From assembly GCF_009765975.1 (NCBI RefSeq), contig NZ_LMUJ01000064.1:4659-68658 (forward strand): a stretch of DNA of 64,000 nt, given 5' to 3'. Source of the DNA: Acidisphaera sp. S103. GTDB lineage: Bacteria > Pseudomonadota > Alphaproteobacteria > Acetobacterales > Acetobacteraceae. This document shows positions 1 to 64,000 of this stretch, piece after piece (within the stretch, counting starts at the first letter, position 1; each line of letters opens with the position of its first letter). A model generated the notes under the pieces. That model did no database searches, had not been told where the DNA came from, and saw nothing but the letters and a program-made list of their open reading frames with translations. The translations under genes and the position numbers were made by a program.

Positions 1-34
1 AGCACGGCGCGACGCTCAGACAGGTCGGGTGCCC

Positions 35-1036
35 CTACCCTGCCCCGACCCGCTTCCAGAACAACACCGTATCGTGCGCCGAACCGTCCGCGCTCAGCGC
101 ATACCCCGGCAGTCGTCCGCCTTCCCGCCAGCCCTCGGCCCGGTACAGCGCCTCGCCGGCCTCACCCGCGCGGGTGTCCAGCGTCAGCAAGGACCGGCCC
201 GCCGCCACCGCCGCCTGTTCCAGCGCTCGCATGATTTGGCGCCCGAGACCGCCGCGGCGCGCATCCGGATGGACCAGGATCTTCTGCACTTCCGCCCGAT
301 GCGGCTGGTTCTCCGGCGTCCCCAGGTCGAGCATCCCGGTCCCCACCATCACACCGTCGTGCCATGCGGCCAGCAGTACGCGCTTACCGGCGCCGACGTC
401 GCTCGCCATCCGATGCCAGAACGCGGTCGCCTTGTCCCGCGACAGCGGCGGCAGGAACGACACCGACGCCCCCGCCGCGACGCATGCGATCAGGATATCG
501 GCCAGCCGGGCCTCAGCCGAAGTCGCGGCCGCGATATCCAGCGCCTGCACGCCGTTCACCGGCTTGGCGTAGCCGAACTCCAGCGAGTTGGAGATGTCCT
601 CCAGCACCCGCAGCGGACCCGACCGGACATAGCCCCGCTTTTCGTAAAACCGATGTGCGCGGTCGAACCGGGTATCGCTCCACAACACCAGCCGTTCCGA
701 ACCCGCCGCGATGGCATGGCGTTCGGCAAGGTCGAGCAGCGCATGGCCCAGCCCTGAGCCGTGTCGTGCGGGGTCGACATAGACGCGGCAGACTTCCCAC
801 GCCGCATCGCCGGCAGGACGCACGGCGATCATGCCAACAACCGACCCGCCGGCCTCGGCGATCCACAGCGCGCCGCCGTGGCCGGCGTAATAGCTGGCCA
901 GGGCGTGCAGCTCCGGCATCTCCAGATCCACGTCCATCTTGACGCCCGGGTAGGCCGACCAGCATGCCCAGATCAGTGCGATGACAGCAGGGCCATCGGC
1001 GTCGCGGCCAGAGCGGATCAGCCAGTCGAGATTCAT
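35..1036 (-). CDS. Tandem-domain GNAT N-acetyltransferase
   Basis: This 333-residue protein has two GNAT folds in one chain. The first spans about residues 8-150 and carries the acetyl-CoA pyrophosphate loop RHGSGLG at 91-97. The second spans about 170-325 with RRGGLG at 260-265. GNAT enzymes move an acetyl group from acetyl-CoA to an amine; the substrate here cannot be read from sequence. Both loops keep the basic-x-x-G-x-G/A pattern, so both halves may bind cofactor. It lies downstream of the aminotransferase pair on the same strand, separated by a palindromic repeat, so it is probably a separate unit. Fusion of two GNAT domains is seen in several antibiotic- or amine-modifying families, but I cannot assign one. 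Confidence 0.85.
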   Translation of the reverse strand: MNLDWLIRSGRDADGPAVIALIWACWSAYPGVKMDVDLEMPELHALASYYAGHGGALWIAEAGGSVVGMIAVRPAGDAAWEVCRVYVDPARHGSGLGHALLDLAERHAIAAGSERLVLWSDTRFDRAHRFYEKRGYVRSGPLRVLEDISNSLEFGYAKPVNGVQALDIAAATSAEARLADILIACVAAGASVSFLPPLSRDKATAFWHRMASDVGAGKRVLLAAWHDGVMVGTGMLDLGTPENQPHRAEVQKILVHPDARRGGLGRQIMRALEQAAVAAGRSLLTLDTRAGEAGEALYRAEGWREGGRLPGYALSADGSAHDTVLFWKRVGAG

Positions 1037-1072
1037 GGCCGGTCGCGGTGAGTGTCGACCGGCGCACTCTCA

Positions 1073-1153
1073 CCGTCATGGCCGGACGCGTTCCGGCCAT
1101 CTTCGCACCGGCGGACGAAGCGCGGATGGCCGGGACGCGCCCGGCCATGACGG
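1073..1153. repeat. REP-like palindromic element between genes
   Basis: The 81-bp element begins CCGTCATGGCC and ends with its exact reverse complement GGCCATGACGG. Smaller inverted repeats lie inside. The outer CGTCATGGC/GCCATGACG arms are the same as those of the larger dispersed repeats at 25158 and 40220. It sits between the acetyltransferase and aminotransferase genes and could form a strong RNA hairpin. Confidence 0.6.
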
Positions 1154-1204
1154 ATACATTCCACGCTGGGCCATGACGATGGATGCCCAGCCATGTCGTT
1201 TCGC

Positions 1205-2407
1205 CTACCGCAACCCCTCGCAGAATGTCTGGATGCGCTTCAGGCCTTCCAGCAGTTCGTCGTCCGCGGTGGCGGTGCTGATGCGCAGGAACGGGCTCAT
1301 GTGATAGGCGGCGCCGTGGACGGTGGCGACGTAGTGTTCCTCCAGGAGGGCGAGGCACACGTCCTCATCGTTGTGCAGCACGCGCCCGCCGGTGGTGGTC
1401 TTGCCCAGGCAGCCGGCGACGTTGGGGAAGACGTAGAAGGCGCCCTCGGGCTTGTGGCAACTGATGCCCTTGGCCGCGTTCAGCATTGCGACGGCCACGT
1501 CGCGGCGGCGCTTGTAGGCCTCGATCTGGACGTCGACGCCATCTTGCGGGCCGTCCAGCGCCGCGGCCGCGGCGGCCTGCCCGACGGTGGAGGTGCCGGC
1601 GGTGGCCTGGCCCTGCATCACGGTCATCGCCTTGATCAGGGGCTTGGGGCCGCCGGCGAAACCGATCCGCCAGCCGGTCATCGCATAGGTCTTGGAAACC
1701 CCCGACACCGTCAGCGTGCGGTCCTTCAGGTCCGGTGCGACCTGGGCGAAGGTGGCGTGCTGGAAGCCGTCGAACACCAGATGCTCATACATGTCGTCGG
1801 ACAGGATCCAGACATGCGGGTGCTTGCGCATCACGACGGCGATTTCGGCGATTTCGGCGGCCGAACAGCAGGCGCCGGTCGGGTTGTTGGGGTTGTTCAG
1901 CACCAGCCATTTGGTCTTCGGGGTGATCGCCGCGTCGATATCCTCGGCGCGGGGCTTGAAGCCGTTGTTCTGCGGGCAGTTCACCAGGACCGGCACGCCT
2001 TCGCACAGTTGGGTCATCTGCGCGTAGGCGATCCACGACGGCACCGGGATGATGACCTCGTCACCCGGGTCCACGGTGGCCATGATGGCGTTGAACAGGC
2101 ATTGCTTGCCGCCGTTGGAGACGGCGATTTCGTCCAGCGCATAATCCAGCCCGGAATCGCGCTTGAATTTCCGCTGGATCGCCTGCTTCAGCACGCGGGT
2201 GCCGTCCTGCGGCGGGTATTTGGTGTCGCCCTTCAGCGCCGCCTGGTGCGCGGCCTCGATGGCGTGCGGCGGGCTGTCGAAGTTGGGCTCGCCGGTGGTC
2301 AGGGTCACGACCGGCTTGCCGGCGGCTTTCAGCTCGCGCGCCTTGATCGTCATCTGCACGCTGGCCGCCAAGGCGACCCGGCCAAGCCGCGAAGAAAAAC
2401 CAGGCAT
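1205..2407 (-). CDS. Class I/II pyridoxal-phosphate aminotransferase (aspartate type), copy 2
   Basis: At 400 residues this matches the usual length of the AspC/class I aminotransferase family, cytosolic PLP enzymes that exchange amino groups between an amino acid and a 2-oxo acid. The PLP lysine is expected at K239 in GVSKTYAMTGWR. The NNPNNPTG motif at 171-178 and the conserved GWRIGFAGG stretch are present. The start codon overlaps the stop of the upstream paralogue by one base (TGATG), so the two are probably translated in a coupled way. The neighbour has the same length and the lysine at the same residue number. Substrate specificity (aspartate, aromatic or other) is not decided by these motifs. 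Confidence 0.93.
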   Translation of the reverse strand: MPGFSSRLGRVALAASVQMTIKARELKAAGKPVVTLTTGEPNFDSPPHAIEAAHQAALKGDTKYPPQDGTRVLKQAIQRKFKRDSGLDYALDEIAVSNGGKQCLFNAIMATVDPGDEVIIPVPSWIAYAQMTQLCEGVPVLVNCPQNNGFKPRAEDIDAAITPKTKWLVLNNPNNPTGACCSAAEIAEIAVVMRKHPHVWILSDDMYEHLVFDGFQHATFAQVAPDLKDRTLTVSGVSKTYAMTGWRIGFAGGPKPLIKAMTVMQGQATAGTSTVGQAAAAAALDGPQDGVDVQIEAYKRRRDVAVAMLNAAKGISCHKPEGAFYVFPNVAGCLGKTTTGGRVLHNDEDVCLALLEEHYVATVHGAAYHMSPFLRISTATADDELLEGLKRIQTFCEGLR

Positions 2408-3609
2408 CAGTGCAGACCTTCGCAGAAACGTTGAATACGGGTGCAGGCCTCGGTCAGTTCCGAGGTCGCATTGGCATAGCTGATGCGGATGTAGCCGGGG
2501 TAGCAGAAGGCCGCACCATGCACGGTGGCGACCCCTTCCTCAGACAGCAGCGTCAGGGCGAAGGTTTCGTCGTCCTTGATCAGCACGCCGCCCTTGCTGG
2601 TCTTGCCGATGCAGCCGTGGATCGACGGATACACATAGAAGGCGCCATCCGGTGTACTGCAATTCAGGCCGGGGGCCTTGTTCAGCATCTCCACCACCAT
2701 GTCGCGGCGCTGCTCGAACACCTTCCGCATTTCCTCCACCGTGTCCTGCTGGCCGGTCAATGCCTCGACGGCGGCGGCCTGGGCGATGGAGTTGGGGTTG
2801 GATGTGGACTGGCTCTGCAATTTGTCCATCGCCTTGATCAGTGCGACGGGGCCGCCGGCGAAGCCGATGCGCCAGCCGGTCATGGCGTAGGACTTGGATA
2901 CGCCATGCACCGTCAGCGTGCGGTCCTTGAGGCGAGGTTCCACCGCGACGATGGTTCCCGGCTTGAAGCCGTTGTACGCCAGCTTGTCGTAGATATCGTC
3001 GGTCAGCACCCAGACATGCGGATGGCGCATCAGCACGTCACAGATCGACCTCAGCTCCTCCGCGCTGTAGGCGGCGCCGGTCGGGTTGCAGGGGTTGTTC
3101 AGCATGAACCAGCGGGTCTTCGGGGTAATCGCCGCTTCCAGGTCCTCGGCGCGCAGCTTGAAGCCGTTGTTCTGGCCGCATGGCACCAGCACCGGCTTGC
3201 CGTCCGCCAGGGTGACGATGTCGGGATAGCTGACCCAGCACGGGCTGGGGATGATGACCTCATCGCCGGCGTTCAGTGTGCTCAGCATGGCGTTGAACAG
3301 CACCTGCTTGGCACCGGTGGAGATGATGATTTCCTCCGGCTTGTAGTCGATGCCGCTGTCGCGGGCGAACTTCAGCGCCACCGCTTTGCGCAGCGCCTGG
3401 GTGCCGGCCACGTCGGTATATTTCGTCTCGCCGTTCTCCAGCGCCCGGATCGCCGCGTCCTTGATGTTGCGGGGGGTATCGAAGTCCGGTTCGCCCTGCG
3501 ACAGGCTGATGACGTTCTTGCCCTCGGCGATCATGCCGCGTGCCACCGTGGAAATCGCGATGGTCAGGCTGGGCTGGATGCGGTCGAGGCGGTCGGCGGT
3601 GAGCGGCAT
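2407..3609 (-). CDS. Class I/II pyridoxal-phosphate aminotransferase (aspartate type), copy 1
   Basis: This is the first gene of a two-gene tandem of paralogous aminotransferases. I start it at 3609 because this gives 400 residues beginning MPLTADRLDRIQPS, aligning end to end with the downstream copy; the open frame extends 22 codons further up without family similarity. The PLP lysine is K239 in GVSKSYAMTGWR, with NNPCNPTG at 171-178. The role is amino-group transfer between an amino acid and an oxo acid in the cytosol. The two copies differ in several positions lining the substrate pocket region (for example PSPCWVSYPD against PVPSWIAYAQ), which suggests divergent substrates after duplication. 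Confidence 0.93.
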   Translation of the reverse strand: MPLTADRLDRIQPSLTIAISTVARGMIAEGKNVISLSQGEPDFDTPRNIKDAAIRALENGETKYTDVAGTQALRKAVALKFARDSGIDYKPEEIIISTGAKQVLFNAMLSTLNAGDEVIIPSPCWVSYPDIVTLADGKPVLVPCGQNNGFKLRAEDLEAAITPKTRWFMLNNPCNPTGAAYSAEELRSICDVLMRHPHVWVLTDDIYDKLAYNGFKPGTIVAVEPRLKDRTLTVHGVSKSYAMTGWRIGFAGGPVALIKAMDKLQSQSTSNPNSIAQAAAVEALTGQQDTVEEMRKVFEQRRDMVVEMLNKAPGLNCSTPDGAFYVYPSIHGCIGKTSKGGVLIKDDETFALTLLSEEGVATVHGAAFCYPGYIRISYANATSELTEACTRIQRFCEGLH

Positions 3610-3740
3610 GACGTGTTCCCGGCGGATTCTAAGGAGTAAGCAGCGGGTTCTAATGCTCTGCCGCCGCGGGGGCAACCGGATGACGCGGCCGAGCGCGGCG
3701 GGGCTGGTCTGTGCGGGGGGCGGGCCAGGACCTTCGGTGA

Positions 3741-4055
3741 ATGAATCGTGATCGCCCGGCCGCGCCGCCGGAACCAGGCCAGGGACGCGATCCGCGTTGC
3801 CTCGGCGTCGCCCCGACGCGAATCACTTTGCGCCAGGGAAGCCGGTTCCGGACGATCGAGGTCCCTGACCTTCAGCTTATCGACGGTTTCCATGCCTTCG
3901 AGGCCGAGACCGGCGTCCGCTGGACTGACGGCGATGCCACCGTGACGGCGGAATTGCGCGAAGGATTCGACGGCCCGGTGGAGCTGGTGCTGCACCTCGA
4001 CGGGTCGACCCGATACCCCGTCTTTGCCGTTGCCGGCCAACGTACCGCGGCATGA
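3741..4055 (+). pseudogene. 3' remnant of a third Hint-tailed beta-helix gene
   Basis: The 104-codon frame matches only the last ~95 residues of the 986-residue protein encoded at 4489. Shared landmarks are DPRCLG, TLRQG/MLRQG, DGFHAFEA, RWTDGDA, EGFDG, VELVLHL and TRYP, and both end in a similar alanine-rich tail. No Hint domain or repeat region precedes it. Sequence just after the stop (around ACGTAACC) also resembles the DNA after the 986-residue gene. I infer a lost third member of a tandem array whose 5' part was deleted. It could still be expressed as a small protein, but there is no clear ribosome binding site. Confidence 0.75.
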
Positions 4056-4488
4056 ACCTGGCGGCCCGCGCCCGGCGCGTTGCCACGCAACCATTACGTA
4101 ACCAGGCGGCTGCTACGCAATGGGTAACCGCTGCGCAATCGAATTGATTTGCATCAAACAAAGCCTGCCCGAATCGAGTTGCCTTCGAGATATTTTTGCC
4201 ACATGACCTCAGATGCCGAACATCCGGTGGAACGCAGGGACGAATGATCGGCGGGGCCGCGACGGCTTCGGACCGGGTCGCTCCGAACGGCTTCACCCGC
4301 ACACTTCGACCACCGCCCGTGGAAACAGGGCGCCTGCCACGTCCCGTCACCCGGCGGGCATGCGACCGGAGCAAGATGACTTCGCCTGTGCGCAGCCATC
4401 CAGCTTTAACTTTTTTGTTTGATCACGTGATTCAGACCTGCGGCGATTCCGCCTCCGGTCATCACGCTCTCGCCTGAAGGATCGACCG
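4056..4488 (+). other. Long leader region of the first beta-helix gene
   Basis: This 433-bp region has no convincing gene. It contains two GTAACC words, a perfect Crp/Fnr-type dyad at 4144-4157, and an AT-rich stretch including TATTTT at 4191-4196 that may serve as a -10 region. It ends with AAGGA upstream of the start at 4489. Parts resemble the leader before the second large gene (7450-7733), so gene plus leader look like the duplicated unit. Confidence 0.6.
4144..4157 (+). promoter_or_regulatory. FNR/FixK-type operator TTGAT-N4-ATCAA
   Basis: TTGATTTGCATCAA is an exact match to the FNR/FixK/Anr consensus TTGATNNNNATCAA. It lies 331 bp before the start of the 986-residue gene and about 40 bp before an AT-rich possible -10 element. 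A similar dyad occupies the corresponding leader of the second copy. Oxygen- or nitrogen-oxide-responsive control is inferred. Confidence 0.6.
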
Positions 4489-7449
4489 ATGAGCAAGACG
4501 TTAACGGCAACCTACGGTTCGGGCGTCACGCTTTCGTCGGCTTCGGATAGCCCCACGACCATCACTTCGACAGGCTACCTGGAACAGGGCCTTCGGGTGA
4601 CCTATGACGGCCCCTGGCAGGTGGCGAATTACGGCACCATCCAGGGGGGGACGGCGGGATACGGCGTCTACCTGCTCGACGGCGGAACGGTCACCAATCA
4701 GGCCGGCGGGTATATCGGCGGCAACTCCGCTGGTATCTCGGCCAAAGACGGCGCCCTGACCGTGGTCAATGCCGGCGATGTCACCGGCCGCACGGGCGGC
4801 GGCATCTACCTGCTGGCGGGCGGCAGTGTCACCAACCTGGCCGGCGGTGTCATCACCGGGTACGACGGGGTCTCCGCCAGCACAGCCGCCGCCACGGTGA
4901 TCAATGCGGGCAGTATCATCGGCAGTGGTCTCGACGGTCCCGGCGTCGTCATCACGGCCGGCGGCACCGTCATTAACCAAGCCGGCGGGACGATCATCGG
5001 CGGCAGCGGGATCAACGGCGAGGCCGTCGCGCTGACCGTGATCAACACCGGCTCGATCTACGGGTTCAACGAATTCGGCGTGGCCTTTTTCTCGGGGGGC
5101 TACCTGGCCAACCAGAGCGGTGGCACGATCACCGGCGCCAGCGAAGCCGTCCATGCGGGCGCCGTCTTCACCATGGTGAATGGCGGGCTCATCGACGGGG
5201 CCAGTGAGGGCCTCAATCTCGACGGCGGCGGCAGCGTCACCAACCAGGCCGGCGGCACCATCAGCGGCGGGTTCGCGGGGATCATCGCCTATAACACGGC
5301 CCTGGCCGTGAGCAACTACGGCGTCATCCAGGGAAATGGCTCCAGCGATGAGGGTATCAACCTCAAAGTAGGCGGCAGCGTCACCAATCAGGCCGGCGGC
5401 GCCATCCACGGCAAATACGAGGCGATCTTCGCGTCCGGCGGGCTGACGACGGTGACCAATGCGGGCTTCATCACCGGATACGGCACGTTCGGGGCCGGCA
5501 TCCTGCTTGGCGGCGGCGGCGGCGTCACCAACCAAGCCGACGGGACGATCAGCGGACAGGCCGAGGGGGTCTCGGCCTACCACGCCGCCGTTGCCGTGGC
5601 GAATAACGGGGTTATCGCGGCTTACGGCAGTTCGGCCGAGGCGATCTACCTGACCGGTGGCGGCAGCGTCACAAACCAGGCCGACGGCACGATCACCGGT
5701 TCGGTGGGTATCGACAGCCAGTTCGCCGGCGCGACGGTGGCGAACGCCGGCAGCATTGTCGGCACCGGCGGCACTGCCGTCGCCTTCGGCGCCGGTTACA
5801 CCAACCTGCTGACGATCGACCCGGGTGCGGTGTTCCACGGCATGGTCAATGGCGGCAACACGATCGGCGCCACCGCGGTCAGCACGTTGGAACTGGCATC
5901 GGGCGCCTCGACCGGGACATTGTCCGGCCTGGGCACGCAGTTTGTCGATTTCGGTCAAGTATCGATCGACGCCGGGGCTTATTGGATCGTCGGCGGCAAC
6001 GAAACGCTGACCGCCGGCACGACGCTGACCAATGCCGGCACCCTGGCCCTGGCCGACTCAAGCTTTGCCGATAACGGCGTCGTCATCAACAACGGCGCCA
6101 TCGTCATCGATCCGTCGAGCGTGACGTTCGGCAGCCTGACCGGATCGGGATACGTCACGATCGACAGCGGCAGCACGCTGGACGTTACGGGTGCAGTGAC
6201 CAACGGCGAAACGATTGTCTTTTCCGGCACGAACAACCTGCTGGATGTCAGCCCGACAGCGTTTGCCGGCCAGATCAACGGATTCATCCCCGGCGACACG
6301 ATCGACCTGACGGGTGTGACCGATGGATTTTCGCCCCGGATCGTCAACGGCAACACGCTGGCGATCCAACGCACCGACAATCCATCCGTCTACCTGACAC
6401 TCGATCCCGGGACCAACTATACCGGCGACCAATTTGCCATCAGCGGCGGCGGCGCCATCACCACGGAGATCCCCTGTTTCCTGCGCGACACGCGCATCCG
6501 CACCGAACGCGGGGAGACGATGGTGCAGGACCTGGCCGTGGGCGACCGGGTCCTGACCTTGTCCGGGACGTCCCGCCCGATCACATGGATCGGCACGGGG
6601 CGCGTGGTGGTCAGCCCCGGCCGCCGATCCGCCGCCACGCCGATCGTCGTCCGCAAGAGCGCCCTCGCCGACAACGTGCCGTACTACGACCTGCGCATCA
6701 CCAAGGGCCATTCGCTGTTCGTCGACGGCGTGCTGATCCCGGCGGAGTTCCTGGTCAACCACCGGTCGATCCAGTGGGACGACCACAAGCGCGAGGTCGA
6801 ATTCTACCACATCGAACTCGACGCCCATGACGTATTGCTGGCGAACGGCAGTCCGGCCGAGAGTTACCGCGACGACGGCAACCGGTGGCTGTTCCGGAAC
6901 GCCAACGCCGGCTGGGACCAGCCGTCGATGCCAGCCTGCGCGCCGGTGCTGACCGGCGGCCCGGCGGTGGATGCGATCTGGCGGCGGTTGCTCGATCGCA
7001 GCGGCGCGCGAACCGGCGTGACGCTGACGGACGATCCGGACCTGCATTTGCTGGTGGACGGCAGGCGCCTGGACGCCACGCTGCGTGCGGACGGTGCCCA
7101 CGTCTTCTCGCTTCCGGACACGCGTGCCGCCGTGCGCATCGTCTCCCAAGCCGGCGCGCCGCAGGAACTGGGCTTCGCACGCGATCCGCGGTGCCTCGGC
7201 ATCGCCTTGCGGCGCGTGATGCTGCGCCAGGGCGCTCGGGTCCGGACGATCGATGCCCACGATCCACGCCTGACGGACGGCTTCCACGCGTTCGAGGCTG
7301 ACAACAACCTGCGCTGGACCGACGGCGACGCCGGCCTGCCGGCGGCGTTGTTGGAGGGCTTCGATGGGGCGGTGGAACTTGTGCTGCACCTCGGCGGCAC
7401 GACCCGGTACCCGTCTTTTGCCTTCGCCGGCGGACAGGCCGCGGCATAG
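4489..7449 (+). CDS. Large beta-helix repeat protein with C-terminal Hint_2-type domain
   Basis: This 986-residue protein has about eight imperfect repeats of roughly 50-60 residues in its first 450 residues, each with a core like GGSVTNQAGGTITG. Such repeats are expected to stack as a right-handed beta-helix. A bridging region (about 450-660) is followed by a Hint_2-like domain starting at C663 (CFLRDTRIRT, VGDRVLTLSG, ITWIG, KGHSLFVDG). A tail with the RWTDGDA and TRYP motifs ends the protein. I see no signal peptide, no autotransporter barrel and no RTX nonapeptides, so the export route is unknown. The start is fixed by AAGGA upstream and by the MSKT start shared with the paralogue at 7734. 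It is probably a surface or secreted adhesin-like protein (inference). Confidence 0.85.
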   Translation: MSKTLTATYGSGVTLSSASDSPTTITSTGYLEQGLRVTYDGPWQVANYGTIQGGTAGYGVYLLDGGTVTNQAGGYIGGNSAGISAKDGALTVVNAGDVTGRTGGGIYLLAGGSVTNLAGGVITGYDGVSASTAAATVINAGSIIGSGLDGPGVVITAGGTVINQAGGTIIGGSGINGEAVALTVINTGSIYGFNEFGVAFFSGGYLANQSGGTITGASEAVHAGAVFTMVNGGLIDGASEGLNLDGGGSVTNQAGGTISGGFAGIIAYNTALAVSNYGVIQGNGSSDEGINLKVGGSVTNQAGGAIHGKYEAIFASGGLTTVTNAGFITGYGTFGAGILLGGGGGVTNQADGTISGQAEGVSAYHAAVAVANNGVIAAYGSSAEAIYLTGGGSVTNQADGTITGSVGIDSQFAGATVANAGSIVGTGGTAVAFGAGYTNLLTIDPGAVFHGMVNGGNTIGATAVSTLELASGASTGTLSGLGTQFVDFGQVSIDAGAYWIVGGNETLTAGTTLTNAGTLALADSSFADNGVVINNGAIVIDPSSVTFGSLTGSGYVTIDSGSTLDVTGAVTNGETIVFSGTNNLLDVSPTAFAGQINGFIPGDTIDLTGVTDGFSPRIVNGNTLAIQRTDNPSVYLTLDPGTNYTGDQFAISGGGAITTEIPCFLRDTRIRTERGETMVQDLAVGDRVLTLSGTSRPITWIGTGRVVVSPGRRSAATPIVVRKSALADNVPYYDLRITKGHSLFVDGVLIPAEFLVNHRSIQWDDHKREVEFYHIELDAHDVLLANGSPAESYRDDGNRWLFRNANAGWDQPSMPACAPVLTGGPAVDAIWRRLLDRSGARTGVTLTDDPDLHLLVDGRRLDATLRADGAHVFSLPDTRAAVRIVSQAGAPQELGFARDPRCLGIALRRVMLRQGARVRTIDAHDPRLTDGFHAFEADNNLRWTDGDAGLPAALLEGFDGAVELVLHLGGTTRYPSFAFAGGQAAA

Positions 7450-7490
7450 GCCAGGCGCCCCAACCCTCCGCAACCTGCTACGTAACCGGA

Positions 7491-7504
7491 TTGACTCACG
7501 TCAA
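7491..7504 (+). promoter_or_regulatory. Crp/Fnr-family dyad TTGAC-N4-GTCAA
   Basis: TTGACTCACGTCAA is a perfect 5-4-5 inverted repeat close to the FNR/FixK/NnrR class. It lies 229 bp before the start of the 2474-residue gene and about 33 bp before TATTTT at 7531. It matches in place the perfect FNR box upstream of the first paralogue. Confidence 0.5.
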
Positions 7505-7733
7505 ATAAATAACTCTTCCGAATCAGTTTGTATTTTCAAACGTTCTTCGTCACATTTGGCAATGTGCTGAGCGTCGGATGAGACATACAGGCGAATTACC
7601 GCCGGAGCCATGACGGCTCCGAACCGGATCGTTGCGCGCCATCTTGCTGGCACACCTTGACCACGCTCCCTGGAAACGGGGCACCCACGGTGCGCCGCCA
7701 TCCCGGTACGCAACAAGCCTGAAGGACCGACTG

Positions 7734-10700
7734 ATGAGCAAGACGATCGCGACCACCTACAGTTCGGGCGTCACGCTTTCGTCGGCCTCGTATGATCCCA
7801 CGACCATCACGTCCACGGGCCTGCTGCAACAGGGCCTGAATGTTCAGTACAGTGGCAACTGGCAGGTCCTGAACCAGGGGACGATCCAGGCGCCGTCGTC
7901 CTACGGCATCTACCTGCTTGGGGGCGGCACGGTCACCAACCAGACGAGCGCCACGATCGGCGGCAGCCAGGGCGGGATCGCCACCGAACACGCCGCCCTG
8001 ACCGTCATCAACGCCGGCAGCATCTATGCGTCCAACGGCGCCGGCATTTCCCTGTTCGCCGGCGGCAGCGTCACCAACCAGGCCGGCGGCACCATCACCG
8101 GCTACACCGGCATCCATGGCGGAGCAGCCGCGGCCGCCGCCGTCGTCAATGCCGGCGTCATCGCCACCTACATCCCCTTCGCCACCTCAGTATTTTCCAA
8201 CGCCGGTGTCTCCCTGCTCGACGGCGGCAGCGTCACCAACCAGGCCGGCGGCGTGATCCTCGGCTACCAGGGGATCTACGGCGGCCACGACGGTGCCCTG
8301 ACCGTGGTCAACGCCGGCACCATCGCCGCGGCCTACTTTCCCATAGAAGAGACCTACTACGGCAACGGCGTGTATCTGGGCCACGGCGGTACCGTCATCA
8401 ACCAGACCGGTGGGACCATCACCGGTGCCATCGGGATCGCCAGCAGCGGAGTCCCCGCGACGGTCGTGAACTACGGCGACATCACCGGAGTCATGAGCAC
8501 CGGCATCGACATGGGCGACGGCGGCAGCCTCACCAACCAGGTCAGCGGAGCCATCACCGGCGCTTTCGGCGTCGACTCCGTCGCCTACCTGGCCGTGGTG
8601 AACGCCGGGACCATCACCGGTACCGCCGCCGGCGGTATCAGTTTCTTAAACGGCGGCGGCGGCAGCGTCACCAACGAAGCCGGCGGCATCATCACCGGCA
8701 ACAACGGCATCGTCGGAACCGGCGCCACGACCGTGTTCAACGCCGGCAGCATCGGCAGCAACGGCTCGGGCGACGGCATCTACCTGGAGAACGGTGGCAG
8801 CGTCACCAACCAGGCCGGCGGCATCATCAGCGGCTATACCGGGGTCTACAGCGGGTCAGCCGCCGCCGTCGCCGTGGTCAACGCAGGCGTCATCGCCACC
8901 TATATCCCCTTCGCCATCTCAGTATTTTCCAACGCCGGCGTCTCCCTGCTCGACGGCGGCAGCGTCACCAACCAGGCCGGCGGCGTGATCGTCGGATACC
9001 AGGGAGTCTACGGCGGCCACCACGGCGCCCTGACCGTGATCAACGCAGGCACCATCGCCGCGGCCTACTTTCCCATAGAAGAGACCTACTACGGCGAAGG
9101 CGTGTACTTGGGCGATGGCGGCACCATCATCAACCTGGCCGGCGGCACCATCACCGGCAGCAATGGGATCGCCACCAGCGGAGTCTCCGCGACGGTCGTG
9201 AACTACGGCGACATCACCGGGATCATGAGCACCGGCATCGACATGGGCGCCGGCGGCAGCCTCACCAACCAGGCCAGCGGGGTCATCACCGGCTATTTCG
9301 GCGTCGACTCCGCTGCCTACCTGAACGTGGTGAACGCCGGGACCATCACCGGTACCTCCGGCGGCGGAATCAGTTTCCTCGCCGGTGGCGGCGGCAGCGT
9401 CACCAACGAAGCCGGCGGCATCATCACCGGCAACAACGGCATCGTCGGAACCGGCGCCACGACCGTGATCAACGCCGGCAGCATCGGCAGCAACGGCTCG
9501 GGCGACGGCATCTACCTCGAGAACGGTGGCAGCGTCACCAATCAGACGGGCGGAACGATCACCGGCTCCGACGCGATCGACGCCGAGGCGCAAAGCACCC
9601 TGATCAACGCCGGTTACATCGCTTCGACCGGCGCCAGCCAGACCGCTGTCGATCTGCAAGCCGGCGGCTACGTCCTCAACCAGACCAGCGGCGCGATCAC
9701 CGGCTATTCCGGCATCCAGGCCGATAACGCCCCGGCAACGGTCGTCAATTACGGCAGCATCACCGCCATCGGTTCGGGCGGCGACGGCGTCGCATTCTAT
9801 GCCGGCGGCACCGTCACCAACGCGGCGAGCGGCACCATCAGCGGCAGCGACGGCGTCTACGCCACCGCCCCGGTCGCCGTGGTCAATGCCGGCGACATCA
9901 CCGGATCCGTCCATTACGGCATCCAACTCACCGCCGGCGGCGTCATCACCAATCAGGCCGGCGGCTATATCGCCGGCTACGCCGGAATCTTTGCCGGCTC
10001 CGATCCAGCCACTATGGTCAATGCCGGCAGCATCGCCGGGATCGGGACCTACGGAAAAGGCATCGAACTCCAGGCTGGCGGCACCATCACCAACCAATAT
10101 GGCGGCACGGTTTCCGGCTTCACCGCGATCTACACCGGCGGCCCCGTCACCGTGGTGAACTACGGCGTCGTCGCCTCGACCGGCATGGATCGAGGCGGTG
10201 TCCAGGCGGTCGATGGCGGCGACGTCACCAATCAGGCCGGCGGCACCATCACCGGCTATAACGGGGTTTACGGCACCGCGCCGCTCTACGTGCTGAATGC
10301 CGGTGTCATATCCGCCGCCACGGCGTCCCCGCTGTACACCGGCGTCGACCTGGCCGCGGGCGGCACCGTCGTCAACCAGGCCGGCGGCACCATCACCGGC
10401 GGCAGCGGAGTTGACGGCGGCTACGGCGGCCCGCTGTATGTAAACAACAGCGGCAGCATCGTCGGGGTCTCCGGCGGTGGCATAGAAATTCTGGCCGGTG
10501 GCACCGTCGTCAACCAGGCCAGCGGTGTGATCGCCGGCTACGTGGGCATCGAGGCCGGCACGGTCGCCGTGACCGTGGTGAATTACGGCGTCGTCGAGGC
10601 CAGCTATTCCGTGGGCGTTTTCCTCGCCGGCGGCGGTGCCGTCACCAACGCAATCGGCGGCACCATCAGCGGAGCCGCCGGCGTCATCTCCCTCTACGGG

Positions 10701-13700
10701 GCCACGACCGTCGTCAACGACGGCACGATCGCCGGTTCCGAGGAAGGTGTCGCCCTGAATGCAGGCGGCGTCGTCACCAACCAGACCAACGGCATCATCA
10801 CCGGCTACGCCACCGCGATCGACGGCGAGGGCCCGGTCACCGTGGTGAATGCCGGGACCATCTACGCGAGCCAGACCTACTCTCGCGCAACGGGCATCTA
10901 CCTCGGTGGCGGCGGCACCATCACCAACCAGGCCGGCGGCACCATCACCGGTGCCAACGCGATCTACAGCGCACAATCCCACACGCTCACAGCGACCATC
11001 GTGAATGCCGGCACGATCGCGGGGAACTATTACGCCATCAATCTCGCCATGACCGGCGTCGTCACCAACCAGGCCGGCGGCATCATCGAGGGCTCCCGAG
11101 CGATCGGATCGCAACGTACCCTCACGGTGGTCAATGCCGGCACGATCGCCGGCTACGACGGCGCCATCGGCCTGCTGTCGGGCGGCACCGTCGTCAATCA
11201 GGCCACCGGCACCATCAGCGGGGCTGTCGGAGTCTACGGCGGCGGCCGCACCACCGTGGTCAACGCCGGCAGCATCCTGGGCGGTGCGGAAGGTGCGTTG
11301 CAGGGCGGCATCGCCCTGCTCGACGGCGGCATCGTCACCAACCAGACCGGTGGCTATATCACCGGCTATGATGGCGTCTACGGCGGTGAAAAACACACCG
11401 TAACGGTCATCAACGCCGGCAGCATCACCGGCGGTACAGCCGACCACTACGCGGGCGGCGTCGAACTCGTTGGCGGCGGCGCCGTCAGCAACGCGGCGAC
11501 CGGCACGATCACCGGCTACGACGGGGTCTACGGCGGCAAACCCGGCAGCCTGCTGGTCATCAATGCCGGCACCATCAGCGGTGTTGGCGGGACAAGCTAC
11601 GGCGTCGTCCTCAACGGCGGCGGTTACGTCACCAACCAGGCCGGCGGCGTCATCACCGGCTTCGACGGCATCATCTCCAACTACGCCGCCGCGACCGTCG
11701 TCAACGCCGGCACCGTCACGGCGGTCGGTTCGAAAGGCACCGGCGTCGTCATCGAAGACGGCGGCGCCGTCACCAATCAGGCCGGCGGCACCATCACCGG
11801 CAGCAACGGCGTTTACGGCAAATCCGTCCCGCTCACGGTGATCAACGCCGGCTCCATCTCGGGCTACAACCTGTACGGCGTCGCCCTGTTCGCCGGCGGG
11901 TCGCTCGACAACCAGGCCGGCGGCACCATCACCGGCCCGGCCGACGCGGTCTATGCCAACGGGCCGCTGACCGCGGTGAACGCCGGTCTCATCACCAGCT
12001 ACGGCGGTGGTGACGGCATCGAACTGAACGCCGGCGGCAGCGTCACCAATCAGAGCGGCGGCGTCATCGACGGGTACGACGCGATTTTCGCCATCACGGC
12101 CGCGGTGACGGTGGTCAATGCGGGCACCATCGATGCCAGCACCACCCCGCTGAACAGCGCGGCGGGCATCGGCGTTTACCTCGGCGCCGGCGGCGCCGTC
12201 ATCAACCAGGGCGGCGGCACGATCGCCGGAACCTACGGGGTTTATGCCAAGAACGTCGCGGCGACCGTGATCAACAGCGGCAGCATCGCCGGATACAGCC
12301 AGACCGGCGTCGTCTTCGCCGCCGGCGGCTATCTGACCAACCAGAGCGGCGGCACGATCACCGGCGCCACCGGCGTTTTCAACGGCGGCGCCCTGACCCT
12401 GGTGAACAGCGGTGCCATATTCGGCACCATCGGCGAAGCCCTCGACGTCTACGCAGGCGGCACAATCACCAACCTGAGCGGCGGCACGATCAGCAGCGAC
12501 GGCTCCGAGGTGATCTTCAGCGCCAACACCGCCGTCGCCATCACCAATGACGGCACCATTGCGACGTCCGGCATTGGTGATGAGGCGATCGCCCTCTTCG
12601 CGGGTGGCACCATCACCAACCTGGCCAGCGGCACGATCAGCGCCGGCGTCGAGGCCATCGTCAGCTTCGACACCGCCATCGCCGTAACCAATTACGGCCT
12701 CATCGCCGGCGGCCAGATTGGCGGCCAGGGCATCGCCCTGTTCGGGGGCGGCAGCATCACCAACCTGAGCGGGGGGACGATCACCGGCGGCCTCCAGGGT
12801 ATTGCCAGCTTCAGCGATCCCATGACCGTGTCGAATGCCGGTCTCATCACGTCCTACGACTATCGCGGCCAGGCGCTTTATTTCACCGGCGGCGGCAGCG
12901 TCACCAACCAAGCCGGCGGCACCGTCAGCGGTTATGGCGCCATCGTTGCTCTCGACACGGCGGTCGCCGTGGCGAATGCCGGCCGCATCGCGTCCTACGG
13001 CACCAATGCCAGGGCAATCTACTTCACCGCCGGCGGCAGCATCACCAACCAGGCCGGCGGCACCATCAGCGCTGCCTACGACGCGATCGTCGCCTTCAAT
13101 TCGGCTGTTCCCGTCGTGAACGCCGGCCTGATCGCGGCTTATGGGGCGAATGGCAAAGCCATCGACCTGGTCGAGGGCGGCAGCGTCACCAACCAGGCCG
13201 GCGGTACCATCAGCGGATTTTACGGCGTTTACGCCAAATACGGCTCGATCACAGTGGTCAACGCCGGCAGCATCGTGGCCAATACCGCGTCGGGGACCGC
13301 CATCAAACTGCTCAACGGCGGCAACGTCACCAACGTTTCGGGTGGCACAATCAGCGGCCATACCGGAATCCAGGCTAACGACAGCGGCATGACCGTGACG
13401 AACGCCGGCGTCATCATCGGCACCGGCGGCAACGCCGTGACGTTCGCCGCCGGCTACACCAACCGGCTGATCGTCGATCCCGGCGCCGCCTTTACCGGCA
13501 CGGTCAATGGCGGCAACGCCGTCGGCGCCGCCAAAGCCAGCACGCTCGAGCTGGCGTCCGCCGCCTCGGCCGGAACGCTGTCCGGCCTGGGCACGCAGTT
13601 CGTCGATTTCAGCCAGGTGGCGCTGGACGCCGGCGCCTACTGGGACCTGACCGGCACCAACACGCTGGCCGCCGACGCCACCCTGACCAATGACGGCACC

Positions 13701-15158
13701 CTGGCCCTGTCCAGCGCATACCTTCTGGACGACGGCGCGTTCATCAACAACGGCGCCCTCATCATCGATCCGTCCAGCGTCACGCTGGCCAGCCTGACCG
13801 GCACCGGCGATGTCACGATCGACACCGGCAGCACACTGAACGTGACGGGCGCGGTCGCATCCACCGAGACCATCGTCTTCTCCGGCACCAACGATCTCCT
13901 CGGTGCCAACCCCACCGCCTTCGCCGGCCAGATCGACGGCTTCACCTTCGGCGACACCATCCAGTTGGCCGGCGTCACCGATGGCACCACGGCCGAGATC
14001 GTCAACGGCAACACGTTGGAAATCGACCGCTCCGGCAATCCGCCCGTCTTCCTGACCCTCGATCCCAGCGTCAGCTACACCGGCGACACTTATGCCGTCA
14101 GCCCCACCGGCGCCGTCACCGAAACACCCTGTTTCGTGGCCGGAACCATGATCCGCACCGGCCGCGGCGACGTGCCGGTGGAACGCCTCGCCATCGGCGA
14201 CCACATCATCACCCTGTCCGGAGCGTCACGCCCGATAAGCTGGATCGGCCATCGCACGCTCGACCTGGCCCGCCACCCCGAACCACGCCGCGTCCAGCCG
14301 ATCGTCATCCGCACCGATGCCTTCGGCGAGGGCCTGCCCGCCCGCGACCTGTACCTGTCCCCCGAACACGCCGTGCTGCTGGATGGCGCGCTGGTGCCCG
14401 TCCGCCTGCTGGTCAACGGGACCAGCATCCAGCGCGACGAAACCCGCCGCCGGGTCACCTATTACCATGTCGAACTGGCAACCCACGACATCCTGCTGGC
14501 CGAGGCCCTGCCGGTCGAATCCTACCTGGAGACCGGCAACCGCGGCATGTTCGAGAACGCCGGCGCACCGCTGCTGCTGCACCCCGACCCGACCAACGAC
14601 CAGGCCCGCCGCGTCACCCGATCCTGCGCCCCGTTCATCGGCGATCCCGCGCGCATCGAGCCGCTGTGGCGCGCCTTGGCGGACCGAGCGGCGGCCAGCG
14701 GTTGGCCCCGAGCGGACACAACCCCAGCCACCGACGACCCTGCCCTGCACCTGTTCGTCGACGGCCGCCGCCTAGCCCCGATCGCCGTCATCCAAGGCAA
14801 ACACAGTTTCATCATCCCCACCGACGCTCGGCAGGTCCGCCTGCGCTCGCGCACCGCGATCCCGTCCGACACCACACCCTGGCTTGCCGACGACCGCCGC
14901 CTGGGCGTCCTGCTGCGCGGCCTGACCATCCAGGCAACGCCGATCCCGCTCGATCACCCGGGCTTGGGCACCGGCTGGTGGGCACCGGAGTGGCACGACC
15001 CAGAAACCCTGCGCCGCTGGACCAACGGCGACGCCGAACTGCCGCTGCTCCAGTCTGCGGACAGGCCATACCTGCTGGAGGTCGATATCGCCGCCACCCT
15101 GCCCTACCCGCTACCCGTCGCGGCCTCCGATCCGCCTTCGATCCGACGTTCCGCCTAG
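7734..15158 (+). CDS. Giant beta-helix repeat protein (2474 aa) with C-terminal Hint_2-type domain
   Basis: I start at 7734 because MSKT and the following 20 residues match the paralogue and AAGGA lies 7 bases upstream; the frame is open 34 codons further but without similarity. By eye about 39 copies of a GGxVTNQAGGxITG-type repeat fill residues 1 to about 1900. A bridge follows, then a Hint_2-like domain from C2133 (CFVAGTMIRT, IGDHIITLSG, ISWIGHRTL, SPEHAVLLDG). The tail keeps WTNGDAELP but is longer and more diverged than that of the first copy. There is no signal peptide or barrel. The repeats predict a very long fibre-like beta-helix. The gene alone makes up 12 percent of the window. 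Repeats 8061-9524 include a recent 732-bp duplication. Confidence 0.85.
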   Translation: MSKTIATTYSSGVTLSSASYDPTTITSTGLLQQGLNVQYSGNWQVLNQGTIQAPSSYGIYLLGGGTVTNQTSATIGGSQGGIATEHAALTVINAGSIYASNGAGISLFAGGSVTNQAGGTITGYTGIHGGAAAAAAVVNAGVIATYIPFATSVFSNAGVSLLDGGSVTNQAGGVILGYQGIYGGHDGALTVVNAGTIAAAYFPIEETYYGNGVYLGHGGTVINQTGGTITGAIGIASSGVPATVVNYGDITGVMSTGIDMGDGGSLTNQVSGAITGAFGVDSVAYLAVVNAGTITGTAAGGISFLNGGGGSVTNEAGGIITGNNGIVGTGATTVFNAGSIGSNGSGDGIYLENGGSVTNQAGGIISGYTGVYSGSAAAVAVVNAGVIATYIPFAISVFSNAGVSLLDGGSVTNQAGGVIVGYQGVYGGHHGALTVINAGTIAAAYFPIEETYYGEGVYLGDGGTIINLAGGTITGSNGIATSGVSATVVNYGDITGIMSTGIDMGAGGSLTNQASGVITGYFGVDSAAYLNVVNAGTITGTSGGGISFLAGGGGSVTNEAGGIITGNNGIVGTGATTVINAGSIGSNGSGDGIYLENGGSVTNQTGGTITGSDAIDAEAQSTLINAGYIASTGASQTAVDLQAGGYVLNQTSGAITGYSGIQADNAPATVVNYGSITAIGSGGDGVAFYAGGTVTNAASGTISGSDGVYATAPVAVVNAGDITGSVHYGIQLTAGGVITNQAGGYIAGYAGIFAGSDPATMVNAGSIAGIGTYGKGIELQAGGTITNQYGGTVSGFTAIYTGGPVTVVNYGVVASTGMDRGGVQAVDGGDVTNQAGGTITGYNGVYGTAPLYVLNAGVISAATASPLYTGVDLAAGGTVVNQAGGTITGGSGVDGGYGGPLYVNNSGSIVGVSGGGIEILAGGTVVNQASGVIAGYVGIEAGTVAVTVVNYGVVEASYSVGVFLAGGGAVTNAIGGTISGAAGVISLYGATTVVNDGTIAGSEEGVALNAGGVVTNQTNGIITGYATAIDGEGPVTVVNAGTIYASQTYSRATGIYLGGGGTITNQAGGTITGANAIYSAQSHTLTATIVNAGTIAGNYYAINLAMTGVVTNQAGGIIEGSRAIGSQRTLTVVNAGTIAGYDGAIGLLSGGTVVNQATGTISGAVGVYGGGRTTVVNAGSILGGAEGALQGGIALLDGGIVTNQTGGYITGYDGVYGGEKHTVTVINAGSITGGTADHYAGGVELVGGGAVSNAATGTITGYDGVYGGKPGSLLVINAGTISGVGGTSYGVVLNGGGYVTNQAGGVITGFDGIISNYAAATVVNAGTVTAVGSKGTGVVIEDGGAVTNQAGGTITGSNGVYGKSVPLTVINAGSISGYNLYGVALFAGGSLDNQAGGTITGPADAVYANGPLTAVNAGLITSYGGGDGIELNAGGSVTNQSGGVIDGYDAIFAITAAVTVVNAGTIDASTTPLNSAAGIGVYLGAGGAVINQGGGTIAGTYGVYAKNVAATVINSGSIAGYSQTGVVFAAGGYLTNQSGGTITGATGVFNGGALTLVNSGAIFGTIGEALDVYAGGTITNLSGGTISSDGSEVIFSANTAVAITNDGTIATSGIGDEAIALFAGGTITNLASGTISAGVEAIVSFDTAIAVTNYGLIAGGQIGGQGIALFGGGSITNLSGGTITGGLQGIASFSDPMTVSNAGLITSYDYRGQALYFTGGGSVTNQAGGTVSGYGAIVALDTAVAVANAGRIASYGTNARAIYFTAGGSITNQAGGTISAAYDAIVAFNSAVPVVNAGLIAAYGANGKAIDLVEGGSVTNQAGGTISGFYGVYAKYGSITVVNAGSIVANTASGTAIKLLNGGNVTNVSGGTISGHTGIQANDSGMTVTNAGVIIGTGGNAVTFAAGYTNRLIVDPGAAFTGTVNGGNAVGAAKASTLELASAASAGTLSGLGTQFVDFSQVALDAGAYWDLTGTNTLAADATLTNDGTLALSSAYLLDDGAFINNGALIIDPSSVTLASLTGTGDVTIDTGSTLNVTGAVASTETIVFSGTNDLLGANPTAFAGQIDGFTFGDTIQLAGVTDGTTAEIVNGNTLEIDRSGNPPVFLTLDPSVSYTGDTYAVSPTGAVTETPCFVAGTMIRTGRGDVPVERLAIGDHIITLSGASRPISWIGHRTLDLARHPEPRRVQPIVIRTDAFGEGLPARDLYLSPEHAVLLDGALVPVRLLVNGTSIQRDETRRRVTYYHVELATHDILLAEALPVESYLETGNRGMFENAGAPLLLHPDPTNDQARRVTRSCAPFIGDPARIEPLWRALADRAAASGWPRADTTPATDDPALHLFVDGRRLAPIAVIQGKHSFIIPTDARQVRLRSRTAIPSDTTPWLADDRRLGVLLRGLTIQATPIPLDHPGLGTGWWAPEWHDPETLRRWTNGDAELPLLQSADRPYLLEVDIAATLPYPLPVAASDPPSIRRSA
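8061..9524 (+). repeat. In-frame 732-bp tandem duplication inside the giant gene
   Basis: Three separate landmarks (CAGTATTTTCCAACGCC, CCATAGAAGAGACC and ACAACGGCATCGTCGG) recur at a spacing of exactly 732 bp (8191/8923, 8341/9073, 8701/9433). That equals 244 codons, or about five beta-helix repeats, so the reading frame is kept. The two units (8061-8792 and 8793-9524) are far more alike than other repeats of the protein, which marks a recent expansion. Confidence 0.85.
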
Positions 15159-15192
15159 GTGTTGAGGTCAGAATAAAACAGGACAAACGGGT

Positions 15193-15757
15193 TCAGATAT
15201 CGCCCCGGACAGCTCGCTGGATCCGGTCGAACACGTATTGTGCGCCGTCGATCGCAATAAACTGCGGCGTTGGGTCGAGCGCTGACGACCAGCTCCCGAA
15301 CCTGCCGCGGCTCTGCCCCAAATAGTCGTTACTATTCAGAATCGAATTGTCCCACGCCCATTCGACCTTTGACTCACTTGGACCTCTGGCAAGCGATCGA
15401 GGCTGAGTGCAATCAAATTGCCCCACGGCGCGGATCGGTCGATCAAAATTCAACGGTTGGTGACCGCATAACGTGCCTTCCCCCGTAACCAGGCATCGAG
15501 CGCAAAACGGCCGACGATGAAATACAATCCCATCAGCACGAACGGGATACCCCATAGGCGGAATATGAGCGGTGCGCTCGACCTGAACACATCTGCCTCC
15601 CAGAAGACAGCAAACCCGCCCCACAACAAACTGAATGGGATCAGAAACAAATCGCTGCCGTAAACAGCCAGCCCGTAGAAGGTCGGCCCGACCAGATGAT
15701 CCGTTCGCCTTCCAGAAGGGACCAACGGGCGTCACCCGCGTCTTTACCCGCATCCAT
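15193..15757 (-). pseudogene. Broken membrane protein gene with one nonsense and two frameshift lesions
   Basis: Pieces of one protein read in successive frames. It starts [32 protein letters not shown] (split here: MDAGKDAG, then ERIIWSGRP). A one-base loss near 15659 shifts into [20 protein letters not shown], with two hydrophobic segments ending YAVTNR. A TGA stands at 15450 where an arginine codon would continue into ILIDRSAP and LPEVQVSQRSNGRGTIRF. A second frameshift near 15350 leads to ALDPTPQFIAIDGAQYVF and QRAVRG. I recognise the layout of a small two-helix membrane protein with a PH-like C-terminal domain found in proteobacteria, but I am not sure of the family name. Three independent lesions make sequencing error unlikely. 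Confidence 0.7.
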
Positions 15758-15943
15758 GCTGTCTATCCCCGCCCTGCTTAACGGTTTCGCATCAATCATC
15801 CATATGATGAAAGACCCTATGGTACAACGACTTGAGGGGAATGGCTCTGGTGAGATGTCCCGTGCCTTCGACGGCTGACCCGAGCGAAGCGTGCCACGAT
15901 TCAGTCCGGGCATTCGACCAGAGAGCCGATGAAGCAAGCCGCA

Positions 15944-16321
15944 TTACCGCATCGCAATGATACCGCGATGCAACGCAAGTTCGTACGAAGACGGCCCGAA
16001 TCCAGGATGCCGATCTCGCATTTCCTTGTAGATTTCCTCCCGTTTCTTATCAGTCCAATGCCTCTCGCCAAAGTATCCCTCGTCAGCATGCAACGCATTG
16101 GCTTTACGTTTCACAGTCTCGACTTCGCTTGGTACCAATCCGCTGATAGTTTTCTCCAGATCAATTAGTTCCTCCCGTAGCATGCGACATCGTCTGTTGA
16201 AGTCGGCAACAACATAGGCAGCGTCTAACGCTGAACCGGCACGTGCATTCTCGATCACGCGACTGCGCTCAATGGAAGACGGTAACTCGCTACCCACCAA
16301 ACTCACCCCATCTTCTATCAA
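15944..16321 (-). CDS. Hypothetical protein, 125 aa
   Basis: I do not recognise this family. The 125-residue product is charged and mostly helical in appearance, with a possible coiled coil at about residues 40-75 (heptad-like leucines around RMLREELIDLEKTISGL) and no membrane segment or signal peptide. Base composition is noticeably less GC-rich than in neighbouring genes, as in the adjoining pseudogene, which suggests acquired DNA. Overlapping frames on the other strand look less protein-like. There is no operon partner. Confidence 0.45.
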   Translation of the reverse strand: MIEDGVSLVGSELPSSIERSRVIENARAGSALDAAYVVADFNRRCRMLREELIDLEKTISGLVPSEVETVKRKANALHADEGYFGERHWTDKKREEIYKEMRDRHPGFGPSSYELALHRGIIAMR

Positions 16322-16656
16322 CAGAACATGGGAGATAGATCACAATCACCCTCCAATGTCATGCGCCTGAGGCGAATGGGGCGCGGCACGCCGACCACTG
16401 ATGGCCACAGGCGCAAGAGAACGATGCGCGGTAATGGTTGGAATAACTCCCCACGGGTCTCACGCTTGAATTAGCGTTGATACGGGCCACGATACCATCG
16501 GCTTCCCGGCCGCAAAAACGCTGTGATGAATTGAAACCACCTGCGGCTCGGCAATGACACGCACCGATCGGGCGGGATCGCCTCTCACCCCCCTTCTTGC
16601 CCCATCGTCGCGCCCGCCGCACACTCCAAGGGTCTCAACCCCATGGGAGGGAAACC
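16322..16656. other. Intergenic region, no gene seen
   Basis: The 335 bp between the hypothetical gene and the NIPSNAP gene have short open frames without family similarity. The only recognisable element is the purine-rich GGGAGGGAAACC ribosome binding site just before 16657. Composition is intermediate between the AT-richer strip on the left and the GC-rich genes on the right. Confidence 0.4.
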
Positions 16657-16983
16657 ATGCTCTACGAACTGCGGATCTATGAATGCGTCCCCGGCAAACT
16701 GCCGGACCTGAACAAGCGCTTTAGCACCATCACCCTGAAAATCTGGGAGAAACACGGCATCAAGCAGGCCGGCTTCTGGACCACGGTGATCGGCGAGTCG
16801 AACATGACGCTGTACTACATGCTGGCCTGGGAATCCCTCGCCGACCGCGAGAAGAAGTGGAATGCCTTCCAGGCCGACCCGGAATGGCACGCCGCGCGCG
16901 CCAAGACCGAGGAAAACGGCGCCATCGTTGCCAAGGTTACCAACTACATCCTCGGCCCGACCCCGTACTCTTCCGTCAAGTAA
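16657..16983 (+). CDS. NIPSNAP family protein
   Basis: This 108-residue protein begins MLYELRIYECVPGKLPDL and contains the conserved hydrophobic and tryptophan pattern of the NIPSNAP ferredoxin-like fold (YYMLAWESLADRE and FQADPEWHAARAK). The family is typically about 100-110 residues and is often found beside catabolic enzymes; no reaction is established. I start at 16657 rather than 60 bases upstream because GGGAGGG lies at ideal spacing and the added residues have no similarity. A perfect stem-loop follows the stop by 5 bases, so it is probably monocistronic. Confidence 0.88.
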   Translation: MLYELRIYECVPGKLPDLNKRFSTITLKIWEKHGIKQAGFWTTVIGESNMTLYYMLAWESLADREKKWNAFQADPEWHAARAKTEENGAIVAKVTNYILGPTPYSSVK

Positions 16984-16988
16984 CCCAC

Positions 16989-17022
16989 ACGCGGCATGGG
17001 GGCCCCTGCCCCCATGCCGCGT
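16989..17022 (+). terminator. Strong intrinsic hairpin after the NIPSNAP gene
   Basis: ACGCGGCATGGGGGC and its exact reverse complement form a 15-bp stem closing a CCCT loop, 5 bases after the NIPSNAP stop. There is no run of T, so it may act as a terminator of the weak-tail type or as an mRNA 3' stabiliser. Confidence 0.65.
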
Positions 17023-17070
17023 GCTGGACGGCCCCGGGCGGGTTCCGCGTGATGAAACTGGGGTAATCCC

Positions 17071-17244
17071 ATGAGCGCTTACATCGCCCCTTTGCGTAAG
17101 GACGTCACCAGCGAGTTCGGTGTCGCGTTCCCGGATTTTCCGGGGTGTGTGACCGCGGGCTGGTCGTTGGAAGAGGCCCGGCGCATGGCCACCGAAGCCC
17201 ACGCCGATAAAATGGAGCCCGAGCATGCCTGCGATCGATGGTGA
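17071..17244 (+). pseudogene. Truncated HicB-like antitoxin remnant
   Basis: A 57-codon frame starts MSAYIAPLRKD and contains FGVAFPDFPGCVTAG and LEEARRMATEAH, the hallmark N-terminal half of the HicB antitoxin fold (partial RNase H-like). HicB proteins are normally 100-140 residues with a C-terminal DNA-binding domain, which is absent. No HicA toxin frame lies upstream. The end of the frame overlaps the start of the amidohydrolase gene at 17225, so the insertion or deletion that truncated it joined it directly to that gene. It may now act only as a translated leader for the next gene. Confidence 0.6.
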
Positions 17245-18427
17245 CCGTCTGTTGCGCGACCTGTACGCGGCGCGGGAGATCGGCAAATACAAGACCGGTG
17301 TCCACCGCCCGACATTCTCGCCACAGGACGTCGATGCCCGCCACTGGCTCGCCGCCCGGTTGACCGAGGCCGGGTTGGACGCCTCGATCGACGGCATCGG
17401 CAACATCTATGGGCGCGATCCAGCGCCAGGACGGAAACTGCTGACCGGGAGCCACATGGAGACGCAGAACCACGCCGGCTGGCTGGATGGCGTCATGGGC
17501 GTGCTGTACGGGCTGGAAACCGCCCGCTGTCTGGGGCGCGGCATCGACGTCGGCAGTTGGGCGGATGAGGAAGGCCATTACGGCTCTTTCCTCGGCAGCC
17601 GATCGTTCTGCGGCTTGCTGACCGAGGCGGAAATCGACACCTGCGCCAACCGGGAAACCGGCACATCCCTGCGCGACGCGTTGCGTGAGGCGGGATTTTC
17701 CGGCCGGCCTCGGCAGACGGTGGATACGGCACGGTATCTCGGCTACCTGGAAGCCCATATCGAGCAGGGCGCCGACCTGGAGGACCACCATCTTCGCCTT
17801 GGCATCGTCACCGCCATCGTCGGCAGCCGCCGGTTCCGCATCCTGTTCAAGGGCCAGCAGAATCACGCCGGCACCACGCGCATGTCGGTGCGCAAGGATG
17901 CCGGTGTTGCACTGGTGAAACTGGTCGCTGCGATCGAAGAGCGGTTCCCGCGGATCGCCGGGCCTCGGACGGTGTGGACGACGGGCGATATCAAGCTCGA
18001 CCCGGGCGCGGCCAGCATCGTGCCGGGGGGCGCCGAACTGGTGTTCCAGTTTCGCGATACCGACCCGGCCACGCTGGACGCCCTGGAGGCTGCCCTGACC
18101 GAATTGCTGGCCGAAGCGGCGAAAGGCCCGTGCGAGGTGTCCGTGGCCTATCGCAGCACCACCGCACCCAGTGCGATGGACCCCGGATTCCAGGCTGCCC
18201 TGACCGCTGCGGCGGAGCGGCATGCGCCGGGGTTGCACCAGCCGATGCCCTCCGGTGCCGGCCACGATGCGCAGATCCTGTCGCAGGTGCTGCCCTCGGC
18301 CATGCTGTTCGTGCCCAGTATTGGCGGAATCAGCCATCATTACGCCGAAGACACCAGCGACGCGGACATCGTCCTGGGATGCCAGGTGTTCGCGGACGCG
18401 GCGGCTGCCATTCTCGCCGGGGGGTAG
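17225..18427 (+). CDS. Zn-dependent amidohydrolase, N-carbamoyl-L-amino-acid hydrolase family (M20)
   Basis: This 400-residue enzyme belongs to the hydantoinase/carbamoylase branch of peptidase family M20. Metal ligands are in place: H77 (TGSHMETQ), D88 (GWLDGV), E115/E116 (WADEEG), H178 (LEAHIEQG) and a histidine in GISHHYAED near 370. Family members hydrolyse N-carbamoyl or ureido groups from amino acids in the cytosol, feeding hydantoin, pyrimidine or allantoate catabolism. The dimerisation-domain motif with NHAGTTRM is also present. GGAG at 17215 supports the start. It has no pathway partner nearby, so the substrate is open. Confidence 0.9.
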   Translation: MPAIDGDRLLRDLYAAREIGKYKTGVHRPTFSPQDVDARHWLAARLTEAGLDASIDGIGNIYGRDPAPGRKLLTGSHMETQNHAGWLDGVMGVLYGLETARCLGRGIDVGSWADEEGHYGSFLGSRSFCGLLTEAEIDTCANRETGTSLRDALREAGFSGRPRQTVDTARYLGYLEAHIEQGADLEDHHLRLGIVTAIVGSRRFRILFKGQQNHAGTTRMSVRKDAGVALVKLVAAIEERFPRIAGPRTVWTTGDIKLDPGAASIVPGGAELVFQFRDTDPATLDALEAALTELLAEAAKGPCEVSVAYRSTTAPSAMDPGFQAALTAAAERHAPGLHQPMPSGAGHDAQILSQVLPSAMLFVPSIGGISHHYAEDTSDADIVLGCQVFADAAAAILAGG

Positions 18428-18513
18428 GGGAAGGCCGGGCTGTGCGCGGACCCGCGTCAGGCGAATGATGTTGACACATCAGCCTCGTTTTGGGCCAGCG
18501 ACGTCCTGGCCAT

Positions 18514-18574
18514 CTGATCCTGTACCTTACTGGGGCGGATGGCCCGGACTGACTGGCGCCGGGCCATGACGAAT
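18514..18574 (+). repeat. Dispersed repeat family B, copy 1
   Basis: The core CTTACTGGGGCGGATGGCC, followed by CGGACT and an inverted CCGGGCCATGACGAAT, recurs at 26318 and 40485. The arms GGCCCGG/CCGGGCC can pair. Homology with the 40485 copy extends about 50 bp upstream (GATGTTGA and CAGCGACGT words). Degenerate GGCCATGACGAA units trail behind it. It occupies most of the 321-bp gap (18428-18748) before the kinase gene; the rest shows no gene. Confidence 0.6.
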
Positions 18575-18748
18575 CAAGAGACGCCGGGGCATGACGAACC
18601 AAGAGACGCCGAGCGATAACGAAGCAAGAGGTTCAGCACATGTTGATGCGAGCCTACTGGCTCGCGCGTTCCAAAATTTGTACAAGGGTTTCTGATTCAA
18701 TGGTTTTGCCTGCCCCACCGCCCTGATGAAACGCTGACGAGAGTCCTG

Positions 18749-21700
18749 ATGAACCAGATGGCCGTACCCACCACCCCGACGCGCAAATCGGGGATGGACC
18801 CACGCGTCTCGCTTGGCCTCGCAGCCGCCCTCGTCTTCTTTCTGATCAGTGGCGCAGTCGCCTACTTCAATATCCGGACCCTCCGGGAGGACAATGAAGG
18901 GATCATTCGGTCCCATGAGATTGTCGCGACCCTCGATGGATTGCTGTCCACCGTCCAGGACGCGGAAACCGGACAGCGGGGTTTCCTGCTGACCGGTGAT
19001 GAGCACTATCTTGAGCCATACAATGCAGCCCTGCTGGCGGTCACCTCACAGCTCGACGCGCTGTCCGAGCTGACGCGCGACAACCCGAGACAGCAGAACA
19101 GGATCGGGCCGCTGAAGCTGCATATCGGTGCCAAACTCGCGGAGCTGAAGCAAACCATCGATTTGCGCCGTGCGCAGGGCGCCGCAGCCGCTCTGTCGGT
19201 TGTCGAGACCGATCGTGGCAAGGTCGAAATGGACACGGTCCGCGCCCAACTCGGGGCCATGGGTCAGGAGGAAGCCGAGCTGCGCCAAACACGGCTCGTC
19301 GAAATGAGGGACGCCTACAAGACGGCGTTTGCCGGCAGTGTCCTGTCGTGCCTGCTGGGCATCGTTCTGACCGCGATCGTCGGCTTCCTGATCCGCAGGG
19401 CGATGATCGCCCGCCAGCGGCAGGACTGGCTGCGGGTGGGCCAGGTCGGGCTGTCCTCGGCGATGCTAGGCGATCAGCGTTCGGAGCAGATCGGTGGCAA
19501 CATTCTGGGATTCCTGGCGCGGTACCTGGATGCGCACGCCGGCGCGGTCTTTGTCGGCGATGGCGACGCCTATCGGCGGGTGTCGACATACGGCGTTCCT
19601 GCGGATGCCAACATGCCCGAAGGGTTTAGGCCGAGGGAGGGATTGCTTGGCCAGGCTGCCGTCGAAGGCCGGCCTTTTATCATCCGGGATGTGCCCGACG
19701 GCTATCTGACGGTCGCCTCGGCGCTTGGCCAGGACAAACCCAGGCACCTGGTGATTTCGCCCGCAAGTGTCGATGGCGCGGTCAACACCGTCGTCGAACT
19801 CGGCTTTATCAACCCGGTGAACGAAGACACCCTGGCCCTTCTGGATCGGGCCTCGGAATCCATTGGCGTGGCGGTTCGTTCCGCAAGCTATCGCGCCGAG
19901 CTGCAAAAGCTGCTGGAAGAGACCCAGAGCCAGTCCGAGGAGCTTCAGGTTCAAAGCGAGGAGTTGCGCGTCTCAAACGAGGAACTCGAAGAGCAGAGCA
20001 GAGCACTGAAAGAATCGCAGGTTCGGCTTGAGCAGCAGCAGGCGGAACTGGAACAGACCAACACACAGCTTGAAGAGCAAGCCCAACAATTGGAAGCGCA
20101 GCGTGACGATCTTGCGCGAACCACCGCGGCGGTGCAGTTGAAAGCGCGGGAATTGGAGCAGGCGAGCCGATACAAATCCGATTTCCTGGCCAACATGTCG
20201 CATGAATTGCGCACGCCGCTGAATTCTTCCCTGATCCTGGCCAAGTTGCTCGCGGACAATGCGGAAGACAACCTGACCGATGAACAGGTCAAATTCGCCA
20301 AGACGATCCAGTCGTCCGGCAACGACCTGCTGAACCTGATCAACGATATCCTCGACCTGTCGAAGATCGAAGCGGGACATGTGGATATCAATGCCGAGAT
20401 GCTGTCGCTCGAACGCCTCAGCAAGGATATCCAGCAGATCTTTCAGCCCATCGCGCAGGAAAAGAACCTGGCATTCGAAATCGACATCGCCGCGGAATGT
20501 CCGGCGGCGATCGATACCGATGTCCAGCGGCTGGAACAGGTGCTGAAGAATCTTCTGTCCAACGCCTTCAAGTTTACCGAAAGAGGCAAGGTCGAACTGG
20601 CGATCCACCGGTCGGGCCATGGACGAATCGCGTTCTCGGTGACGGATACGGGCATCGGCATATCGAAGGAACAGCAGCAAAGTGTGTTCGAGGCGTTTCG
20701 CCAGGCCGATGGAACAATCAACCGCAAATATGGCGGCACCGGCCTGGGTCTTTCGATATCGCGCGAGTTGGTGCGCCTTCTGGGCGGATCCATCGCGTTG
20801 CGGAGCCGTGAAGGCGAAGGCAGCACGTTCACGATCGTGATCCCGGAGTCCTATGATCCGGCCAAGGTGTCGCCGCGCGAGCCCAGTATCAGCATCCAAA
20901 CCGATCCTGTCGTGCAGCGGGCGATGGCCCCCGCGTCCGCACCAGCGCCTGTTTCGCGCAAAGTGGAGGATGACCGCGATACGCTGACGGACACCAAGCG
21001 CATTCTACTGGTTGTCGAAGACGATGAGGCCTTTGCCGGTATTCTGCGTGACCTGTCGCGCGAGATGGGGTTCCAATCCCTGATCGCCGGCACCGCCGAG
21101 GAGGCATTGAACCTCGCGAAACACTACATGCCGAGCGCGATCGTCCTGGATGTGGGTCTGCCGGATCAGTCGGGGCTTTCCGTGCTGGACCGCCTGAAAC
21201 GCGATGTCCTGACCCGGCATATTCCGATCCACGTCGTGTCGGCGGGCGATCACGCGCAAACCGCCCTGTCGCTGGGCGCCGTCGGCTATATGCTGAAACC
21301 GGTCAAACGCGACGAACTGGTTGATGTGCTGAAGAAACTGGAAGCGAGACTGTCCCAGCGCATGCATCGCGTGCTGATCGTCGAGGATGACGATGTCCAG
21401 CGCGCCGCGGTCGGAAAGTTGCTGACGTCGCATGACGTCGAAACAGTGACCGCGGGAACGGCTGCCGAATGCCTTGAGCTTCTCCGGCAGCAAACATTCG
21501 ACTGCATGGTGCTTGATCTCTCCCTGCCCGATGCCTCGGGCTATTCCTTGTTGGAGACGCTGAGCCGCGAGGACGCGTATTCCTTCCCGCCGGTGATCGT
21601 CTACACCGGCCGCGAGCTGTCGCCGGACGATGAACAGCGGCTGCGCCGTTACTCGAGATCGATCATCATCAAGGGCGCGAAATCGCCGGAGCGGCTGCTG

Positions 21701-22183
21701 GATGAGGTGACGCTGTTCCTTCACCAGGTCGTTTCGGAGTTGCCCGCTGAACAACAGAAAATGATTCGCAAGGCGCGGAACAGGGATGCCATCCTGGAAG
21801 GGCGGCGCATTCTTGTCGTCGAGGACGATGTCAGGAACGTCTACGCGCTGACCAATATCCTTGAGCCCCGCGGCGCCCGTGTCGAAATTGCCCGAAATGG
21901 CCAGGAGGCGCTTGATATCCTCAATAAATCCACGACGCTGCCCGGCCATGCGATCGATCTTGTTCTGATGGACGTCATGATGCCGGTGATGGACGGGCTG
22001 ACCGCCACGCGCGAAATCCGAAAGCGGCCCGAATGGAAAGCGCTACCGGTCATCACGCTGACAGCGAAAGCCATGCCCGACGACCAGCAACGTTGCATCG
22101 ACGCCGGGGCGAATGACTACATGGCGAAACCGCTGGACGTTGAAAAGCTTCTCTCCCTTGTGCGCGTCTGGATGCCGCGATGA
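18749..22183 (+). CDS. Hybrid histidine kinase: CHASE3-GAF-kinase with three receiver domains
   Basis: The 1144-residue protein starts with a membrane segment (about 20-45), a periplasmic CHASE3-like helical domain containing DAETGQRGFLLTG, and a second membrane segment (about 190-212). A GAF-like domain (about 230-375) and a long Gln/Glu-rich coiled coil (about 385-475) follow. The HisKA phosphoacceptor is H485 in SHELRTPLN, with an HATPase domain (NLLSNAFKFT, DTGIGI, GTGLGLSI). Three receivers follow with aspartates D801, D923 and D1075. It senses an unknown envelope or cytosolic cue and probably shuttles phosphate among its receivers. CheR and CheB genes follow 9 bases later, so the output may be tied to methylation-type adaptation. 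Confidence 0.95.
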   Translation: MNQMAVPTTPTRKSGMDPRVSLGLAAALVFFLISGAVAYFNIRTLREDNEGIIRSHEIVATLDGLLSTVQDAETGQRGFLLTGDEHYLEPYNAALLAVTSQLDALSELTRDNPRQQNRIGPLKLHIGAKLAELKQTIDLRRAQGAAAALSVVETDRGKVEMDTVRAQLGAMGQEEAELRQTRLVEMRDAYKTAFAGSVLSCLLGIVLTAIVGFLIRRAMIARQRQDWLRVGQVGLSSAMLGDQRSEQIGGNILGFLARYLDAHAGAVFVGDGDAYRRVSTYGVPADANMPEGFRPREGLLGQAAVEGRPFIIRDVPDGYLTVASALGQDKPRHLVISPASVDGAVNTVVELGFINPVNEDTLALLDRASESIGVAVRSASYRAELQKLLEETQSQSEELQVQSEELRVSNEELEEQSRALKESQVRLEQQQAELEQTNTQLEEQAQQLEAQRDDLARTTAAVQLKARELEQASRYKSDFLANMSHELRTPLNSSLILAKLLADNAEDNLTDEQVKFAKTIQSSGNDLLNLINDILDLSKIEAGHVDINAEMLSLERLSKDIQQIFQPIAQEKNLAFEIDIAAECPAAIDTDVQRLEQVLKNLLSNAFKFTERGKVELAIHRSGHGRIAFSVTDTGIGISKEQQQSVFEAFRQADGTINRKYGGTGLGLSISRELVRLLGGSIALRSREGEGSTFTIVIPESYDPAKVSPREPSISIQTDPVVQRAMAPASAPAPVSRKVEDDRDTLTDTKRILLVVEDDEAFAGILRDLSREMGFQSLIAGTAEEALNLAKHYMPSAIVLDVGLPDQSGLSVLDRLKRDVLTRHIPIHVVSAGDHAQTALSLGAVGYMLKPVKRDELVDVLKKLEARLSQRMHRVLIVEDDDVQRAAVGKLLTSHDVETVTAGTAAECLELLRQQTFDCMVLDLSLPDASGYSLLETLSREDAYSFPPVIVYTGRELSPDDEQRLRRYSRSIIIKGAKSPERLLDEVTLFLHQVVSELPAEQQKMIRKARNRDAILEGRRILVVEDDVRNVYALTNILEPRGARVEIARNGQEALDILNKSTTLPGHAIDLVLMDVMMPVMDGLTATREIRKRPEWKALPVITLTAKAMPDDQQRCIDAGANDYMAKPLDVEKLLSLVRVWMPR

Positions 22184-22192
22184 GAGAGTCGA

Positions 22193-23020
22193 ATGCTTGA
22201 AAAGAAAATCGAGGACATCGAAATCCAACTGCTGCTGGAAGGGCTATATCAACGGTACCATTACGATTTCCGCCATTACGCGTGGGCGTCCGTTAAGAGG
22301 CGCTTGAAACAGGCGCGTGAGCAGATGGGGTTTCGCAGCTTTTCCGCGCTGCAGGAAAGCCTGTTGCACGATCCCGGGATGCTTGGCCGGCTATTGGGTT
22401 ACCTGACCATCCAGGTCAGCGAAATGTTTCGAGATCCGTCCTATTTCCGAGCGATCCGTGAGAAGGTGGTGCCCCACCTGCGTACCTATCCGTCGCTCAA
22501 GGTCTGGATCGCCGGCTGCAGCAGCGGCGAGGAACTGTATTCCTTCGTCATCCTTTTCCGCGAAGAAGGTCTGGAGCAACGCACGCTATTCTATGCGACG
22601 GATATCAACCAGGATGCACTCGGCAAAGCGGAAGCCGGAATCTACGACCTCGACCGCATCCAGATGTTCACGGAAAATCACAGGAAATCGGGTGGGAAAT
22701 CGTCGCTGTCCGACTATTACAGCGCGGCTTACGGTAAGGCGTCATTCGATAAAAGCCTGCGCAGGCAGGTCGTGTTTTCGGATCACAGCCTGGTGACCGA
22801 CGCGGTTTTCGCCGAGATGCATCTGGTATCCTGCCGGAATGTTCTGATCTATTTCGATCGCGACTTGCAGGACCGGGCGCTGGGCCTTTTCAAGGATTCG
22901 CTGACACGGAAGGGTTTTTTGGGACTCGGATCGAAGGAAAGCATGCGGTTTTCCAACCATGCGGATTCATTCGCGGACTGCGTGCGGGAAGAGAAAATCT
23001 ATCAAAAGCGAACTGAGTGA
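22193..23020 (+). CDS. CheR-type protein-glutamate O-methyltransferase
   Basis: This 275-residue protein has an N-terminal helical CheR_N domain and a SAM-binding methyltransferase domain with AGCSSGEE at 107-114, DINQDAL and the LVSCRNVLIYFD motif. CheR uses S-adenosylmethionine to methylate glutamates of chemoreceptors. No receptor, CheA or CheW is nearby, so here it probably serves a kinase-based signalling system rather than flagellar taxis; the Glu-rich coiled coil of the upstream kinase is a possible substrate (inference). Its stop overlaps the cheB-like start (TGATG). Confidence 0.93.
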   Translation: MLEKKIEDIEIQLLLEGLYQRYHYDFRHYAWASVKRRLKQAREQMGFRSFSALQESLLHDPGMLGRLLGYLTIQVSEMFRDPSYFRAIREKVVPHLRTYPSLKVWIAGCSSGEELYSFVILFREEGLEQRTLFYATDINQDALGKAEAGIYDLDRIQMFTENHRKSGGKSSLSDYYSAAYGKASFDKSLRRQVVFSDHSLVTDAVFAEMHLVSCRNVLIYFDRDLQDRALGLFKDSLTRKGFLGLGSKESMRFSNHADSFADCVREEKIYQKRTE

Positions 23021-23592
23021 TGGGAACATCGGCTGAAGCGATCGTGATTGGCGCATCCGCGGGTGCGGTTGAGGCGTTGTCAGTCATCCTTCCGTCGCTG
23101 CCGGCCGACTATGAGGTGCCCATGCTCATCGTCGTCCATGTGCCGCCCGACAACAAAGGCATTCTCGCCCAACTCTTCCAGGCCAAGTGCAACATCGAGG
23201 TCCGCGAGGCGGAGGACAAAGAACCGATCAGCGACGGCACGGCTTACTTTGCGCCGCCGGACTACCACCTGCTGGTGGAACCGGACAAAAGCCTGTCACT
23301 ATCCAGTGATGCACCGGTCCTGTTTTCGCGGCCGTCCGTTGACGTCCTGTTCGAAAGCGCTGCCGATGCCTACGGCGCAGACCTGATCGCGATCGTGCTG
23401 ACGGGCGCCAATGAGGACGGGGCAGAAGGCCTGAGGGCCGTCGCCGACGCGGGCGGCACCATCATCGTGCAGAGTCCCGAAGGCGCGTATGCTTCGGCCA
23501 TGCCCGCGGCGGCCATCGCTGCCTGTCCAAACGCCCGCGTTATGTCCCTCGAAGAGATTGCAGCCTACCTACAGGACGTTGAAAAGACATGA
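23020..23592 (+). CDS. CheB-type methylesterase domain protein without receiver
   Basis: The 190-residue protein is a stand-alone CheB catalytic domain. The expected Ser-His-Asp triad is visible as S13 (GASAG), H40 (VVHVPPD) and D133 (TGANEDGAEG). CheB removes methyl groups from glutamates or deamidates glutamines. Canonical CheB has an N-terminal receiver that gates activity; it is missing here, so control may come from the receivers of the neighbouring kinases. I use the ATG at 23020, which overlaps the cheR stop; a GTG one codon earlier is possible. It overlaps the next gene by ATGA. Confidence 0.93.
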   Translation: MGTSAEAIVIGASAGAVEALSVILPSLPADYEVPMLIVVHVPPDNKGILAQLFQAKCNIEVREAEDKEPISDGTAYFAPPDYHLLVEPDKSLSLSSDAPVLFSRPSVDVLFESAADAYGADLIAIVLTGANEDGAEGLRAVADAGGTIIVQSPEGAYASAMPAAAIAACPNARVMSLEEIAAYLQDVEKT

Positions 23593-25142
23593 CACCGATC
23601 ATGAGCCCCGTTTGCTTTCTGCTGGTGGACGATCTGGAGGAAAACCTTCTGTCACTCGAAGCCCTGCTTCGCCGCGACGGGCTTGTGTTGCTGAAAGCAC
23701 GTTCGGGTGACGAGGCACTGGAACTGCTGCTGCAAAACGACGTCGCGCTGGCGCTGGTCGATGTGCAGATGCCGGGCCTGAACGGCTTCGAATTGGCGGA
23801 ACTGATGCGCGGCAACGAACGCACGCGCCGGGTGCCAATCATCTTCGTGACGGCGGGCAACGCCGATAGCCAACGGCACTTTCGCGGCTATGAGGCCGGC
23901 GCCGTGGACTTCATTCACAAGCCGATCGAACCCGACATCCTGCGCAGCAAGGCCGACGTGTTTTTCGAGCTTTATCGTCAGCGCCAGCAGATCGCTATCC
24001 AGCGTGACGAACTGAAAGCGCGCTCCGACGCGCTGGAGGAAGCGGACCGCCGCAAAGACGAATTCCTCGCCACCCTCGCGCATGAGCTGCGCAATCCACT
24101 CGCGCCGCTTCGCCACGGGCTGGATATCCTGCGCAAAAATCCCGACAGCGCGGAGGCGGTGGAAATTCGCCAGATGATGGACCGGCAACTGGTGCACCTG
24201 GTCCACCTGATCGACGACCTGCTGGACGTTTCGCGCGTGAGCCAGGGCAAGATCGAACTCCGCAAGGAGCGAATCCAGGCTGTGGACGTTGTTCGTTCAG
24301 CATTGGAATCAAGCCGGCCGCTGATCGATTCCGCTCGGCATTCCCTGACGGTCGATGTGCCGCCTGAGCCGATCTGGCTGGATGGCGACCTGACACGCCT
24401 GGCTCAGGTGGTTGGCAACCTTTTGAACAACGCGGCCAAATATACGCCGGAAGGCGGCCGCATCGGTCTGTCCTTGCGGACCGATGGCAACGAGGCGGTG
24501 ATCGCCGTGTCCGATAACGGGCTGGGTATTCCCGCCGACATGCAGTCGAAAGTGTTCCAACTGTTTACCCAGGTGGAAAGCCATACCGATCGTGCGAGAG
24601 GCGGGCTTGGGATTGGCCTCGCGCTGGTCAAGCAGCTCGTCACAATGCATGACGGATCGGTCCGCGCGGAGAGCGCCGGGACAGGCCAGGGCAGCATTTT
24701 CACGATCCGCATCCCGCTGGCGGCTTACCAGGTGGAAACGCCGCCTTTAGCGGAACAGATAGCCGCTCGACCGGCGCCAACCCGGCCGCTGAAGGTGCTT
24801 GTCGTGGACGATAACATCGCGGTTGCCCAGACAGTCGGCTGGATGCTGGAAGAGATCGGGCACGAATACCATCTGGTGCATGACGGGCGGCAAGCCCTTC
24901 AGGCGGCGCGCGATTTCAGGCCGGATGCGATTTTGCTGGATATCGGCCTGCCGGTGATGGATGGGTACGCCGTCTGCCGTGCATTCCGCCAGGACGATCT
25001 GTTCAAGGATGCGCTGATTATCGCGCAGACGGGCTGGGGCCAGCAGCGGGACAAGAACCTGGCGTCCGAGGCGGGGTTCGATCATCACCTGGTCAAACCT
25101 GTGGCGTATGATGAGCTGGAACGGATTCTCGCCAAACCGTAG
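23589..25142 (+). CDS. Receiver-histidine kinase-receiver hybrid protein
   Basis: This soluble 517-residue protein has an N-terminal receiver (phosphoacceptor D58 in LVDVQMPG), a short coiled coil, a HisKA domain with H165 in LAHELRNPL, an HATPase domain (NLLNNAAKYT, DNGLGI, GLGIGLAL), and a C-terminal receiver with D451 in LLDIGLP. No membrane segment is present, so it is likely driven by phosphate arriving at its first receiver, plausibly from the upstream triple-receiver kinase. It is the last gene of the four-gene signalling operon, overlapping the CheB gene by four bases. No DNA-binding output domain occurs anywhere in the operon, so the final output lies elsewhere. Confidence 0.95.
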   Translation: MTPIMSPVCFLLVDDLEENLLSLEALLRRDGLVLLKARSGDEALELLLQNDVALALVDVQMPGLNGFELAELMRGNERTRRVPIIFVTAGNADSQRHFRGYEAGAVDFIHKPIEPDILRSKADVFFELYRQRQQIAIQRDELKARSDALEEADRRKDEFLATLAHELRNPLAPLRHGLDILRKNPDSAEAVEIRQMMDRQLVHLVHLIDDLLDVSRVSQGKIELRKERIQAVDVVRSALESSRPLIDSARHSLTVDVPPEPIWLDGDLTRLAQVVGNLLNNAAKYTPEGGRIGLSLRTDGNEAVIAVSDNGLGIPADMQSKVFQLFTQVESHTDRARGGLGIGLALVKQLVTMHDGSVRAESAGTGQGSIFTIRIPLAAYQVETPPLAEQIAARPAPTRPLKVLVVDDNIAVAQTVGWMLEEIGHEYHLVHDGRQALQAARDFRPDAILLDIGLPVMDGYAVCRAFRQDDLFKDALIIAQTGWGQQRDKNLASEAGFDHHLVKPVAYDELERILAKP

Positions 25143-25157
25143 CGTGATGGCCGTTAA

Positions 25158-25347
25158 GGCTTCGTACATAAACAAATGCTTCGATGTTTGCACTGTCGCC
25201 CAGTCCCGTCATGGCAGGCGTAGGCCTGCCATCCACGCCTTTTTCGAGACCTACACAGCAAGGCGTGGATGGCGGGCCTTCGCCCGCCATGACGATGAGA
25301 GGCCGGCGGCGTTCGCCGGACAATTCGCTTATTCCCCGGCGAGCCCT
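25158..25347 (+). repeat. Dispersed repeat family A (190 bp), copy 1
   Basis: This 190-bp unit differs from the copy at 40220-40409 at about six positions (about 97 percent identity by eye). It holds nested inverted repeats: CGTCATGGC with GCCATGACG, ATCCACGCCTT with AAGGCGTGGAT, and two small GC hairpins, so it can fold into a branched cruciform or RNA. A third, diverged copy lies inverted at 63191. It directly abuts a truncated hydrolase fragment. It encodes no protein I can recognise and may be a non-autonomous mobile element. Confidence 0.8.
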
Positions 25348-25583
25348 AAGTAGTAGGCGACGCCACATCGCCATGCCCCTGGCGCTGAATAGCAGCGGAC
25401 GTATACGCCGAGAGCAGGTGGGTCGATTGCCGTGGGATTATGGGCCTTTGCTTGAAACAGCCAGGCAAGGAAGGCCCGCTCGCGACCCACGACCAGCGCC
25501 TTCGGCAAATCGGGACGTGCGTTGAAAAAGAAGTGCCAGTTTTTGTGGATCCGTTCCGGCGCGAAAGCATATGGACGCATCAA
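25348..25583 (-). pseudogene. Alpha/beta-hydrolase fragment
   Basis: The frame reads HKNWHFFFNARPDLP, ALVVGRERAFLAWLF, KAHNPTAID and YVRCYSAPGA, the cap-domain region of epoxide-hydrolase or haloalkane-dehalogenase-like alpha/beta hydrolases. The family is normally about 290-300 residues; only about 75 remain. No catalytic nucleophile elbow precedes it and the frame runs out exactly where the family A repeat begins, its last codons and stop lying inside the repeat. The 173 bp between 25584 and the next gene show no further recognisable part. This looks like a gene cut by the repeat or by a deletion at its edge. Confidence 0.6.
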
Positions 25584-25756
25584 TGCGGCACTTGCGGAAT
25601 TGTCCCCCTCGGTACCTGCAATGGCGAGAGCTGTGGCGCAATGTTGCCGCGAACCCGGACGCCTGCTGGAACAAGATTCGGCGCATCCTGTCCAAGTGCG
25701 GCGATCGTCATGCCGAATGCCCGGCCAAACCTTGATTTCGATAAGGAACTTTAAGG

Positions 25757-26173
25757 ATGAGAGAGATACCCAGCGTGAGCCGGCAGCGAAGCGTGCCGAC
25801 TTCAGTGACTGCCCGTGCCTTTTCTAGATTTTCCGCGGCAACCGCGCGCAGGACAGGCCATATCGCTCCGTTTGTGATCGCGACGTTGCTGGTGATGGCA
25901 TGGGCAATCTCGGGCCCTATCGCTCACTGGTCGGATACTTGGCAACTGGTGATGAACACAATTTCCAGTGCCGTGACATTCCTCATGGTTTTCGTGATCC
26001 AAGGGAGCCAGAACCGGGACACGGACATCATCAACGCCAAATTGAACGAAATCATTCGCAGTTTGCCGGAGGCTCGCCAAGAATTCCTCAATTTGGACGA
26101 TCTGAGCGAAGCGCAGCTAAGAGCGCTTAATCTGGCATTCTCGCGGATCGGGAAGGCTGAGAGCCAAGCCTGA
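25757..26173 (+). CDS. Low-affinity iron permease family membrane protein
   Basis: The 138-residue product has two hydrophobic segments (about 37-58 and 67-85) followed by FVIQGSQNRDTDIINAKLNEI, here given as VIQGSQNRD and AKLNEI, typical of the small low-affinity iron permease (PF04120) family. Despite the family name, iron transport by bacterial members is not well established. AAGG precedes the start at close spacing. It stands alone between repeats. Confidence 0.85.
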   Translation: MREIPSVSRQRSVPTSVTARAFSRFSAATARRTGHIAPFVIATLLVMAWAISGPIAHWSDTWQLVMNTISSAVTFLMVFVIQGSQNRDTDIINAKLNEIIRSLPEARQEFLNLDDLSEAQLRALNLAFSRIGKAESQA

Positions 26174-26544
26174 ACTTTCTGTGAGACATGTGGGAAAGCA
26201 GGCAGTTTACGCTATGCCGAACCGATGAAGACAGGTGCATCATGGGCAACCCGAGCACGCGCGGCGCGTTGTACCGGCTGCCGTTGATACATGGGTCTGG
26301 CGTTAGGCCTGGGACAACTGATCCAGCACGTTACTGGGGCGGATGGCCCGGACTTCGCCGGGCCATGACGAATGGACTGAGCCATGACGAATGGACTGAG
26401 GCCATGACGAATCAATTGGCCATGACGGATTGAGAGTCGGCCACAGCGGCGGCCGGTATTAGAGCGTGACGCGCCCAGCGGAATTCAACTGGTACGTTGG
26501 CGTATTGGCGTGCGGCGACGCTATCGCAACGAAGGAGTTGTACC
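26174..26544. other. Intergenic region with family B repeat
   Basis: The 371 bp hold repeat copy 2 (26318-26373) and then three degenerate GGCCATGACGAA units to about 26430. AAGGAG at 26532-26537 belongs to the next gene. No other gene is seen. Confidence 0.5.
26318..26373 (+). repeat. Dispersed repeat family B, copy 2
   Basis: It shares CTGATCCAGCACGTTACTGG, GGCGGATGGCCCGGACT and CCGGGCCATGACGAAT with copies at 18514 and 40485. The spacer between the inverted arms is shorter here. Tandem GGCCATGACGAA units follow. Confidence 0.6.
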
Positions 26545-26904
26545 ATGGCGCCTGACGATATTCCTGCTGCCGATCCCGCTGCCGAGACGGAAGGGAAACC
26601 GGCGTTGGGCGATCCTCGCAGGCGGTCGGTCGGACCGGAGAGCGAGACGCGGGGTGGTCCGGAGGCGGCGGACAAGACCCTGGATCCGCCGTGGCGGCCG
26701 GGGAAAGTGCCGGAGAAGGCGAGCCGTGGTGTGGCCGCATCCGATCCTGTGAAACCGCCAGGCCAGCCTCCGGAAATTCCCGATCCGGGTCCGGAGGAGG
26801 TGCCGCCCATCGAAGAACCGCCGCGTCCCCTGCCCGTTCCGCCAAACCAACCTCCGCCGCCGATTGTTGCGCTTTCATGCGTAAGCATCGTGCACGGCGG
26901 TTGA
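26545..26904 (+). CDS. Small proline-rich acidic hypothetical protein
   Basis: AAGGAG eight bases upstream of ATG at 26545 marks a convincing start for a 119-residue protein. It is rich in Pro, Glu and Asp throughout, ending in a poly-proline-like stretch (PPRPLPVPP, PPPPIVALSC). No domain, signal peptide or membrane segment is visible and it is predicted disordered. I do not recognise a family. It converges with the dipZ gene 45 bp away. Confidence 0.5.
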   Translation: MAPDDIPAADPAAETEGKPALGDPRRRSVGPESETRGGPEAADKTLDPPWRPGKVPEKASRGVAASDPVKPPGQPPEIPDPGPEEVPPIEEPPRPLPVPPNQPPPPIVALSCVSIVHGG

Positions 26905-26949
26905 TCTTGACCGCTTCGCGGAGCGCCACCGTGCGGTGGCGGCATCGGG

Positions 26950-28707
26950 TCAGCCAAACGTAAACGAGTAGGCCGTCGCGCCGGGATCGAGGAAGCGGAT
27001 CTCGAACGTGTGGTCGCCGATGCCGCCGGCGAGACGAACCAACTGATATAGCCGTTGCGCGTTGATGACACCGTTGCCGTCGGCGTCGGTGTCGACACCA
27101 TGGTTGTCGCCCGGCGCATGGCCATCGACCAGGACCTGGAACTTTACCGGCTTGCCATCCGGAGCAGGCCCGAGGACCAGGTGCAGGTCCCGCGCGTGAA
27201 AGCGATAGGTGATCCCGCCGTCGGGTTGCGTGAGGACGGCGTCCTGGCCGCCAACGCGCCAATCGCCGGTCAGCGCCCACCGATTGAGCGCCAGCGTCGC
27301 GGGCGCCGTGTAGGGGTGGACCTGGCCCTGGTCCGCACCGCCAGGGGAGGCGAAGTTCTCGGCGCGATCGGTGCCGATATACGTCTCCGGGGATTCGACA
27401 TCGGTCATGTCCGCGGCGGCCTCGACACCTTTGCCGGCGACCGAGACGGTGCCTGAGGCGATGTCCTTGTGCCCGGCCTCACGCAGAAGCTGCTGGATCA
27501 CGTGTTCTGACTCGGCATAATCGCCTTCGCCGAAATGATGGGAACGAATGCGGCCATCGGCGTCTATGAAGTAATGCGCCGGCCAATACTCGTTGTTGAA
27601 TCCGCGCCAGATCGCATAGTTGTTGTCGATCGCTACGGGATAATCGATGCCAAGGCGTTTCACGGCGGCTCGGACGTTGTCGATGTTCCGCTCGAAGGCG
27701 AATTCGGGTGCGTGAACGCCGATGACGATCAGGCCCTCGTCATGGTACTTCTTGGCCCATGCCTCGACGTAGGGCAGCGTGCGCAGGCAGTTGATGCAGG
27801 AATAGGTCCAGAAATCGACCAGGACGACATGGCCGCGGAGCGATTCCGCGGTCAGCGGCGGGCTGTTCAGCCAATCGACCGCGCCGGCGAGAGACGGAAG
27901 TTGGCCTTCGACCGGCAGCGACGCGGCGGGCGGTTGTGCCGCGGCCATCATCATGGTCGGGCCGGCTTTCATGACCGGGGTATTCGGGGTTGCATGAAGG
28001 CGATCGACCAGCGCCTGCTCCACCCCGTTCGTGCTCGCCAGCGAGACTTGCGCGAGCAATCCGGTGTCGAGGCCGGTGGCGATCGCGACAACGCCGGCGA
28101 GGACGGCAATGCCGAGCCCGCGGCGTATCCACTCGCCTGCGCCGAGCGATCGTTTCATGGCGGTGAAGACTTTGCCGCCGATGAGCAGGGCAACGGCCAG
28201 GGACGTCGCGGCGCCGGCGGCATAGGCGAGAAGCAGGAACGTCGTGCCGAGGCTGGCGCCGTTCAGGGCCGCGCCCGTCAGCAGCAGCCCGAGGATCGGA
28301 CCGGCGCACGGCGCCCATAGCAGGCCCGTGGCTACACCCAGGACCAGCGAGGAGCCGAAGGTCGCCCCTTCATTCCCGGCGGTTTGTGACAGGCGGGCGC
28401 CCAATGCCACGATGGGGCGCGTCATCCTCTCGGAGAGCCGCGGCAGCAGCAGGGTGATACCGAACAGCGCCATGAGAACGATGGCGGCGAGGCGGCCGTA
28501 GTAGTTGGCCTCGACGACCCATCCGCCACCGACGGCGGCGAGGGAGGCGACCGCGGCGAAGGTGATCGCCATGCCGGCCAGGATTGGCAGGCCGCTTCGC
28601 CTGAAGGGCTGATCGGACCGCGCGAACACGAACGGCAGCACGGGCAGGATGCAGGGGCTCAGGATGGTGAGCACCCCGCCCAGATAGGCGGCGAGGATGA
28701 GAAACAT
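26950..28707 (-). CDS. dipZ: DipZ-type transmembrane thiol-disulfide transporter with thioredoxin domain
   Basis: This 585-residue protein begins with a CcdA/DsbD-like membrane domain (about 1-240) bearing a cysteine in LSPCILPVLPF (C19). A periplasmic redoxin domain follows with the CxxC pair C304/C307 (YSCINCLRT) and HAPEFAFERN. A C-terminal beta-rich DipZ domain (about 430-585) closes it. Such proteins pass electrons from cytosolic thioredoxin across the membrane to periplasmic thiol partners. It is the last gene of msrB-msrA-dipZ; the start lies 9 bases after the msrA stop with a GAGGGGG ribosome site. I infer that it recycles the exported methionine sulfoxide reductases. Confidence 0.92.
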   Translation of the reverse strand: MFLILAAYLGGVLTILSPCILPVLPFVFARSDQPFRRSGLPILAGMAITFAAVASLAAVGGGWVVEANYYGRLAAIVLMALFGITLLLPRLSERMTRPIVALGARLSQTAGNEGATFGSSLVLGVATGLLWAPCAGPILGLLLTGAALNGASLGTTFLLLAYAAGAATSLAVALLIGGKVFTAMKRSLGAGEWIRRGLGIAVLAGVVAIATGLDTGLLAQVSLASTNGVEQALVDRLHATPNTPVMKAGPTMMMAAAQPPAASLPVEGQLPSLAGAVDWLNSPPLTAESLRGHVVLVDFWTYSCINCLRTLPYVEAWAKKYHDEGLIVIGVHAPEFAFERNIDNVRAAVKRLGIDYPVAIDNNYAIWRGFNNEYWPAHYFIDADGRIRSHHFGEGDYAESEHVIQQLLREAGHKDIASGTVSVAGKGVEAAADMTDVESPETYIGTDRAENFASPGGADQGQVHPYTAPATLALNRWALTGDWRVGGQDAVLTQPDGGITYRFHARDLHLVLGPAPDGKPVKFQVLVDGHAPGDNHGVDTDADGNGVINAQRLYQLVRLAGGIGDHTFEIRFLDPGATAYSFTFG

Positions 28708-28716
28708 GATACCCCC

Positions 28717-29457
28717 TCAGGAGTTCCGTTTGGCTACCAGAACGGGATCGGGCCGGTAGTCCGCGGGGAAGACCTTTTGCAACGCCCCGATCTTCGGCAG
28801 ATCGAATTCCGCGATATATGGGCTGTCGGGGTGCAGGGTCAGGTAGTTCTGGTGATAGGCCTCGGCCGGGTAGAAGCCGGTATCCTGCCCGACCTGCGTC
28901 GCGATCGCCTTCGGGAACATTTTGGCCTGGTCGAGTTGGGCGATATACGCCTTGGCGATCCGGGCCTGTTCGGGAGTTGCCGTGAAAATCTCCGACCGGT
29001 ACTGCGTCCCCCGGTCCGGATACTGCTGGTTGAGTTGTGTCGGGTCTGTGGTGACCGAGAAGAATATCTGCAGCAGACGGCCATAGGAGATGACGTGGGG
29101 ATCGTAGGTGATCCGCACCGATTCAGCGTGCCCCGTGGTGCCGCTGCTGACGACCTCGTATTCCGCCGTGGCGGCGGTGCCGCCGTCATAGCCGGATACG
29201 GCGTTGACGACGCCACGGACGTGCTGGAACACGCCCTGGACACCCCAGAAGCATCCGCCGGCGAGGGTCAGCGTTTCGGTGCCGGACCCGGATGGGGTCT
29301 CATCCACCAGCGGGGCGGGCAATTTCTGGTTGAGATCGGCGCCTTGGGCGGCGGTGCCGCCGGAGGGACCCAGCAGGTAGACGCCGAGCAGAGCGGCCGC
29401 CGGAATGGCCGACATGCGTAACAGAGTCCGGAAATTCCACATTTTAGGTCGCTCCAT
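28717..29457 (-). CDS. msrA: Exported peptide-methionine (S)-S-oxide reductase MsrA
   Basis: MsrA reduces the S epimer of methionine sulfoxide in proteins. The catalytic GCFW motif is at 68-71 (C69), followed by the family stretches VSGYDGG, GHAESVRITYDP and YRSEIF. Before it lies an N-terminal hydrophobic segment (about 13-30) with basic residues, a signal peptide or anchor, so the enzyme works outside the cytoplasm. The listed start is 4 bases after the msrB stop; the ATG at 29442 with GGAG nearby is an equally good alternative. The gene is between msrB and dipZ. Confidence 0.93.
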   Translation of the reverse strand: MERPKMWNFRTLLRMSAIPAAALLGVYLLGPSGGTAAQGADLNQKLPAPLVDETPSGSGTETLTLAGGCFWGVQGVFQHVRGVVNAVSGYDGGTAATAEYEVVSSGTTGHAESVRITYDPHVISYGRLLQIFFSVTTDPTQLNQQYPDRGTQYRSEIFTATPEQARIAKAYIAQLDQAKMFPKAIATQVGQDTGFYPAEAYHQNYLTLHPDSPYIAEFDLPKIGALQKVFPADYRPDPVLVAKRNS

Positions 29458-29461
29458 TTTT

Positions 29462-29953
29462 TCAGGCTGGCTTGAAGGTCATCGCGACGCCGTTCATGCA
29501 ATAGCGAAGACCAGTGGGCGCCGGGCCATCGCGGAACACGTGACCAAGATGTCCACCGCAACGGACGCAGTGGATTTCGGTGCGGGCCATACCGAAGCTG
29601 GTGTCATTGGTTTCCGCGACCGCATTCGCCAGCGGCTGCCAGAAGCTGGGCCAGCCGGTGTGGCTGTCGTATTTCGTTGCCGATGAAAAGACCGGCAGGT
29701 CGCATCCGGCGCAGTCGTACGTGCCGCCGCGCGTTTCGAAGTCAAGTTTGCTGGAGAACGGGCGTTCCGTACCTTCGTGCCGGAGTACGTCGTAAGCTGC
29801 CGGGCTGAGGAGGGACCGCCACTCGGCGTCGGTGTGCATCACGGGAAAGACGGCGGACTGTGCCGCGGTCGCGGCCCGATGCCGAGGCAACAGGAAATAG
29901 AGCCCGGCACCCGCCAAGGCTGTCATCCCGAGCAATTCGCGTCGTTTGGTCAT
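29462..29953 (-). CDS. msrB: Exported peptide-methionine (R)-S-oxide reductase MsrB
   Basis: This 163-residue enzyme reduces the R epimer of protein methionine sulfoxide. The zinc cysteines C81/C84 and C129/C132 and the catalytic C152 in RYCMN are present, with HTGWPSF between. The N-terminus MTKRRELLGMTALAGAG has twin arginines and a hydrophobic stretch, so export (possibly by Tat) is likely. I choose 29953 because GGAGG precedes it at good spacing; the longer frame overlaps the upstream gene. It is first in an operon with msrA and dipZ and is preceded by a perfect GTAACC-N16-CGAA promoter. Confidence 0.94.
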   Translation of the reverse strand: MTKRRELLGMTALAGAGLYFLLPRHRAATAAQSAVFPVMHTDAEWRSLLSPAAYDVLRHEGTERPFSSKLDFETRGGTYDCAGCDLPVFSSATKYDSHTGWPSFWQPLANAVAETNDTSFGMARTEIHCVRCGGHLGHVFRDGPAPTGLRYCMNGVAMTFKPA

Positions 29954-29986
29954 CGTCACGCCTCCGAAGATGCTTCCGTGACCTTG

Positions 29987-30012
29987 TTCGGAAGACAGGG
30001 CGATTAGGTTAC
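29987..30012 (-). promoter_or_regulatory. SigF-type ECF promoter of msrB-msrA-dipZ (GTAACC-N16-CGAA)
   Basis: On the minus strand GTAACC, 16 bases and CGAA occur exactly, ending 33 bp before the msrB start. The same motif, with the same spacing, stands before the DUF1223 gene and before the sigma factor gene in this window. As I recall, it equals the motif described for Caulobacter SigF. It overlaps the last codons of the upstream glycosylase gene. Confidence 0.8.
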
Positions 30013-30725
30013 ACCGTTCGCGATTTCCGATGCGGCGCCGGACCTGGTTGCGAGTCAACGGTCATGGCAAGGATGCGGCTGATGGCTGTCAAATCCCGGC
30101 CCGATTCCTCGGACCAGCGGTTGAACGCGGCTTGCACGGTCGAAAGGTCCCGCTTGCCGGTCGGCGGGTGGTCGATGACGCCCTCGCGAACCAGCGCTGC
30201 CACCATATCGGGTGTTGCGATGAAGGCCGGCTTGCCGATTGCCCGAAGAAACCGGCCGGCGGCATCCCCGCCGAGGTGACTGGCGCGCTTCTTCAGGACA
30301 TCCAAGAGACCCACATAGTCCGCATCCGGCCAGTTCGCGAAGAATTGGGCGGCACTGCCGTGGCTTGTTTTCAGCGTCAGCAGGAATTGGGCGTTGATCT
30401 GAACCGACTTGACCTTTGCCCCGTTGCGTACGATTCCCCGGTCCTGCATCAACCGGTCGAAATGCTCTTCCGACATGAATGCACAGGCCTTGGGGTCGAA
30501 TCCGTTGAAGCCTTTCTCGAAGGCTGGCCACTTGTCGTCGATCACCTTTGCCGAAAATCCAGCGTAGAAGATGCGCCGTGTCATTTCGGCCAGAATTCGA
30601 TCGTCGGGTGTCGATGCGATCTCAGCCGGCGACCGTGGCGCGGTCGCCGCGAGGATCCGCTCGAGTGCCGGTACGCCCCCTTTCCGCTCCGCGGCCAGCG
30701 CAAGGATCTCAGCGAAAGGCGTCAT
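30009..30725 (-). CDS. DNA-3-methyladenine glycosylase I family protein
   Basis: The 238-residue protein matches the Tag-type (PF03352) helix-hairpin-helix fold: ILAEMTRRIFYAGFSAKVIDDKW, here IFYAGFSAKVID and WPAFEKGF, and IVRNGAKVKSVQINA. Tag enzymes excise 3-methyladenine from DNA in base excision repair. E. coli Tag is about 187 residues; this one is longer, with an extended C-terminus, as in many alphaproteobacterial homologues. The stop overlaps the msrB promoter. It does not carry a sigma box of its own that I can see. Confidence 0.85.
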   Translation of the reverse strand: MTPFAEILALAAERKGGVPALERILAATAPRSPAEIASTPDDRILAEMTRRIFYAGFSAKVIDDKWPAFEKGFNGFDPKACAFMSEEHFDRLMQDRGIVRNGAKVKSVQINAQFLLTLKTSHGSAAQFFANWPDADYVGLLDVLKKRASHLGGDAAGRFLRAIGKPAFIATPDMVAALVREGVIDHPPTGKRDLSTVQAAFNRWSEESGRDLTAISRILAMTVDSQPGPAPHRKSRTV

Positions 30726-30824
30726 GACGCTGCCCCTTCAAAACGGAATGGCGATCGTTTCGTGACTGATCATACCGTATCCCGTTTTAGTACGGCCGCA
30801 CCACGATGCCAAGCGCCGGCCGCG

Positions 30825-31643
30825 TCAGGTCCGCGCGCCCAGATAAGCCTCGGCGACGGCGTCGACGAGCGCGAGCGACGCCGTCGCGCCGTTGGCCTCG
30901 CCTTTCTCGAAATCGCCGGATTGGCCCATCTGGTTGGTGACGTGCGCGAAGCAGAGTACCGGCTTGCGGCGCGCCTCGGCGAACGCGTAAAGGGCGGCGG
31001 CCTCCATTTCGACGGCCAGGATGCCCTCGGCCCGAGCGGCGGCGATTGCTTGTTGTGTCTCGCGGTAGGGGGCGTCGGTCGTCCAGGTGGCACCGCGCTC
31101 CACTGGATCGGTGATTTTTTCCAGCGCGCCTTGCACAATCGACAGCAGGACCGGATCGGCCTCGGCGTAGTCCGACCCGGCGGACAGATAGTGATAGCTG
31201 GTGCCCTCGTCGCGCAGTGCCCGCTCGATCAGGATGAAGTAGGGCGGCGGACCCAGCGTGGTGACCTGGCCTGACGAGGTGATGCTGATAAGCAGGCGGC
31301 AACCGGAGGCGAACAATTGCTCCGCCACCAGCACGGCGTATGGCGCGCCGACGGCGCAGCCGACGATCCCGTATTCGCGGCCGCCGTGATCGAAGCGGTC
31401 CATCGCGCTGTGGTAGCAGGCCCAGCCTGGGACAGGCCGCGTTCGGTCCGCGGCGCGCAGGTAGCGCACGATGTCGCCGTCCGGATCGAGGATGCAGATC
31501 GCGGGAACCGGTGTGTCGGGCACGTCCTTCTGGCGGCGGGCCTCGCGCAACAGGCTCTCCGGCGTGAAGGCCGAGGGTGCTCGGTAGCGCTTGGCGCGCA
31601 GGATCGGCGGCATAACGCAGAGGCTTCGATCATCCATGTGCAT
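30825..31643 (-). CDS. Nucleoside phosphorylase family protein
   Basis: This 272-residue protein belongs to the phosphorylase superfamily (PNP/UDP). It shows GIVGCAVGAPYAVLVAEQL, here VGCAVGAPYA, the SITSSGQ motif and the VEMEAAALYAFA signature that binds the nucleoside ribose. Family enzymes cleave nucleosides with phosphate into base and ribose-1-phosphate. The frame stays open upstream but similarity begins near MHMDDRSL, so I start at 31643, with 31637 as alternative. It lies between tag and the DUF1223 gene without overlap; base salvage is the likely role. Confidence 0.88.
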   Translation of the reverse strand: MHMDDRSLCVMPPILRAKRYRAPSAFTPESLLREARRQKDVPDTPVPAICILDPDGDIVRYLRAADRTRPVPGWACYHSAMDRFDHGGREYGIVGCAVGAPYAVLVAEQLFASGCRLLISITSSGQVTTLGPPPYFILIERALRDEGTSYHYLSAGSDYAEADPVLLSIVQGALEKITDPVERGATWTTDAPYRETQQAIAAARAEGILAVEMEAAALYAFAEARRKPVLCFAHVTNQMGQSGDFEKGEANGATASLALVDAVAEAYLGART

Positions 31644-31693
31644 GGTCAGGTGGTCCCGGAGAGAAACTGTCGAGGAATGAGCGACGGCGCCGA

Positions 31694-32401
31694 TCACGAT
31701 GAACCGGAGGGCGCACGGGCAACCGCGGCGCCCACGATGTGTCCGTCGTCGCGCTGCAGGAGGACGGCGACATCCTGTCCGGCGGGGGAAGGCACCTGCA
31801 GGTGAACCGGCGTGCCAGACCACGCGCCGAGGGTGGACATCGAACGGACGATATTGGCTTCCTCCAGCGTGCGTCCGCCGTTTTCGCCGCGGCCGACGGC
31901 GGTCCGGTGCAAGCGATCGTAGCCGATCAGGAGCAACGTCCCGTTGCCGGTGCCGGCGCCGACCGAAACGGTCAGACCCTCTGGCCCGCGCTGGATGTCG
32001 ATCCGTGCGGCGGTTTCCTGGTTTGCCGCCGCCTGTCGCAGGGTGAGGTCAACCGCCGCCGGATCAGACCCCACCGCGTCGCGTTTGCCATCCACGATCA
32101 GCGCCGGGGTGTAGACCTCGGGGGACACACCGCGTGCGACATAGTGGCGCTGCCGCTGTGTCGCGGCGTCGAATGAGTAGGGATCGTGCCAACCGAGGTT
32201 GTTCCAGTAAGTCACGTGGAAGGTCAGCAGCAGCAGGTCGGGCCGTGTCCGCGCCAGTTCGGCGACCAGAGCGTCCGCGGGCGGACAGGATGAGCAGCCT
32301 TCCGAGGTGAACAGTTCGCCCACGACCGGCCGAGCGGCGGGTTGAGCGGCCGCGAGGGTCGGCATCAGGACCGCGATCGCGGCGGCCAGCCAAAAACGCA
32401 T
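31694..32401 (-). CDS. Secreted DUF1223 thioredoxin-like protein
   Basis: The 235-residue product has a clear signal peptide (MRFWLAAAIAVLMPTLAAAQ) and the DUF1223 motifs VVGELFTSEGCSSCPPAD and TFHVTYWNNLGWHDP. The CSSC pair sits where thioredoxin-fold proteins have CxxC, so a periplasmic redox role is likely though not shown. It begins 54 bp downstream of an exact GTAACC-N16-CGAA element and is divergent from the sigma factor operon that carries the same element. This supports membership in an envelope redox-stress regulon. Confidence 0.88.
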   Translation of the reverse strand: MRFWLAAAIAVLMPTLAAAQPAARPVVGELFTSEGCSSCPPADALVAELARTRPDLLLLTFHVTYWNNLGWHDPYSFDAATQRQRHYVARGVSPEVYTPALIVDGKRDAVGSDPAAVDLTLRQAAANQETAARIDIQRGPEGLTVSVGAGTGNGTLLLIGYDRLHRTAVGRGENGGRTLEEANIVRSMSTLGAWSGTPVHLQVPSPAGQDVAVLLQRDDGHIVGAAVARAPSGSS

Positions 32402-32454
32402 GTTACGCTCCCGAATAGAGGATATGGCGGACCTGCCTGCCTCTGCTGTTTCCA

Positions 32455-32480
32455 TTCGGGTGGAAGGGGGCGTCGGTTAC
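32455..32480 (-). promoter_or_regulatory. SigF-type ECF promoter of the DUF1223 gene (GTAACC-N16-CGAA)
   Basis: Minus-strand GTAACC and CGAA are separated by exactly 16 bases, 54 bp before the DUF1223 start. Sequence and spacing are identical to the boxes at 29987 and 32833. Confidence 0.8.
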
Positions 32481-32832
32481 ACCCATCGGCATAACGACAC
32501 CCCGTCGCACGTTACGGGAATAAAATCGAATTACCGGCGGCCCGTCGGTAACCCGCTCTCGGGAAGTGGCCGTGGATCTATGTGGGCATCATCTGCGCGC
32601 ATGTTATGTTCGCGGTGTCGCAGACGGGCGGCGATCGACGCGAGGCGGGCCGTTCCCAGGGTCATATCCGGTTGCGGGCCTCGCTATTTTTATCCATGGA
32701 TTCTAAGGTGCCGGATCGCCTTTGGACCCTCCTCGATCGCAGGGCGCGGGCGGGATCCGAATCGCCGTCACATACAGGGACAGAAACGTGAGGGTCTGCC
32801 GTTGTTTTTTTGGCGCGGTACCATCCACGCCT
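32481..32832. other. Divergent intergenic region, no gene seen
   Basis: Between the two sigma-type boxes lie about 350 bp with no recognisable gene. A further GTAACC at 32549 lacks CGAA at the right distance (CCGT follows 16 bases on). Short open frames here give no family similarity. Confidence 0.5.
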
Positions 32833-32858
32833 GTAACCGAACCCCGATTGCCGCCGAA
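32833..32858 (+). promoter_or_regulatory. SigF-type ECF promoter of the sigma operon (GTAACC-N16-CGAA)
   Basis: GTAACC at 32833-32838 and CGAA at 32855-32858 are 16 bases apart, 42 bp before the sigma start. This is a plausible autoregulatory promoter, as is usual for ECF sigma operons. Confidence 0.8.
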
Positions 32859-32900
32859 CATGGTGTTCGAAGCCAACGGGATGAGCATGTGTCGAGCACA

Positions 32901-33485
32901 ATGGCCGCTTTCGAACCGGGTCCGGCCGCCATGGCCCCGATCGTGAGCGGCGATGCGCCCGGCGAGAACTGGGACAGGATGATGGCCGCCGCGCAGGTGG
33001 GAGATGCCAATGCGTACAGGACGTTACTCGCCCAACTGGCGCCGTGGTTGCGCCGGTACTACGCAAGGCGCCTGCCGCCTGCCATGACGGAAGATGCGGT
33101 CCAGGACGTCCTGCTGGCGATCCACGAGAAGCGTCACACCTATGATCCCGCTCGGCCCTTCGGGCCCTGGCTGGCCGCGATCGCGCGGTACAAATGGATC
33201 GACCGGCTGCGTTCGCTGAAGGCGGAAGCGGCCGAACCCCTGGACGAGACGATCGGGGTGCCGGATCACGGCGATACCGTCATCGCCGGCTCGACGTTCC
33301 GGCAACTGCTGGCCGGACTGAAGGCGCCGCAGGCCGAAGCCATCCGGCTGGTCAAGCTGGAGGGCTACAGCGTCGAGGAGGCGTCTCGGGCGACGGGTCA
33401 GTCGGTCTCCCTCATCAAGGTGAACATTCACCGCGGCATCAAGCATCTCACCAATATGATCAAGGCGGCCGGCGATGCGGACTGA
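32901..33485 (+). CDS. ECF RNA polymerase sigma factor (SigF/NrsF-linked type)
   Basis: The 194-residue protein has ECF region 2 (AYRTLLAQLAPWLRRYYARR, here LLAQLAPWLRRYY; then EDAVQDVLLAIHEKRHTYDP and WLAAIARYKWIDRLR) and region 4 (APQAEAIRLVKLEGYSVEEA and GQSVSLIKVNIHRGIK). It directs RNA polymerase to stress promoters. I start at 32901 where family similarity and a good length coincide; the frame is open much further upstream. The downstream gene, overlapping by 11 bases, is an NrsF-type membrane anti-sigma factor, which identifies the subgroup. An exact copy of the proposed target motif precedes it. Confidence 0.92.
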   Translation: MAAFEPGPAAMAPIVSGDAPGENWDRMMAAAQVGDANAYRTLLAQLAPWLRRYYARRLPPAMTEDAVQDVLLAIHEKRHTYDPARPFGPWLAAIARYKWIDRLRSLKAEAAEPLDETIGVPDHGDTVIAGSTFRQLLAGLKAPQAEAIRLVKLEGYSVEEASRATGQSVSLIKVNIHRGIKHLTNMIKAAGDAD

Positions 33486-34116
33486 CTCCCTGGTCGACCG
33501 TCTCAGCCAGGATCTTCGCCCGGTGCGACGGCGGAACATCGTGCGGGAGGCGTTGCTTCTGCTGGTGCTGGGTGTCGTCGAGGTCGCGGCGTTCCTGGGC
33601 ATGGGGTTCATGCGCCCGGACATGCCGATGGCGATGGATGCGCCGTCCTTCTGGTGGAAGCTCGCCAGCCTGGGGCTGATCGCGGTGCTTGGGGCGGGCG
33701 TGGCGATCTTGTCTGCCGATCCCGTCCGATCGCCCCGCCGTGGGCTGCGGTGGATGCTGATCTGCATCGTCATGATCATTGCCAGCGGGTGGCTGATCGA
33801 CGCCTCCGGGAACGGACTGGGGGACCTGGTTCGCCGTCTCGATTGGGTGCACGGCCTGCAGTGCGTCTGGAAGATGATCGCTCTGTCGATCCCGCCGGCC
33901 ATCGCGCTGGGCGTGCTGATACGACGCGGTGCGCCGACCGACCGCGGCGGGACCGCGCTGGCCGCCGGCCTGGCGTCGGCCGCCTGGGGCGCGTTCGTGT
34001 TCGTCTTCGCCTGTCCGTCGGATGATCCGCTCTACATCGCGGTCTGGTACACCGTTGGATGCTCGATCGTGACGATCCTGGGGCGGGCCATCCTGATGCG
34101 GCTGTCACGATGGTGA
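33475..34116 (+). CDS. NrsF/DUF1109 membrane anti-sigma factor
   Basis: This 213-residue protein has six hydrophobic segments and the length typical of DUF1109 (NrsF). The N-terminal stretch MRTDSLVDRLSQDLRPV is the usual cytoplasmic sigma-binding part. In Caulobacter NrsF holds SigF inactive and responds to metals through periplasmic-side cysteines. Here cysteines are visible in LICIVMI, LQCVWKM, FACPSDD and VGCSIV. It is translationally coupled to the sigma gene. Confidence 0.9.
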   Translation: MRTDSLVDRLSQDLRPVRRRNIVREALLLLVLGVVEVAAFLGMGFMRPDMPMAMDAPSFWWKLASLGLIAVLGAGVAILSADPVRSPRRGLRWMLICIVMIIASGWLIDASGNGLGDLVRRLDWVHGLQCVWKMIALSIPPAIALGVLIRRGAPTDRGGTALAAGLASAAWGAFVFVFACPSDDPLYIAVWYTVGCSIVTILGRAILMRLSRW

Positions 34117-34183
34117 CGATACAGCCGTGATGCCGTCGTTTCCCAGGCGCTTACGCGTCACCGGTCATGTCGAGATCGAATTC

Positions 34184-34885
34184 ATGAGCCAAGTCAAAGA
34201 CGAGACCCCGGATATGCCTGCCGCGCCGCCACAAGCCGGACGCCGTCTGCATCCGTTGCCCATCAGGGTCATGCACTGGATCAACGCCATCGTCATGCTG
34301 GTCATGATCACGTCCGGCTGGGGCATCTACGACGACGACGTGATTATCCGCGGCCTCCATTTCAGCCCGTTCTGGCGGCTGGGCGACTGGGCGGCCTGGA
34401 GCCTCAACTGGCATTTCGCCGGCATGTGGTTCCTGGGCATCAACGGATTGATCTATCTGATCTACGGCTTCGCGAGTGGACGATTGCGGGAGAAGCTGCT
34501 GCCGATCCGGCCGTCCGACGTGGTGCGGACCGTCATCGATACGTTGCATTTCAAGATCGCGCACGAGGACATCACCGTCTACAACGCGGTGCAGAAGCTG
34601 CTGTACATCGTCGTCATCCTGGCCGGCATCAGCCAGGTCGTCACCGGCCTCGCCATCTGGAAGCCGGTCCAGTTCTCCGGTCTCGTCTGGCTGTTCGGCG
34701 GTTTCCAGACGGCGCGGGTGCTGCACTTCGCGGGGATGGCGGTGATCGTCGGTTTCCTGGTCGTGCATGTCGCTCTCGCGCTGCTGGTTCCGAGGACCTT
34801 GTGGGCGATGGTGACGGGCGGCCCGCATCTGGCCGTGCGCAGCCGAATTCGGAAAGGCCATGCGCAGCGGGGTCATGCGACATGA
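34184..34885 (+). CDS. Cytochrome b561-type membrane subunit partnering the molybdoenzyme
   Basis: The 233-residue protein (start alternatives at 34130 and 34184) has four main membrane helices with candidate haem ligands H31 (RVMHWINA), H77 (NWHFAG), H181 (VLHFAG) and H195 (VVHVAL). This is the prokaryotic cytochrome b561/NapC-independent b-type family (PF01292). It should pass quinol electrons to, or from, the molybdopterin protein encoded next, whose start overlaps by ATGA. It plays the place that MsrQ has in the MsrPQ system but belongs to a different membrane family. Confidence 0.9.
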   Translation: MSQVKDETPDMPAAPPQAGRRLHPLPIRVMHWINAIVMLVMITSGWGIYDDDVIIRGLHFSPFWRLGDWAAWSLNWHFAGMWFLGINGLIYLIYGFASGRLREKLLPIRPSDVVRTVIDTLHFKIAHEDITVYNAVQKLLYIVVILAGISQVVTGLAIWKPVQFSGLVWLFGGFQTARVLHFAGMAVIVGFLVVHVALALLVPRTLWAMVTGGPHLAVRSRIRKGHAQRGHAT

Positions 34886-35655
34886 GATCGCCGTTCCGGC
34901 CGGACGCCGTTCCGGATGCCGCCGTCCTCGACGATCATAAGCCGCTGGTCCGAACGCTGGAACGGCGTGGGCTGATCCGCGGCGGGCTGTCGCTGGGTGC
35001 GCTCGTCATGCTGACGGGATGCGACGTGAAGCGTCCCGAGGCGGTTGAATCCGCGCTGCTCGCGTTGTCTCGCCTCACGGACGACGTGCAGGCGCTGCTG
35101 TTCAATCCGAACAGGCTGGCGCCGACCTATCCGGCCTCGATGATCCTGCGACCGCCCAAGTTCAACGCCTATTACGACGTGATGGATGTGAAGCCGGTGG
35201 ACGGCGCGACGTGGCGTCTCGACCTGTCCGGCCTGATCGCCGACAAGCATCCGTGGACGCTGTCGCAATTGCAGGCGCTGCCGCGGAGCTCGATGGTCAT
35301 CAAGCACATCTGTGTCGAGGGCTGGAGCTATATCGGCGGCTGGACCGGCGTGCCGCTGCGGGTCTTCCTGGAGCGTGTGGGCGCGGATTTGCGCGCCAAA
35401 TACGTCGCCTTCAAGACGGCCGACGACTATCCGAGCAGCATCGACATGGCGACGGCGCTGCATCCGCAGACATTGCTGGCGACCCAATATGGCGGCGATC
35501 CGCTTGCCGATCCGTTCGGGTATCCGGTGCGCCTGCGCATGGCGACCAAGCTTGGCTACAAGAACCCCAAATGGATCACGGCGATCGAGGTCACCAACAC
35601 CTATCCTGGTGGATATTGGGAAACGAAGGGCTTTTCGTGGTTCGCGGGCCTGTGA
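34882..35655 (+). CDS. Exported molybdopterin-dependent oxidoreductase, YedY/sulfite-oxidase fold
   Basis: The 257-residue product carries the sulfite-oxidase/YedY domain with the molybdenum-ligand cysteine at C144 (IKHICVEGWSYIGGW). The N-terminus has RR at 28-29, a hydrophobic stretch and MLTGC at 43-47, suggesting Tat export and perhaps a lipid anchor. YedY (MsrP) repairs methionine sulfoxide in periplasmic proteins; other members oxidise sulfite. The sigma operon context and the msrB-msrA-dipZ operon nearby favour a repair role (inference). I start at 34882 because ATGA overlaps the cytochrome gene. Confidence 0.92.
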   Translation: MRSPFRPDAVPDAAVLDDHKPLVRTLERRGLIRGGLSLGALVMLTGCDVKRPEAVESALLALSRLTDDVQALLFNPNRLAPTYPASMILRPPKFNAYYDVMDVKPVDGATWRLDLSGLIADKHPWTLSQLQALPRSSMVIKHICVEGWSYIGGWTGVPLRVFLERVGADLRAKYVAFKTADDYPSSIDMATALHPQTLLATQYGGDPLADPFGYPVRLRMATKLGYKNPKWITAIEVTNTYPGGYWETKGFSWFAGL

Positions 35656-35660
35656 GACGC

Positions 35661-36125
35661 ATGGCACCGAGCCGCATCCTGCTTGCGTGGTGCCTTCTGG
35701 CTGCGAGCGCGGACGCAGTGCATGCGCAGAGCACGACGCCGGGGGGCATGCCGCCGCCGCCGGGCATGAGCCTGCCGGCTTCCGCCGCCATGCGATTTCC
35801 GCAACCAGTCCGCGTCGGCGATCTTCTCGGACGGGAGGTTTTGCGTCCCGTCGAGAGCCAGGACGTTCTGGGGCGCGTTCGCCGCCTGGTTCGCGACGGT
35901 GATGGCCGGATCATGGTCGTGGTGGACTTCGGCGGGTTCCTGGGCCTGGGAGCCCGGCCGATCGCCGTTCCCGTGGACGCCATGGTGCTGCTTGGCCAGG
36001 ACATGGAGATCGTTGCCTTTACGCCGAAGCAACTCCGGCAATTTCCCACATTCTTGCCCGCCGGCACCACCGACGTTGGGGACGACACGATTATCAGGGT
36101 CGGCCTCGCCAAACCCTCGCACTGA
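35661..36125 (+). CDS. Secreted PRC-barrel domain protein
   Basis: This 154-residue protein has a signal peptide (MAPSRILLAWCLLAASADAVHA) and a PRC-barrel core (VRVGDLLGREVLRPVESQDVLGRV, here LLGREVL and LGRVRRLVRDGDGRI, then VVVDFGGFLGLG). PRC barrels are small beta-barrels that often bind protein partners or ligands; the role here is unknown. A GTG start at 35652 overlapping the preceding TGA is an alternative and would add two arginines to the signal peptide. It is the last gene of the sigma operon. Confidence 0.82.
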   Translation: MAPSRILLAWCLLAASADAVHAQSTTPGGMPPPPGMSLPASAAMRFPQPVRVGDLLGREVLRPVESQDVLGRVRRLVRDGDGRIMVVVDFGGFLGLGARPIAVPVDAMVLLGQDMEIVAFTPKQLRQFPTFLPAGTTDVGDDTIIRVGLAKPSH

Positions 36126-36190
36126 TACCTGACCGGTCTCCGTTCGGTCTCGCCGTCATCGAACCATCATCGCTTAAATGGCGGGACGCT

Positions 36191-36216
36191 GTAACCTTAT
36201 CGGGCGTCCCGCAGAA
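36191..36216 (+). promoter_or_regulatory. Near-match to the sigma box upstream of the glycosyltransferase operon
   Basis: GTAACC at 36191-36196 is followed after exactly 16 bases by AGAA instead of CGAA. It lies about 100 bp before the DUF2064 gene start. One mismatch in the -10 part leaves the assignment uncertain. Confidence 0.35.
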
Positions 36217-36316
36217 AGAAGAGTTCGCAGCCTGGCCTCGCGACCTGCCGCTTGCGGGTGTCGAAGCCGGGATGTGCTCTTTTTCAGCCGCGAGGGGACA
36301 CGGTGTGAGAACTTCG

Positions 36317-37090
36317 ATGAATGGCCAACCACGCAGGCCGGAAGATGTGGTGCCTGGTTCGCCAGTGAGTTGCGCGATCGGCGTCATGGCGAAGTCGCCT
36401 CGGCCCGGCCACTCGAAGACGCGTCTTTGCCCGCCGCTGCTTCCGGATCAGGCCGCTCAGTTGAGCGGGGCTTTTTTGCGGGACACCACCGAGAACATCG
36501 CCAGGGCCAGGCTGGCGGCGCCGATTGCCGGCTATGCCGCCTATGCTCCGTGGGGTTCGGAGGACGTCCTGATCCCGCATCTGGCGCCGGGAACGCCCTG
36601 CGTCCTGGCGGATGGCTCCCTGCCGGCCCCTTCGGGCGTGGATGGATTTGGCCGGTGCCTGCTGCACGCGATCCGGCACCTGTTCGCCGCGGGCCATGCC
36701 GCGGCCTGCGTCCTGAGTTCCGACACCCCTACCCTGCCAACCGACATCCTGATTACCGCGGCCACGGCTCTGCTGACCGGCGACGAGCGGCGCGTGGTGC
36801 TGGGCGCTTGCGACGACGGCGGCTACTACCTGCTGGGGATGCGGGCGCCCCATGCCCGCCTGTTCGCCGACATCGCATGGAGCAGCAGTTCCGTCGCCGC
36901 GACCACGCGCACCCGGATCGCCGAACTTGGTCTCGATCTCGTGGAATTGCCGGTTTGGTATGATATCGATGACGCCGCCGCGTTGGAGCGATTGGTGCGA
37001 GAGAACGAGGGCTATGCCGCGCGATGGACGCGCGATGCCATCGCGGCGCTGGGGCTGCACGCGTTCTCGCATTCGCCCTGCGCCGCATGA
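36317..37090 (+). CDS. DUF2064/TIGR04282-type transferase
   Basis: The 257-residue protein has the nucleotidyl/glycosyltransferase-A-like pattern of DUF2064: AIGVMAKSPRPGHSKTRLCP near the N-terminus (AKSPRPGHSKTR), LSSDTPTLP and GACDDGGYYLLG. TIGR04282 proteins were first named radical SAM/selenodomain-associated transferase 1 and later linked to arsenosugar biosynthesis. The reaction here is unknown. I start at 36317; an upstream ATG at 36272 is possible. It is the first of four genes overlapping end to end (ATGA with the next). Confidence 0.85.
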   Translation: MNGQPRRPEDVVPGSPVSCAIGVMAKSPRPGHSKTRLCPPLLPDQAAQLSGAFLRDTTENIARARLAAPIAGYAAYAPWGSEDVLIPHLAPGTPCVLADGSLPAPSGVDGFGRCLLHAIRHLFAAGHAAACVLSSDTPTLPTDILITAATALLTGDERRVVLGACDDGGYYLLGMRAPHARLFADIAWSSSSVAATTRTRIAELGLDLVELPVWYDIDDAAALERLVRENEGYAARWTRDAIAALGLHAFSHSPCAA

Positions 37091-38457
37091 AGGGCAGGCT
37101 GTCATTCGGTCTGCTGGTTGGGTTCGGCGGGGCGCTGCTTGTGTTGACGGCGTGCGGCCTGCTGCTTGATATCCCGGCGAGTTCGGGTGTGTCCCGCATC
37201 GGGCGCATGGACGTGTTGGCCGGGCTGCTGATGGTTTCCGTCGCGGTCTATTTCGGGGCGGTCCGCCTTATCCTGTGCCGTGCCTGGCCGCGCGGCACCG
37301 TCTGGGTGGTGCTGGGCGTGGCGGTGACGCTTCGCGTGCTGCTGCTGACGGCGCCCCCCATCCTGTCCACCGACATCTACCGCTATGTCTGGGACGGCCG
37401 CGTGCAGGCCTCCGGTATCAATCCGTACCGCTACATCCCGGCGGACCCCGCGCTGGCGTCGTTGCGGGATGACGTCATCTATCCCCGCATCAACCGCGCC
37501 GGCTACGCGCGCACCATCTATCCGCCGGTCGCACAAATGGTTTTCGCGGCGGTCGGACGGATATGGGGCAGCGTCACCGGGATGCGGCTGGCCATGGTCG
37601 GTTTTGAGGCGCTGGGCATCGTCTGCCTGCTGCGGCTGCTGCCGCTGGCCGGGCTGCCCCGCGAGCGGATTCTGATTTACGCCTGGAACCCGCTCGCCTT
37701 GTGGTCATTCGCCAGTGACGGCCACGTGGATGCGGTCGCGGTCGGGTTGCTGGGGCTCGCGCTGCTGCTGCGGGTTCGGCACAAGGATGGCTGGGCTGGC
37801 GCGGCGCTGGCCGGCGCGGTCCTTGTCAAGTTGTTTCCCCTGGTCGTCGCGCCGGCCTTCCTGCGCGGCGGACGCTTCTGGCGGCCGGCGTTGGCCGGGT
37901 TGGTGCTGATCGGCGGATGCTACGCCCTTTACAGCGGCGCCGGCTGGCATGTGGTCGGCTTCCTTCCTTCGTACGGCCAGGAGGAGGGTCTGGACAGCGG
38001 AACGGGGCTTTGGCTGCTGGCCGGTCTCGGCACGCTGACGAGGCTGCCTTCGGATGCCACGCTGATCTACGGCGCCGGCGTCGTCGTGGTCTTCATTGCC
38101 CTTGTGGCCGCGATTTTGCGGCAGCCGGTGCCGGCGAACGACGCGCAGGCGCTGTGCCGCGACACGGCGCTGTTAGCCGCCGCTGCCATGGTCGCCACCA
38201 GTCCGCATTATCACTGGTATTTCGCCTGGCTCGCGCTGCCGGCCGTTGTCGCGCCGTCACGTGCGCTGCTTTGGCTCGCAACCGTGCCAATTCTGCTGTT
38301 CGACGAGCCGATTCCCGGGGACCGCTTCTTCTGGCCCTCGCTGATCTATGTCCCCGCCATCGTTCTGCTGCTGGCGGATATCCGGCCCTGGCTGATGACC
38401 AAACGCCGGCACGGCGCCGGCATGGGAGACACCGCATGTTCACGACGACTGCCCTGA
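37087..38457 (+). CDS. GT-C fold membrane glycosyltransferase (GT87-like)
   Basis: This 456-residue protein has about ten or more hydrophobic helices and the GT-C signature region with an acidic motif after the first helices (STDIYRYVWDGRVQASGINPYRY, here STDIYRYVWDG and GINPYRYIP; then YPPVAQ). It resembles bacterial mannosyl/arabinosyl transferases that use polyprenyl-phosphate sugars on the outer face of the membrane. The GT2 gene at the end of this operon could supply that donor. The start overlaps the DUF2064 stop by four bases. Confidence 0.85.
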   Translation: MKGRLSFGLLVGFGGALLVLTACGLLLDIPASSGVSRIGRMDVLAGLLMVSVAVYFGAVRLILCRAWPRGTVWVVLGVAVTLRVLLLTAPPILSTDIYRYVWDGRVQASGINPYRYIPADPALASLRDDVIYPRINRAGYARTIYPPVAQMVFAAVGRIWGSVTGMRLAMVGFEALGIVCLLRLLPLAGLPRERILIYAWNPLALWSFASDGHVDAVAVGLLGLALLLRVRHKDGWAGAALAGAVLVKLFPLVVAPAFLRGGRFWRPALAGLVLIGGCYALYSGAGWHVVGFLPSYGQEEGLDSGTGLWLLAGLGTLTRLPSDATLIYGAGVVVVFIALVAAILRQPVPANDAQALCRDTALLAAAAMVATSPHYHWYFAWLALPAVVAPSRALLWLATVPILLFDEPIPGDRFFWPSLIYVPAIVLLLADIRPWLMTKRRHGAGMGDTACSRRLP

Positions 38458-39488
38458 AAAATCCGCGCCGATACTTCGAGGAGATCGGCGCCGACCGGTC
38501 CTCGATCGCCGAGCAGCCACCGGTTTGCCTGTATCTGGAGGTCACGAACCGCTGCAACCTGCTGTGCGAGACCTGTCCGCGCACCTTTGAGGAACTTGAG
38601 CCGCCAGCCGACATGAGCTGGGAACTGTTCACGCGGATCGTCGACCAGGTACCCGATATCGCGCGCGTGGTGATGCACGGCGTGGGTGAGCCCATGCTGG
38701 TGAAGACCCTGCCGGACATGATCCGTTATCTGAAAGCGCGCGGCACCTACGTCCTGTTCAACACCAACGGGACGTTGATGCAGCCGAAACGGTTCCAGGA
38801 GCTGATCGACACCGGGCTTGACGAGCTGCGCGTCTCGCTGGACGCCGCCGACCGTGAATCCTATGCGAAAATTCGCGGCAAGGACTTCTTCAACCGCATC
38901 GTGCGCGATGTCGGCAAATTCATTGCCTATCAGCAGCAAGTGGGCTCGACCACGCCGCGCGTGTCGCTCTGGCTGACCGGCCTGAAGGAAACCGTCGATC
39001 AACTGCCGGAATTCGTGCGGCTGGCGGCTCGGATGGGCGTCACCGAGGTGCATCTGCAACGTCTGGTGTTCGACGAGAGCGGCTACGGCAAGGCGATGGC
39101 GGGGAATTCGCTGTTCGAGAGCATGCGGGATGAGGAACGGCAGGCGATCGAGGCAGCGCAGGCACTCGCTGCCCCGCTGGGGGTGACGCTTGATGCCTCG
39201 GGGGCGACTGAGCCGGGACTCAGCCTGAAACGGCAGGACGATCGGGCCTGGGCGGCTTGCCGGCGGCCATGGTCGCTGATGTATTTCACCGCCCACGGGC
39301 GGGCGCTGCCTTGCTGTATCGCGCCGTTCTCCGTCCGGGGCTACAGCAACTACACGCTGGGCGACGCCACGCAGCAGGACCTGCTCGATATCTGGAACAG
39401 CCCGGCGTATCGGGCGTTCCGCACCAGTCTGCTGTCCGACGCGCCGCCGGCGCCGTGCCAGAATTGCGGGATGCGATGGAGCCTTTGA
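38436..39488 (+). CDS. Radical SAM/SPASM domain protein
   Basis: The 350-residue enzyme has the radical SAM cluster motif CxxxCxxC at C40, C44 and C47 ([12 protein letters not shown]), a GEPMLV motif and a C-terminal SPASM-like cysteine set (LPCCIAPF and PCQNCGM). SPASM enzymes commonly modify peptides or act on sugars and cofactors by 5'-deoxyadenosyl radical chemistry. The 22-bp overlap with the GT-C gene and 13-bp overlap with the GT2 gene imply tight co-expression. I saw no small precursor peptide gene in the operon, which weakens a RiPP role. Confidence 0.9.
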
Positions 39489-40165
39489 GCCTGGTTATTC
39501 CGACCTTCAACGAGGCGGAAACGATTGGTGCCGTGATCCGCGAGATCCCGGCGGCCTATCGCTTCGACATCATCGTCGCCGACGGCGGCAGCACCGACGG
39601 GACGCCGGAGATCGCCCGCGGGGCAGGTGCTCGGGTGATCGACGCGGGACGCGGCTATGGCCGGGCCTGCGCGCTGGGGGCGGAGGCCGCACATCCCGCC
39701 AGCACCGCGATCGCCTTCATGGATGGAGACGGTGCCGACCGGGGCGATCTGATCGCCGCGATCACGCGGCCGGTGCTGGATGGCACGCGCGATTTGGTGC
39801 TGGCGTCGCGGACCCGGGGGGCGCGCGAACCCGGCGCGATGCTGTGGCACCAGGTTCTTGCCGGCCGGGTTGCCGGCTTCGGCATGGGCGCGTTGTACGG
39901 GGTGCGGTACAGCGATATGTGCGCCTTTCGGGCGATCGGGCGGGACGCACTGAGACGCCTCGAGCTGCGCGAAATGACCTATGGCTGGAATATCGAGATG
40001 CAGATGCGGGCGGCGCGCGCCGGATTGCGGATATTGGAGGTGCCCCTGCCCTATCGCCGTCGCGGCGGCGGCCATTCGAAAGTGGCTGGTTCGTTGCGTG
40101 GCACGCTGCGGGCTGGAAGCCATATCGCCGCCACCTTCTGCCGGGTGGCGGTGTCGGCGCGTTGA
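39476..40165 (+). CDS. GT2 glycosyltransferase, dolichyl-phosphate hexose synthase-like
   Basis: This 229-residue enzyme shows the GT2 motifs [23 protein letters not shown] and MDGDGAD, and the C-terminal [16 protein letters not shown] stretch typical of DPM1-like polyprenyl-phosphate mannose or glucose synthases. These make a membrane-bound sugar donor. It has no membrane anchor of its own. It is the last gene of the four-gene operon; its start lies inside the radical SAM gene. TIGR04283 (radical SAM-associated transferase 2) is the nearest named relative by context. Confidence 0.88.
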
Positions 40166-40219
40166 TGTTCGGGTGGCTTTTGGGTGGGGATCGGGGGCCT
40201 GACGGCGGTGTGGGTCTTG

Positions 40220-40409
40220 GGCTTCGTGCATAAACAAATGCTTCGATGTTGGCACTGTCGCCCGGTCCCGTCATGGCAGGCGTAGGCCTGCCATCCACGC
40301 CTTTCCCGAGACCTACACAGCAAGGCGTGGATGGCGGGCCTTCGCCCGCCATGACGATGAGAGGACGGCGGCGTTCGCCGGACAATTCGCTTATTCCCCG
40401 GCGAGCCCT
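40220..40409 (+). repeat. Dispersed repeat family A (190 bp), copy 2
   Basis: It is nearly identical to 25158-25347 over its full length and in the same orientation. Ends are sharply defined: GGCTTCGT at the left and GGCGAGCCCT at the right, with unrelated sequence outside. It carries the same nested inverted repeats. Confidence 0.8.
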
Positions 40410-40484
40410 TAGCCGGGGGTCATTACGACGGGTGTTGATGTTGATGCGTCGGCGTTGTCTTGGGGCAGCGACGTTTGGGTGTTT

Positions 40485-40545
40485 TGATCCAGCACTTTAC
40501 TGGGGCAGATGGCCCGGACTGACGTCAGTCCGGGCCATGACGAAT
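40485..40545 (+). repeat. Dispersed repeat family B, copy 3
   Basis: TGATCCAGCACTTTACTGGG, GCAGATGGCCCGGACTGACG and CAGTCCGGGCCATGACGAAT form an inverted repeat matching the copies at 18514 and 26318. It lies 75 bp after the family A repeat. Confidence 0.6.
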
Positions 40546-40624
40546 TAACAGACGTCGGGCCGTGACGGATCGACTGGGGCTCAACCGACGTCGGGCCATG
40601 ATGAACCAGTCGGGTCATGACGAA

Positions 40625-41095
40625 TCACGAGTCGGCCTCAATGGCGGTGGGGGTCATTCCCTTGTCGGTCAGTTCCTTGATCGCTTTCGCGTTCTTGGCA
40701 AGATACGTCAGCCCCATGCCGCGCAGCACATTGGGTGCCTTGGAGAACTGGATGTTGTCGTAGCCGACGATCTCGAAGCGATTGCCCCAGGGGTCGCGGA
40801 AGTCGAGGAACGGCCCGGCCACGACCTCGACGCCGGCTTCGTGCAGAGCTTGGCGGACGGCCTCCTTGTCATCGACCACCAGCCCGAAGTGGCGGCCATC
40901 GTCGGGCGGCTGGCGGCGCCCGCGCTGGAGCGCCAGGAACTGATCGCCGAGGTCGATGAACGCCATCTCCTCGGTTTTCCCACGCAGCCGGAATTCGAAT
41001 ATGCGAGCATAGAAAGCGAGCGCTTCCTCGATGTCACCGACTTCGAGCGCGACGTGATTGAAACCCACGGCACGGGCCTTTTTGGCTTCAGGCAT
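40625..41095 (-). CDS. VOC/glyoxalase-fold protein
   Basis: The 156-residue protein has the VOC metal-site pattern: FNHVALEVGDIEEALAFY near the start, a central HFGLVVDD and DPWGNRFEIV near 110-120. These match the His/His/Glu arrangement of glyoxalase, bleomycin-resistance and dioxygenase enzymes. A basic C-terminal extension of about 35 residues follows the fold. The gene is divergent from the GMC oxidoreductase gene. The substrate is unknown. Confidence 0.85.
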   Translation of the reverse strand: MPEAKKARAVGFNHVALEVGDIEEALAFYARIFEFRLRGKTEEMAFIDLGDQFLALQRGRRQPPDDGRHFGLVVDDKEAVRQALHEAGVEVVAGPFLDFRDPWGNRFEIVGYDNIQFSKAPNVLRGMGLTYLAKNAKAIKELTDKGMTPTAIEADS

Positions 41096-41286
41096 AGGAT
41101 CCTCCCGGATAGAGCGACGACCGATGGTAGATGGGGTCTCGGCCGCGCGCTTTCAGCGGTTGCCGGCGCGAATGGCCGATGCGGGCCGTGCGATGGTGCG
41201 CGGGATCGCGGACGCCCGGTGCGGGCGATTGGACACCGATCGGCCAGGGGCTACGATCGAGAACAAACGTCAATCGGGACTGGGCA

Positions 41287-42990
41287 ATGGACTACGATAC
41301 GATCATCGTCGGCGGCGGGTCCGCCGGATCGGTGCTGGCCAACCGGCTGTCGGCGCGCAGCAGCCACACCGTGCTGCTGTGCGAAGCCGGGCAGGACATG
41401 CCGGAAGACAACATCCCGCCCGAGATCGCCGACAGCTATCCCGGCGTCGCCTATTTCGACCCCCGCTTCCACTGGACCGCGTTGAAGGTCCGCACCCAGC
41501 CTGTATCGCATAACAACCCCACCGACCTGCCGCCGCTGCGCAAATACGAGCAGGCGCGGGTGCTGGGCGGTGGCTCCTCGATCAACGGCCAGATGGCCAA
41601 TCGCGGCGCGCCGACCGACTATGACGAGTGGGAAGCGCGCGGTGCGACGGGTTGGGGCTGGGACGCCGTGCTGCCGTATTTCCGCAAAGTGGAGCGCGAC
41701 CTGGATTTCGACGGCCCTCTGCACGGCAAGGACGGCCGCATCCCGATCCGCCGCATTCCGCGCGACCACTGGTGCCCGCATGCGCACGCCACCGCCGCGG
41801 CGTTCGAGCAGGCTGGCAGCCGGTTCCTGCCCGACCAGAACGGCGCGTGGCAGGACGGGTATTTCCCCGTCACCATCTCCAACCAGAACGAACAGCGGGC
41901 GTCCGCTGCGGTCGGCTATCTGGACCGGACCACCCGCGCACGGGCGAACCTGACGATCAGCACCGATACCACGGTGCGCGCCCTGCTGTTCGACGGGCCG
42001 GTTTGCGTCGGCGTCCGCGCCACGGTGGACGGAAGGGCGGTCGACTATCGCGGGCGGGAGGTGATCTTGTGCACCGGCGCCATCCATACGCCGGCGCATC
42101 TGCTGCGGGCCGGGATCGGCCCTGCCGGCGAACTGCGCGCGCTGGGTATCGATGTCCGAGCGAACCTGCCCGGTGTGGGGGCGAGGCTGATGGACCATCC
42201 GTCGGTTGCGCTTGCCTCCTTCATCAAGCGGCCGGCTCGGATGGACGACCGGACCCGACGGCATATCCATGTGGCGATGCGCTATTCGTCCGGGCTGCGG
42301 GGCGCGCCGGCGGGGGACATGTTCGTCGCCTGCGCCAGCAAGTCGGCCTGGCACGCGGTGGGGGAGCAGATCGCCTCACTGGTGCTGTTCGTGAACAAAA
42401 CCTACTCCGAGGCCGGGCGTGTGCAGCTTGCTTCGCCCGATCCCGACGCCGAACCGGTGGTGGCGTTCAAGCTGCTGTCCGACAGCCGCGATGTGGAGCG
42501 GTTGATGGAGGGGTTCCGCCGCCTGGGTGCCCTGCACCTCAGCGACACGTTGCGTTCGGTTACCACCGATCCGTTTCCGGCCAGCTATAGCGAGCGGGTG
42601 CGCAAGATCGGTGTGGTGAACACGAAAAACCGTCTGGCGACGCAGGTGATTGCTCGGTTTTTGGACGGGCCGGCGGCGCTGCGAAGCTGGCTGATCGATC
42701 GCTATGTCGTGGAGGGTTTCCGGTTCGACGAGGTGATGCGCGATGACGAGAAGCTGGAGGCGTTCATTCGCCAGGCGGCGATCGGCGTGTGGCATGCGTC
42801 GTGCAGTTGCCGGATGGGGTCCGCCGACGATCCGATGGCGGTGACCGATCCGGCCGGGCTGGTGCGCGGCGTGCCGGGGCTGCGGGTGGTGGATGCGTCG
42901 TTGTTCCCGGTGGTGCCGTGTGCGAACACCAATGTGCCGACGTTGATGGTGGCGGAGAAGATTGCCGACGCGATCGTGGGCGGTGAGTGA
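41287..42990 (+). CDS. GMC family FAD-dependent oxidoreductase
   Basis: This 567-residue enzyme has an N-terminal FAD dinucleotide site GGGSAGS (9-15), the GMC signature GGGSSINGQMANRGAP, and a C-terminal HASCSCRMG with NTNVPTLMVAEK. GMC enzymes oxidise alcohols such as choline or aliphatic alcohols, or sugars, using FAD. In the signature region near the C-terminus HASCSC replaces the more common H-x-x-G-T-C. The frame is open upstream but the FAD motif fixes the start at 41287. The stop is 2 bases from the stop of the convergent mug-like gene. Confidence 0.93.
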   Translation: MDYDTIIVGGGSAGSVLANRLSARSSHTVLLCEAGQDMPEDNIPPEIADSYPGVAYFDPRFHWTALKVRTQPVSHNNPTDLPPLRKYEQARVLGGGSSINGQMANRGAPTDYDEWEARGATGWGWDAVLPYFRKVERDLDFDGPLHGKDGRIPIRRIPRDHWCPHAHATAAAFEQAGSRFLPDQNGAWQDGYFPVTISNQNEQRASAAVGYLDRTTRARANLTISTDTTVRALLFDGPVCVGVRATVDGRAVDYRGREVILCTGAIHTPAHLLRAGIGPAGELRALGIDVRANLPGVGARLMDHPSVALASFIKRPARMDDRTRRHIHVAMRYSSGLRGAPAGDMFVACASKSAWHAVGEQIASLVLFVNKTYSEAGRVQLASPDPDAEPVVAFKLLSDSRDVERLMEGFRRLGALHLSDTLRSVTTDPFPASYSERVRKIGVVNTKNRLATQVIARFLDGPAALRSWLIDRYVVEGFRFDEVMRDDEKLEAFIRQAAIGVWHASCSCRMGSADDPMAVTDPAGLVRGVPGLRVVDASLFPVVPCANTNVPTLMVAEKIADAIVGGE

Positions 42991-42992
42991 GT

Positions 42993-43517
42993 TCAGACCG
43001 AAGGGCGGCCCTGGCCGGCCGCCAGATAAAGCTGATGGTAGGCGGTGACCAGTTGATCGAGGGTGAAGGCGCGATTTCGCCCGCTGGGATTGGGCAGAAC
43101 CCAGACCGCGGCATTGCCGAAGGCGGTGGGCTGCGGTCCCCATGCGATGTCTCTTCGGCCGGATAGCGCGGCGTAGGCCGCTTTGCCGAGAAAGCCGACG
43201 AAGCGTGGTGCGTAGCGTTCGATCTTTTGTTCAAAATGCGTGGCGGCGGCGATGAATTCCTGCGCCGATAGTTGGTCCGCCCGAGCCGTCGGCCGGTCGA
43301 CGACCGCTGTGAGGCCATATCCGTGGCGCAGGATCGTGCGGTCGTCCTGGGGACGGATTTCCGCCGGCGTGAAGCCGGCGAGATGAAGCACGCGCCAGAA
43401 GCGATTGTTTCTTCCGGCAAAATGATGTCCTTCGGCGGCCGCGGTCATGCCGGGATTGATCCCGCAGAAGACCACGGCGAGGCGTTCGGCGATGATATCG
43501 GGGAGCGTGTCGGCCAT
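42993..43517 (-). CDS. mug: Mismatch-specific uracil/thymine DNA glycosylase (Mug type)
   Basis: The 174-residue protein has the Mug family motifs GINPG (19-23), followed by HHFAGRNNRFWRVLH, and NPSGRN near 142. Mug removes uracil or thymine opposite guanine and some exocyclic adducts in base excision repair. Length fits E. coli Mug (168). It converges with the GMC gene and is divergent from the NTF2-like/MPG pair, so two repair glycosylase genes flank one intergenic region. Confidence 0.9.
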   Translation of the reverse strand: MADTLPDIIAERLAVVFCGINPGMTAAAEGHHFAGRNNRFWRVLHLAGFTPAEIRPQDDRTILRHGYGLTAVVDRPTARADQLSAQEFIAAATHFEQKIERYAPRFVGFLGKAAYAALSGRRDIAWGPQPTAFGNAAVWVLPNPSGRNRAFTLDQLVTAYHQLYLAAGQGRPSV

Positions 43518-43599
43518 GGCATGCTGTATAAATCCGCGGCGCGCATAGAGAGAGCTTTTGGTGTTGTCCTGGCAAACTCAATACATGGGAGTGGCTGGC

Positions 43600-43980
43600 A
43601 TGGACGGGAATGGGATTCGAGAGGCACTCGATCGGCACTGGGCCGCCTCGGACGCCAATGACTTCGAGGTGGAACACGACATTTACCGGGAGGATGCGGT
43701 TCTGGAGTACCCGCAATCGGGCGAACGCATCAGGGGCCGGCGCAATATCCAGGCCTCCCGCACCGCGCAGCCGAATGCGAAGCGCTTCACGGTGCGTCGC
43801 ATCGTCGGTTCGGACGACCTGTGGGTCTCGGAATTCGTCATCACGTACGACGGCCGCCCATCCTATACGGTGAGCGTCATGGAGTTCCTGGATGGCAAGG
43901 TGGCCCGCGAGACGCAATACTTTGGCGACGCGTTTCCGCCTGGCCCCTCGCGCGTGCATTTGGTTGAACGCATGGAATGA
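43600..43980 (+). CDS. NTF2-like (SnoaL) fold protein
   Basis: The 126-residue protein shows a cone-shaped NTF2-like pattern: IREALDRHWAASDANDFE, YREDAVLEYPQSGE with IRGRRNIQA, and SVMEFLDGKVARETQYFGDAFPP. Family members include isomerases, hydrolases and binding proteins, often of unknown role. GGGAG about 9 bases upstream supports 43600; ATG codons at 43585 and earlier lack it. The stop overlaps the next gene by ATGA, coupling it to a DNA repair glycosylase. Confidence 0.82.
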   Translation: MDGNGIREALDRHWAASDANDFEVEHDIYREDAVLEYPQSGERIRGRRNIQASRTAQPNAKRFTVRRIVGSDDLWVSEFVITYDGRPSYTVSVMEFLDGKVARETQYFGDAFPPGPSRVHLVERME

Positions 43981-44579
43981 CGGCGGTCGCGCGGGTGTTG
44001 GACCGAGCGGAGGTTCCGGTCGATACGGTTCGTCTTGCTCGTTTTCTGATTGGCAAACTGGTTGTGCGGACGCTGGCCGACGGTGTGGCCGGCGGACGTA
44101 TCGTCGAGACCGAGGCGTATGATATCGGCGACGCCGCGGGCCATGCCTATCGCGGCATGACCAAGCGCAATGGGGCGCTTTTCCTCGCGCATGGGCACGC
44201 CTATGTCTATCTGGCGTATGGCATTTCATTCATGCTGAACGTCTCCAGCGAGGCGCCCGGCGTAGGCGCGGGCGTGTTGATCAGGGCGATCGAGCCAACT
44301 TGTGGCATCGCGCTTATGCAGCGAAATCGGGGCACCGAACGGATGCGCGACCTGGCTCGGGGTCCGGGCCGGCTGTGTTCGGCCTTGGAGATCGATCGCC
44401 GGCTGGATGGGATCGATCTGTGCCAGGTCGGCCCGCTGTGGATCGGAACCGACGGTCAGGCGCCGGACGAAATCGGGCAAGGCAAACGGATCGGCATTAC
44501 CCGCGCGGCCGACAGCCTGCTGCGATTCTACGTTCGGGGCAGCCGGTTCGTCAGCGGTCCGCTGGCGCTGAATCAATGA
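43977..44579 (+). CDS. DNA-3-methyladenine glycosylase, AAG/MPG family
   Basis: The 200-residue protein matches PF02245: LARFLIGKLVVRTLADG, GRIVETEAYDIGDAAGHAYRGMTKRN, and AYVYLAYGISFMLNVSSE, with the catalytic glutamate in VETEAY. It excises alkylated and deaminated purines. It is unrelated in fold to the Tag-type enzyme at 30009, so this organism has both alkyladenine glycosylase types in this window. Confidence 0.93.
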   Translation: MTAVARVLDRAEVPVDTVRLARFLIGKLVVRTLADGVAGGRIVETEAYDIGDAAGHAYRGMTKRNGALFLAHGHAYVYLAYGISFMLNVSSEAPGVGAGVLIRAIEPTCGIALMQRNRGTERMRDLARGPGRLCSALEIDRRLDGIDLCQVGPLWIGTDGQAPDEIGQGKRIGITRAADSLLRFYVRGSRFVSGPLALNQ

Positions 44580-44988
44580 GAGTCGGACCTTACCGATCAG
44601 TGTCCGCAGATCACACGCACCGCCTTGCACGCGATCTCTCGCAATTCGATTCGGGGGACGCCGGTTCGGGCTCGGATTGCAATGGTATGTAGCGTGGCTG
44701 ACGCGAGCACGGCGAGCCGCAGGGTTGCCTGAACACATCCGTCCATGATCCTGCCGGTCTCCTTCATCACCACAAATACCAAACGAGCTCGCGGCATCCG
44801 GGGCGCAATGCGTCGGCGCGGGCCAGCATGGCGCGCCGGACCGCGCGCTGAGACAGCAGCACCCGCCCCGGCTGTGGCAGCGCCACCGTATCTCCCTGAT
44901 TTCCCAAGCAGACGTTTCGGATTATGGTGTCAGCCGATTTGCATAACCCGGGCGCCCGCCCTTCCCATCCCTGACCTGAGGACACGAC
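44580..44988. other. Intergenic region with a possible tiny minus-strand gene
   Basis: This 409-bp region has no recognised gene. A minus-strand frame 44767-44886 would encode 39 residues (GTG start preceded by GGGAG at 5 bases; ALPQPGRVLLSQRAVRRAML and LRPGCRELVWYLW). It looks protein-like but has no family I know. The right end is the leader of the glyoxalase gene. Confidence 0.3.
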
Positions 44989-45408
44989 ATGACCAAATAT
45001 CTGCACACCATGATCCGCGTCAGTTCGCTGGACGACACGATCGCTTTCTTCGAGGTGCTGGGCCTGCGCGAGATCCGCCGCCGCGCGGACGAAAAGGGCC
45101 GCTATACCAATGTGTTCCTCGCTGCCCCGGGCGATGAAACGGCTCCGGTGGAACTGACGTATAACTGGGATTCGGAGCCTTACACCGGCGGCCGCAATTT
45201 CGGGCATCTCGCCTATGCGGTGGACAATATCTACGACACCTGCAACGCTTTCATCGCCCGTGGCGTGACGATCAATCGCCCGCCGCGTGACGGCCGTATG
45301 GCTTTCATCCGCACGCCGGACGGCATCTCCCTGGAATTGCTGCAGGCCGGCGACGCACTGCCGCCCGCCGAACCCTGGACCGGCATGGCGAACACCGGTT
45401 CCTGGTAG
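44989..45408 (+). CDS. Glyoxalase I-like lactoylglutathione lyase
   Basis: The 139-residue protein is close to GloA: HTMIRVSSLDDTIAFFEVLGL, VELTYNWDSEPYTGGRNFGHLAYAVDNIY and MAFIRTPDGISLELLQ. The metal ligands H6, E (VELTYNW), H (GHLAYAV) and E (ISLELLQ) are in place. GloA isomerises the methylglyoxal-glutathione hemithioacetal to S-lactoylglutathione in the cytosol. It stands alone. Confidence 0.92.
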   Translation: MTKYLHTMIRVSSLDDTIAFFEVLGLREIRRRADEKGRYTNVFLAAPGDETAPVELTYNWDSEPYTGGRNFGHLAYAVDNIYDTCNAFIARGVTINRPPRDGRMAFIRTPDGISLELLQAGDALPPAEPWTGMANTGSW

Positions 45409-45559
45409 AGCCGGCCTGACCGCCGCCGCGCATATCAGGCTGTAGCCGTAACGAGTCTCTCGGCCAGAAAGTCGGAATCTGGCCGAGGGATATCGTGTGA
45501 CGCCCTCCATCGCACCGCGGTGGCGTGGCTGTTGTTGAACGTTTCATTCGTGACCGAGA

Positions 45560-46268
45560 TTGGACCGTTGGTGGCGCACCGCCGATGGTCCGTTTGGAGT
45601 GTCGGGGCACATTTGCCCCGAGGCCGCGAAGCACGCCGGCCAGCTCGCCGGCGGCCAGAACGAGACCGTGACCGGCAGTGGCGATGCGATCTATGGAAGC
45701 GATGAGACGATATATATAAACAACGACACGAGCCTGACGATAGAGGGAAGCGATGACAGTATTCACGGTAGCAACGATTATATAACGGACTACGGAAGCG
45801 ATCGCGGCCGCCGCCTCCCCCGCGACCGTGGCAGCGCCGTCGCCTTTCGAAAGCGTCGCGTGGAGCAGAACCGTGGTCACCTGGAGCTTCGCCACGGGCG
45901 CCGGCAGCAGTTACAATCCGCTCACCGGGTCGATTCAGGCGCAATATCAGGAAGCGATCGAGCAGGCGACCCCGCACAGACCGCTCTTGTGGCGGGAACC
46001 GGCGGTGCGCTGACTTATTCTGACACAGATACGACGCTGTATCAGGCGGCAATGCAGCAAATCGGCAACGCGCTTGGTCTCGGCCCGAGTTCCGACCTGG
46101 GATCGATCATGTTCCCCGAACTCGGGGCGAACAATCCGACACTGGATGCCACGGACATGGCGAATGTGACGGCGCCGTATGGTTCGTCATCCGGTCTGAC
46201 CGCGTCCGCGCTGCTGACACAGGCCATGGCATCGTTCGGCGCGCAATTCCAGGCGATTGGCAGCCGGG
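45560..46268 (+). pseudogene. Decayed metzincin (matrixin/serralysin-like) protease with lost zinc site
   Basis: Three pieces of one secreted protease-like protein remain. First is a Gly/Ser/Asp repeat (TVTGSGDAIYGSDETIYIN, IEGSDDSIHGSNDYI). After a frameshift near 45800 comes the start of an M10-type catalytic domain (VTWSFATGAGSSYNP, YQEAIEQA). After a second shift and an apparent deletion come DPAQTALVAGTGGALTYS and QQIGNALGLGPSSD, IMFPELGANNPTLDATDMA and APYG. The last part aligns with HExxHxxGxxH and the met-turn of metzincins, but the motif reads Q-Q-x-x-N-x-x-G-x-x-P. All three zinc histidines and the catalytic glutamate are gone. The end runs into the SMP-30 gene. Confidence 0.7.
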
Positions 46269-47237
46269 TCACGGGCGCTGTGCGCCCTGCACATCCACGA
46301 ACAGCGAGTAGATCGACGTGCTCGCGGCCATGAACAGCCGGTTTCGCTTTTTCCCGCCGAAGCAGAGATTGGCGCAGCCTTCGGGCAAATGGATTTTACC
46401 GATCAGGTCGCCGTTCGGGGCGTAGCAACGCACGCCGTCCTCGGCCGGATCGGACCATCCCATGCTGCACCAGACATTGCCGTTGGCGTCGACGCGCAGG
46501 CCGTCCGTCATCCCCGGAGCGAAATTTTCCGCGAACACACGGCCATTGCGCAGGCGGCCCCCATCTACATCGAAGTAACGGATATGTGATGGTCCTCCGT
46601 GCGTGATTCCCGTATCGACGACGTAAAGAACCTTCTCGTCCGGCGAGAAGGCGATCCCGTTTGGCCTGACGAAATCGTCCGCGACCACGGTCAGCCGGCC
46701 GGTCGCGGGGTCGAGCCGGTAGACATTTCCGGGAAGCTCGAACGTGTCTTTGTGGCCTTCGTATTCGCCGTCGATCCCGTAGCCGGGATCGGTGAACCAG
46801 ATCGCACCGTCCGAGGCCACGGTGATGTCATTGGGAGCATTCAGTTTTTTGCCTTCCAACCCATCGGCCAGCACGGTGATGCGCCCATCGAGTTCTGTCC
46901 GGGTCACACGCCTGGAATCGTGCTCGCACGTGACAAGCCGCCCTTCCCGGTCGCGGGTATTGCCGTTTGAATGGTTCGATGGCGTTCGGAATACGCTGAC
47001 ATGTCCGTCATCCTCCAGCCAGCGCATGATCCGGTTGTTTGGAATGTCGCTCCACAGCAGGTAGCCGCCGTCGCGGAAGTAGACCGGCCCTTCGGCCCAG
47101 CGGAATCCGGTCGCGATGCGTTCGATCGCGGCGTTCCCCTGTTTGGGAAATCGCTTGTCCAGCGCTTCGATCCGGTGATCCGGATAGCGCGTCCCGGGCA
47201 GATGACCGAGCGGCAGGCTGGTGGGTTCGTTGGACAT
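46269..47237 (-). CDS. SMP-30/gluconolactonase family protein
   Basis: This 322-residue six-bladed beta-propeller protein shows FRWAEGPVYF near residue 46, NSNGNTRDREGRLV-like (NGNTRDREGRLVTCEH), APNDITVASDGAIWFTDP and RPNGIAFSPDEKVLYVVDT. These cover the metal ligands (Glu, Asn and Asp) of SMP-30 lactonases, which hydrolyse sugar lactones. It has no signal peptide. It is divergent from the sugar ABC transporter starting at 47392, which suggests a common sugar-lactone pathway (inference). Confidence 0.9.
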   Translation of the reverse strand: MSNEPTSLPLGHLPGTRYPDHRIEALDKRFPKQGNAAIERIATGFRWAEGPVYFRDGGYLLWSDIPNNRIMRWLEDDGHVSVFRTPSNHSNGNTRDREGRLVTCEHDSRRVTRTELDGRITVLADGLEGKKLNAPNDITVASDGAIWFTDPGYGIDGEYEGHKDTFELPGNVYRLDPATGRLTVVADDFVRPNGIAFSPDEKVLYVVDTGITHGGPSHIRYFDVDGGRLRNGRVFAENFAPGMTDGLRVDANGNVWCSMGWSDPAEDGVRCYAPNGDLIGKIHLPEGCANLCFGGKKRNRLFMAASTSIYSLFVDVQGAQRP

Positions 47238-47391
47238 TGTTCCTCCTCTTGGCGGCAGACCGTATGAGATGCCACCGCGCCGGCCAAATCAATGCAGGGC
47301 CGCGATTGCCGTCGGGCGCACCGCAATGCTAGACGATCTCCTGCGGTTCGTGTTCATCCGATCCGCATAAAAAACAATATGGGAGGATTTC

Positions 47392-48471
47392 ATGGTCCGG
47401 GATATCACCCGCCGCCCCTTGCTTGCCGGCGCCGGCCTTTTGGCGGCGAGCCTGCCGTTTGGCGCCCGCGCCGCGGACAAGAAGCTGACCGTTGCACTGT
47501 CGAATTCGTTCATCGGCAACAAGTGGCGCATCGAGATGGAGAATCTCTTCAAGGCGTCGCTGCAGATGGACCCGTACAAGAACCAGGTGACTGGAACGTG
47601 GTTCAATTCGGGCAACAACGTCAGCCAGCAGGCACAGCAGATCAGCGGCCTGATCGGCGAGCGGGTCGATGCGATCATCGTCAATGCGGCCTCACCCACA
47701 GGCTTGAACGGCATTTTGAAGCAGGCGACGGACCGCGGCATCCTTGTCGTCTCATTCGACAACGTCGTCACCGAACCCTCGGTCATCAAGGTGAACACGG
47801 ACCAGTTCAATTTCGGCAAGACGCTGGCTGAATTCCTCGTGAAGAAGATGAACGGCAAGGGCAATGTCATCATGGTCACCGGCGTAGCCGGCACGTTCGT
47901 GGATCAGCAGCGGAACGCTGGTGCCGAGTCCGTCTGGAAGCAGCATCCGGATATCCATGTGGTGAACCGGTATACCGGGATGTGGGATTCCTCCACCGCG
48001 GAACGGAACACGTCGGCGATCCTGCCCAGCCTGCCGAAGATCGATGGGATCTGGTGCCAGGGTGGAACGGATGGCGTGTTGAAAGCGTTCATCGCCGCCA
48101 AGCGGCTGCCGTTGCCTCCCACGGCCGGCGAGGCCGAGAACGGCTTCCGCAAGTTCATGATCGGCTATCAGGGCCAGAAGGTGGACGGGCTGTCGATCGG
48201 CCAGCCGCCGTACCTTGTGCTGGTCTCGCTGGCACTGGCGCTCGGCATCCTGCAGAAGACACATCCGCGCAAGGACGTGACCATCCCGTTCCCCTTTGTC
48301 ACCAGCGAAACGGTCAAGGCCGGTGAGACGGTGTTCCCCGATCTGCCGGACAGTTTCTTCGCCGATTTCACCGACAGCGGTGCGGATGCCGTGGTGAAGC
48401 TGTGTCCCGACGCCGCGCTGAACGGCACGCCCTGTCCGGGGAGTCTCGACGTGCGCCTGCCCACGGCATGA
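47392..48471 (+). CDS. Sugar ABC transporter periplasmic binding protein
   Basis: The 359-residue protein begins with MVRDITRRPLLAGAGLLAAS, a signal with twin arginines, and continues as a PF13407-type ribose/galactose-binding fold (LTVALSNSFIGNKWR, AIIVNAASPTGLN, VVSFDNVV). It captures a sugar or polyol in the periplasm for the transporter encoded in the three downstream genes. GGGAGG precedes the start. Its stop overlaps the ATPase gene start (ATGA). Confidence 0.92.
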   Translation: MVRDITRRPLLAGAGLLAASLPFGARAADKKLTVALSNSFIGNKWRIEMENLFKASLQMDPYKNQVTGTWFNSGNNVSQQAQQISGLIGERVDAIIVNAASPTGLNGILKQATDRGILVVSFDNVVTEPSVIKVNTDQFNFGKTLAEFLVKKMNGKGNVIMVTGVAGTFVDQQRNAGAESVWKQHPDIHVVNRYTGMWDSSTAERNTSAILPSLPKIDGIWCQGGTDGVLKAFIAAKRLPLPPTAGEAENGFRKFMIGYQGQKVDGLSIGQPPYLVLVSLALALGILQKTHPRKDVTIPFPFVTSETVKAGETVFPDLPDSFFADFTDSGADAVVKLCPDAALNGTPCPGSLDVRLPTA

Positions 48472-49994
48472 GCGAGGCACCGGTAGCACCAGCCGAAGCT
48501 GCCGGGGTCGTCGGCGTTCGGGTGGTCAGCAAGGCTTTTGGTGGGGTCCACGCGCTGCGTGGCGCCTCGTTTGCCGCGTGTGCCGGCGAGGTGCATGGGC
48601 TGGTCGGTGAGAACGGGGCGGGGAAATCGACGCTCATCAAGCTGCTGGGCGGACGTCTGCCGCCTGACACGGGCAGTGTGATGCTCGACGAACGTGCTGT
48701 GCGCCTGTCCGGCACCGCCGACGCGGCGCGGCACGGCATCGGCACGGTGTTCCAGGAATTGACGCTGCTGCCCTGGATGAGCGTCGCCGAGAACCTGCTG
48801 ATCGGGCGGGAACCGCGTTCGGCGATCGGCCTGATCCGCCGCGGTGCCCTCGCCCGGGAGGCCGAGGCGGTGCTCGCCGGATTGGGCATCCACCACATCG
48901 ATCCGAGGGCCCTCGCCGCGGAGGTGTCGCTGGCGGAACGGCAGATCATCGAGATTGCGCGGGTGATTATCCGCCGGCCGCGCATCCTGCTGCTGGATGA
49001 ACCGACGTCCTCGCTGGCGGAACGCGAGGTCGAATGGCTGTTCGCCCGTATCCGGGAACTCCGGGACCAGGGGACCAGCATCGTCTTCACGTCGCATCGC
49101 TGGAATGAGATCACCGCGATCGCCGACCGGATCACCATTTTTCGCAATGGCCAGGAGGTGGGCACGTTCACCACGATCGACGAGGCCAAGGCGATCACGC
49201 TGATGACCGGCCGCCGTGTCGACGCGCTGTATCCCAGTCTGCCGCCGGTGCCGGACGGCGCGCCGGCGGCCCTGGCGCTTGCACACGGGTCGCTGGACGG
49301 AAGAACCGAGTTCGCGTTCTCGCTGGCCGCGGGTGAGATCCTGGGCATCGGCGGGCTGGCCGGCCAGGGGCACCGGGAGTTGTTCCTGGGGCTGTTCGGC
49401 GCACCGGCGCTGCGGCGCGGCCGTATCAGCGTCGGCGGCAAACCGGTCCGCATCGCCAACCCGGCTGATGCGATCCGAGCCGGATTTGGCATTGCGCTGG
49501 TTCCGGAGGATCGCAAGACCGAGGGATTGCTGCTGTCGCTGCCGGTGCGAGACAATCTGTCGCTTCCCCTGTTGCGGCGGATCAGCCGTCTTGGCGTCAT
49601 CCGTGGCGGCGCGGAAATGCGGATGAGCCGCGAGATGATATCCGGCCTGGGTATCCGCACGCCGACCCCGATGCAGCCGGTGGGCGCGCTGTCGGGCGGC
49701 AATCAGCAGAAGGTGCTGGTCGGCCGTTGGCTGCTGGCGGAATCTCGGATTCTGCTGCTGTACGACGTGACCCGCGGGGTCGATGTGGCAACCAAACATG
49801 AAATCTGCGAACTGATGGTCCGGCTGGCTGGAGAGGGCAAGGCGATCCTGTTCTATTCCTCCGATACCGAGGAACTGGCGCATCTTTGCCACCGCGTGCT
49901 GGTCCTGCGCGGTGGCCGTATCGCGGCCGAACTGAACCGGCCCGAACTGACCGCTGAATCGATTGTTGCCGCGGCGATGCGCGATGCCGCCTGA
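48468..49994 (+). CDS. Sugar ABC transporter ATP-binding protein, double NBD
   Basis: This 508-residue RbsA/MglA-type protein has two nucleotide-binding domains. The first has Walker A GENGAGKST, LLLDEPTSSLAE and TSHRWNE. The second has the degenerate Walker A usual in this family and LSGGNQQKVL; its Walker B reads LLLYDVTRG where the canonical form is LLLDEPTRG, so Tyr replaces Asp and Asp replaces Glu. YDP-type variants are seen in related transporters. It drives import with the two permeases that follow, all overlapping. Confidence 0.93.
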   Translation: MSEAPVAPAEAAGVVGVRVVSKAFGGVHALRGASFAACAGEVHGLVGENGAGKSTLIKLLGGRLPPDTGSVMLDERAVRLSGTADAARHGIGTVFQELTLLPWMSVAENLLIGREPRSAIGLIRRGALAREAEAVLAGLGIHHIDPRALAAEVSLAERQIIEIARVIIRRPRILLLDEPTSSLAEREVEWLFARIRELRDQGTSIVFTSHRWNEITAIADRITIFRNGQEVGTFTTIDEAKAITLMTGRRVDALYPSLPPVPDGAPAALALAHGSLDGRTEFAFSLAAGEILGIGGLAGQGHRELFLGLFGAPALRRGRISVGGKPVRIANPADAIRAGFGIALVPEDRKTEGLLLSLPVRDNLSLPLLRRISRLGVIRGGAEMRMSREMISGLGIRTPTPMQPVGALSGGNQQKVLVGRWLLAESRILLLYDVTRGVDVATKHEICELMVRLAGEGKAILFYSSDTEELAHLCHRVLVLRGGRIAAELNRPELTAESIVAAAMRDAA

Positions 49995-50988
49995 GGCCGC
50001 CGAACCGCCGCGGGGCCGAACGCGGCGCCCGGTGCTGGCCCACGTGGTCGGGCAAAACATTGGGCTGATCCTGGCCGTTGCCATCCTGTCCGCAAGCATC
50101 GTCATCTTCGCCGCGATGTTCGTTGTGCAACAGGATCGGTTGCCGGGCAGTTTCGAGATCACCTCCACCGTCAACAACACCATGCCGCTGGCGCTTGCCG
50201 CGATCGGGCAGACGATCGTCGTCCTGACGCGCGGTATCGATCTTTCGGTCGGCGGCGTGATCGACCTGACCAACGCGCTTGCCGCGATCTTCCTGACCGG
50301 CGGCGTCTGGCACATGGCCGTCGTCTCGGTGCTGATCGTCCTGGCCGGCGGGGTAGCGGGGCTGATCAACGGCCTGATCGTCGGCTTCGGCCGGCTGCAG
50401 CCGATCGTCGTGACGCTGGCGACATTGTCGATCCTGCAGGGGCTTGCCATTCGCGTCCTGCCGACACCCGGCGGGTCGATTCCGGCCGGCTATACCGCCT
50501 TCCTGGTCAACACCAATGCACCGACGGCGCTTTGCTTCCTGGCCCTTGCCGCGCTTGGCTGGATGGGTTTCCGGCGGTCCCGGCTGGGTGTCGATGTCTT
50601 CGCGATCGGCAACGATGAGCAAGCGGCGATCGCCCTGGGCGTCAAAGCGCTGCGCACCAAGATCATTGCGTACACGATCGGGGGCATGCTGTATGCGGTG
50701 GCCGGCCTGTTCCTCGCCGCGAGCGCCACCGGGGGCGATGCGACCACGGGCGACGACTACACGCTGACCTCGATCGTCGCCGTGGTGCTGGGCGGGGTGA
50801 ACCTGTTCGGCGGCCGGGGCAGCGCGGTTGGCGCGATCTGCGGCGCCTTCATCACCACGATGATCGTCAACATCCTGTTCTTCGCCCATATCAATCCGCT
50901 TTATCAGTCGTTCTACGAGGGTCTGTTTCTGGTGATCGCCGTCGTGTTCGGCGCCCTGATCGGCCGTCTTGTCAGGGGTGGCCGATGA
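49984..50988 (+). CDS. Sugar ABC transporter permease 1
   Basis: The 334-residue integral membrane protein of the BPD_transp_2 family (PF02653) has about eight to ten helices, the RGIDLSVGGVIDLTNALAA stretch (RGIDLSVGGV) and the EAA-like GVNLFGGRGSAVGAI loop. It forms half of the membrane channel with the next gene product. The start at 49984 overlaps the ATPase gene by 11 bases; an ATG seven codons upstream is possible. Confidence 0.92.
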   Translation: MPPEAAEPPRGRTRRPVLAHVVGQNIGLILAVAILSASIVIFAAMFVVQQDRLPGSFEITSTVNNTMPLALAAIGQTIVVLTRGIDLSVGGVIDLTNALAAIFLTGGVWHMAVVSVLIVLAGGVAGLINGLIVGFGRLQPIVVTLATLSILQGLAIRVLPTPGGSIPAGYTAFLVNTNAPTALCFLALAALGWMGFRRSRLGVDVFAIGNDEQAAIALGVKALRTKIIAYTIGGMLYAVAGLFLAASATGGDATTGDDYTLTSIVAVVLGGVNLFGGRGSAVGAICGAFITTMIVNILFFAHINPLYQSFYEGLFLVIAVVFGALIGRLVRGGR

Positions 50989-51941
50989 AGCGCCTGTCCC
51001 TGTCGCCGGATGCGTTGCGCGTCCTGGCCGCGTACGGGGCCGCGGTTCTGCTGTTCGTGATCGGCGCCTTTGTCCATCCGGGGTTCGCCAGCTTCGGCAG
51101 CATCACGTCCATTCTTCTGGTCGCGACGTTCGTCGGCCTGGTGGCGGCGGGACAATGCTTTGTCGTCCTGGTGGGCGGCATCGACCTGTCCGTGCCGTGG
51201 GTCCTGAACGCCGCCGCGATCCTGCTGGCGACGTCCTCGCTGGGGCAGGACAGCCGAGCGGCTTATGCCGTGGTGCTGACGCTTGGCATGGGCCTGGTGG
51301 CGGGCTTCGCCAACGGTGTCGGCGTCGTCTGGCTGGGCGTGCCGGCGGTGGTGATGACGCTCGCCATGAACGGCATCATCGAGGGCCTGGCGCTCGGCCT
51401 GACCGGCGGCATGACCTGCGGGGCCTGTGCCTCCTATGCGCCTCCGGTCATCGCCGCTTCGGTGCATGACGTGTGGCTGGGCGTCCCGGCGGCCCTGTGG
51501 CTTTGGCTGGTGGTGATCCTGATCGTTTCATTCGTGCTTGGCCTGACGCGCTTTGGCCGCATCACCTATGCCATCGGCAACAATCCGCGTGCCGCCTACC
51601 TGGCCGGCATCAACGTGAGCCTTACCACTGTCTGCCTTTATGGGCTGAGCGGGCTGTTTTCCGCGCTCGCCGGTATCCTGCTGGTCGGCTTTGGCGGTCA
51701 GGCGTCGCTGGGCATGGGCACGCCTTACCTGTTCCAGTCGATCGCCGCGGTGGTCATCGGCGGGGTCAGCATCCTGGGTGGACGCGGCAACTATCTGGGT
51801 GCCGCGGCCGGGGCTGTCAGCCTGACCGCGCTGGTCAGCGTATTGCTGGCGCTCAATATGCCCGATTACGGGCGGAGCATCATCTATGGGGTCGTTATCC
51901 TCGCATTGTTGCTGCTGTATGGCCGCGACCAGCGGGAATAG
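50985..51941 (+). CDS. Sugar ABC transporter permease 2
   Basis: The 318-residue PF02653 permease shows VGGIDLSVPWVLNAAAILL (VGGIDLSVPW) and the GGVSILGGRGNYLGAAAG loop. It pairs with the preceding permease; having two different permeases is common for this transporter class. ATGA overlap couples it. The operon ends here, 20 bp from the end of the opposing transporter operon. Confidence 0.92.
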   Translation: MKRLSLSPDALRVLAAYGAAVLLFVIGAFVHPGFASFGSITSILLVATFVGLVAAGQCFVVLVGGIDLSVPWVLNAAAILLATSSLGQDSRAAYAVVLTLGMGLVAGFANGVGVVWLGVPAVVMTLAMNGIIEGLALGLTGGMTCGACASYAPPVIAASVHDVWLGVPAALWLWLVVILIVSFVLGLTRFGRITYAIGNNPRAAYLAGINVSLTTVCLYGLSGLFSALAGILLVGFGGQASLGMGTPYLFQSIAAVVIGGVSILGGRGNYLGAAAGAVSLTALVSVLLALNMPDYGRSIIYGVVILALLLLYGRDQRE

Positions 51942-51961
51942 GGCCGGCACCGGCTGAGGGA

Positions 51962-52738
51962 TTACGTTGCCCGCATCTCACGGTATTCGCGACGAACGAT
52001 TTCCATGAGTTCCACGACCGAGGTGGCGGCGGACTGGCTCTCATAGGTTACACGCCCGCGCTGCATCAGCATGATGCGGTCGGCGATCTCCAACGTCTGG
52101 GCGTAGTTGTGCATGATCATCGCGATCGCCATGCCGCCCTTTTGCTTGAGCCGGAGGATCAGGTCGATGATCAGCCCGGCCTCGCGGGCGCCCATGGCGG
52201 CCAAAGGCTCGTCCAACAGCAGAATGCGGGCGTTGGAGTTCACCGCTCGGGCCACCGCGATCGCCTGGCGCTGGCCGCCGGACAAGCGTTCCACCGGCAG
52301 ATCGACCGAGGGTATGTGCACCCCGATATCGTGCAACAATTCGGCGGCACGTTGGCGCATAGCGCGGTTGTTCAGCAGCCGGATCGGTCCCGGGTGGAGA
52401 ATTTCGCGATTGAGGAACAGGTTGTGGTACACGCTGAGCGAATTCGCCAGCGCGAGGTCCTGATAGACGCATTCGATGCCGAGCGATCTGGCGTGGTCTA
52501 CGGAACGCAGGGATGTCTCGGTGCCATGGATGAACAACCGGCCGCTGGTCGGCGGCTGATAGCCAGTGAAAACCTTCATCAGGGTCGATTTGCCGGCGCC
52601 GTTGTCGCCTAGGATGCCGAGAATCTCGCCTTGCTTCAAAGACAGCGAAACCCCTTGCAGGGCGGTCACCGCGCCGAAGGTCTTGACGATGTTTTCCGCG
52701 CGCAATGCTTCGGGCGCATCGGTTGGCGCGGGACTCAT
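51962..52738 (-). CDS. Sugar ABC transporter ATP-binding protein, single NBD
   Basis: The 258-residue FrcA-like protein has one nucleotide-binding domain: Walker A GDNGAGKST, YQDLALA in the Q-loop region, signature LSGGQRQAIAVAR and Walker B LLLDEP followed by LAAMGAREA, and MHNYAQ as the switch histidine. Unlike the double-domain protein at 48468 it must dimerise. The start overlaps the permease stop by ATGA. It is the last gene of a minus-strand transporter operon. Confidence 0.93.
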   Translation of the reverse strand: MSPAPTDAPEALRAENIVKTFGAVTALQGVSLSLKQGEILGILGDNGAGKSTLMKVFTGYQPPTSGRLFIHGTETSLRSVDHARSLGIECVYQDLALANSLSVYHNLFLNREILHPGPIRLLNNRAMRQRAAELLHDIGVHIPSVDLPVERLSGGQRQAIAVARAVNSNARILLLDEPLAAMGAREAGLIIDLILRLKQKGGMAIAMIMHNYAQTLEIADRIMLMQRGRVTYESQSAATSVVELMEIVRREYREMRAT

Positions 52739-53715
52739 CGGCGCCCTCCGGTCTGGGCGAGCCGTGTCATGTGGATGTTGAACAGCATCGCCCCCAGTAT
52801 GGCGGCGCCCAGGATGATGTTGAAGGTGAAGGCGTTGATGCCGACCAGGGTAAACCCGTCGTTCAACACGCCCAGCACCGCGGCGCCGATCAGGCCGCCG
52901 ATGATGGTTCCGGAACCGCCGGCCAGCGGCGTGCCACCGATCACCCCGGCCGCGACGGCGAGGAACATGATCTGGTTGCCGCCAGCCTGCGGATCGAAGC
53001 TGGAGATCCGGAACCCCTCCAGCAGGCCGGTGAACCCTGACAGGACACCGGCGATGACGAAGTTGCCGATCTTGAGGCGCGCGACATGGATGCCGGCCTC
53101 GCTGGCGCCGATCGGATTGGCGCCAGCGGCGATGGTATGCAGACCCCATCGTGTGTGGCGCAGCACGAGGTGCATGACTGCGACGACGGCGCAGGCCCAG
53201 AGGATCTCACTGTAGCCCCATCCGCCCATCACGGCCTGGAAGCCGGGCGCTTCGGGCGGCGTCACCGGCGTGCCGCGCGAGATTGTCAGCGTCAGGCCGT
53301 TGATCAGGAACAGCGTGCCGAGTGTGGTGACGAAGGATGGAACTCCGAGCAGCACGGTTACCACGCCGTTGATCAGGCCGACCGCGCCGGCGGCCAACAG
53401 GCCGAGGAGGAACGCCAATCCCAAGGGGACCCCGGCGTCGTGGGCGAAGTAGAGCACGAAGGGGGCGAGGGCGAACACCATGCCGGCGGAGAGGTCGATC
53501 TCGCCGCCGATCATCAGCACGATTTCGCCGCATGCGATGATGGCGGCGGGGGCGATGAACTGGGAGAGGTTTTCCAGGCTCGCACTGGTCAGCAGGAAGT
53601 CCCGGTTGGCGTATTCGAAATACGCCGCCAGGATCAGCGCGACGATCAGGATGCTGGTTTCTTTCCAGCGCAGGAATGCATCCAGACCGCCTTTGGGGCT
53701 TGTTCTGGGGCTCAT
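52735..53715 (-). CDS. Sugar ABC transporter permease
   Basis: This 326-residue PF02653 membrane protein has IGGEIDLSAGMVFALAPF (GGEIDLSAGM) and GGTPLAGGSGTIIGGLIG near the C-terminus. It is the only permease of this operon, so the channel is probably a homodimer, as in FrcC-type systems. It lies between the binding-protein and ATPase genes, 12 bp after the former. Confidence 0.92.
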   Translation of the reverse strand: MSPRTSPKGGLDAFLRWKETSILIVALILAAYFEYANRDFLLTSASLENLSQFIAPAAIIACGEIVLMIGGEIDLSAGMVFALAPFVLYFAHDAGVPLGLAFLLGLLAAGAVGLINGVVTVLLGVPSFVTTLGTLFLINGLTLTISRGTPVTPPEAPGFQAVMGGWGYSEILWACAVVAVMHLVLRHTRWGLHTIAAGANPIGASEAGIHVARLKIGNFVIAGVLSGFTGLLEGFRISSFDPQAGGNQIMFLAVAAGVIGGTPLAGGSGTIIGGLIGAAVLGVLNDGFTLVGINAFTFNIILGAAILGAMLFNIHMTRLAQTGGRR

Positions 53716-53727
53716 CCCCCCTGCCCT

Positions 53728-54813
53728 TCAACCGGCAATTGGACCCGACCGCGGCACGATTGCCGGCTTGTCGCTTTTACCTTCGTACCGGGTGGAGGTG
53801 TCGAGGTAGGGCTGAACGCTGTCCTTGGTGATGAACTTCAGGCCGGTGTTGATATCCGCCGGGCCGACCAGACCGCCGGAGGCGAGGTAGAGGAACATCT
53901 CCATCACCGTGTAGAAGCCTTGCAGGTAGGGCTGCTGATCAATGGTGAAATCGAGCGAGCCGGCCTTGATCAGGTCGAGCGTGCGCGGCAGCAGGTCGAA
54001 ACCCCCGGCGTGTACGCCCTTCGCCGCCAGTTGGTATTGTCGCATCGTTTCGGCCACGCCTTGGGTGCTGCCGGCGTCGACGGCGAACATCCCCTTCAGG
54101 TCCTGGTGGCCGAGGTAGAAGGCTTTGATCTTCGAAAGCTCCTCGTTCACCGTCGCGCCGGTCGCGATGACCTGGATGTCGTAGTTCTTGCCCGACTTCT
54201 TCAGCGTGTCCTGCGCGCCGTCGATGCGGGGCTGGATGTTGAGCTGGCCCGGGGTGGCGATGAACAGTGCGACGGTGCCGCCTTCCACCAGGCTCTCGAT
54301 TCGGTGGCCCATCGCGACGCCGGCCTGATAGAGGTCCTGGCCGATATAAGCGAGGCGCTTGTTGGCGCTGCCGGGCGGGGCGTCGGCGTTGTAGGAAAAC
54401 ACCGGGATACCCGCCTGCAGCGCTCGCGTCACGGGTTGGTCGAAGGCATGTGGATCGACGATGGGCACTGCGATCGCATCCGCCTTGGCGGCGATCGCGG
54501 CGTTGATGGCGTTCACCATTTCCGCCACGTCGGCATTGGCCGAACCGGTCCATTGGTGGTCGCAGCCGAACATGTCGCACGCGTCGGCAATGCCATACTG
54601 CGTCGGCACGAAAAACGGATTGGTCGTGACATGATTGACGAAGGCCAGCCGCCAGCGCTTGTGCGACGGGAACGGCTGTGCCTCGGCAGCGGCGGCGGCG
54701 CGCGCGCTGCCGAGCAGGGCGATGGCGCTGGCGAACGATGCCCCGTGCAGTAACGTTCGCCTGCCGGTGGCCGCGGTTTCCTGGTGCGGCGTATCCGTTA
54801 GGTCTGATTTCAT
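53728..54813 (-). CDS. Sugar ABC transporter periplasmic binding protein
   Basis: The 361-residue protein has an N-terminal signal region with RR (TGRRTLLHGASFASAIALLG) and a ribose-type binding fold (RLAFVNHVTTNPFFVP, DAIAVPIVDPHAFDQPV, VFSYNADAP). It is the first gene of the minus-strand operon with permease and ATPase. The two transporters of this region have distinct binding proteins and opposite orientation, so they are probably for different sugars. Confidence 0.92.
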   Translation of the reverse strand: MKSDLTDTPHQETAATGRRTLLHGASFASAIALLGSARAAAAAEAQPFPSHKRWRLAFVNHVTTNPFFVPTQYGIADACDMFGCDHQWTGSANADVAEMVNAINAAIAAKADAIAVPIVDPHAFDQPVTRALQAGIPVFSYNADAPPGSANKRLAYIGQDLYQAGVAMGHRIESLVEGGTVALFIATPGQLNIQPRIDGAQDTLKKSGKNYDIQVIATGATVNEELSKIKAFYLGHQDLKGMFAVDAGSTQGVAETMRQYQLAAKGVHAGGFDLLPRTLDLIKAGSLDFTIDQQPYLQGFYTVMEMFLYLASGGLVGPADINTGLKFITKDSVQPYLDTSTRYEGKSDKPAIVPRSGPIAG

Positions 54814-54964
54814 GTTTCCCCCCTGCCGGCCAGTCTGCCGGGAAACGGCGGGCGCGGACAGGAGCCGGATATCAATTCGATGCTACCATGATGTTCGCCG
54901 GTCTCCGCGGGCATGGTCCCGGGGGTAGGCGCCGATGGCGTCAAAGAGGCTGGCCTGATGCCGT

Positions 54965-54994
54965 GCGGGACGAGCCTGGTCAGGCTCGTCCCGC
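54965..54994 (-). terminator. Hairpin after the MFS gene
   Basis: GCGGGACGAGCCTG is followed after two bases by its exact reverse complement, giving a 12-14-bp stem. It lies 15 bp beyond the stop of the minus-strand MFS gene and upstream of the sugar-binding protein gene. It lacks a T-run. Confidence 0.55.
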
Positions 54995-55008
54995 CATCGC
55001 GTCGTGGT

Positions 55009-56358
55009 TCAGACGCCGGCGTACTCGGTCGCGATAGACTTGTTCGTGTAGTCCGTCAGCAGCGCCGTCGCGACGATGCCGATGATGGCACAGATGGCGA
55101 TATAGATCGCGATCGGCCAGGCCGAATGGTAGGTGGCGAACAACCACGTCGCGATGAACGGCGACGGACCGCCGGCGATGATCGAGGCAAGCTGGTAACC
55201 GAGGGAGCAGCCGCTGTAGCGCAGTCGCGGGGTGAAGCTTTCCGCGATCAGTGCTGCCTCCGGCCCATATTGGGTCATGACCGGCACCAAGGAGAGCGCG
55301 ACGGCGAGGAAGACGACCCATGGTATCTGCGTATTGAGCATGGCGATGTAGACGAAGCCGAAGACACCCATAAACAGGGCGCCGAGCATATACATGTTCT
55401 TGCGGCCGATGCGGTCCGACAGGTGTCCCGCAACGGTGACCCAGAGGAACCCAAGGACTGTTTGGGTGATGACCGCGACAAGCAGGAAGTTGCGCGAGAA
55501 CCCGAGCACCAGTGTGCCGTAGCTGAAGATCCAGGCGCCGACGATATAGCCCGGTGCTTGCTCCGGCATGCGCAGGAGGGCGGTGAGCAGGACCTGCTTG
55601 GGCTGGCGCTTCAGCACTTCCCACACCGGTGCACGTTCGATGCGCTCCTCATCGATCACCTTTTGGAAAACTGGCGTTTCCATGATGCCGAGGCGGATCC
55701 ACAGCCCGACGACGACCATGACGGCGCTGAGGAGGAACGGGATTCGCCAACCCCAGACGAAGAACTGGTCACCCGACAACCAGCTGAAAGCCAGCACGGC
55801 GCAGTTGGCGAGGAACAGACCGGCGGGTGCACCGAACTGCGGCCACGACGACAGGAACCCGCGATTCTTGTCCGTGTGAGCCCATTCCATCGCCAGCAGG
55901 ACCGATCCGCCCCATTCGCCGCCGACGCCGATGCCCTGAACCAGGCGGATGACCGTCATCAGAACGGCGCCCCAGACACCGATGCTGGCGTAGGATGGCA
56001 CGCAGCCGACAGCAACTGTCGCGATGCCGGTCACCAGCAGGGTGACGATCAGGGTTGCCTTGCGGCCGATCCGGTCGCCAAAATGGCCGAAGATCGCGGC
56101 GCCGATCGGCCGCCCGACAAAGCCGACGAAGAACACGCCGAACGATTCGAGCACGCCGATCATCGGCGTCGATTTGGGAAAGAACAGCTTGCCGAAGACA
56201 AGTGCGGCCATCGTGCCGTAGAGCAGGAAGTCGTACCACTCGATCGTTGTGCCGATGGTGCTGGCCAGGACGGCACGCCGCAGTTGGGCGCGATGTTGGT
56301 CGTCCGTTAAACTGGGTGGACCGGCTGGATTAGCTGACCAGGTCGTGGATGCGGGCAT
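55009..56358 (-). CDS. MFS transporter, metabolite:H+ symporter (MHS) type
   Basis: The 449-residue protein has twelve hydrophobic segments and MHS landmarks: TIEWYDFLLYG in helix 1, GHFGDRIGRKATL between helices 2 and 3, and GHLSDRIGRKN between 8 and 9. MHS carriers import organic acids, shikimate, proline/betaine or alpha-ketoglutarate with protons. The start at 56358 has GGGAGAAG upstream; the frame is open 64 codons further. It is monocistronic, with a hairpin behind it. Confidence 0.92.
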   Translation of the reverse strand: MPASTTWSANPAGPPSLTDDQHRAQLRRAVLASTIGTTIEWYDFLLYGTMAALVFGKLFFPKSTPMIGVLESFGVFFVGFVGRPIGAAIFGHFGDRIGRKATLIVTLLVTGIATVAVGCVPSYASIGVWGAVLMTVIRLVQGIGVGGEWGGSVLLAMEWAHTDKNRGFLSSWPQFGAPAGLFLANCAVLAFSWLSGDQFFVWGWRIPFLLSAVMVVVGLWIRLGIMETPVFQKVIDEERIERAPVWEVLKRQPKQVLLTALLRMPEQAPGYIVGAWIFSYGTLVLGFSRNFLLVAVITQTVLGFLWVTVAGHLSDRIGRKNMYMLGALFMGVFGFVYIAMLNTQIPWVVFLAVALSLVPVMTQYGPEAALIAESFTPRLRYSGCSLGYQLASIIAGGPSPFIATWLFATYHSAWPIAIYIAICAIIGIVATALLTDYTNKSIATEYAGV

Positions 56359-56819
56359 GATGCGGCTTCTCCCTGTGGTGTTTTGGTGCCCTGCTTTGCG
56401 GGCTTTTCGTTGATTTCGGCCACTGATCGTACGGTGTAACGAGCCGCCCCCGTCGACTGGATCGTCAATCAGGATCGATGGGAACGATTCGTCGAATGGT
56501 TCCATTTTCAGATTGTTTCGGCAGTCCTTCCCTGAGCGATTCAAGATCATCCAGGCCTGCCGGCCCGGCAGCAGCGGACACGGGCGCCGATCGTGACCAT
56601 CCCGACCGCCGTGCCTCGAACCAGACTCCGGTCAGGCAGGTCCGAATGCCCTGTCGTCGCCAAAGTGTTGAGGAATAAGACATTACACACGCAAACGGCG
56701 GTGTCCTTGATCGAGATTTATGATCTAGATCAAGGTTTCGCGTTACGCCGCGACGCGCCCCGGGATTGTGTTGCCAGGTTGGCGGGACCGTTCGCGCACG
56801 AGACAACGCAAAGGCAGCG
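56359..56819. other. Intergenic region with an inverted repeat
   Basis: The 461 bp between the MFS gene start and the end of the amino-acid permease gene hold no recognised gene and no trace of the missing ABC ATPase. An inverted repeat at 56705-56734 is the main feature. Confidence 0.5.
56705..56734. promoter_or_regulatory. Inverted repeat containing an FNR-like half site
   Basis: CCTTGATC and GATCAAGG form a perfect 8-bp inverted repeat, 14 bases apart. Inside, ATGATCTAGATCAA (56720-56733) matches TTGAT-N4-ATCAA with one mismatch. It lies about 360 bp upstream of the MFS gene. A Crp/Fnr-family site or a structured RNA end is possible. Confidence 0.35.
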
Positions 56820-57512
56820 TCACCCGTCGGCGGCTATCCCCGCCGCCAACCGGTCGGAACGGCCGAATCGGCGCTCCAGCACATGCTGCAGCGCCATCAG
56901 CACCGTGGTAAACGCCAGATAGTACACGGCGGCGGCCGACAGTGCCTCCAGGTAGCGGAACGTGGCGGAGGCTGACTGTTCAGCCGCCAACAACAACTCT
57001 CGCACGCCGATCACGCTGATCAGCGCAGACAGTTTCAGCAGGCCGATGAACTGGTTGCCCACAGGCGGGATGACAATGCGCAATGCCTGCGGCAGAACCA
57101 CCAGGCGCATGACCCGCCATTCCGACATGCCCAGCGCCCTCGCGGCATCGCGCTGGCCGGGGGGAACGGCGCCGAGGCCGCTGCGGAAGATCTCTGCCAG
57201 ATAGGCCGCCTCGTGCAGGCCCAGGGCCACAACGGCACAAGCCGGGCCGGACAGGATCAATCCGAAGCTCGGCAGGACGTTGAAGGCGAAGATGATTTGC
57301 AGCAGCACCGGTGTTCCGCGGAACAGCCACAGATACGTCCAGGCCAGATAGCGGAGCACCCGGAACCGCGATTGCTGCATCAACGACAGCGTCAGGCCGA
57401 TCGCCGAACCGACCGCCATCGACGTGACGCTGATCCACAGCGTCACCAGAGCGGCGCCGGCGAGGTCGTAGCCGAACAGGTCGTGCAGGAATACGTCGGT
57501 CCGAAACGTCAT
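56820..57512 (-). CDS. Amino-acid-type ABC transporter permease
   Basis: The 230-residue protein is a His/Glu/Gln-type permease with five hydrophobic helices and the EAA loop (AARALGMSEWRVMRLVVLPQALR, here RDAARALGMSEWRVMRLV). It shows TLWISVTSMAVGSAIGL near the N-terminus, typical of the family. It follows the binding-protein gene after 38 bp. No ATPase gene is present on either side, so the ATPase must be shared or encoded elsewhere. Confidence 0.92.
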   Translation of the reverse strand: MTFRTDVFLHDLFGYDLAGAALVTLWISVTSMAVGSAIGLTLSLMQQSRFRVLRYLAWTYLWLFRGTPVLLQIIFAFNVLPSFGLILSGPACAVVALGLHEAAYLAEIFRSGLGAVPPGQRDAARALGMSEWRVMRLVVLPQALRIVIPPVGNQFIGLLKLSALISVIGVRELLLAAEQSASATFRYLEALSAAAVYYLAFTTVLMALQHVLERRFGRSDRLAAGIAADG

Positions 57513-57550
57513 GGCGCGTCAGCTCGGGTGTCGGGATCCCGCCATGCCAT

Positions 57551-58327
57551 TCAGAAGATGGTACTTGATGCCGGGAGGCCCCATTTCTTGATCAATGCGT
57601 CGTAAGAGCCGTCATCATGCATGGCCTTCAGCGCCACCGTCAGCGCATCGCGCAGCCCCGGATTGGTCTTGGCGATGCCGATACCCAGCCTGGAATTGGC
57701 ATTGAACGGTTCACCCAGCGGCTCGAACGTGTCGGGCGCGTTGCTCATCATCGCCGATATCACGGAAGTGGAGCTGACGGCGCCCTCCGCCCGCCCCTGC
57801 GCCAGGGTCAGTGCGACGACGGCGCTGCTGCCGACAGCGAGGATATTGATCGCCGGTTTGCCCGCGGCGGTGCAGGCATTGCTGAGACTGTGCGCGGTCT
57901 TTTCGTACAGCGTGTTCACGGCGACGGCAATGTGATGGCCGCACAGCGCGTCCTTGCCCGCCAGATGGGCGGGGTTGCCCTTTTGCACGACCATCTGGCC
58001 GCCGATCAGCAGATAGGGGACGAAGTCGAGTACCTCCTGCCGAGCCGGTGTGATGTAGATGCCGCTGACGGCCGCATCGATCCGTTGTGCCTGCACGGCG
58101 GGAATGATGCCGGCATAGTCCATGCCCAGCATGGCCGACTGCAGCCCGATCCGCCGAGCCAATTCGGCCATCAGGTCGACGTCGAAGCCGACCGCGTTGC
58201 CGTCGCGCTGGAATTCGAACGGCGCGAATGTCGGGCTGGTGCCCCAGGACAGCTTCTCGGGTGCGACGGTGGTGGGTGGTGCGGCCCAGGCGAGAGCCGG
58301 GATGGCGACCAGCGCCAGTGCAAGCAT
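57551..58327 (-). CDS. Amino-acid-type ABC transporter binding protein
   Basis: This 258-residue protein starts with a signal peptide (MLALALVAIPALAWAAPP) and has the SBP_bac_3 fold: WGTSPTFAPFEFQRDG, GFDVDLMAELARRIG, DAAVSGIYITPARQ, ending LIKKWGLPAS. It binds an amino acid or a similar small zwitterion. A TTG codon at 58336 would give MKRMLALAL, a better charged signal. It is downstream of two flavin oxygenase genes on the same strand, suggesting uptake of their substrate. Confidence 0.9.
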   Translation of the reverse strand: MLALALVAIPALAWAAPPTTVAPEKLSWGTSPTFAPFEFQRDGNAVGFDVDLMAELARRIGLQSAMLGMDYAGIIPAVQAQRIDAAVSGIYITPARQEVLDFVPYLLIGGQMVVQKGNPAHLAGKDALCGHHIAVAVNTLYEKTAHSLSNACTAAGKPAINILAVGSSAVVALTLAQGRAEGAVSSTSVISAMMSNAPDTFEPLGEPFNANSRLGIGIAKTNPGLRDALTVALKAMHDDGSYDALIKKWGLPASSTIF

Positions 58328-58343
58328 GCGTTTCAAGGCTGGT

Positions 58344-59705
58344 TCACTCCGAGGGTTGCGGGATGCGGGCGCCCCGGTCCGGGCGTTGCAGTCCCATATG
58401 ATCGCGCAGCGTGGCGCCGGCATAGGCGGTCCGCATCAGCCCACGGCGTTGCAATTCCGGGACCACGCGATCGACAAACAGGTCCAGCCCGCGCGGCATG
58501 ATGTGGAATTGCAGCATGAAGCCGTCGGCGGCGCCGCCGGCGAACCATTCCTCCATGAGGTCGGCGATGCGCTTCGGCCCGCCGGTGATGGTCTTGCGGC
58601 CGCGTTCGTAGCGCAGATACACGTCTCGTAATGTCGGCTTGCCGTCTTGTATCAGGCGCAGGATGTCGTCGAAGAACCCCTTGTGGAAATTGGCGCTTTT
58701 GGGAATGCGGTCTTCCGGGATCGGCTGATCCAGCGGCAGGTCGGACAGGTCGGTTTCCAGGTCCATGCCCAGCCGGAAGCGGCCGACATCGGGATGCACC
58801 AGTTCCTGCAGCCGGGCGTAGTCGTCGGCGGCCTCCGCATCCGTTTCCGCCAGCACGATCGGCAGTCCGGCCAGGACCTTCAGTTCGGACGGTTCACGGC
58901 CGAATTTGGCCATGCGTGCTTTCAGTCCATCAGTGAAGCGTTTGGCATCGTCGAGCGAGGGGTTGGAGGAGAATACGACCTCCGCTGTGCGGGCGGCGAG
59001 ATCCTGGCCGGTGTCGCTGGCGCCGGCGGCGATGATGACGGGATGGCCTTGCGGGGAGCGGGCAATGTTCAGGGCGCCGTCGACCTTGAAGAAGGTGCCT
59101 TGGTGATGGACCGGGTGTTGGGTGGTCGGGTCGAAATACAGTCCGCTGTCGCGGTCGAGCACGAAGGCGCCGTCGTCCCAACTATCCCAGAGTTGGCGCA
59201 CCACATCGACGAATTCACCAGCGCGCCGGTAGCGGTCCGCGTGGGGCGCCAGTTTGGCGTGGCCGAAGTTGCGGGCGGCATAGTCGTTGGCCGAGGTGAC
59301 GACGTTCCAGGCGGCTCGGCCGCCGCTGAGATGGTCGAGCGAGGCGAACTGCCGGGCGACGTTGTAGGGTTCGGAGAAGCTGGTCGAAACGGTGCCACCC
59401 AGGCCGATCCGTGTGGTCGCGCCGGCGAGTGCCGTCAGCAGGGTCACCGGTTCCAGCACGTTCATGAACAACGGGAAACGTGACCAGGCGTGCAGGTTAT
59501 CGGTGCGGGCGGCGGGGGTATCGGCAATGAAAAACAGGTCGAACAGGCCGCGTTCGGCTGTGCGGGCGACGTTTGTGTAAGCGGCCAGGTCCGTGGGCGG
59601 GGCCAGGCGTGATCCGCGATGCAGCCAGCTCGCCGGATGCGATCCCGCGGCACCGTACAGCAGGGCGAGCGACATATGGGCACGACCTGCCATCGGTGCG
59701 CACAT
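58344..59705 (-). CDS. LLM class flavin-dependent monooxygenase (NtaA/SnaA/DszA-like)
   Basis: The 453-residue protein is a bacterial-luciferase-fold two-component monooxygenase: FDLFFIADTPAAR, ATTRIGLGGTVSTSFSEPYNVARQ, SGGRAAWNVVTS, ARNFGHAKL, and HRGTFF-like HHQGTFFKVDG. Relatives oxidise nitrilotriacetate, sulfones, dimethyl sulfide or pristinamycin precursors using reduced FMN from a partner reductase, which I do not see here. Internal start codons at residues 5 and 11 are possible. It sits between an acyl-CoA-dehydrogenase-like oxygenase gene and the ABC importer genes. Confidence 0.92.
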   Translation of the reverse strand: MCAPMAGRAHMSLALLYGAAGSHPASWLHRGSRLAPPTDLAAYTNVARTAERGLFDLFFIADTPAARTDNLHAWSRFPLFMNVLEPVTLLTALAGATTRIGLGGTVSTSFSEPYNVARQFASLDHLSGGRAAWNVVTSANDYAARNFGHAKLAPHADRYRRAGEFVDVVRQLWDSWDDGAFVLDRDSGLYFDPTTQHPVHHQGTFFKVDGALNIARSPQGHPVIIAAGASDTGQDLAARTAEVVFSSNPSLDDAKRFTDGLKARMAKFGREPSELKVLAGLPIVLAETDAEAADDYARLQELVHPDVGRFRLGMDLETDLSDLPLDQPIPEDRIPKSANFHKGFFDDILRLIQDGKPTLRDVYLRYERGRKTITGGPKRIADLMEEWFAGGAADGFMLQFHIMPRGLDLFVDRVVPELQRRGLMRTAYAGATLRDHMGLQRPDRGARIPQPSE

Positions 59706-59785
59706 CTTTCAGGTAAGCGTTGTTGCCAGATTTGTTTCTGCAACACGCGACTTGAAAGCACAATGGCTTCTGTGGGGGCTTCCGG

Positions 59786-60919
59786 TCAGTAGATGTTCTC
59801 CGGCGCCTGGCCGAGCATGACCTGGCCGACCGTTTCGTAGTGGAGGATCCGGCCTTGGCCTTGTTGTGCGACCGTGTGGATGTCGCGCAGGCGGCGTTCG
59901 AACGGGTTGTCCTCGAACACCGCCATCGAGCCACAGTCGTGATAGAGCGTGTTGACGATCTCTCGTGACGACTGGATGGCCCAGGTGGAGGCGAGGCGCA
60001 GGCGGGTGCGCTGATCCAGGGCCATCGCGCCTTTTTCCTCGATGGTTTCCAGTGCTTCGTCCGCCGCGGCGTGCAGGAAATAGCGGGCGGAGCGCCAGCG
60101 CGCTTCGGACTGTGCGACGTGCGATTGGACGACGTTGTTTTCGACCATTGGTTTACTGGCGCCGCGGCGGGTCTTTTCCTGCGGCAAGGCCAGGAAGGCG
60201 TCCATCGTGCCGCGGGCGATGCCAAGCGCGACGCCACCGAAGCCGATGGAGTAAAGCTGGTTGCTGCTGAAACGATACAGTGGGCTATCGGACCGGCGGT
60301 CGCGCGGATCGTCGCGGTAGATGGCAAGTTCGTTCGGAATGAAAAGATTGTCGATGGAGTACTCGTTGCTGGCCGTGCCACGCAGGCCCAGCGTGTGCCA
60401 GATGTCGTGGAAGGTGGCGCTGGATTTCGGATACAGGAAGGTCTTCACTTCCTTGGTGCCCGCAACCCGCACATGCGCGCCGAGCCAGGTCGCATTCTGG
60501 CTGCCGCTCATGAAGCGCCATTTGCCGGTGAGGCGGTAGCCGCCCTCGACCGGTATTGCCTCGTAGGGCGAACCGGGTGGGCCCCAGGCGACGATCCCGT
60601 CCGGCCGACCGAAAATCTCCTGCGCCATGTGCGGGTCGAGATAGGCGCTGGTGGTCGAGCAGCCGTTGCTTTGGCAGACCACCCACCCGGTCGATCCGTC
60701 AACGCTGGCGATCGCCTCGGTCACCTGGGCGAAGATCGAGGGTTTCAGCTCCATCCCGCCGACGGCTTTGGTCTTCAGCATGGTGAAGAACCCGCCGTCG
60801 ATCAGCGCCCTGACGACAGGTTGGGTGAGTTTGCGGATTTCGTCGTTTTCGGCCGAGGCGGCGCCGATCAGGGGCAGGAGATCGCGGGCCTTCTGGACCT
60901 GGGGGTGGACGGACGGCAT
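59786..60919 (-). CDS. Acyl-CoA dehydrogenase-fold flavin oxygenase (DszC/HpaH-like)
   Basis: The 377-residue protein has the acyl-CoA dehydrogenase fold, but the region WRFMSGSQNATWLGAHV and LRGTASNEYSIDNLFIP resembles flavin-dependent hydroxylases such as DszC and HsaA rather than true dehydrogenases. Such enzymes use reduced flavin and O2 on aromatic, sulfur or indole substrates. The start at 60919 follows from family similarity (MPSVHPQVQKARDL). It heads the minus-strand operon with the LLM oxygenase and ABC genes and is divergent from the VOC gene. Confidence 0.88.
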   Translation of the reverse strand: MPSVHPQVQKARDLLPLIGAASAENDEIRKLTQPVVRALIDGGFFTMLKTKAVGGMELKPSIFAQVTEAIASVDGSTGWVVCQSNGCSTTSAYLDPHMAQEIFGRPDGIVAWGPPGSPYEAIPVEGGYRLTGKWRFMSGSQNATWLGAHVRVAGTKEVKTFLYPKSSATFHDIWHTLGLRGTASNEYSIDNLFIPNELAIYRDDPRDRRSDSPLYRFSSNQLYSIGFGGVALGIARGTMDAFLALPQEKTRRGASKPMVENNVVQSHVAQSEARWRSARYFLHAAADEALETIEEKGAMALDQRTRLRLASTWAIQSSREIVNTLYHDCGSMAVFEDNPFERRLRDIHTVAQQGQGRILHYETVGQVMLGQAPENIY

Positions 60920-61012
60920 GGTATGTCTCCTGCTCTTGATCAGATTGTCGGAGCGATTACCAACGGGTTGCGCGATATGGTCAAGCGACAGGGCATGAAA
61001 GGTCGATGATCG

Positions 61013-61483
61013 ATGATTGACGTCAACGGTATGGCGCATGTGATCCTGACGGTCAGCCAGTGGGAAAAGGCGCGTGCGTTCTATGGCGAACTGCTGCCCT
61101 TCCTGGGCATGACGAAGGTCTACGACGGCAACAATTTCCTGTATCACGTGGGTGGGCGCACGGCGATCGGCATCCAGCGTTGCGCGCCGGAGCATGAGAA
61201 CGAGCGGTTCGTCCAGAACCGTGTGGGCTTGCACCATCTTTGCCTGCGGGCCAGGTCGCGCGAGGATGTCGATGCCGCCGCCGACAAGGTGCGTGCGATC
61301 GGCGGGCGTATCGATCGTGGACCTGTGGAGGGCGACTTCGCGCCCGGGTATTACTTCTTTGTCTTCGAGGATCCCGATGGCATCCGGCTGGAGGTGAACT
61401 TCGTTCCGGGCAAGGGGTTGTTGGTATCACCTGATAATCCATTGATCCCGAGCAGCGATCCGGACTGGGATCAGAATCCGTAG
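61013..61483 (+). CDS. VOC family dioxygenase/glyoxalase-like protein
   Basis: This 156-residue protein has metal-site motifs MAHVILTVSQWEKARAFY, VGLHHLCLRARS and DPDGIRLEVNF, giving the His/His/Glu triad expected of extradiol-dioxygenase or glyoxalase relatives. The start lies 93 bp from the divergent oxygenase gene. The BVMO gene follows 68 bp later on the same strand. A ring-cleavage or detoxification role is possible; the substrate is unknown. Confidence 0.87.
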   Translation: MIDVNGMAHVILTVSQWEKARAFYGELLPFLGMTKVYDGNNFLYHVGGRTAIGIQRCAPEHENERFVQNRVGLHHLCLRARSREDVDAAADKVRAIGGRIDRGPVEGDFAPGYYFFVFEDPDGIRLEVNFVPGKGLLVSPDNPLIPSSDPDWDQNP

Positions 61484-61551
61484 GCGGCTTGATATCGCGC
61501 CTGATCCGGAGCCTAATTTCGGGCAGTGGGAGATGGAAGGTAGTGACAACG

Positions 61552-63168
61552 ATGATGACGGACATCACGGGCGCCACCGAACTCGACGCACTGGTGGTTG
61601 GTGCGGGGTTCGCGGGGCTTTACCAACTGCTTTGCCTGCGTGATCGCCTTGGCCTGTCGGTGAAGGCGTTGGAGGCGGGCGCCGGCGTGGGTGGCACATG
61701 GTATTGGAACCGCTATCCCGGTGCCCGGTGTGATTCCGAGAGTCATGTTTACTGGTATACGTTCTCACCCGAGTTGATGCGCGAATGGGAATGGTCGGAG
61801 CGGTATCCGGGTCAGCCGGAGATTATGCGGTATCTGAACTTTGTCGCGGATCGGTTCGACCTGAAACGGGATATTCAGTTCAATACGCGTGTTGTGGCGG
61901 CGGAGTACGATGAGGCGGCGAACCGCTGGCGGGTGCGGACCGAAGCCGGCGAGACGTTTGTCGCGAAATTCCTGATTACCGCGGTCGGTTGCCTGTCCAC
62001 GGCGAATGTCCCGAAATTCGAGGGGTTGGAGAGTTTCGCTGGCGATTGGTATCACACGGGACAATGGCCGCATGAAGGGGTCGATTTCACCGGCAAGCGG
62101 GTCGGGATGATCGGCACCGGTTCGACCGGCATCCAGGCGGCGCCGGTGATCGCCGCATCGGCGGAGCATCTGACGGTGTTTCAGCGCACGGCGAATTACT
62201 CGGTGCCGGCGCGTAATGCGCCGCTGACATCGGAATTCCAGGGCTACATCAAGGAAAACGCGGCTGGGATCAGGGCGGTGACGCGAGAGACGCTGAACGG
62301 GATGGGGTTCCGGATCGAGGAACGCCTGGCCGTCGAGACTCCGGCGGAGGAACGCGAGGCGATTTACGAGGCCGCGTGGGAGCGTGGTGGGTTGCAGTTC
62401 CGCGCTGCGTTCAAGGACATGATGGTGGATAAGGCGGCGAACGACACGGCGGCGGATTTCGTCAAGCGTAAGATCCGCTCGATCGTGAAGGACCCCAGGA
62501 CGGCGGCGATCCTGTCGGACATCGATCATCCGTATGCGGCGAAGCGGCCGCCGATCGATACGAATTACTTCGAGACGTACAACCGGGCAAATGTCACGCT
62601 GGTGGATGTGAAGGCGGCGCCGATCCAGCGGATTACGCCGGCGGGGGTTTGCACGACGGAAGCCGAATATCCGCTGGATATCATCGTTTTCGCGACCGGA
62701 TTCGATGCGATGACCGGTCCGATGCTGCGGATGAATATTCGTGGGCGTGATGGCGTGGCGTTGCAAGACGTGTGGGACGCGGGGCCGCGCAACTACCTCG
62801 GGCTGCAGATCGCGGGGTTCCCCAATCTGTTCACGATCACGGGTCCCGGCAGTCCGTCCGTGCTGTGCAACATGCCGGTGGCGATCGAGCAGCACGCGGA
62901 CTGGATCACCGATTGCATCGCGCATATGCGGACGAAGGGCCTGGAACGGATCGAGGCCCGCCCCGAAGCGGTGGAGAAATGGGTGGCGGAGGTCAACGAT
63001 GTCGCCGGCAAGACTCTGCTGCCGCTGGCGACGCATTCCTGGTATTTGGGCGCTAACATTCCGGGCAAGCCGCGGGTGTTTATGCCTTACGCTGGTGGCA
63101 TGGTGCGGTATCGGGAGATTTGCCAGGACGTGGTGGCGCGGGGGTATGAAGGGTTTGCCTTGGCGTAG
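61552..63168 (+). CDS. Baeyer-Villiger-type FAD monooxygenase
   Basis: The 538-residue protein has two Rossmann motifs (VVGAGFAG at about 15-22; MIGTGSTGIQ near 185) and, between them, FAGDWYHTGQWP, matching the BVMO fingerprint FxGxxxHTxxWP. BVMOs insert oxygen next to a ketone using NADPH and O2. GGAAGG upstream supports the ATG at 61552 (or 61555); the 21-codon extension lacks similarity. It follows the VOC gene and precedes a convergent SDR gene. Confidence 0.92.
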   Translation: MMTDITGATELDALVVGAGFAGLYQLLCLRDRLGLSVKALEAGAGVGGTWYWNRYPGARCDSESHVYWYTFSPELMREWEWSERYPGQPEIMRYLNFVADRFDLKRDIQFNTRVVAAEYDEAANRWRVRTEAGETFVAKFLITAVGCLSTANVPKFEGLESFAGDWYHTGQWPHEGVDFTGKRVGMIGTGSTGIQAAPVIAASAEHLTVFQRTANYSVPARNAPLTSEFQGYIKENAAGIRAVTRETLNGMGFRIEERLAVETPAEEREAIYEAAWERGGLQFRAAFKDMMVDKAANDTAADFVKRKIRSIVKDPRTAAILSDIDHPYAAKRPPIDTNYFETYNRANVTLVDVKAAPIQRITPAGVCTTEAEYPLDIIVFATGFDAMTGPMLRMNIRGRDGVALQDVWDAGPRNYLGLQIAGFPNLFTITGPGSPSVLCNMPVAIEQHADWITDCIAHMRTKGLERIEARPEAVEKWVAEVNDVAGKTLLPLATHSWYLGANIPGKPRVFMPYAGGMVRYREICQDVVARGYEGFALA

Positions 63169-63190
63169 TCATTACGGGTACGCGTGAAAC

Positions 63191-63307
63191 GACCGGCGAG
63201 TGCCGCCGGGCCCTCATCGTCATGGCGGGCGCAGGCCCGCCATCCACGACTTGCAGTGTGTGTCTCGAAAAAGGCGTGGATAGCGGGCCTTCGCCCGCTA
63301 TGACGGG
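63191..63307 (-). repeat. Dispersed repeat family A, diverged inverted copy
   Basis: Read on the minus strand, TATCCACGCCTTTTTCGAGA, then GTGGATGGCGGGC and GCCATGACGATGAG match the core of the repeats at 25158 and 40220. The AT-rich left end and the CGAGCCCT right end are missing. It separates the convergent BVMO and SDR genes. Confidence 0.65.
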
Positions 63308-63354
63308 ACGGGGCGGTTGTGCGGATGCCGAAGCACTTATTGAACCATGAATAC

Positions 63355-64000
63355 TTAGTTGCGCCGACCGGGGGCGATGTCCACCAGCATGCCGCCATCC
63401 ACCGGCAGTGATACGCCGGTGATGAAATCGGCTTCGTCGGACGCCAGGAATAACGCCGCGTTGGCGACGTCCCAGGCGGTGCCCTGACGGCCTCGCAGGG
63501 GGACACGGGCATCGCGTTCGCGCATGATTTCGTCGCGCGGCTTGTTGATGGTCCGGGACCGCACATCGACGGCCATCGGTGTCGCCATCAGGCCCGGCAG
63601 GATGGCATTCGCGCGGATGCCGAATTCGGCATTGCGGATCGCCAGTTGCTGCGTGAAGGCGATCATGCCGGCTTTCGTCGTCTTGTAGGCGACGTTCGGG
63701 TAGTTTTCCCACGCGGAAATCGACGAAATCATCAGGATCACGCCGGATTTCTGTGCGCGCATGATCGGCAGTGCGTGCTTGCAGGCCATGACCGCGCCGC
63801 GGAGGTTCACGGTGTTGATGAAGTCGAACGCGTCCTCGGTGATTTCCGTCACCGGTGCGTCGCCGCCGGCCACCGAGATGCCGACATTGTAGTGCAGGAT
63901 GTCGATACGGCTGAAGCGTGCATGCGCGGCTTCGATGGCAGCCTTCAATTCGGATTCATGCGCCACGTCGGCGCGGGCGGTTTCACATTCGCCACCTTCC
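63355..64000 (-). CDS. SDR family oxidoreductase, partial (5' end outside window)
   Basis: The frame runs off the right edge, so the N-terminal NAD(P)-binding motif is not seen. Visible are LHYNVGIS (NAG-like position), SSISAWENYPNVAYKTTKAG with the catalytic Ser, Tyr and Lys, ANAILPG and the C-terminal SLPVDGGML. Short-chain dehydrogenases interconvert alcohols and ketones with NAD(P). As neighbour of the BVMO and VOC genes it would fit oxidation of an alcohol to the ketone that a BVMO attacks (inference). Confidence 0.9.
   Translation of the reverse strand, partial: EGGECETARADVAHESELKAAIEAAHARFSRIDILHYNVGISVAGGDAPVTEITEDAFDFINTVNLRGAVMACKHALPIMRAQKSGVILMISSISAWENYPNVAYKTTKAGMIAFTQQLAIRNAEFGIRANAILPGLMATPMAVDVRSRTINKPRDEIMRERDARVPLRGRQGTAWDVANAALFLASDEADFITGVSLPVDGGMLVDIAPGRRN

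Follow-up and report, generated by a model that had tools for sequence, protein, structure and literature searches.

The stretch of DNA analysed here (64,000 nt, hereafter the window) carries genes for two methionine sulfoxide reductases, a DipZ protein, a DUF1223 protein, an ECF sigma factor with a membrane anti-sigma factor, and a cytochrome b561-molybdoenzyme pair. The features are listed below; Pfam scans covered the regulon region of the window.

26950..28707, minus strand: DipZ, a DsbD-type membrane domain plus a thioredoxin-like domain, CxxC by eye (Thioredoxin_10 3.1e-49; Redoxin 8.6e-11; DsbD_TM 27.4 bits, cut-off 27.1)
28717..29457, minus strand: msrA, presumed exported from a signal-like N-terminus (by eye) (PMSR 1.7e-54; TIGR00401 157.9, cut-off 108.1)
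29462..29953, minus strand: msrB, presumed exported from a signal-like N-terminus (by eye) (SelR 4.7e-48; TIGR00357 166.7, cut-off 113.05)
29987..30012, minus strand: predicted ECF16-type promoter (-35 TGTAACC, N16, -10 CGAA) of msrB-msrA-dipZ, exact match
31694..32401, minus strand: DUF1223 protein, presumed exported, CxxC (Pfam 3.1e-54)
32455..32480, minus strand: predicted ECF16-type promoter of the DUF1223 gene, exact match
32833..32858, plus strand: predicted ECF16-type promoter of the sigma-nrsF operon (autoregulation), exact match
32901..33485, plus strand: ECF sigma factor, alternative start GTG 32889 (Sigma70_r2, Sigma70_r4_2)
33475..34116, plus strand: NrsF/DUF1109 membrane anti-sigma factor, adjoining the sigma gene (PF06532 5.6e-41)
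34184..34885, plus strand: cytochrome b561-family membrane protein, presumed operon member by read-through from sigF (PF01292 7e-23)
34882..35655, plus strand: YedY/sulfite-oxidase-family molybdoenzyme, Tat-like ERR motif by eye (PF00174 5.7e-30)
35661..36125, plus strand: PRC-barrel-like protein, end of the presumed operon (PF05239 20.6 bits, just below the cut-off of 21.2)
36191..36216, plus strand: possible fourth box, GTAACC-N16-AGAA, weak (one mismatch), before a DUF2064-GT87-radical SAM operon

A preliminary description of this DNA had pointed out GTAACC-N16-CGAA before msrB-msrA-dipZ, the DUF1223 gene and the sigma-nrsF operon, and its observation that the three boxes are sigma-factor promoters is confirmed at the level of sequence prediction: all are correctly oriented, stand 30-53 bp from the starts, and have a T before GTAACC (3/3). 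The ATG of MsrB follows its box by 33 bp, while the box sharing 4 bp with the 3' end of an upstream Adenine_glyco-family gene is this same one (29987..30012). The DUF1223 ATG at 32401 is 53 bases from its box; the first ATG of that ORF (32455) falls inside the -10 element and is thus not the start codon. From the third box it is 30 bases to the GTG at 32889 and 42 bases to the ATG at 32901. Only 0.03 exact boxes are expected in the window, and 100 shuffles never gave three. Boxes with at most one mismatch are expected 2.35 times by chance, which bears on the fourth box; its counterpart in locus L050 is an exact box at the same place.

Across the 8.37-Mb genome the exact box occurs 7 times against 13 for the reversed control, and the looser GTAAC-N17-CGAA 25 times against 37, so that the mere presence of a box has little meaning. 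Position is more telling: of the 25 looser sites, the three in the window are the only ones followed by a same-strand gene at a distance of 30-60 bp, as judged by gene calling with a home-made codon score trained on the window genes. Eighteen of the 25 fall within called coding sequence (with L100 90 bp and L097 143 bp upstream of the next same-strand gene), and four are intergenic with no convincing start (L001; L083, 651 bp; L087, no gene; L099, 1 bp off an ORF at a contig end). The L001 box was rejected as a promoter of the map gene, from which it points away.

The box recurs in other genomes. All 60 matches above the cut-off (57 genomes) were used, and four below it were left out. In 78 NrsF-type loci (1.26 Mb; L047, L049 and L051 omitted as copies of L029, L031 and L034), 64 boxes were found as compared to a mean of 2.19 for 200 permuted motifs (largest 14), several of these loci sharing a genome or genus and hence not being independent. 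The spacing peaks sharply, with 64 boxes at N16, 8 at N15, 10 at N17 and 0-5 at seven other spacings. The box precedes genes for the sigma factor, MsrA, MsrB, DUF1223, cytochrome b561 and Met-rich peptides. The 80 candidate ORFs 3' of the 64 boxes (counted as ORFs, not sites; 25 families listed of 27) include ECF (17), PMSR and DUF2282 (5 each), and DUF1223, SelR, molybdoenzyme and cytochrome b561 (3 each), whereas none of these seven families is among the 25 listed of 45 for the permuted motifs. A box with 0-1 mismatch stands ahead of the sigma gene in 22 loci, the window included, and DUF1223 is likewise preceded by an exact box in L031 and by a variant with N15 spacing in L034. Among the best 30 of 77 MsrB matches (L053-L082), upstream boxes were found at 4 of 11 loci in NrsF-bearing genomes, a close box being missing at the other 7, and at 0 of 19 in NrsF-less genomes; since each genome entered this comparison with its best match, exported MsrB proteins are pooled with other paralogues.

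The sigma protein consists of regions 2 and 4 only (Pfam), and its pairing with NrsF, asserted earlier, is upheld, as Sigma70_r2 and Sigma70_r4_2 lie beside PF06532 (141 bits, cut-off 26.8). NrsF falls under the narrower NCBIfam NrsF equivalog threshold (64 vs 300 bits). Its cysteines are well conserved in the alignment, window included (Cys130 in 29 of 29, Cys180 in 26 of 29). By its predicted features, i.e. the sigma-DUF1109 pairing, the two cysteines and (T/C)GTAAC-N17-CGAA at its own and its target genes, the locus is a predicted ECF16 sigma/anti-sigma regulon. An identity with the sulfite-responsive RpoE1/RpoE4 type was rejected, as those belong to ECF26 and use other promoters. We also asked whether linkage to Msr genes is marked by methionine richness in the first periplasmic loop of NrsF, a Met-sensor having been proposed earlier for OsrA. 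Mean Met counts were 2.4 in Msr/molybdoenzyme-linked proteins (n=20), 0.42 in DUF2282-linked ones (n=26) and 0.88 in others (n=33), some rows being plainly misaligned in the loop, e.g. L133, L149 and L039; the difference gave Mann-Whitney p values of 1.5e-5 and 2.6e-4 in a post hoc test on 79 ORFs. A tree built without the loop columns (77 rows) provides only 5 independent pairs: at a threshold of at least 3 Met, the averages are 1.8 pairs in agreement and 0.3 against (median p 0.5, minimum 0.25), and at a threshold of at least 2 Met, 2.1 in agreement and 1.3 against (median p 1). With so few pairs relatedness may account for the association, and the marker was rejected, the test being moreover post hoc.

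We consider it highly probable, from the sequence features, that the locus encodes an autoregulated ECF16 switch over oxidised-protein repair genes. The promoter sites, gene content, conserved cysteines and recurrence across relatives were obtained by computation; the signal, release mechanism, export, read-through and substrate we infer. At rest, membrane-bound NrsF would keep the sigma factor captive. A periplasmic oxidant or reactive chlorine might act on NrsF, at Cys130/Cys180 and perhaps at the Met-rich first periplasmic loop, which would free the sigma factor to transcribe from the three TGTAACC-N16-CGAA promoters. The products would be periplasmic MsrB and MsrA, re-reduced via DipZ; an exported DUF1223 thiol protein with a thioredoxin fold, related to the solved Atu2684 (2axo, 2.7e-29); further sigma factor and NrsF; and, by read-through, the cytochrome b561-molybdoenzyme pair, whose probable role is to reduce some oxidised substrate in the periplasm, methionine sulfoxide for instance. 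PMC3420878, PMC8315932 and PMC3511200 give experimental precedent for such a switch. Known members do not share one inducer: dichromate/cadmium, H2O2 and HOCl are each described, and for some none was found.

Regulon membership as claimed earlier is predicted for the boxed msrB-msrA-dipZ, DUF1223 and sigma-nrsF units, but the motif scan of the window shows no separate box for the cytochrome b, molybdoenzyme and PRC genes, and the sigma factor could thus reach the pair only if transcription reads through from the sigF promoter. None of the terminator-like matches (17, 7.3 expected) lies between nrsF and the cytochrome gene, and a sigma-70 promoter scan found none. The PRC-barrel-like neighbour is kept in L031, L034 and L050. 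Two independent routes of methionine sulfoxide repair had also been claimed, for which there is partial support. MsrA and MsrB both exceed their family cut-offs, but the molybdoenzyme, whose Cys144 is invariant in an alignment of 10, reaches only 73.1 bits with the MsrP model NF003767 (cut-off 207). MsrQ is of the ferric-reductase type, while the sole Pfam match of the partner in the window is PF01292 cytochrome b561. A full-scoring MsrP is encoded elsewhere in the genome, with no box within the stretch fetched around its gene.

These facts are what one would expect if the sigma regulon is real and the pair oxidises or reduces sulfite or another sulfur oxyanion instead, a reading that deserves some credence though we would not back it. 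The fold matches point both ways (sulfite dehydrogenase 2.4e-10, YedY 9.0e-10), the structure model being poor (mean pLDDT 62) and the E-values alike, so that the fold search cannot separate the two; ECF factors regulating sulfite are known, but in ECF26. Against it, YedY (1xdq) is the best solved sequence match by eight orders of magnitude (1e-11 vs 1.2e-3). In addition, the pair stands beside a boxed Met-rich peptide gene in L120, where it has its own exact box, and on a Kozakia plasmid, where the box is exact at the peptide gene and carries one mismatch at the cytochrome gene; published work on Brucella and on perchlorate islands links this arrangement to methionine sulfoxide cycling. In L133 and L149 the neighbour is MsrA, and the pair again carries an exact box of its own. 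Such neighbours lend circumstantial, sequence-based support to a role in methionine sulfoxide reduction. We tentatively speculate that the pair may provide the envelope with a third methionine sulfoxide reductase, one independent of MsrQ, fed by the quinone pool and co-expressed with MsrBA-DipZ and the DUF1223 thiol protein by ECF16 sigmas of acetic-acid-type bacteria and other Alphaproteobacteria.

It is rather unlikely that heavy metal is the primary signal, as for Caulobacter SigF, with the Msr proteins a side branch. The promoter and anti-sigma family are those of SigF-NrsF, which by the available account is induced by dichromate and cadmium and at most twofold by peroxides, paraquat or diamide. 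However, a scan of ten proteins around the locus found no member of the DUF692/DUF2063/DUF2282 operon, the main SigF output, and the gene content fits EcfF and BcrS, reported as induced by H2O2 and HOCl. That the three boxes are a chance or artefactual occurrence with no promoter function is very improbable. The exact motif is indeed no commoner genome-wide than its reversed control, but the boxes are clustered, suitably placed and strongly recurrent across genomes, and chance was rejected on the window shuffles, the permuted-motif control and the gene-proximal positions.

From what is known of ECF16 systems, an oxidative repair regulon of this kind would be expected in Rhodopila-like bacteria too, the nearest named relatives, which are placed in Acetobacteraceae. 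It gives a concrete regulatory context to the little-studied cytochrome b561-molybdoenzyme pair, whose substrate thereby becomes testable, and to DUF1223, which is named in two papers of the literature searched, seemingly in neither with such a role. If the proposed reductase function is true, one oxidant sensor would fire both thiol-driven and quinol-driven repair systems.

It is useful to compare the locus to known systems, since ECF16 regulons of this kind are already published for Bradyrhizobium EcfF, Brucella BcrS and Caulobacter SigF. EcfF-OsrA, the ECF16 system of Bradyrhizobium japonicum, likewise has an ECF factor with a DUF1109 anti-sigma factor, two conserved cysteines and a similar promoter, given as GTAAC(g,a)-N14-15-(c,t)CG(t,a). 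Its regulon includes three peptide Met-sulfoxide reductases, and for the periplasmic enzyme among them its authors propose that Bll1026-27 serves as a DsbD-like conduit; its targets are however spread across seven transcription units, and the listed regulon names neither molybdoenzyme nor DUF1223 (available text of PMC3420878). BcrS-AbcS, the ECF16 system of Brucella melitensis, shares the kind of sigma/anti-sigma pair, the promoter TGTAAC-N17-CGAA, autoregulation and a molybdoenzyme pair for methionine sulfoxide, but that pair is homologous to MsrQP and comes with a Met-rich peptide gene, and no MsrA/MsrB operon is named as a direct target in the accessible part of PMC8315932. Caulobacter crescentus SigF-NrsF shows the identical promoter, GTAACC-N16-CGAA, as the preliminary description had stated, together with NrsF C131/C181 and a YedY gene in the regulon; its main targets, in contrast, are DUF692/DUF2063/DUF2282/DoxX, its inducers Cr and Cd, and the msrA homologues are unaffected (PMC3511200, as far as its available text goes). 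Perchlorate reduction islands carry sigF/nrsF, mrpX and yedYZ, and in two of them sigF/nrsF is accompanied by yedYZ as well as by MsrA/MsrB homologues that are exported, so both repair routes beside this switch are already in print; they differ in the link to perchlorate respiration, in YedZ replacing cytochrome b561 and in the Met-rich peptide (PMC4623255, available text). The Kozakia baliensis plasmid pKB14400_3 (L101) has ECF and DUF1109 genes, a boxed msrB-msrA and a cytochrome b/b6 with a molybdoenzyme; it differs in being plasmid-borne and in carrying a separately boxed MXKDX peptide gene, and no DipZ or DUF1223 match was found within its 16.6 kb. To judge from the published accounts available, the regulon content of the window resembles EcfF and BcrS more than Caulobacter SigF, and the locus adds a well-founded new case of a control system known from related bacteria.

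The locus in the window is very probably a genuine ECF16 regulon. Pfam and NCBIfam identify MsrB, MsrA, a DipZ-type protein, DUF1223, an ECF sigma factor and NrsF, and also a cytochrome b561-family protein and an Oxidored_molyb protein, with a PRC barrel near threshold; the DUF1223 protein has a CxxC motif and matches the solved Atu2684 (2axo) at 2.7e-29. As the preliminary description had claimed, there are three exact GTAACC-N16-CGAA boxes, and they do lie 30-60 bp before gene starts:

29987-30012 (-), box, 33 bp from the msrB start
32455-32480 (-), box, 53 bp from the DUF1223 gene start
32833-32858 (+), box, 30 or 42 bp from the ECF sigma gene (two candidate starts)
33475-34116 (+), nrsF, a DUF1109 membrane anti-sigma factor gene

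Dinucleotide shuffles of the window gave a mean of 0.03 such sites and never reached three. The base before each box is T, so the common element is TGTAACC-N16-CGAA.

The genome-wide scan proposed at the outset gave a divided answer. Overall enrichment is absent, since the exact motif occurs at 7 sites vs 13 for the reversed control (8.37 Mb, 116 contigs) and the looser GTAAC-N17-CGAA at 25 vs 37, but the placement is special in the window: its three boxes are the only ones of the 25 looser sites that lie 30-60 bp 5' of a same-strand gene. Called coding sequence holds 18 of the 25 (one of them, L100, is 90 bp 5' of the next same-strand gene), and 4 are intergenic without a convincing start downstream. 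Position, rather than frequency, marks out the window boxes.

The box was also compared across 78 NrsF-type anti-sigma loci (the window slice, 21 loci after three duplicates were dropped, two annotated plasmid loci and 54 class-wide loci; 1.26 Mb). These contain 64 exact N16 boxes, whereas 200 permuted motifs averaged 2.19 and reached at most 14, and each other spacing from 12 to 21 gave 0 to 10. Among 80 candidate ORFs directly 3' of boxes we found ECF sigma (17), PMSR (5), DUF2282 (5), DUF1223, SelR, Oxidored_molyb and cytochrome b561 (3 each) and thioredoxin-type families; in the permuted-motif control (61 ORFs) the 25 of 45 families listed were unrelated ones. A box with at most one mismatch precedes the sigma gene in 22 loci including the window; no more than 77 loci have a sigma match, and the one-strand background is 2.0% of random 290-bp stretches.

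Several other genes stand behind boxes. Met-rich exported peptides were noted by eye in L042, L052, L101, L120 and L151, the one in L101 being annotated as an MXKDX repeat protein. Alike small membrane protein genes with an exact box 5' of each (L048 4245-4898 and L050 4230-4886, two genomes) are a candidate further target. A DUF2064-GT87-radical SAM operon is near the regulon in five loci; it has a one-mismatch box in the window (36191-36216), an exact one in L050 (Acidisoma, 10763-10788) and none in L029, L031 and L034 (best 3-4 mismatches).

The whole genome has one NrsF gene; the six NrsF loci in named genomes belong to a Rhodopila MAG, an unclassified Proteobacteria MAG, two Rhodospirillales MAGs, Acidisoma and Sphingobium. 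Cys130 is conserved in 29/29 and Cys180 in 26/29 aligned sequences and, judged by numbering, they would be the counterparts of C131/C181 in Caulobacter NrsF and C129/C179 in OsrA. The first periplasmic loop (residues about 44-55) is methionine-rich, GFMRPDMPMAMD; its Met content is higher in Msr-linked NrsF, a difference not significant after relatedness correction.

The link to MsrB was compared in 30 loci from relatives (of 77 matches). GTAACC-N15..17-CGAA is close 5' of MsrB in 4/11 loci from NrsF-bearing genomes and in 0/19 from genomes without NrsF, an association that is supportive but not clean because the best match per genome mixes exported and other MsrB. MsrA/B and the molybdoenzyme occur together in 6/78 loci (L039, L048, L101, L133, L149 and the window). 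In L133 and L149 MsrA is divergent from the cytochrome-molybdoenzyme operon, with an exact box for each side; in L101 (Kozakia baliensis plasmid pKB14400_3, typed non-mobilizable, 4342-8642) msrB-msrA-sigma-DUF1109 is divergent from the MXKDX peptide, molybdoenzyme and cytochrome genes. Short molybdoenzyme, cytochrome and MsrB matches beside MsrA and two boxes (L048 2828-4204) look like a decayed second copy close to the intact one.

The cytochrome-molybdoenzyme-PRC genes have no box of their own in the window, the gap from nrsF is 67 bp (13 bp with an upstream start) and no terminator-like match lies between, which points to read-through from nrsF as their likely route of expression. An exact box within the cytochrome b gene, 72 bp 5' of the molybdoenzyme start, is a possible internal promoter in L031 (10485-10510) and L034 (8659-8684); the window copy has none.

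Is the molybdoenzyme an MsrP? Its best solved sequence match is YedY (1xdq, 1e-11; runner-up 1.2e-3), but it scores 73 bits vs a cut-off of 207 for the MsrP model, its membrane partner is a cytochrome b561, and its predicted structure, with a pLDDT of 62, is too poor to settle the identity. A full-scoring MsrP (407 bits) is encoded elsewhere in the genome, on C52, and C85 carries a second related molybdoenzyme with a cytochrome-like ORF 5' (by eye). Neither has a box in the fetched stretches (best two mismatches); a looser match, GTAACG...CGAA (L090), is present on the same contig as the C52 MsrP gene, about 5 kb 5' of it. Methionine sulfoxide is therefore a candidate substrate, suggested by context. 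Calling the two repair routes originally claimed both proven is an overstatement.

It is useful to compare the locus with its published relatives. The literature searched, which included few subscription papers, yielded no mention of DUF1223 as an ECF16 target and none of a cytochrome b561-molybdoenzyme pair described as a methionine sulfoxide reductase; both are small novelties here. The motif, attributed in the preliminary description to Caulobacter SigF, was indeed defined for SigF-NrsF (PMC3511200). S. meliloti RpoE7 is an ECF16 factor whose inducer was not found (PMC6180224), and DUF1109 anti-sigma genes are also found near chlorite dismutase genes (PMC9751292). The Bradyrhizobium EcfF-OsrA regulon includes genes for three peptide Met-sulfoxide reductases, together with a proposed electron route formed by a DsbD-like pair (PMC3420878), Brucella BcrS-AbcS is HOCl-responsive and has both a Met-rich peptide and a pair resembling MsrQP under its control (PMC8315932), and perchlorate islands carry sigF/nrsF, yedYZ and mrpX, two of them also exported msrA and msrB (PMC4623255). 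Together with Caulobacter, these systems provide a precedent for each piece of the locus and for the pairing of both routes.
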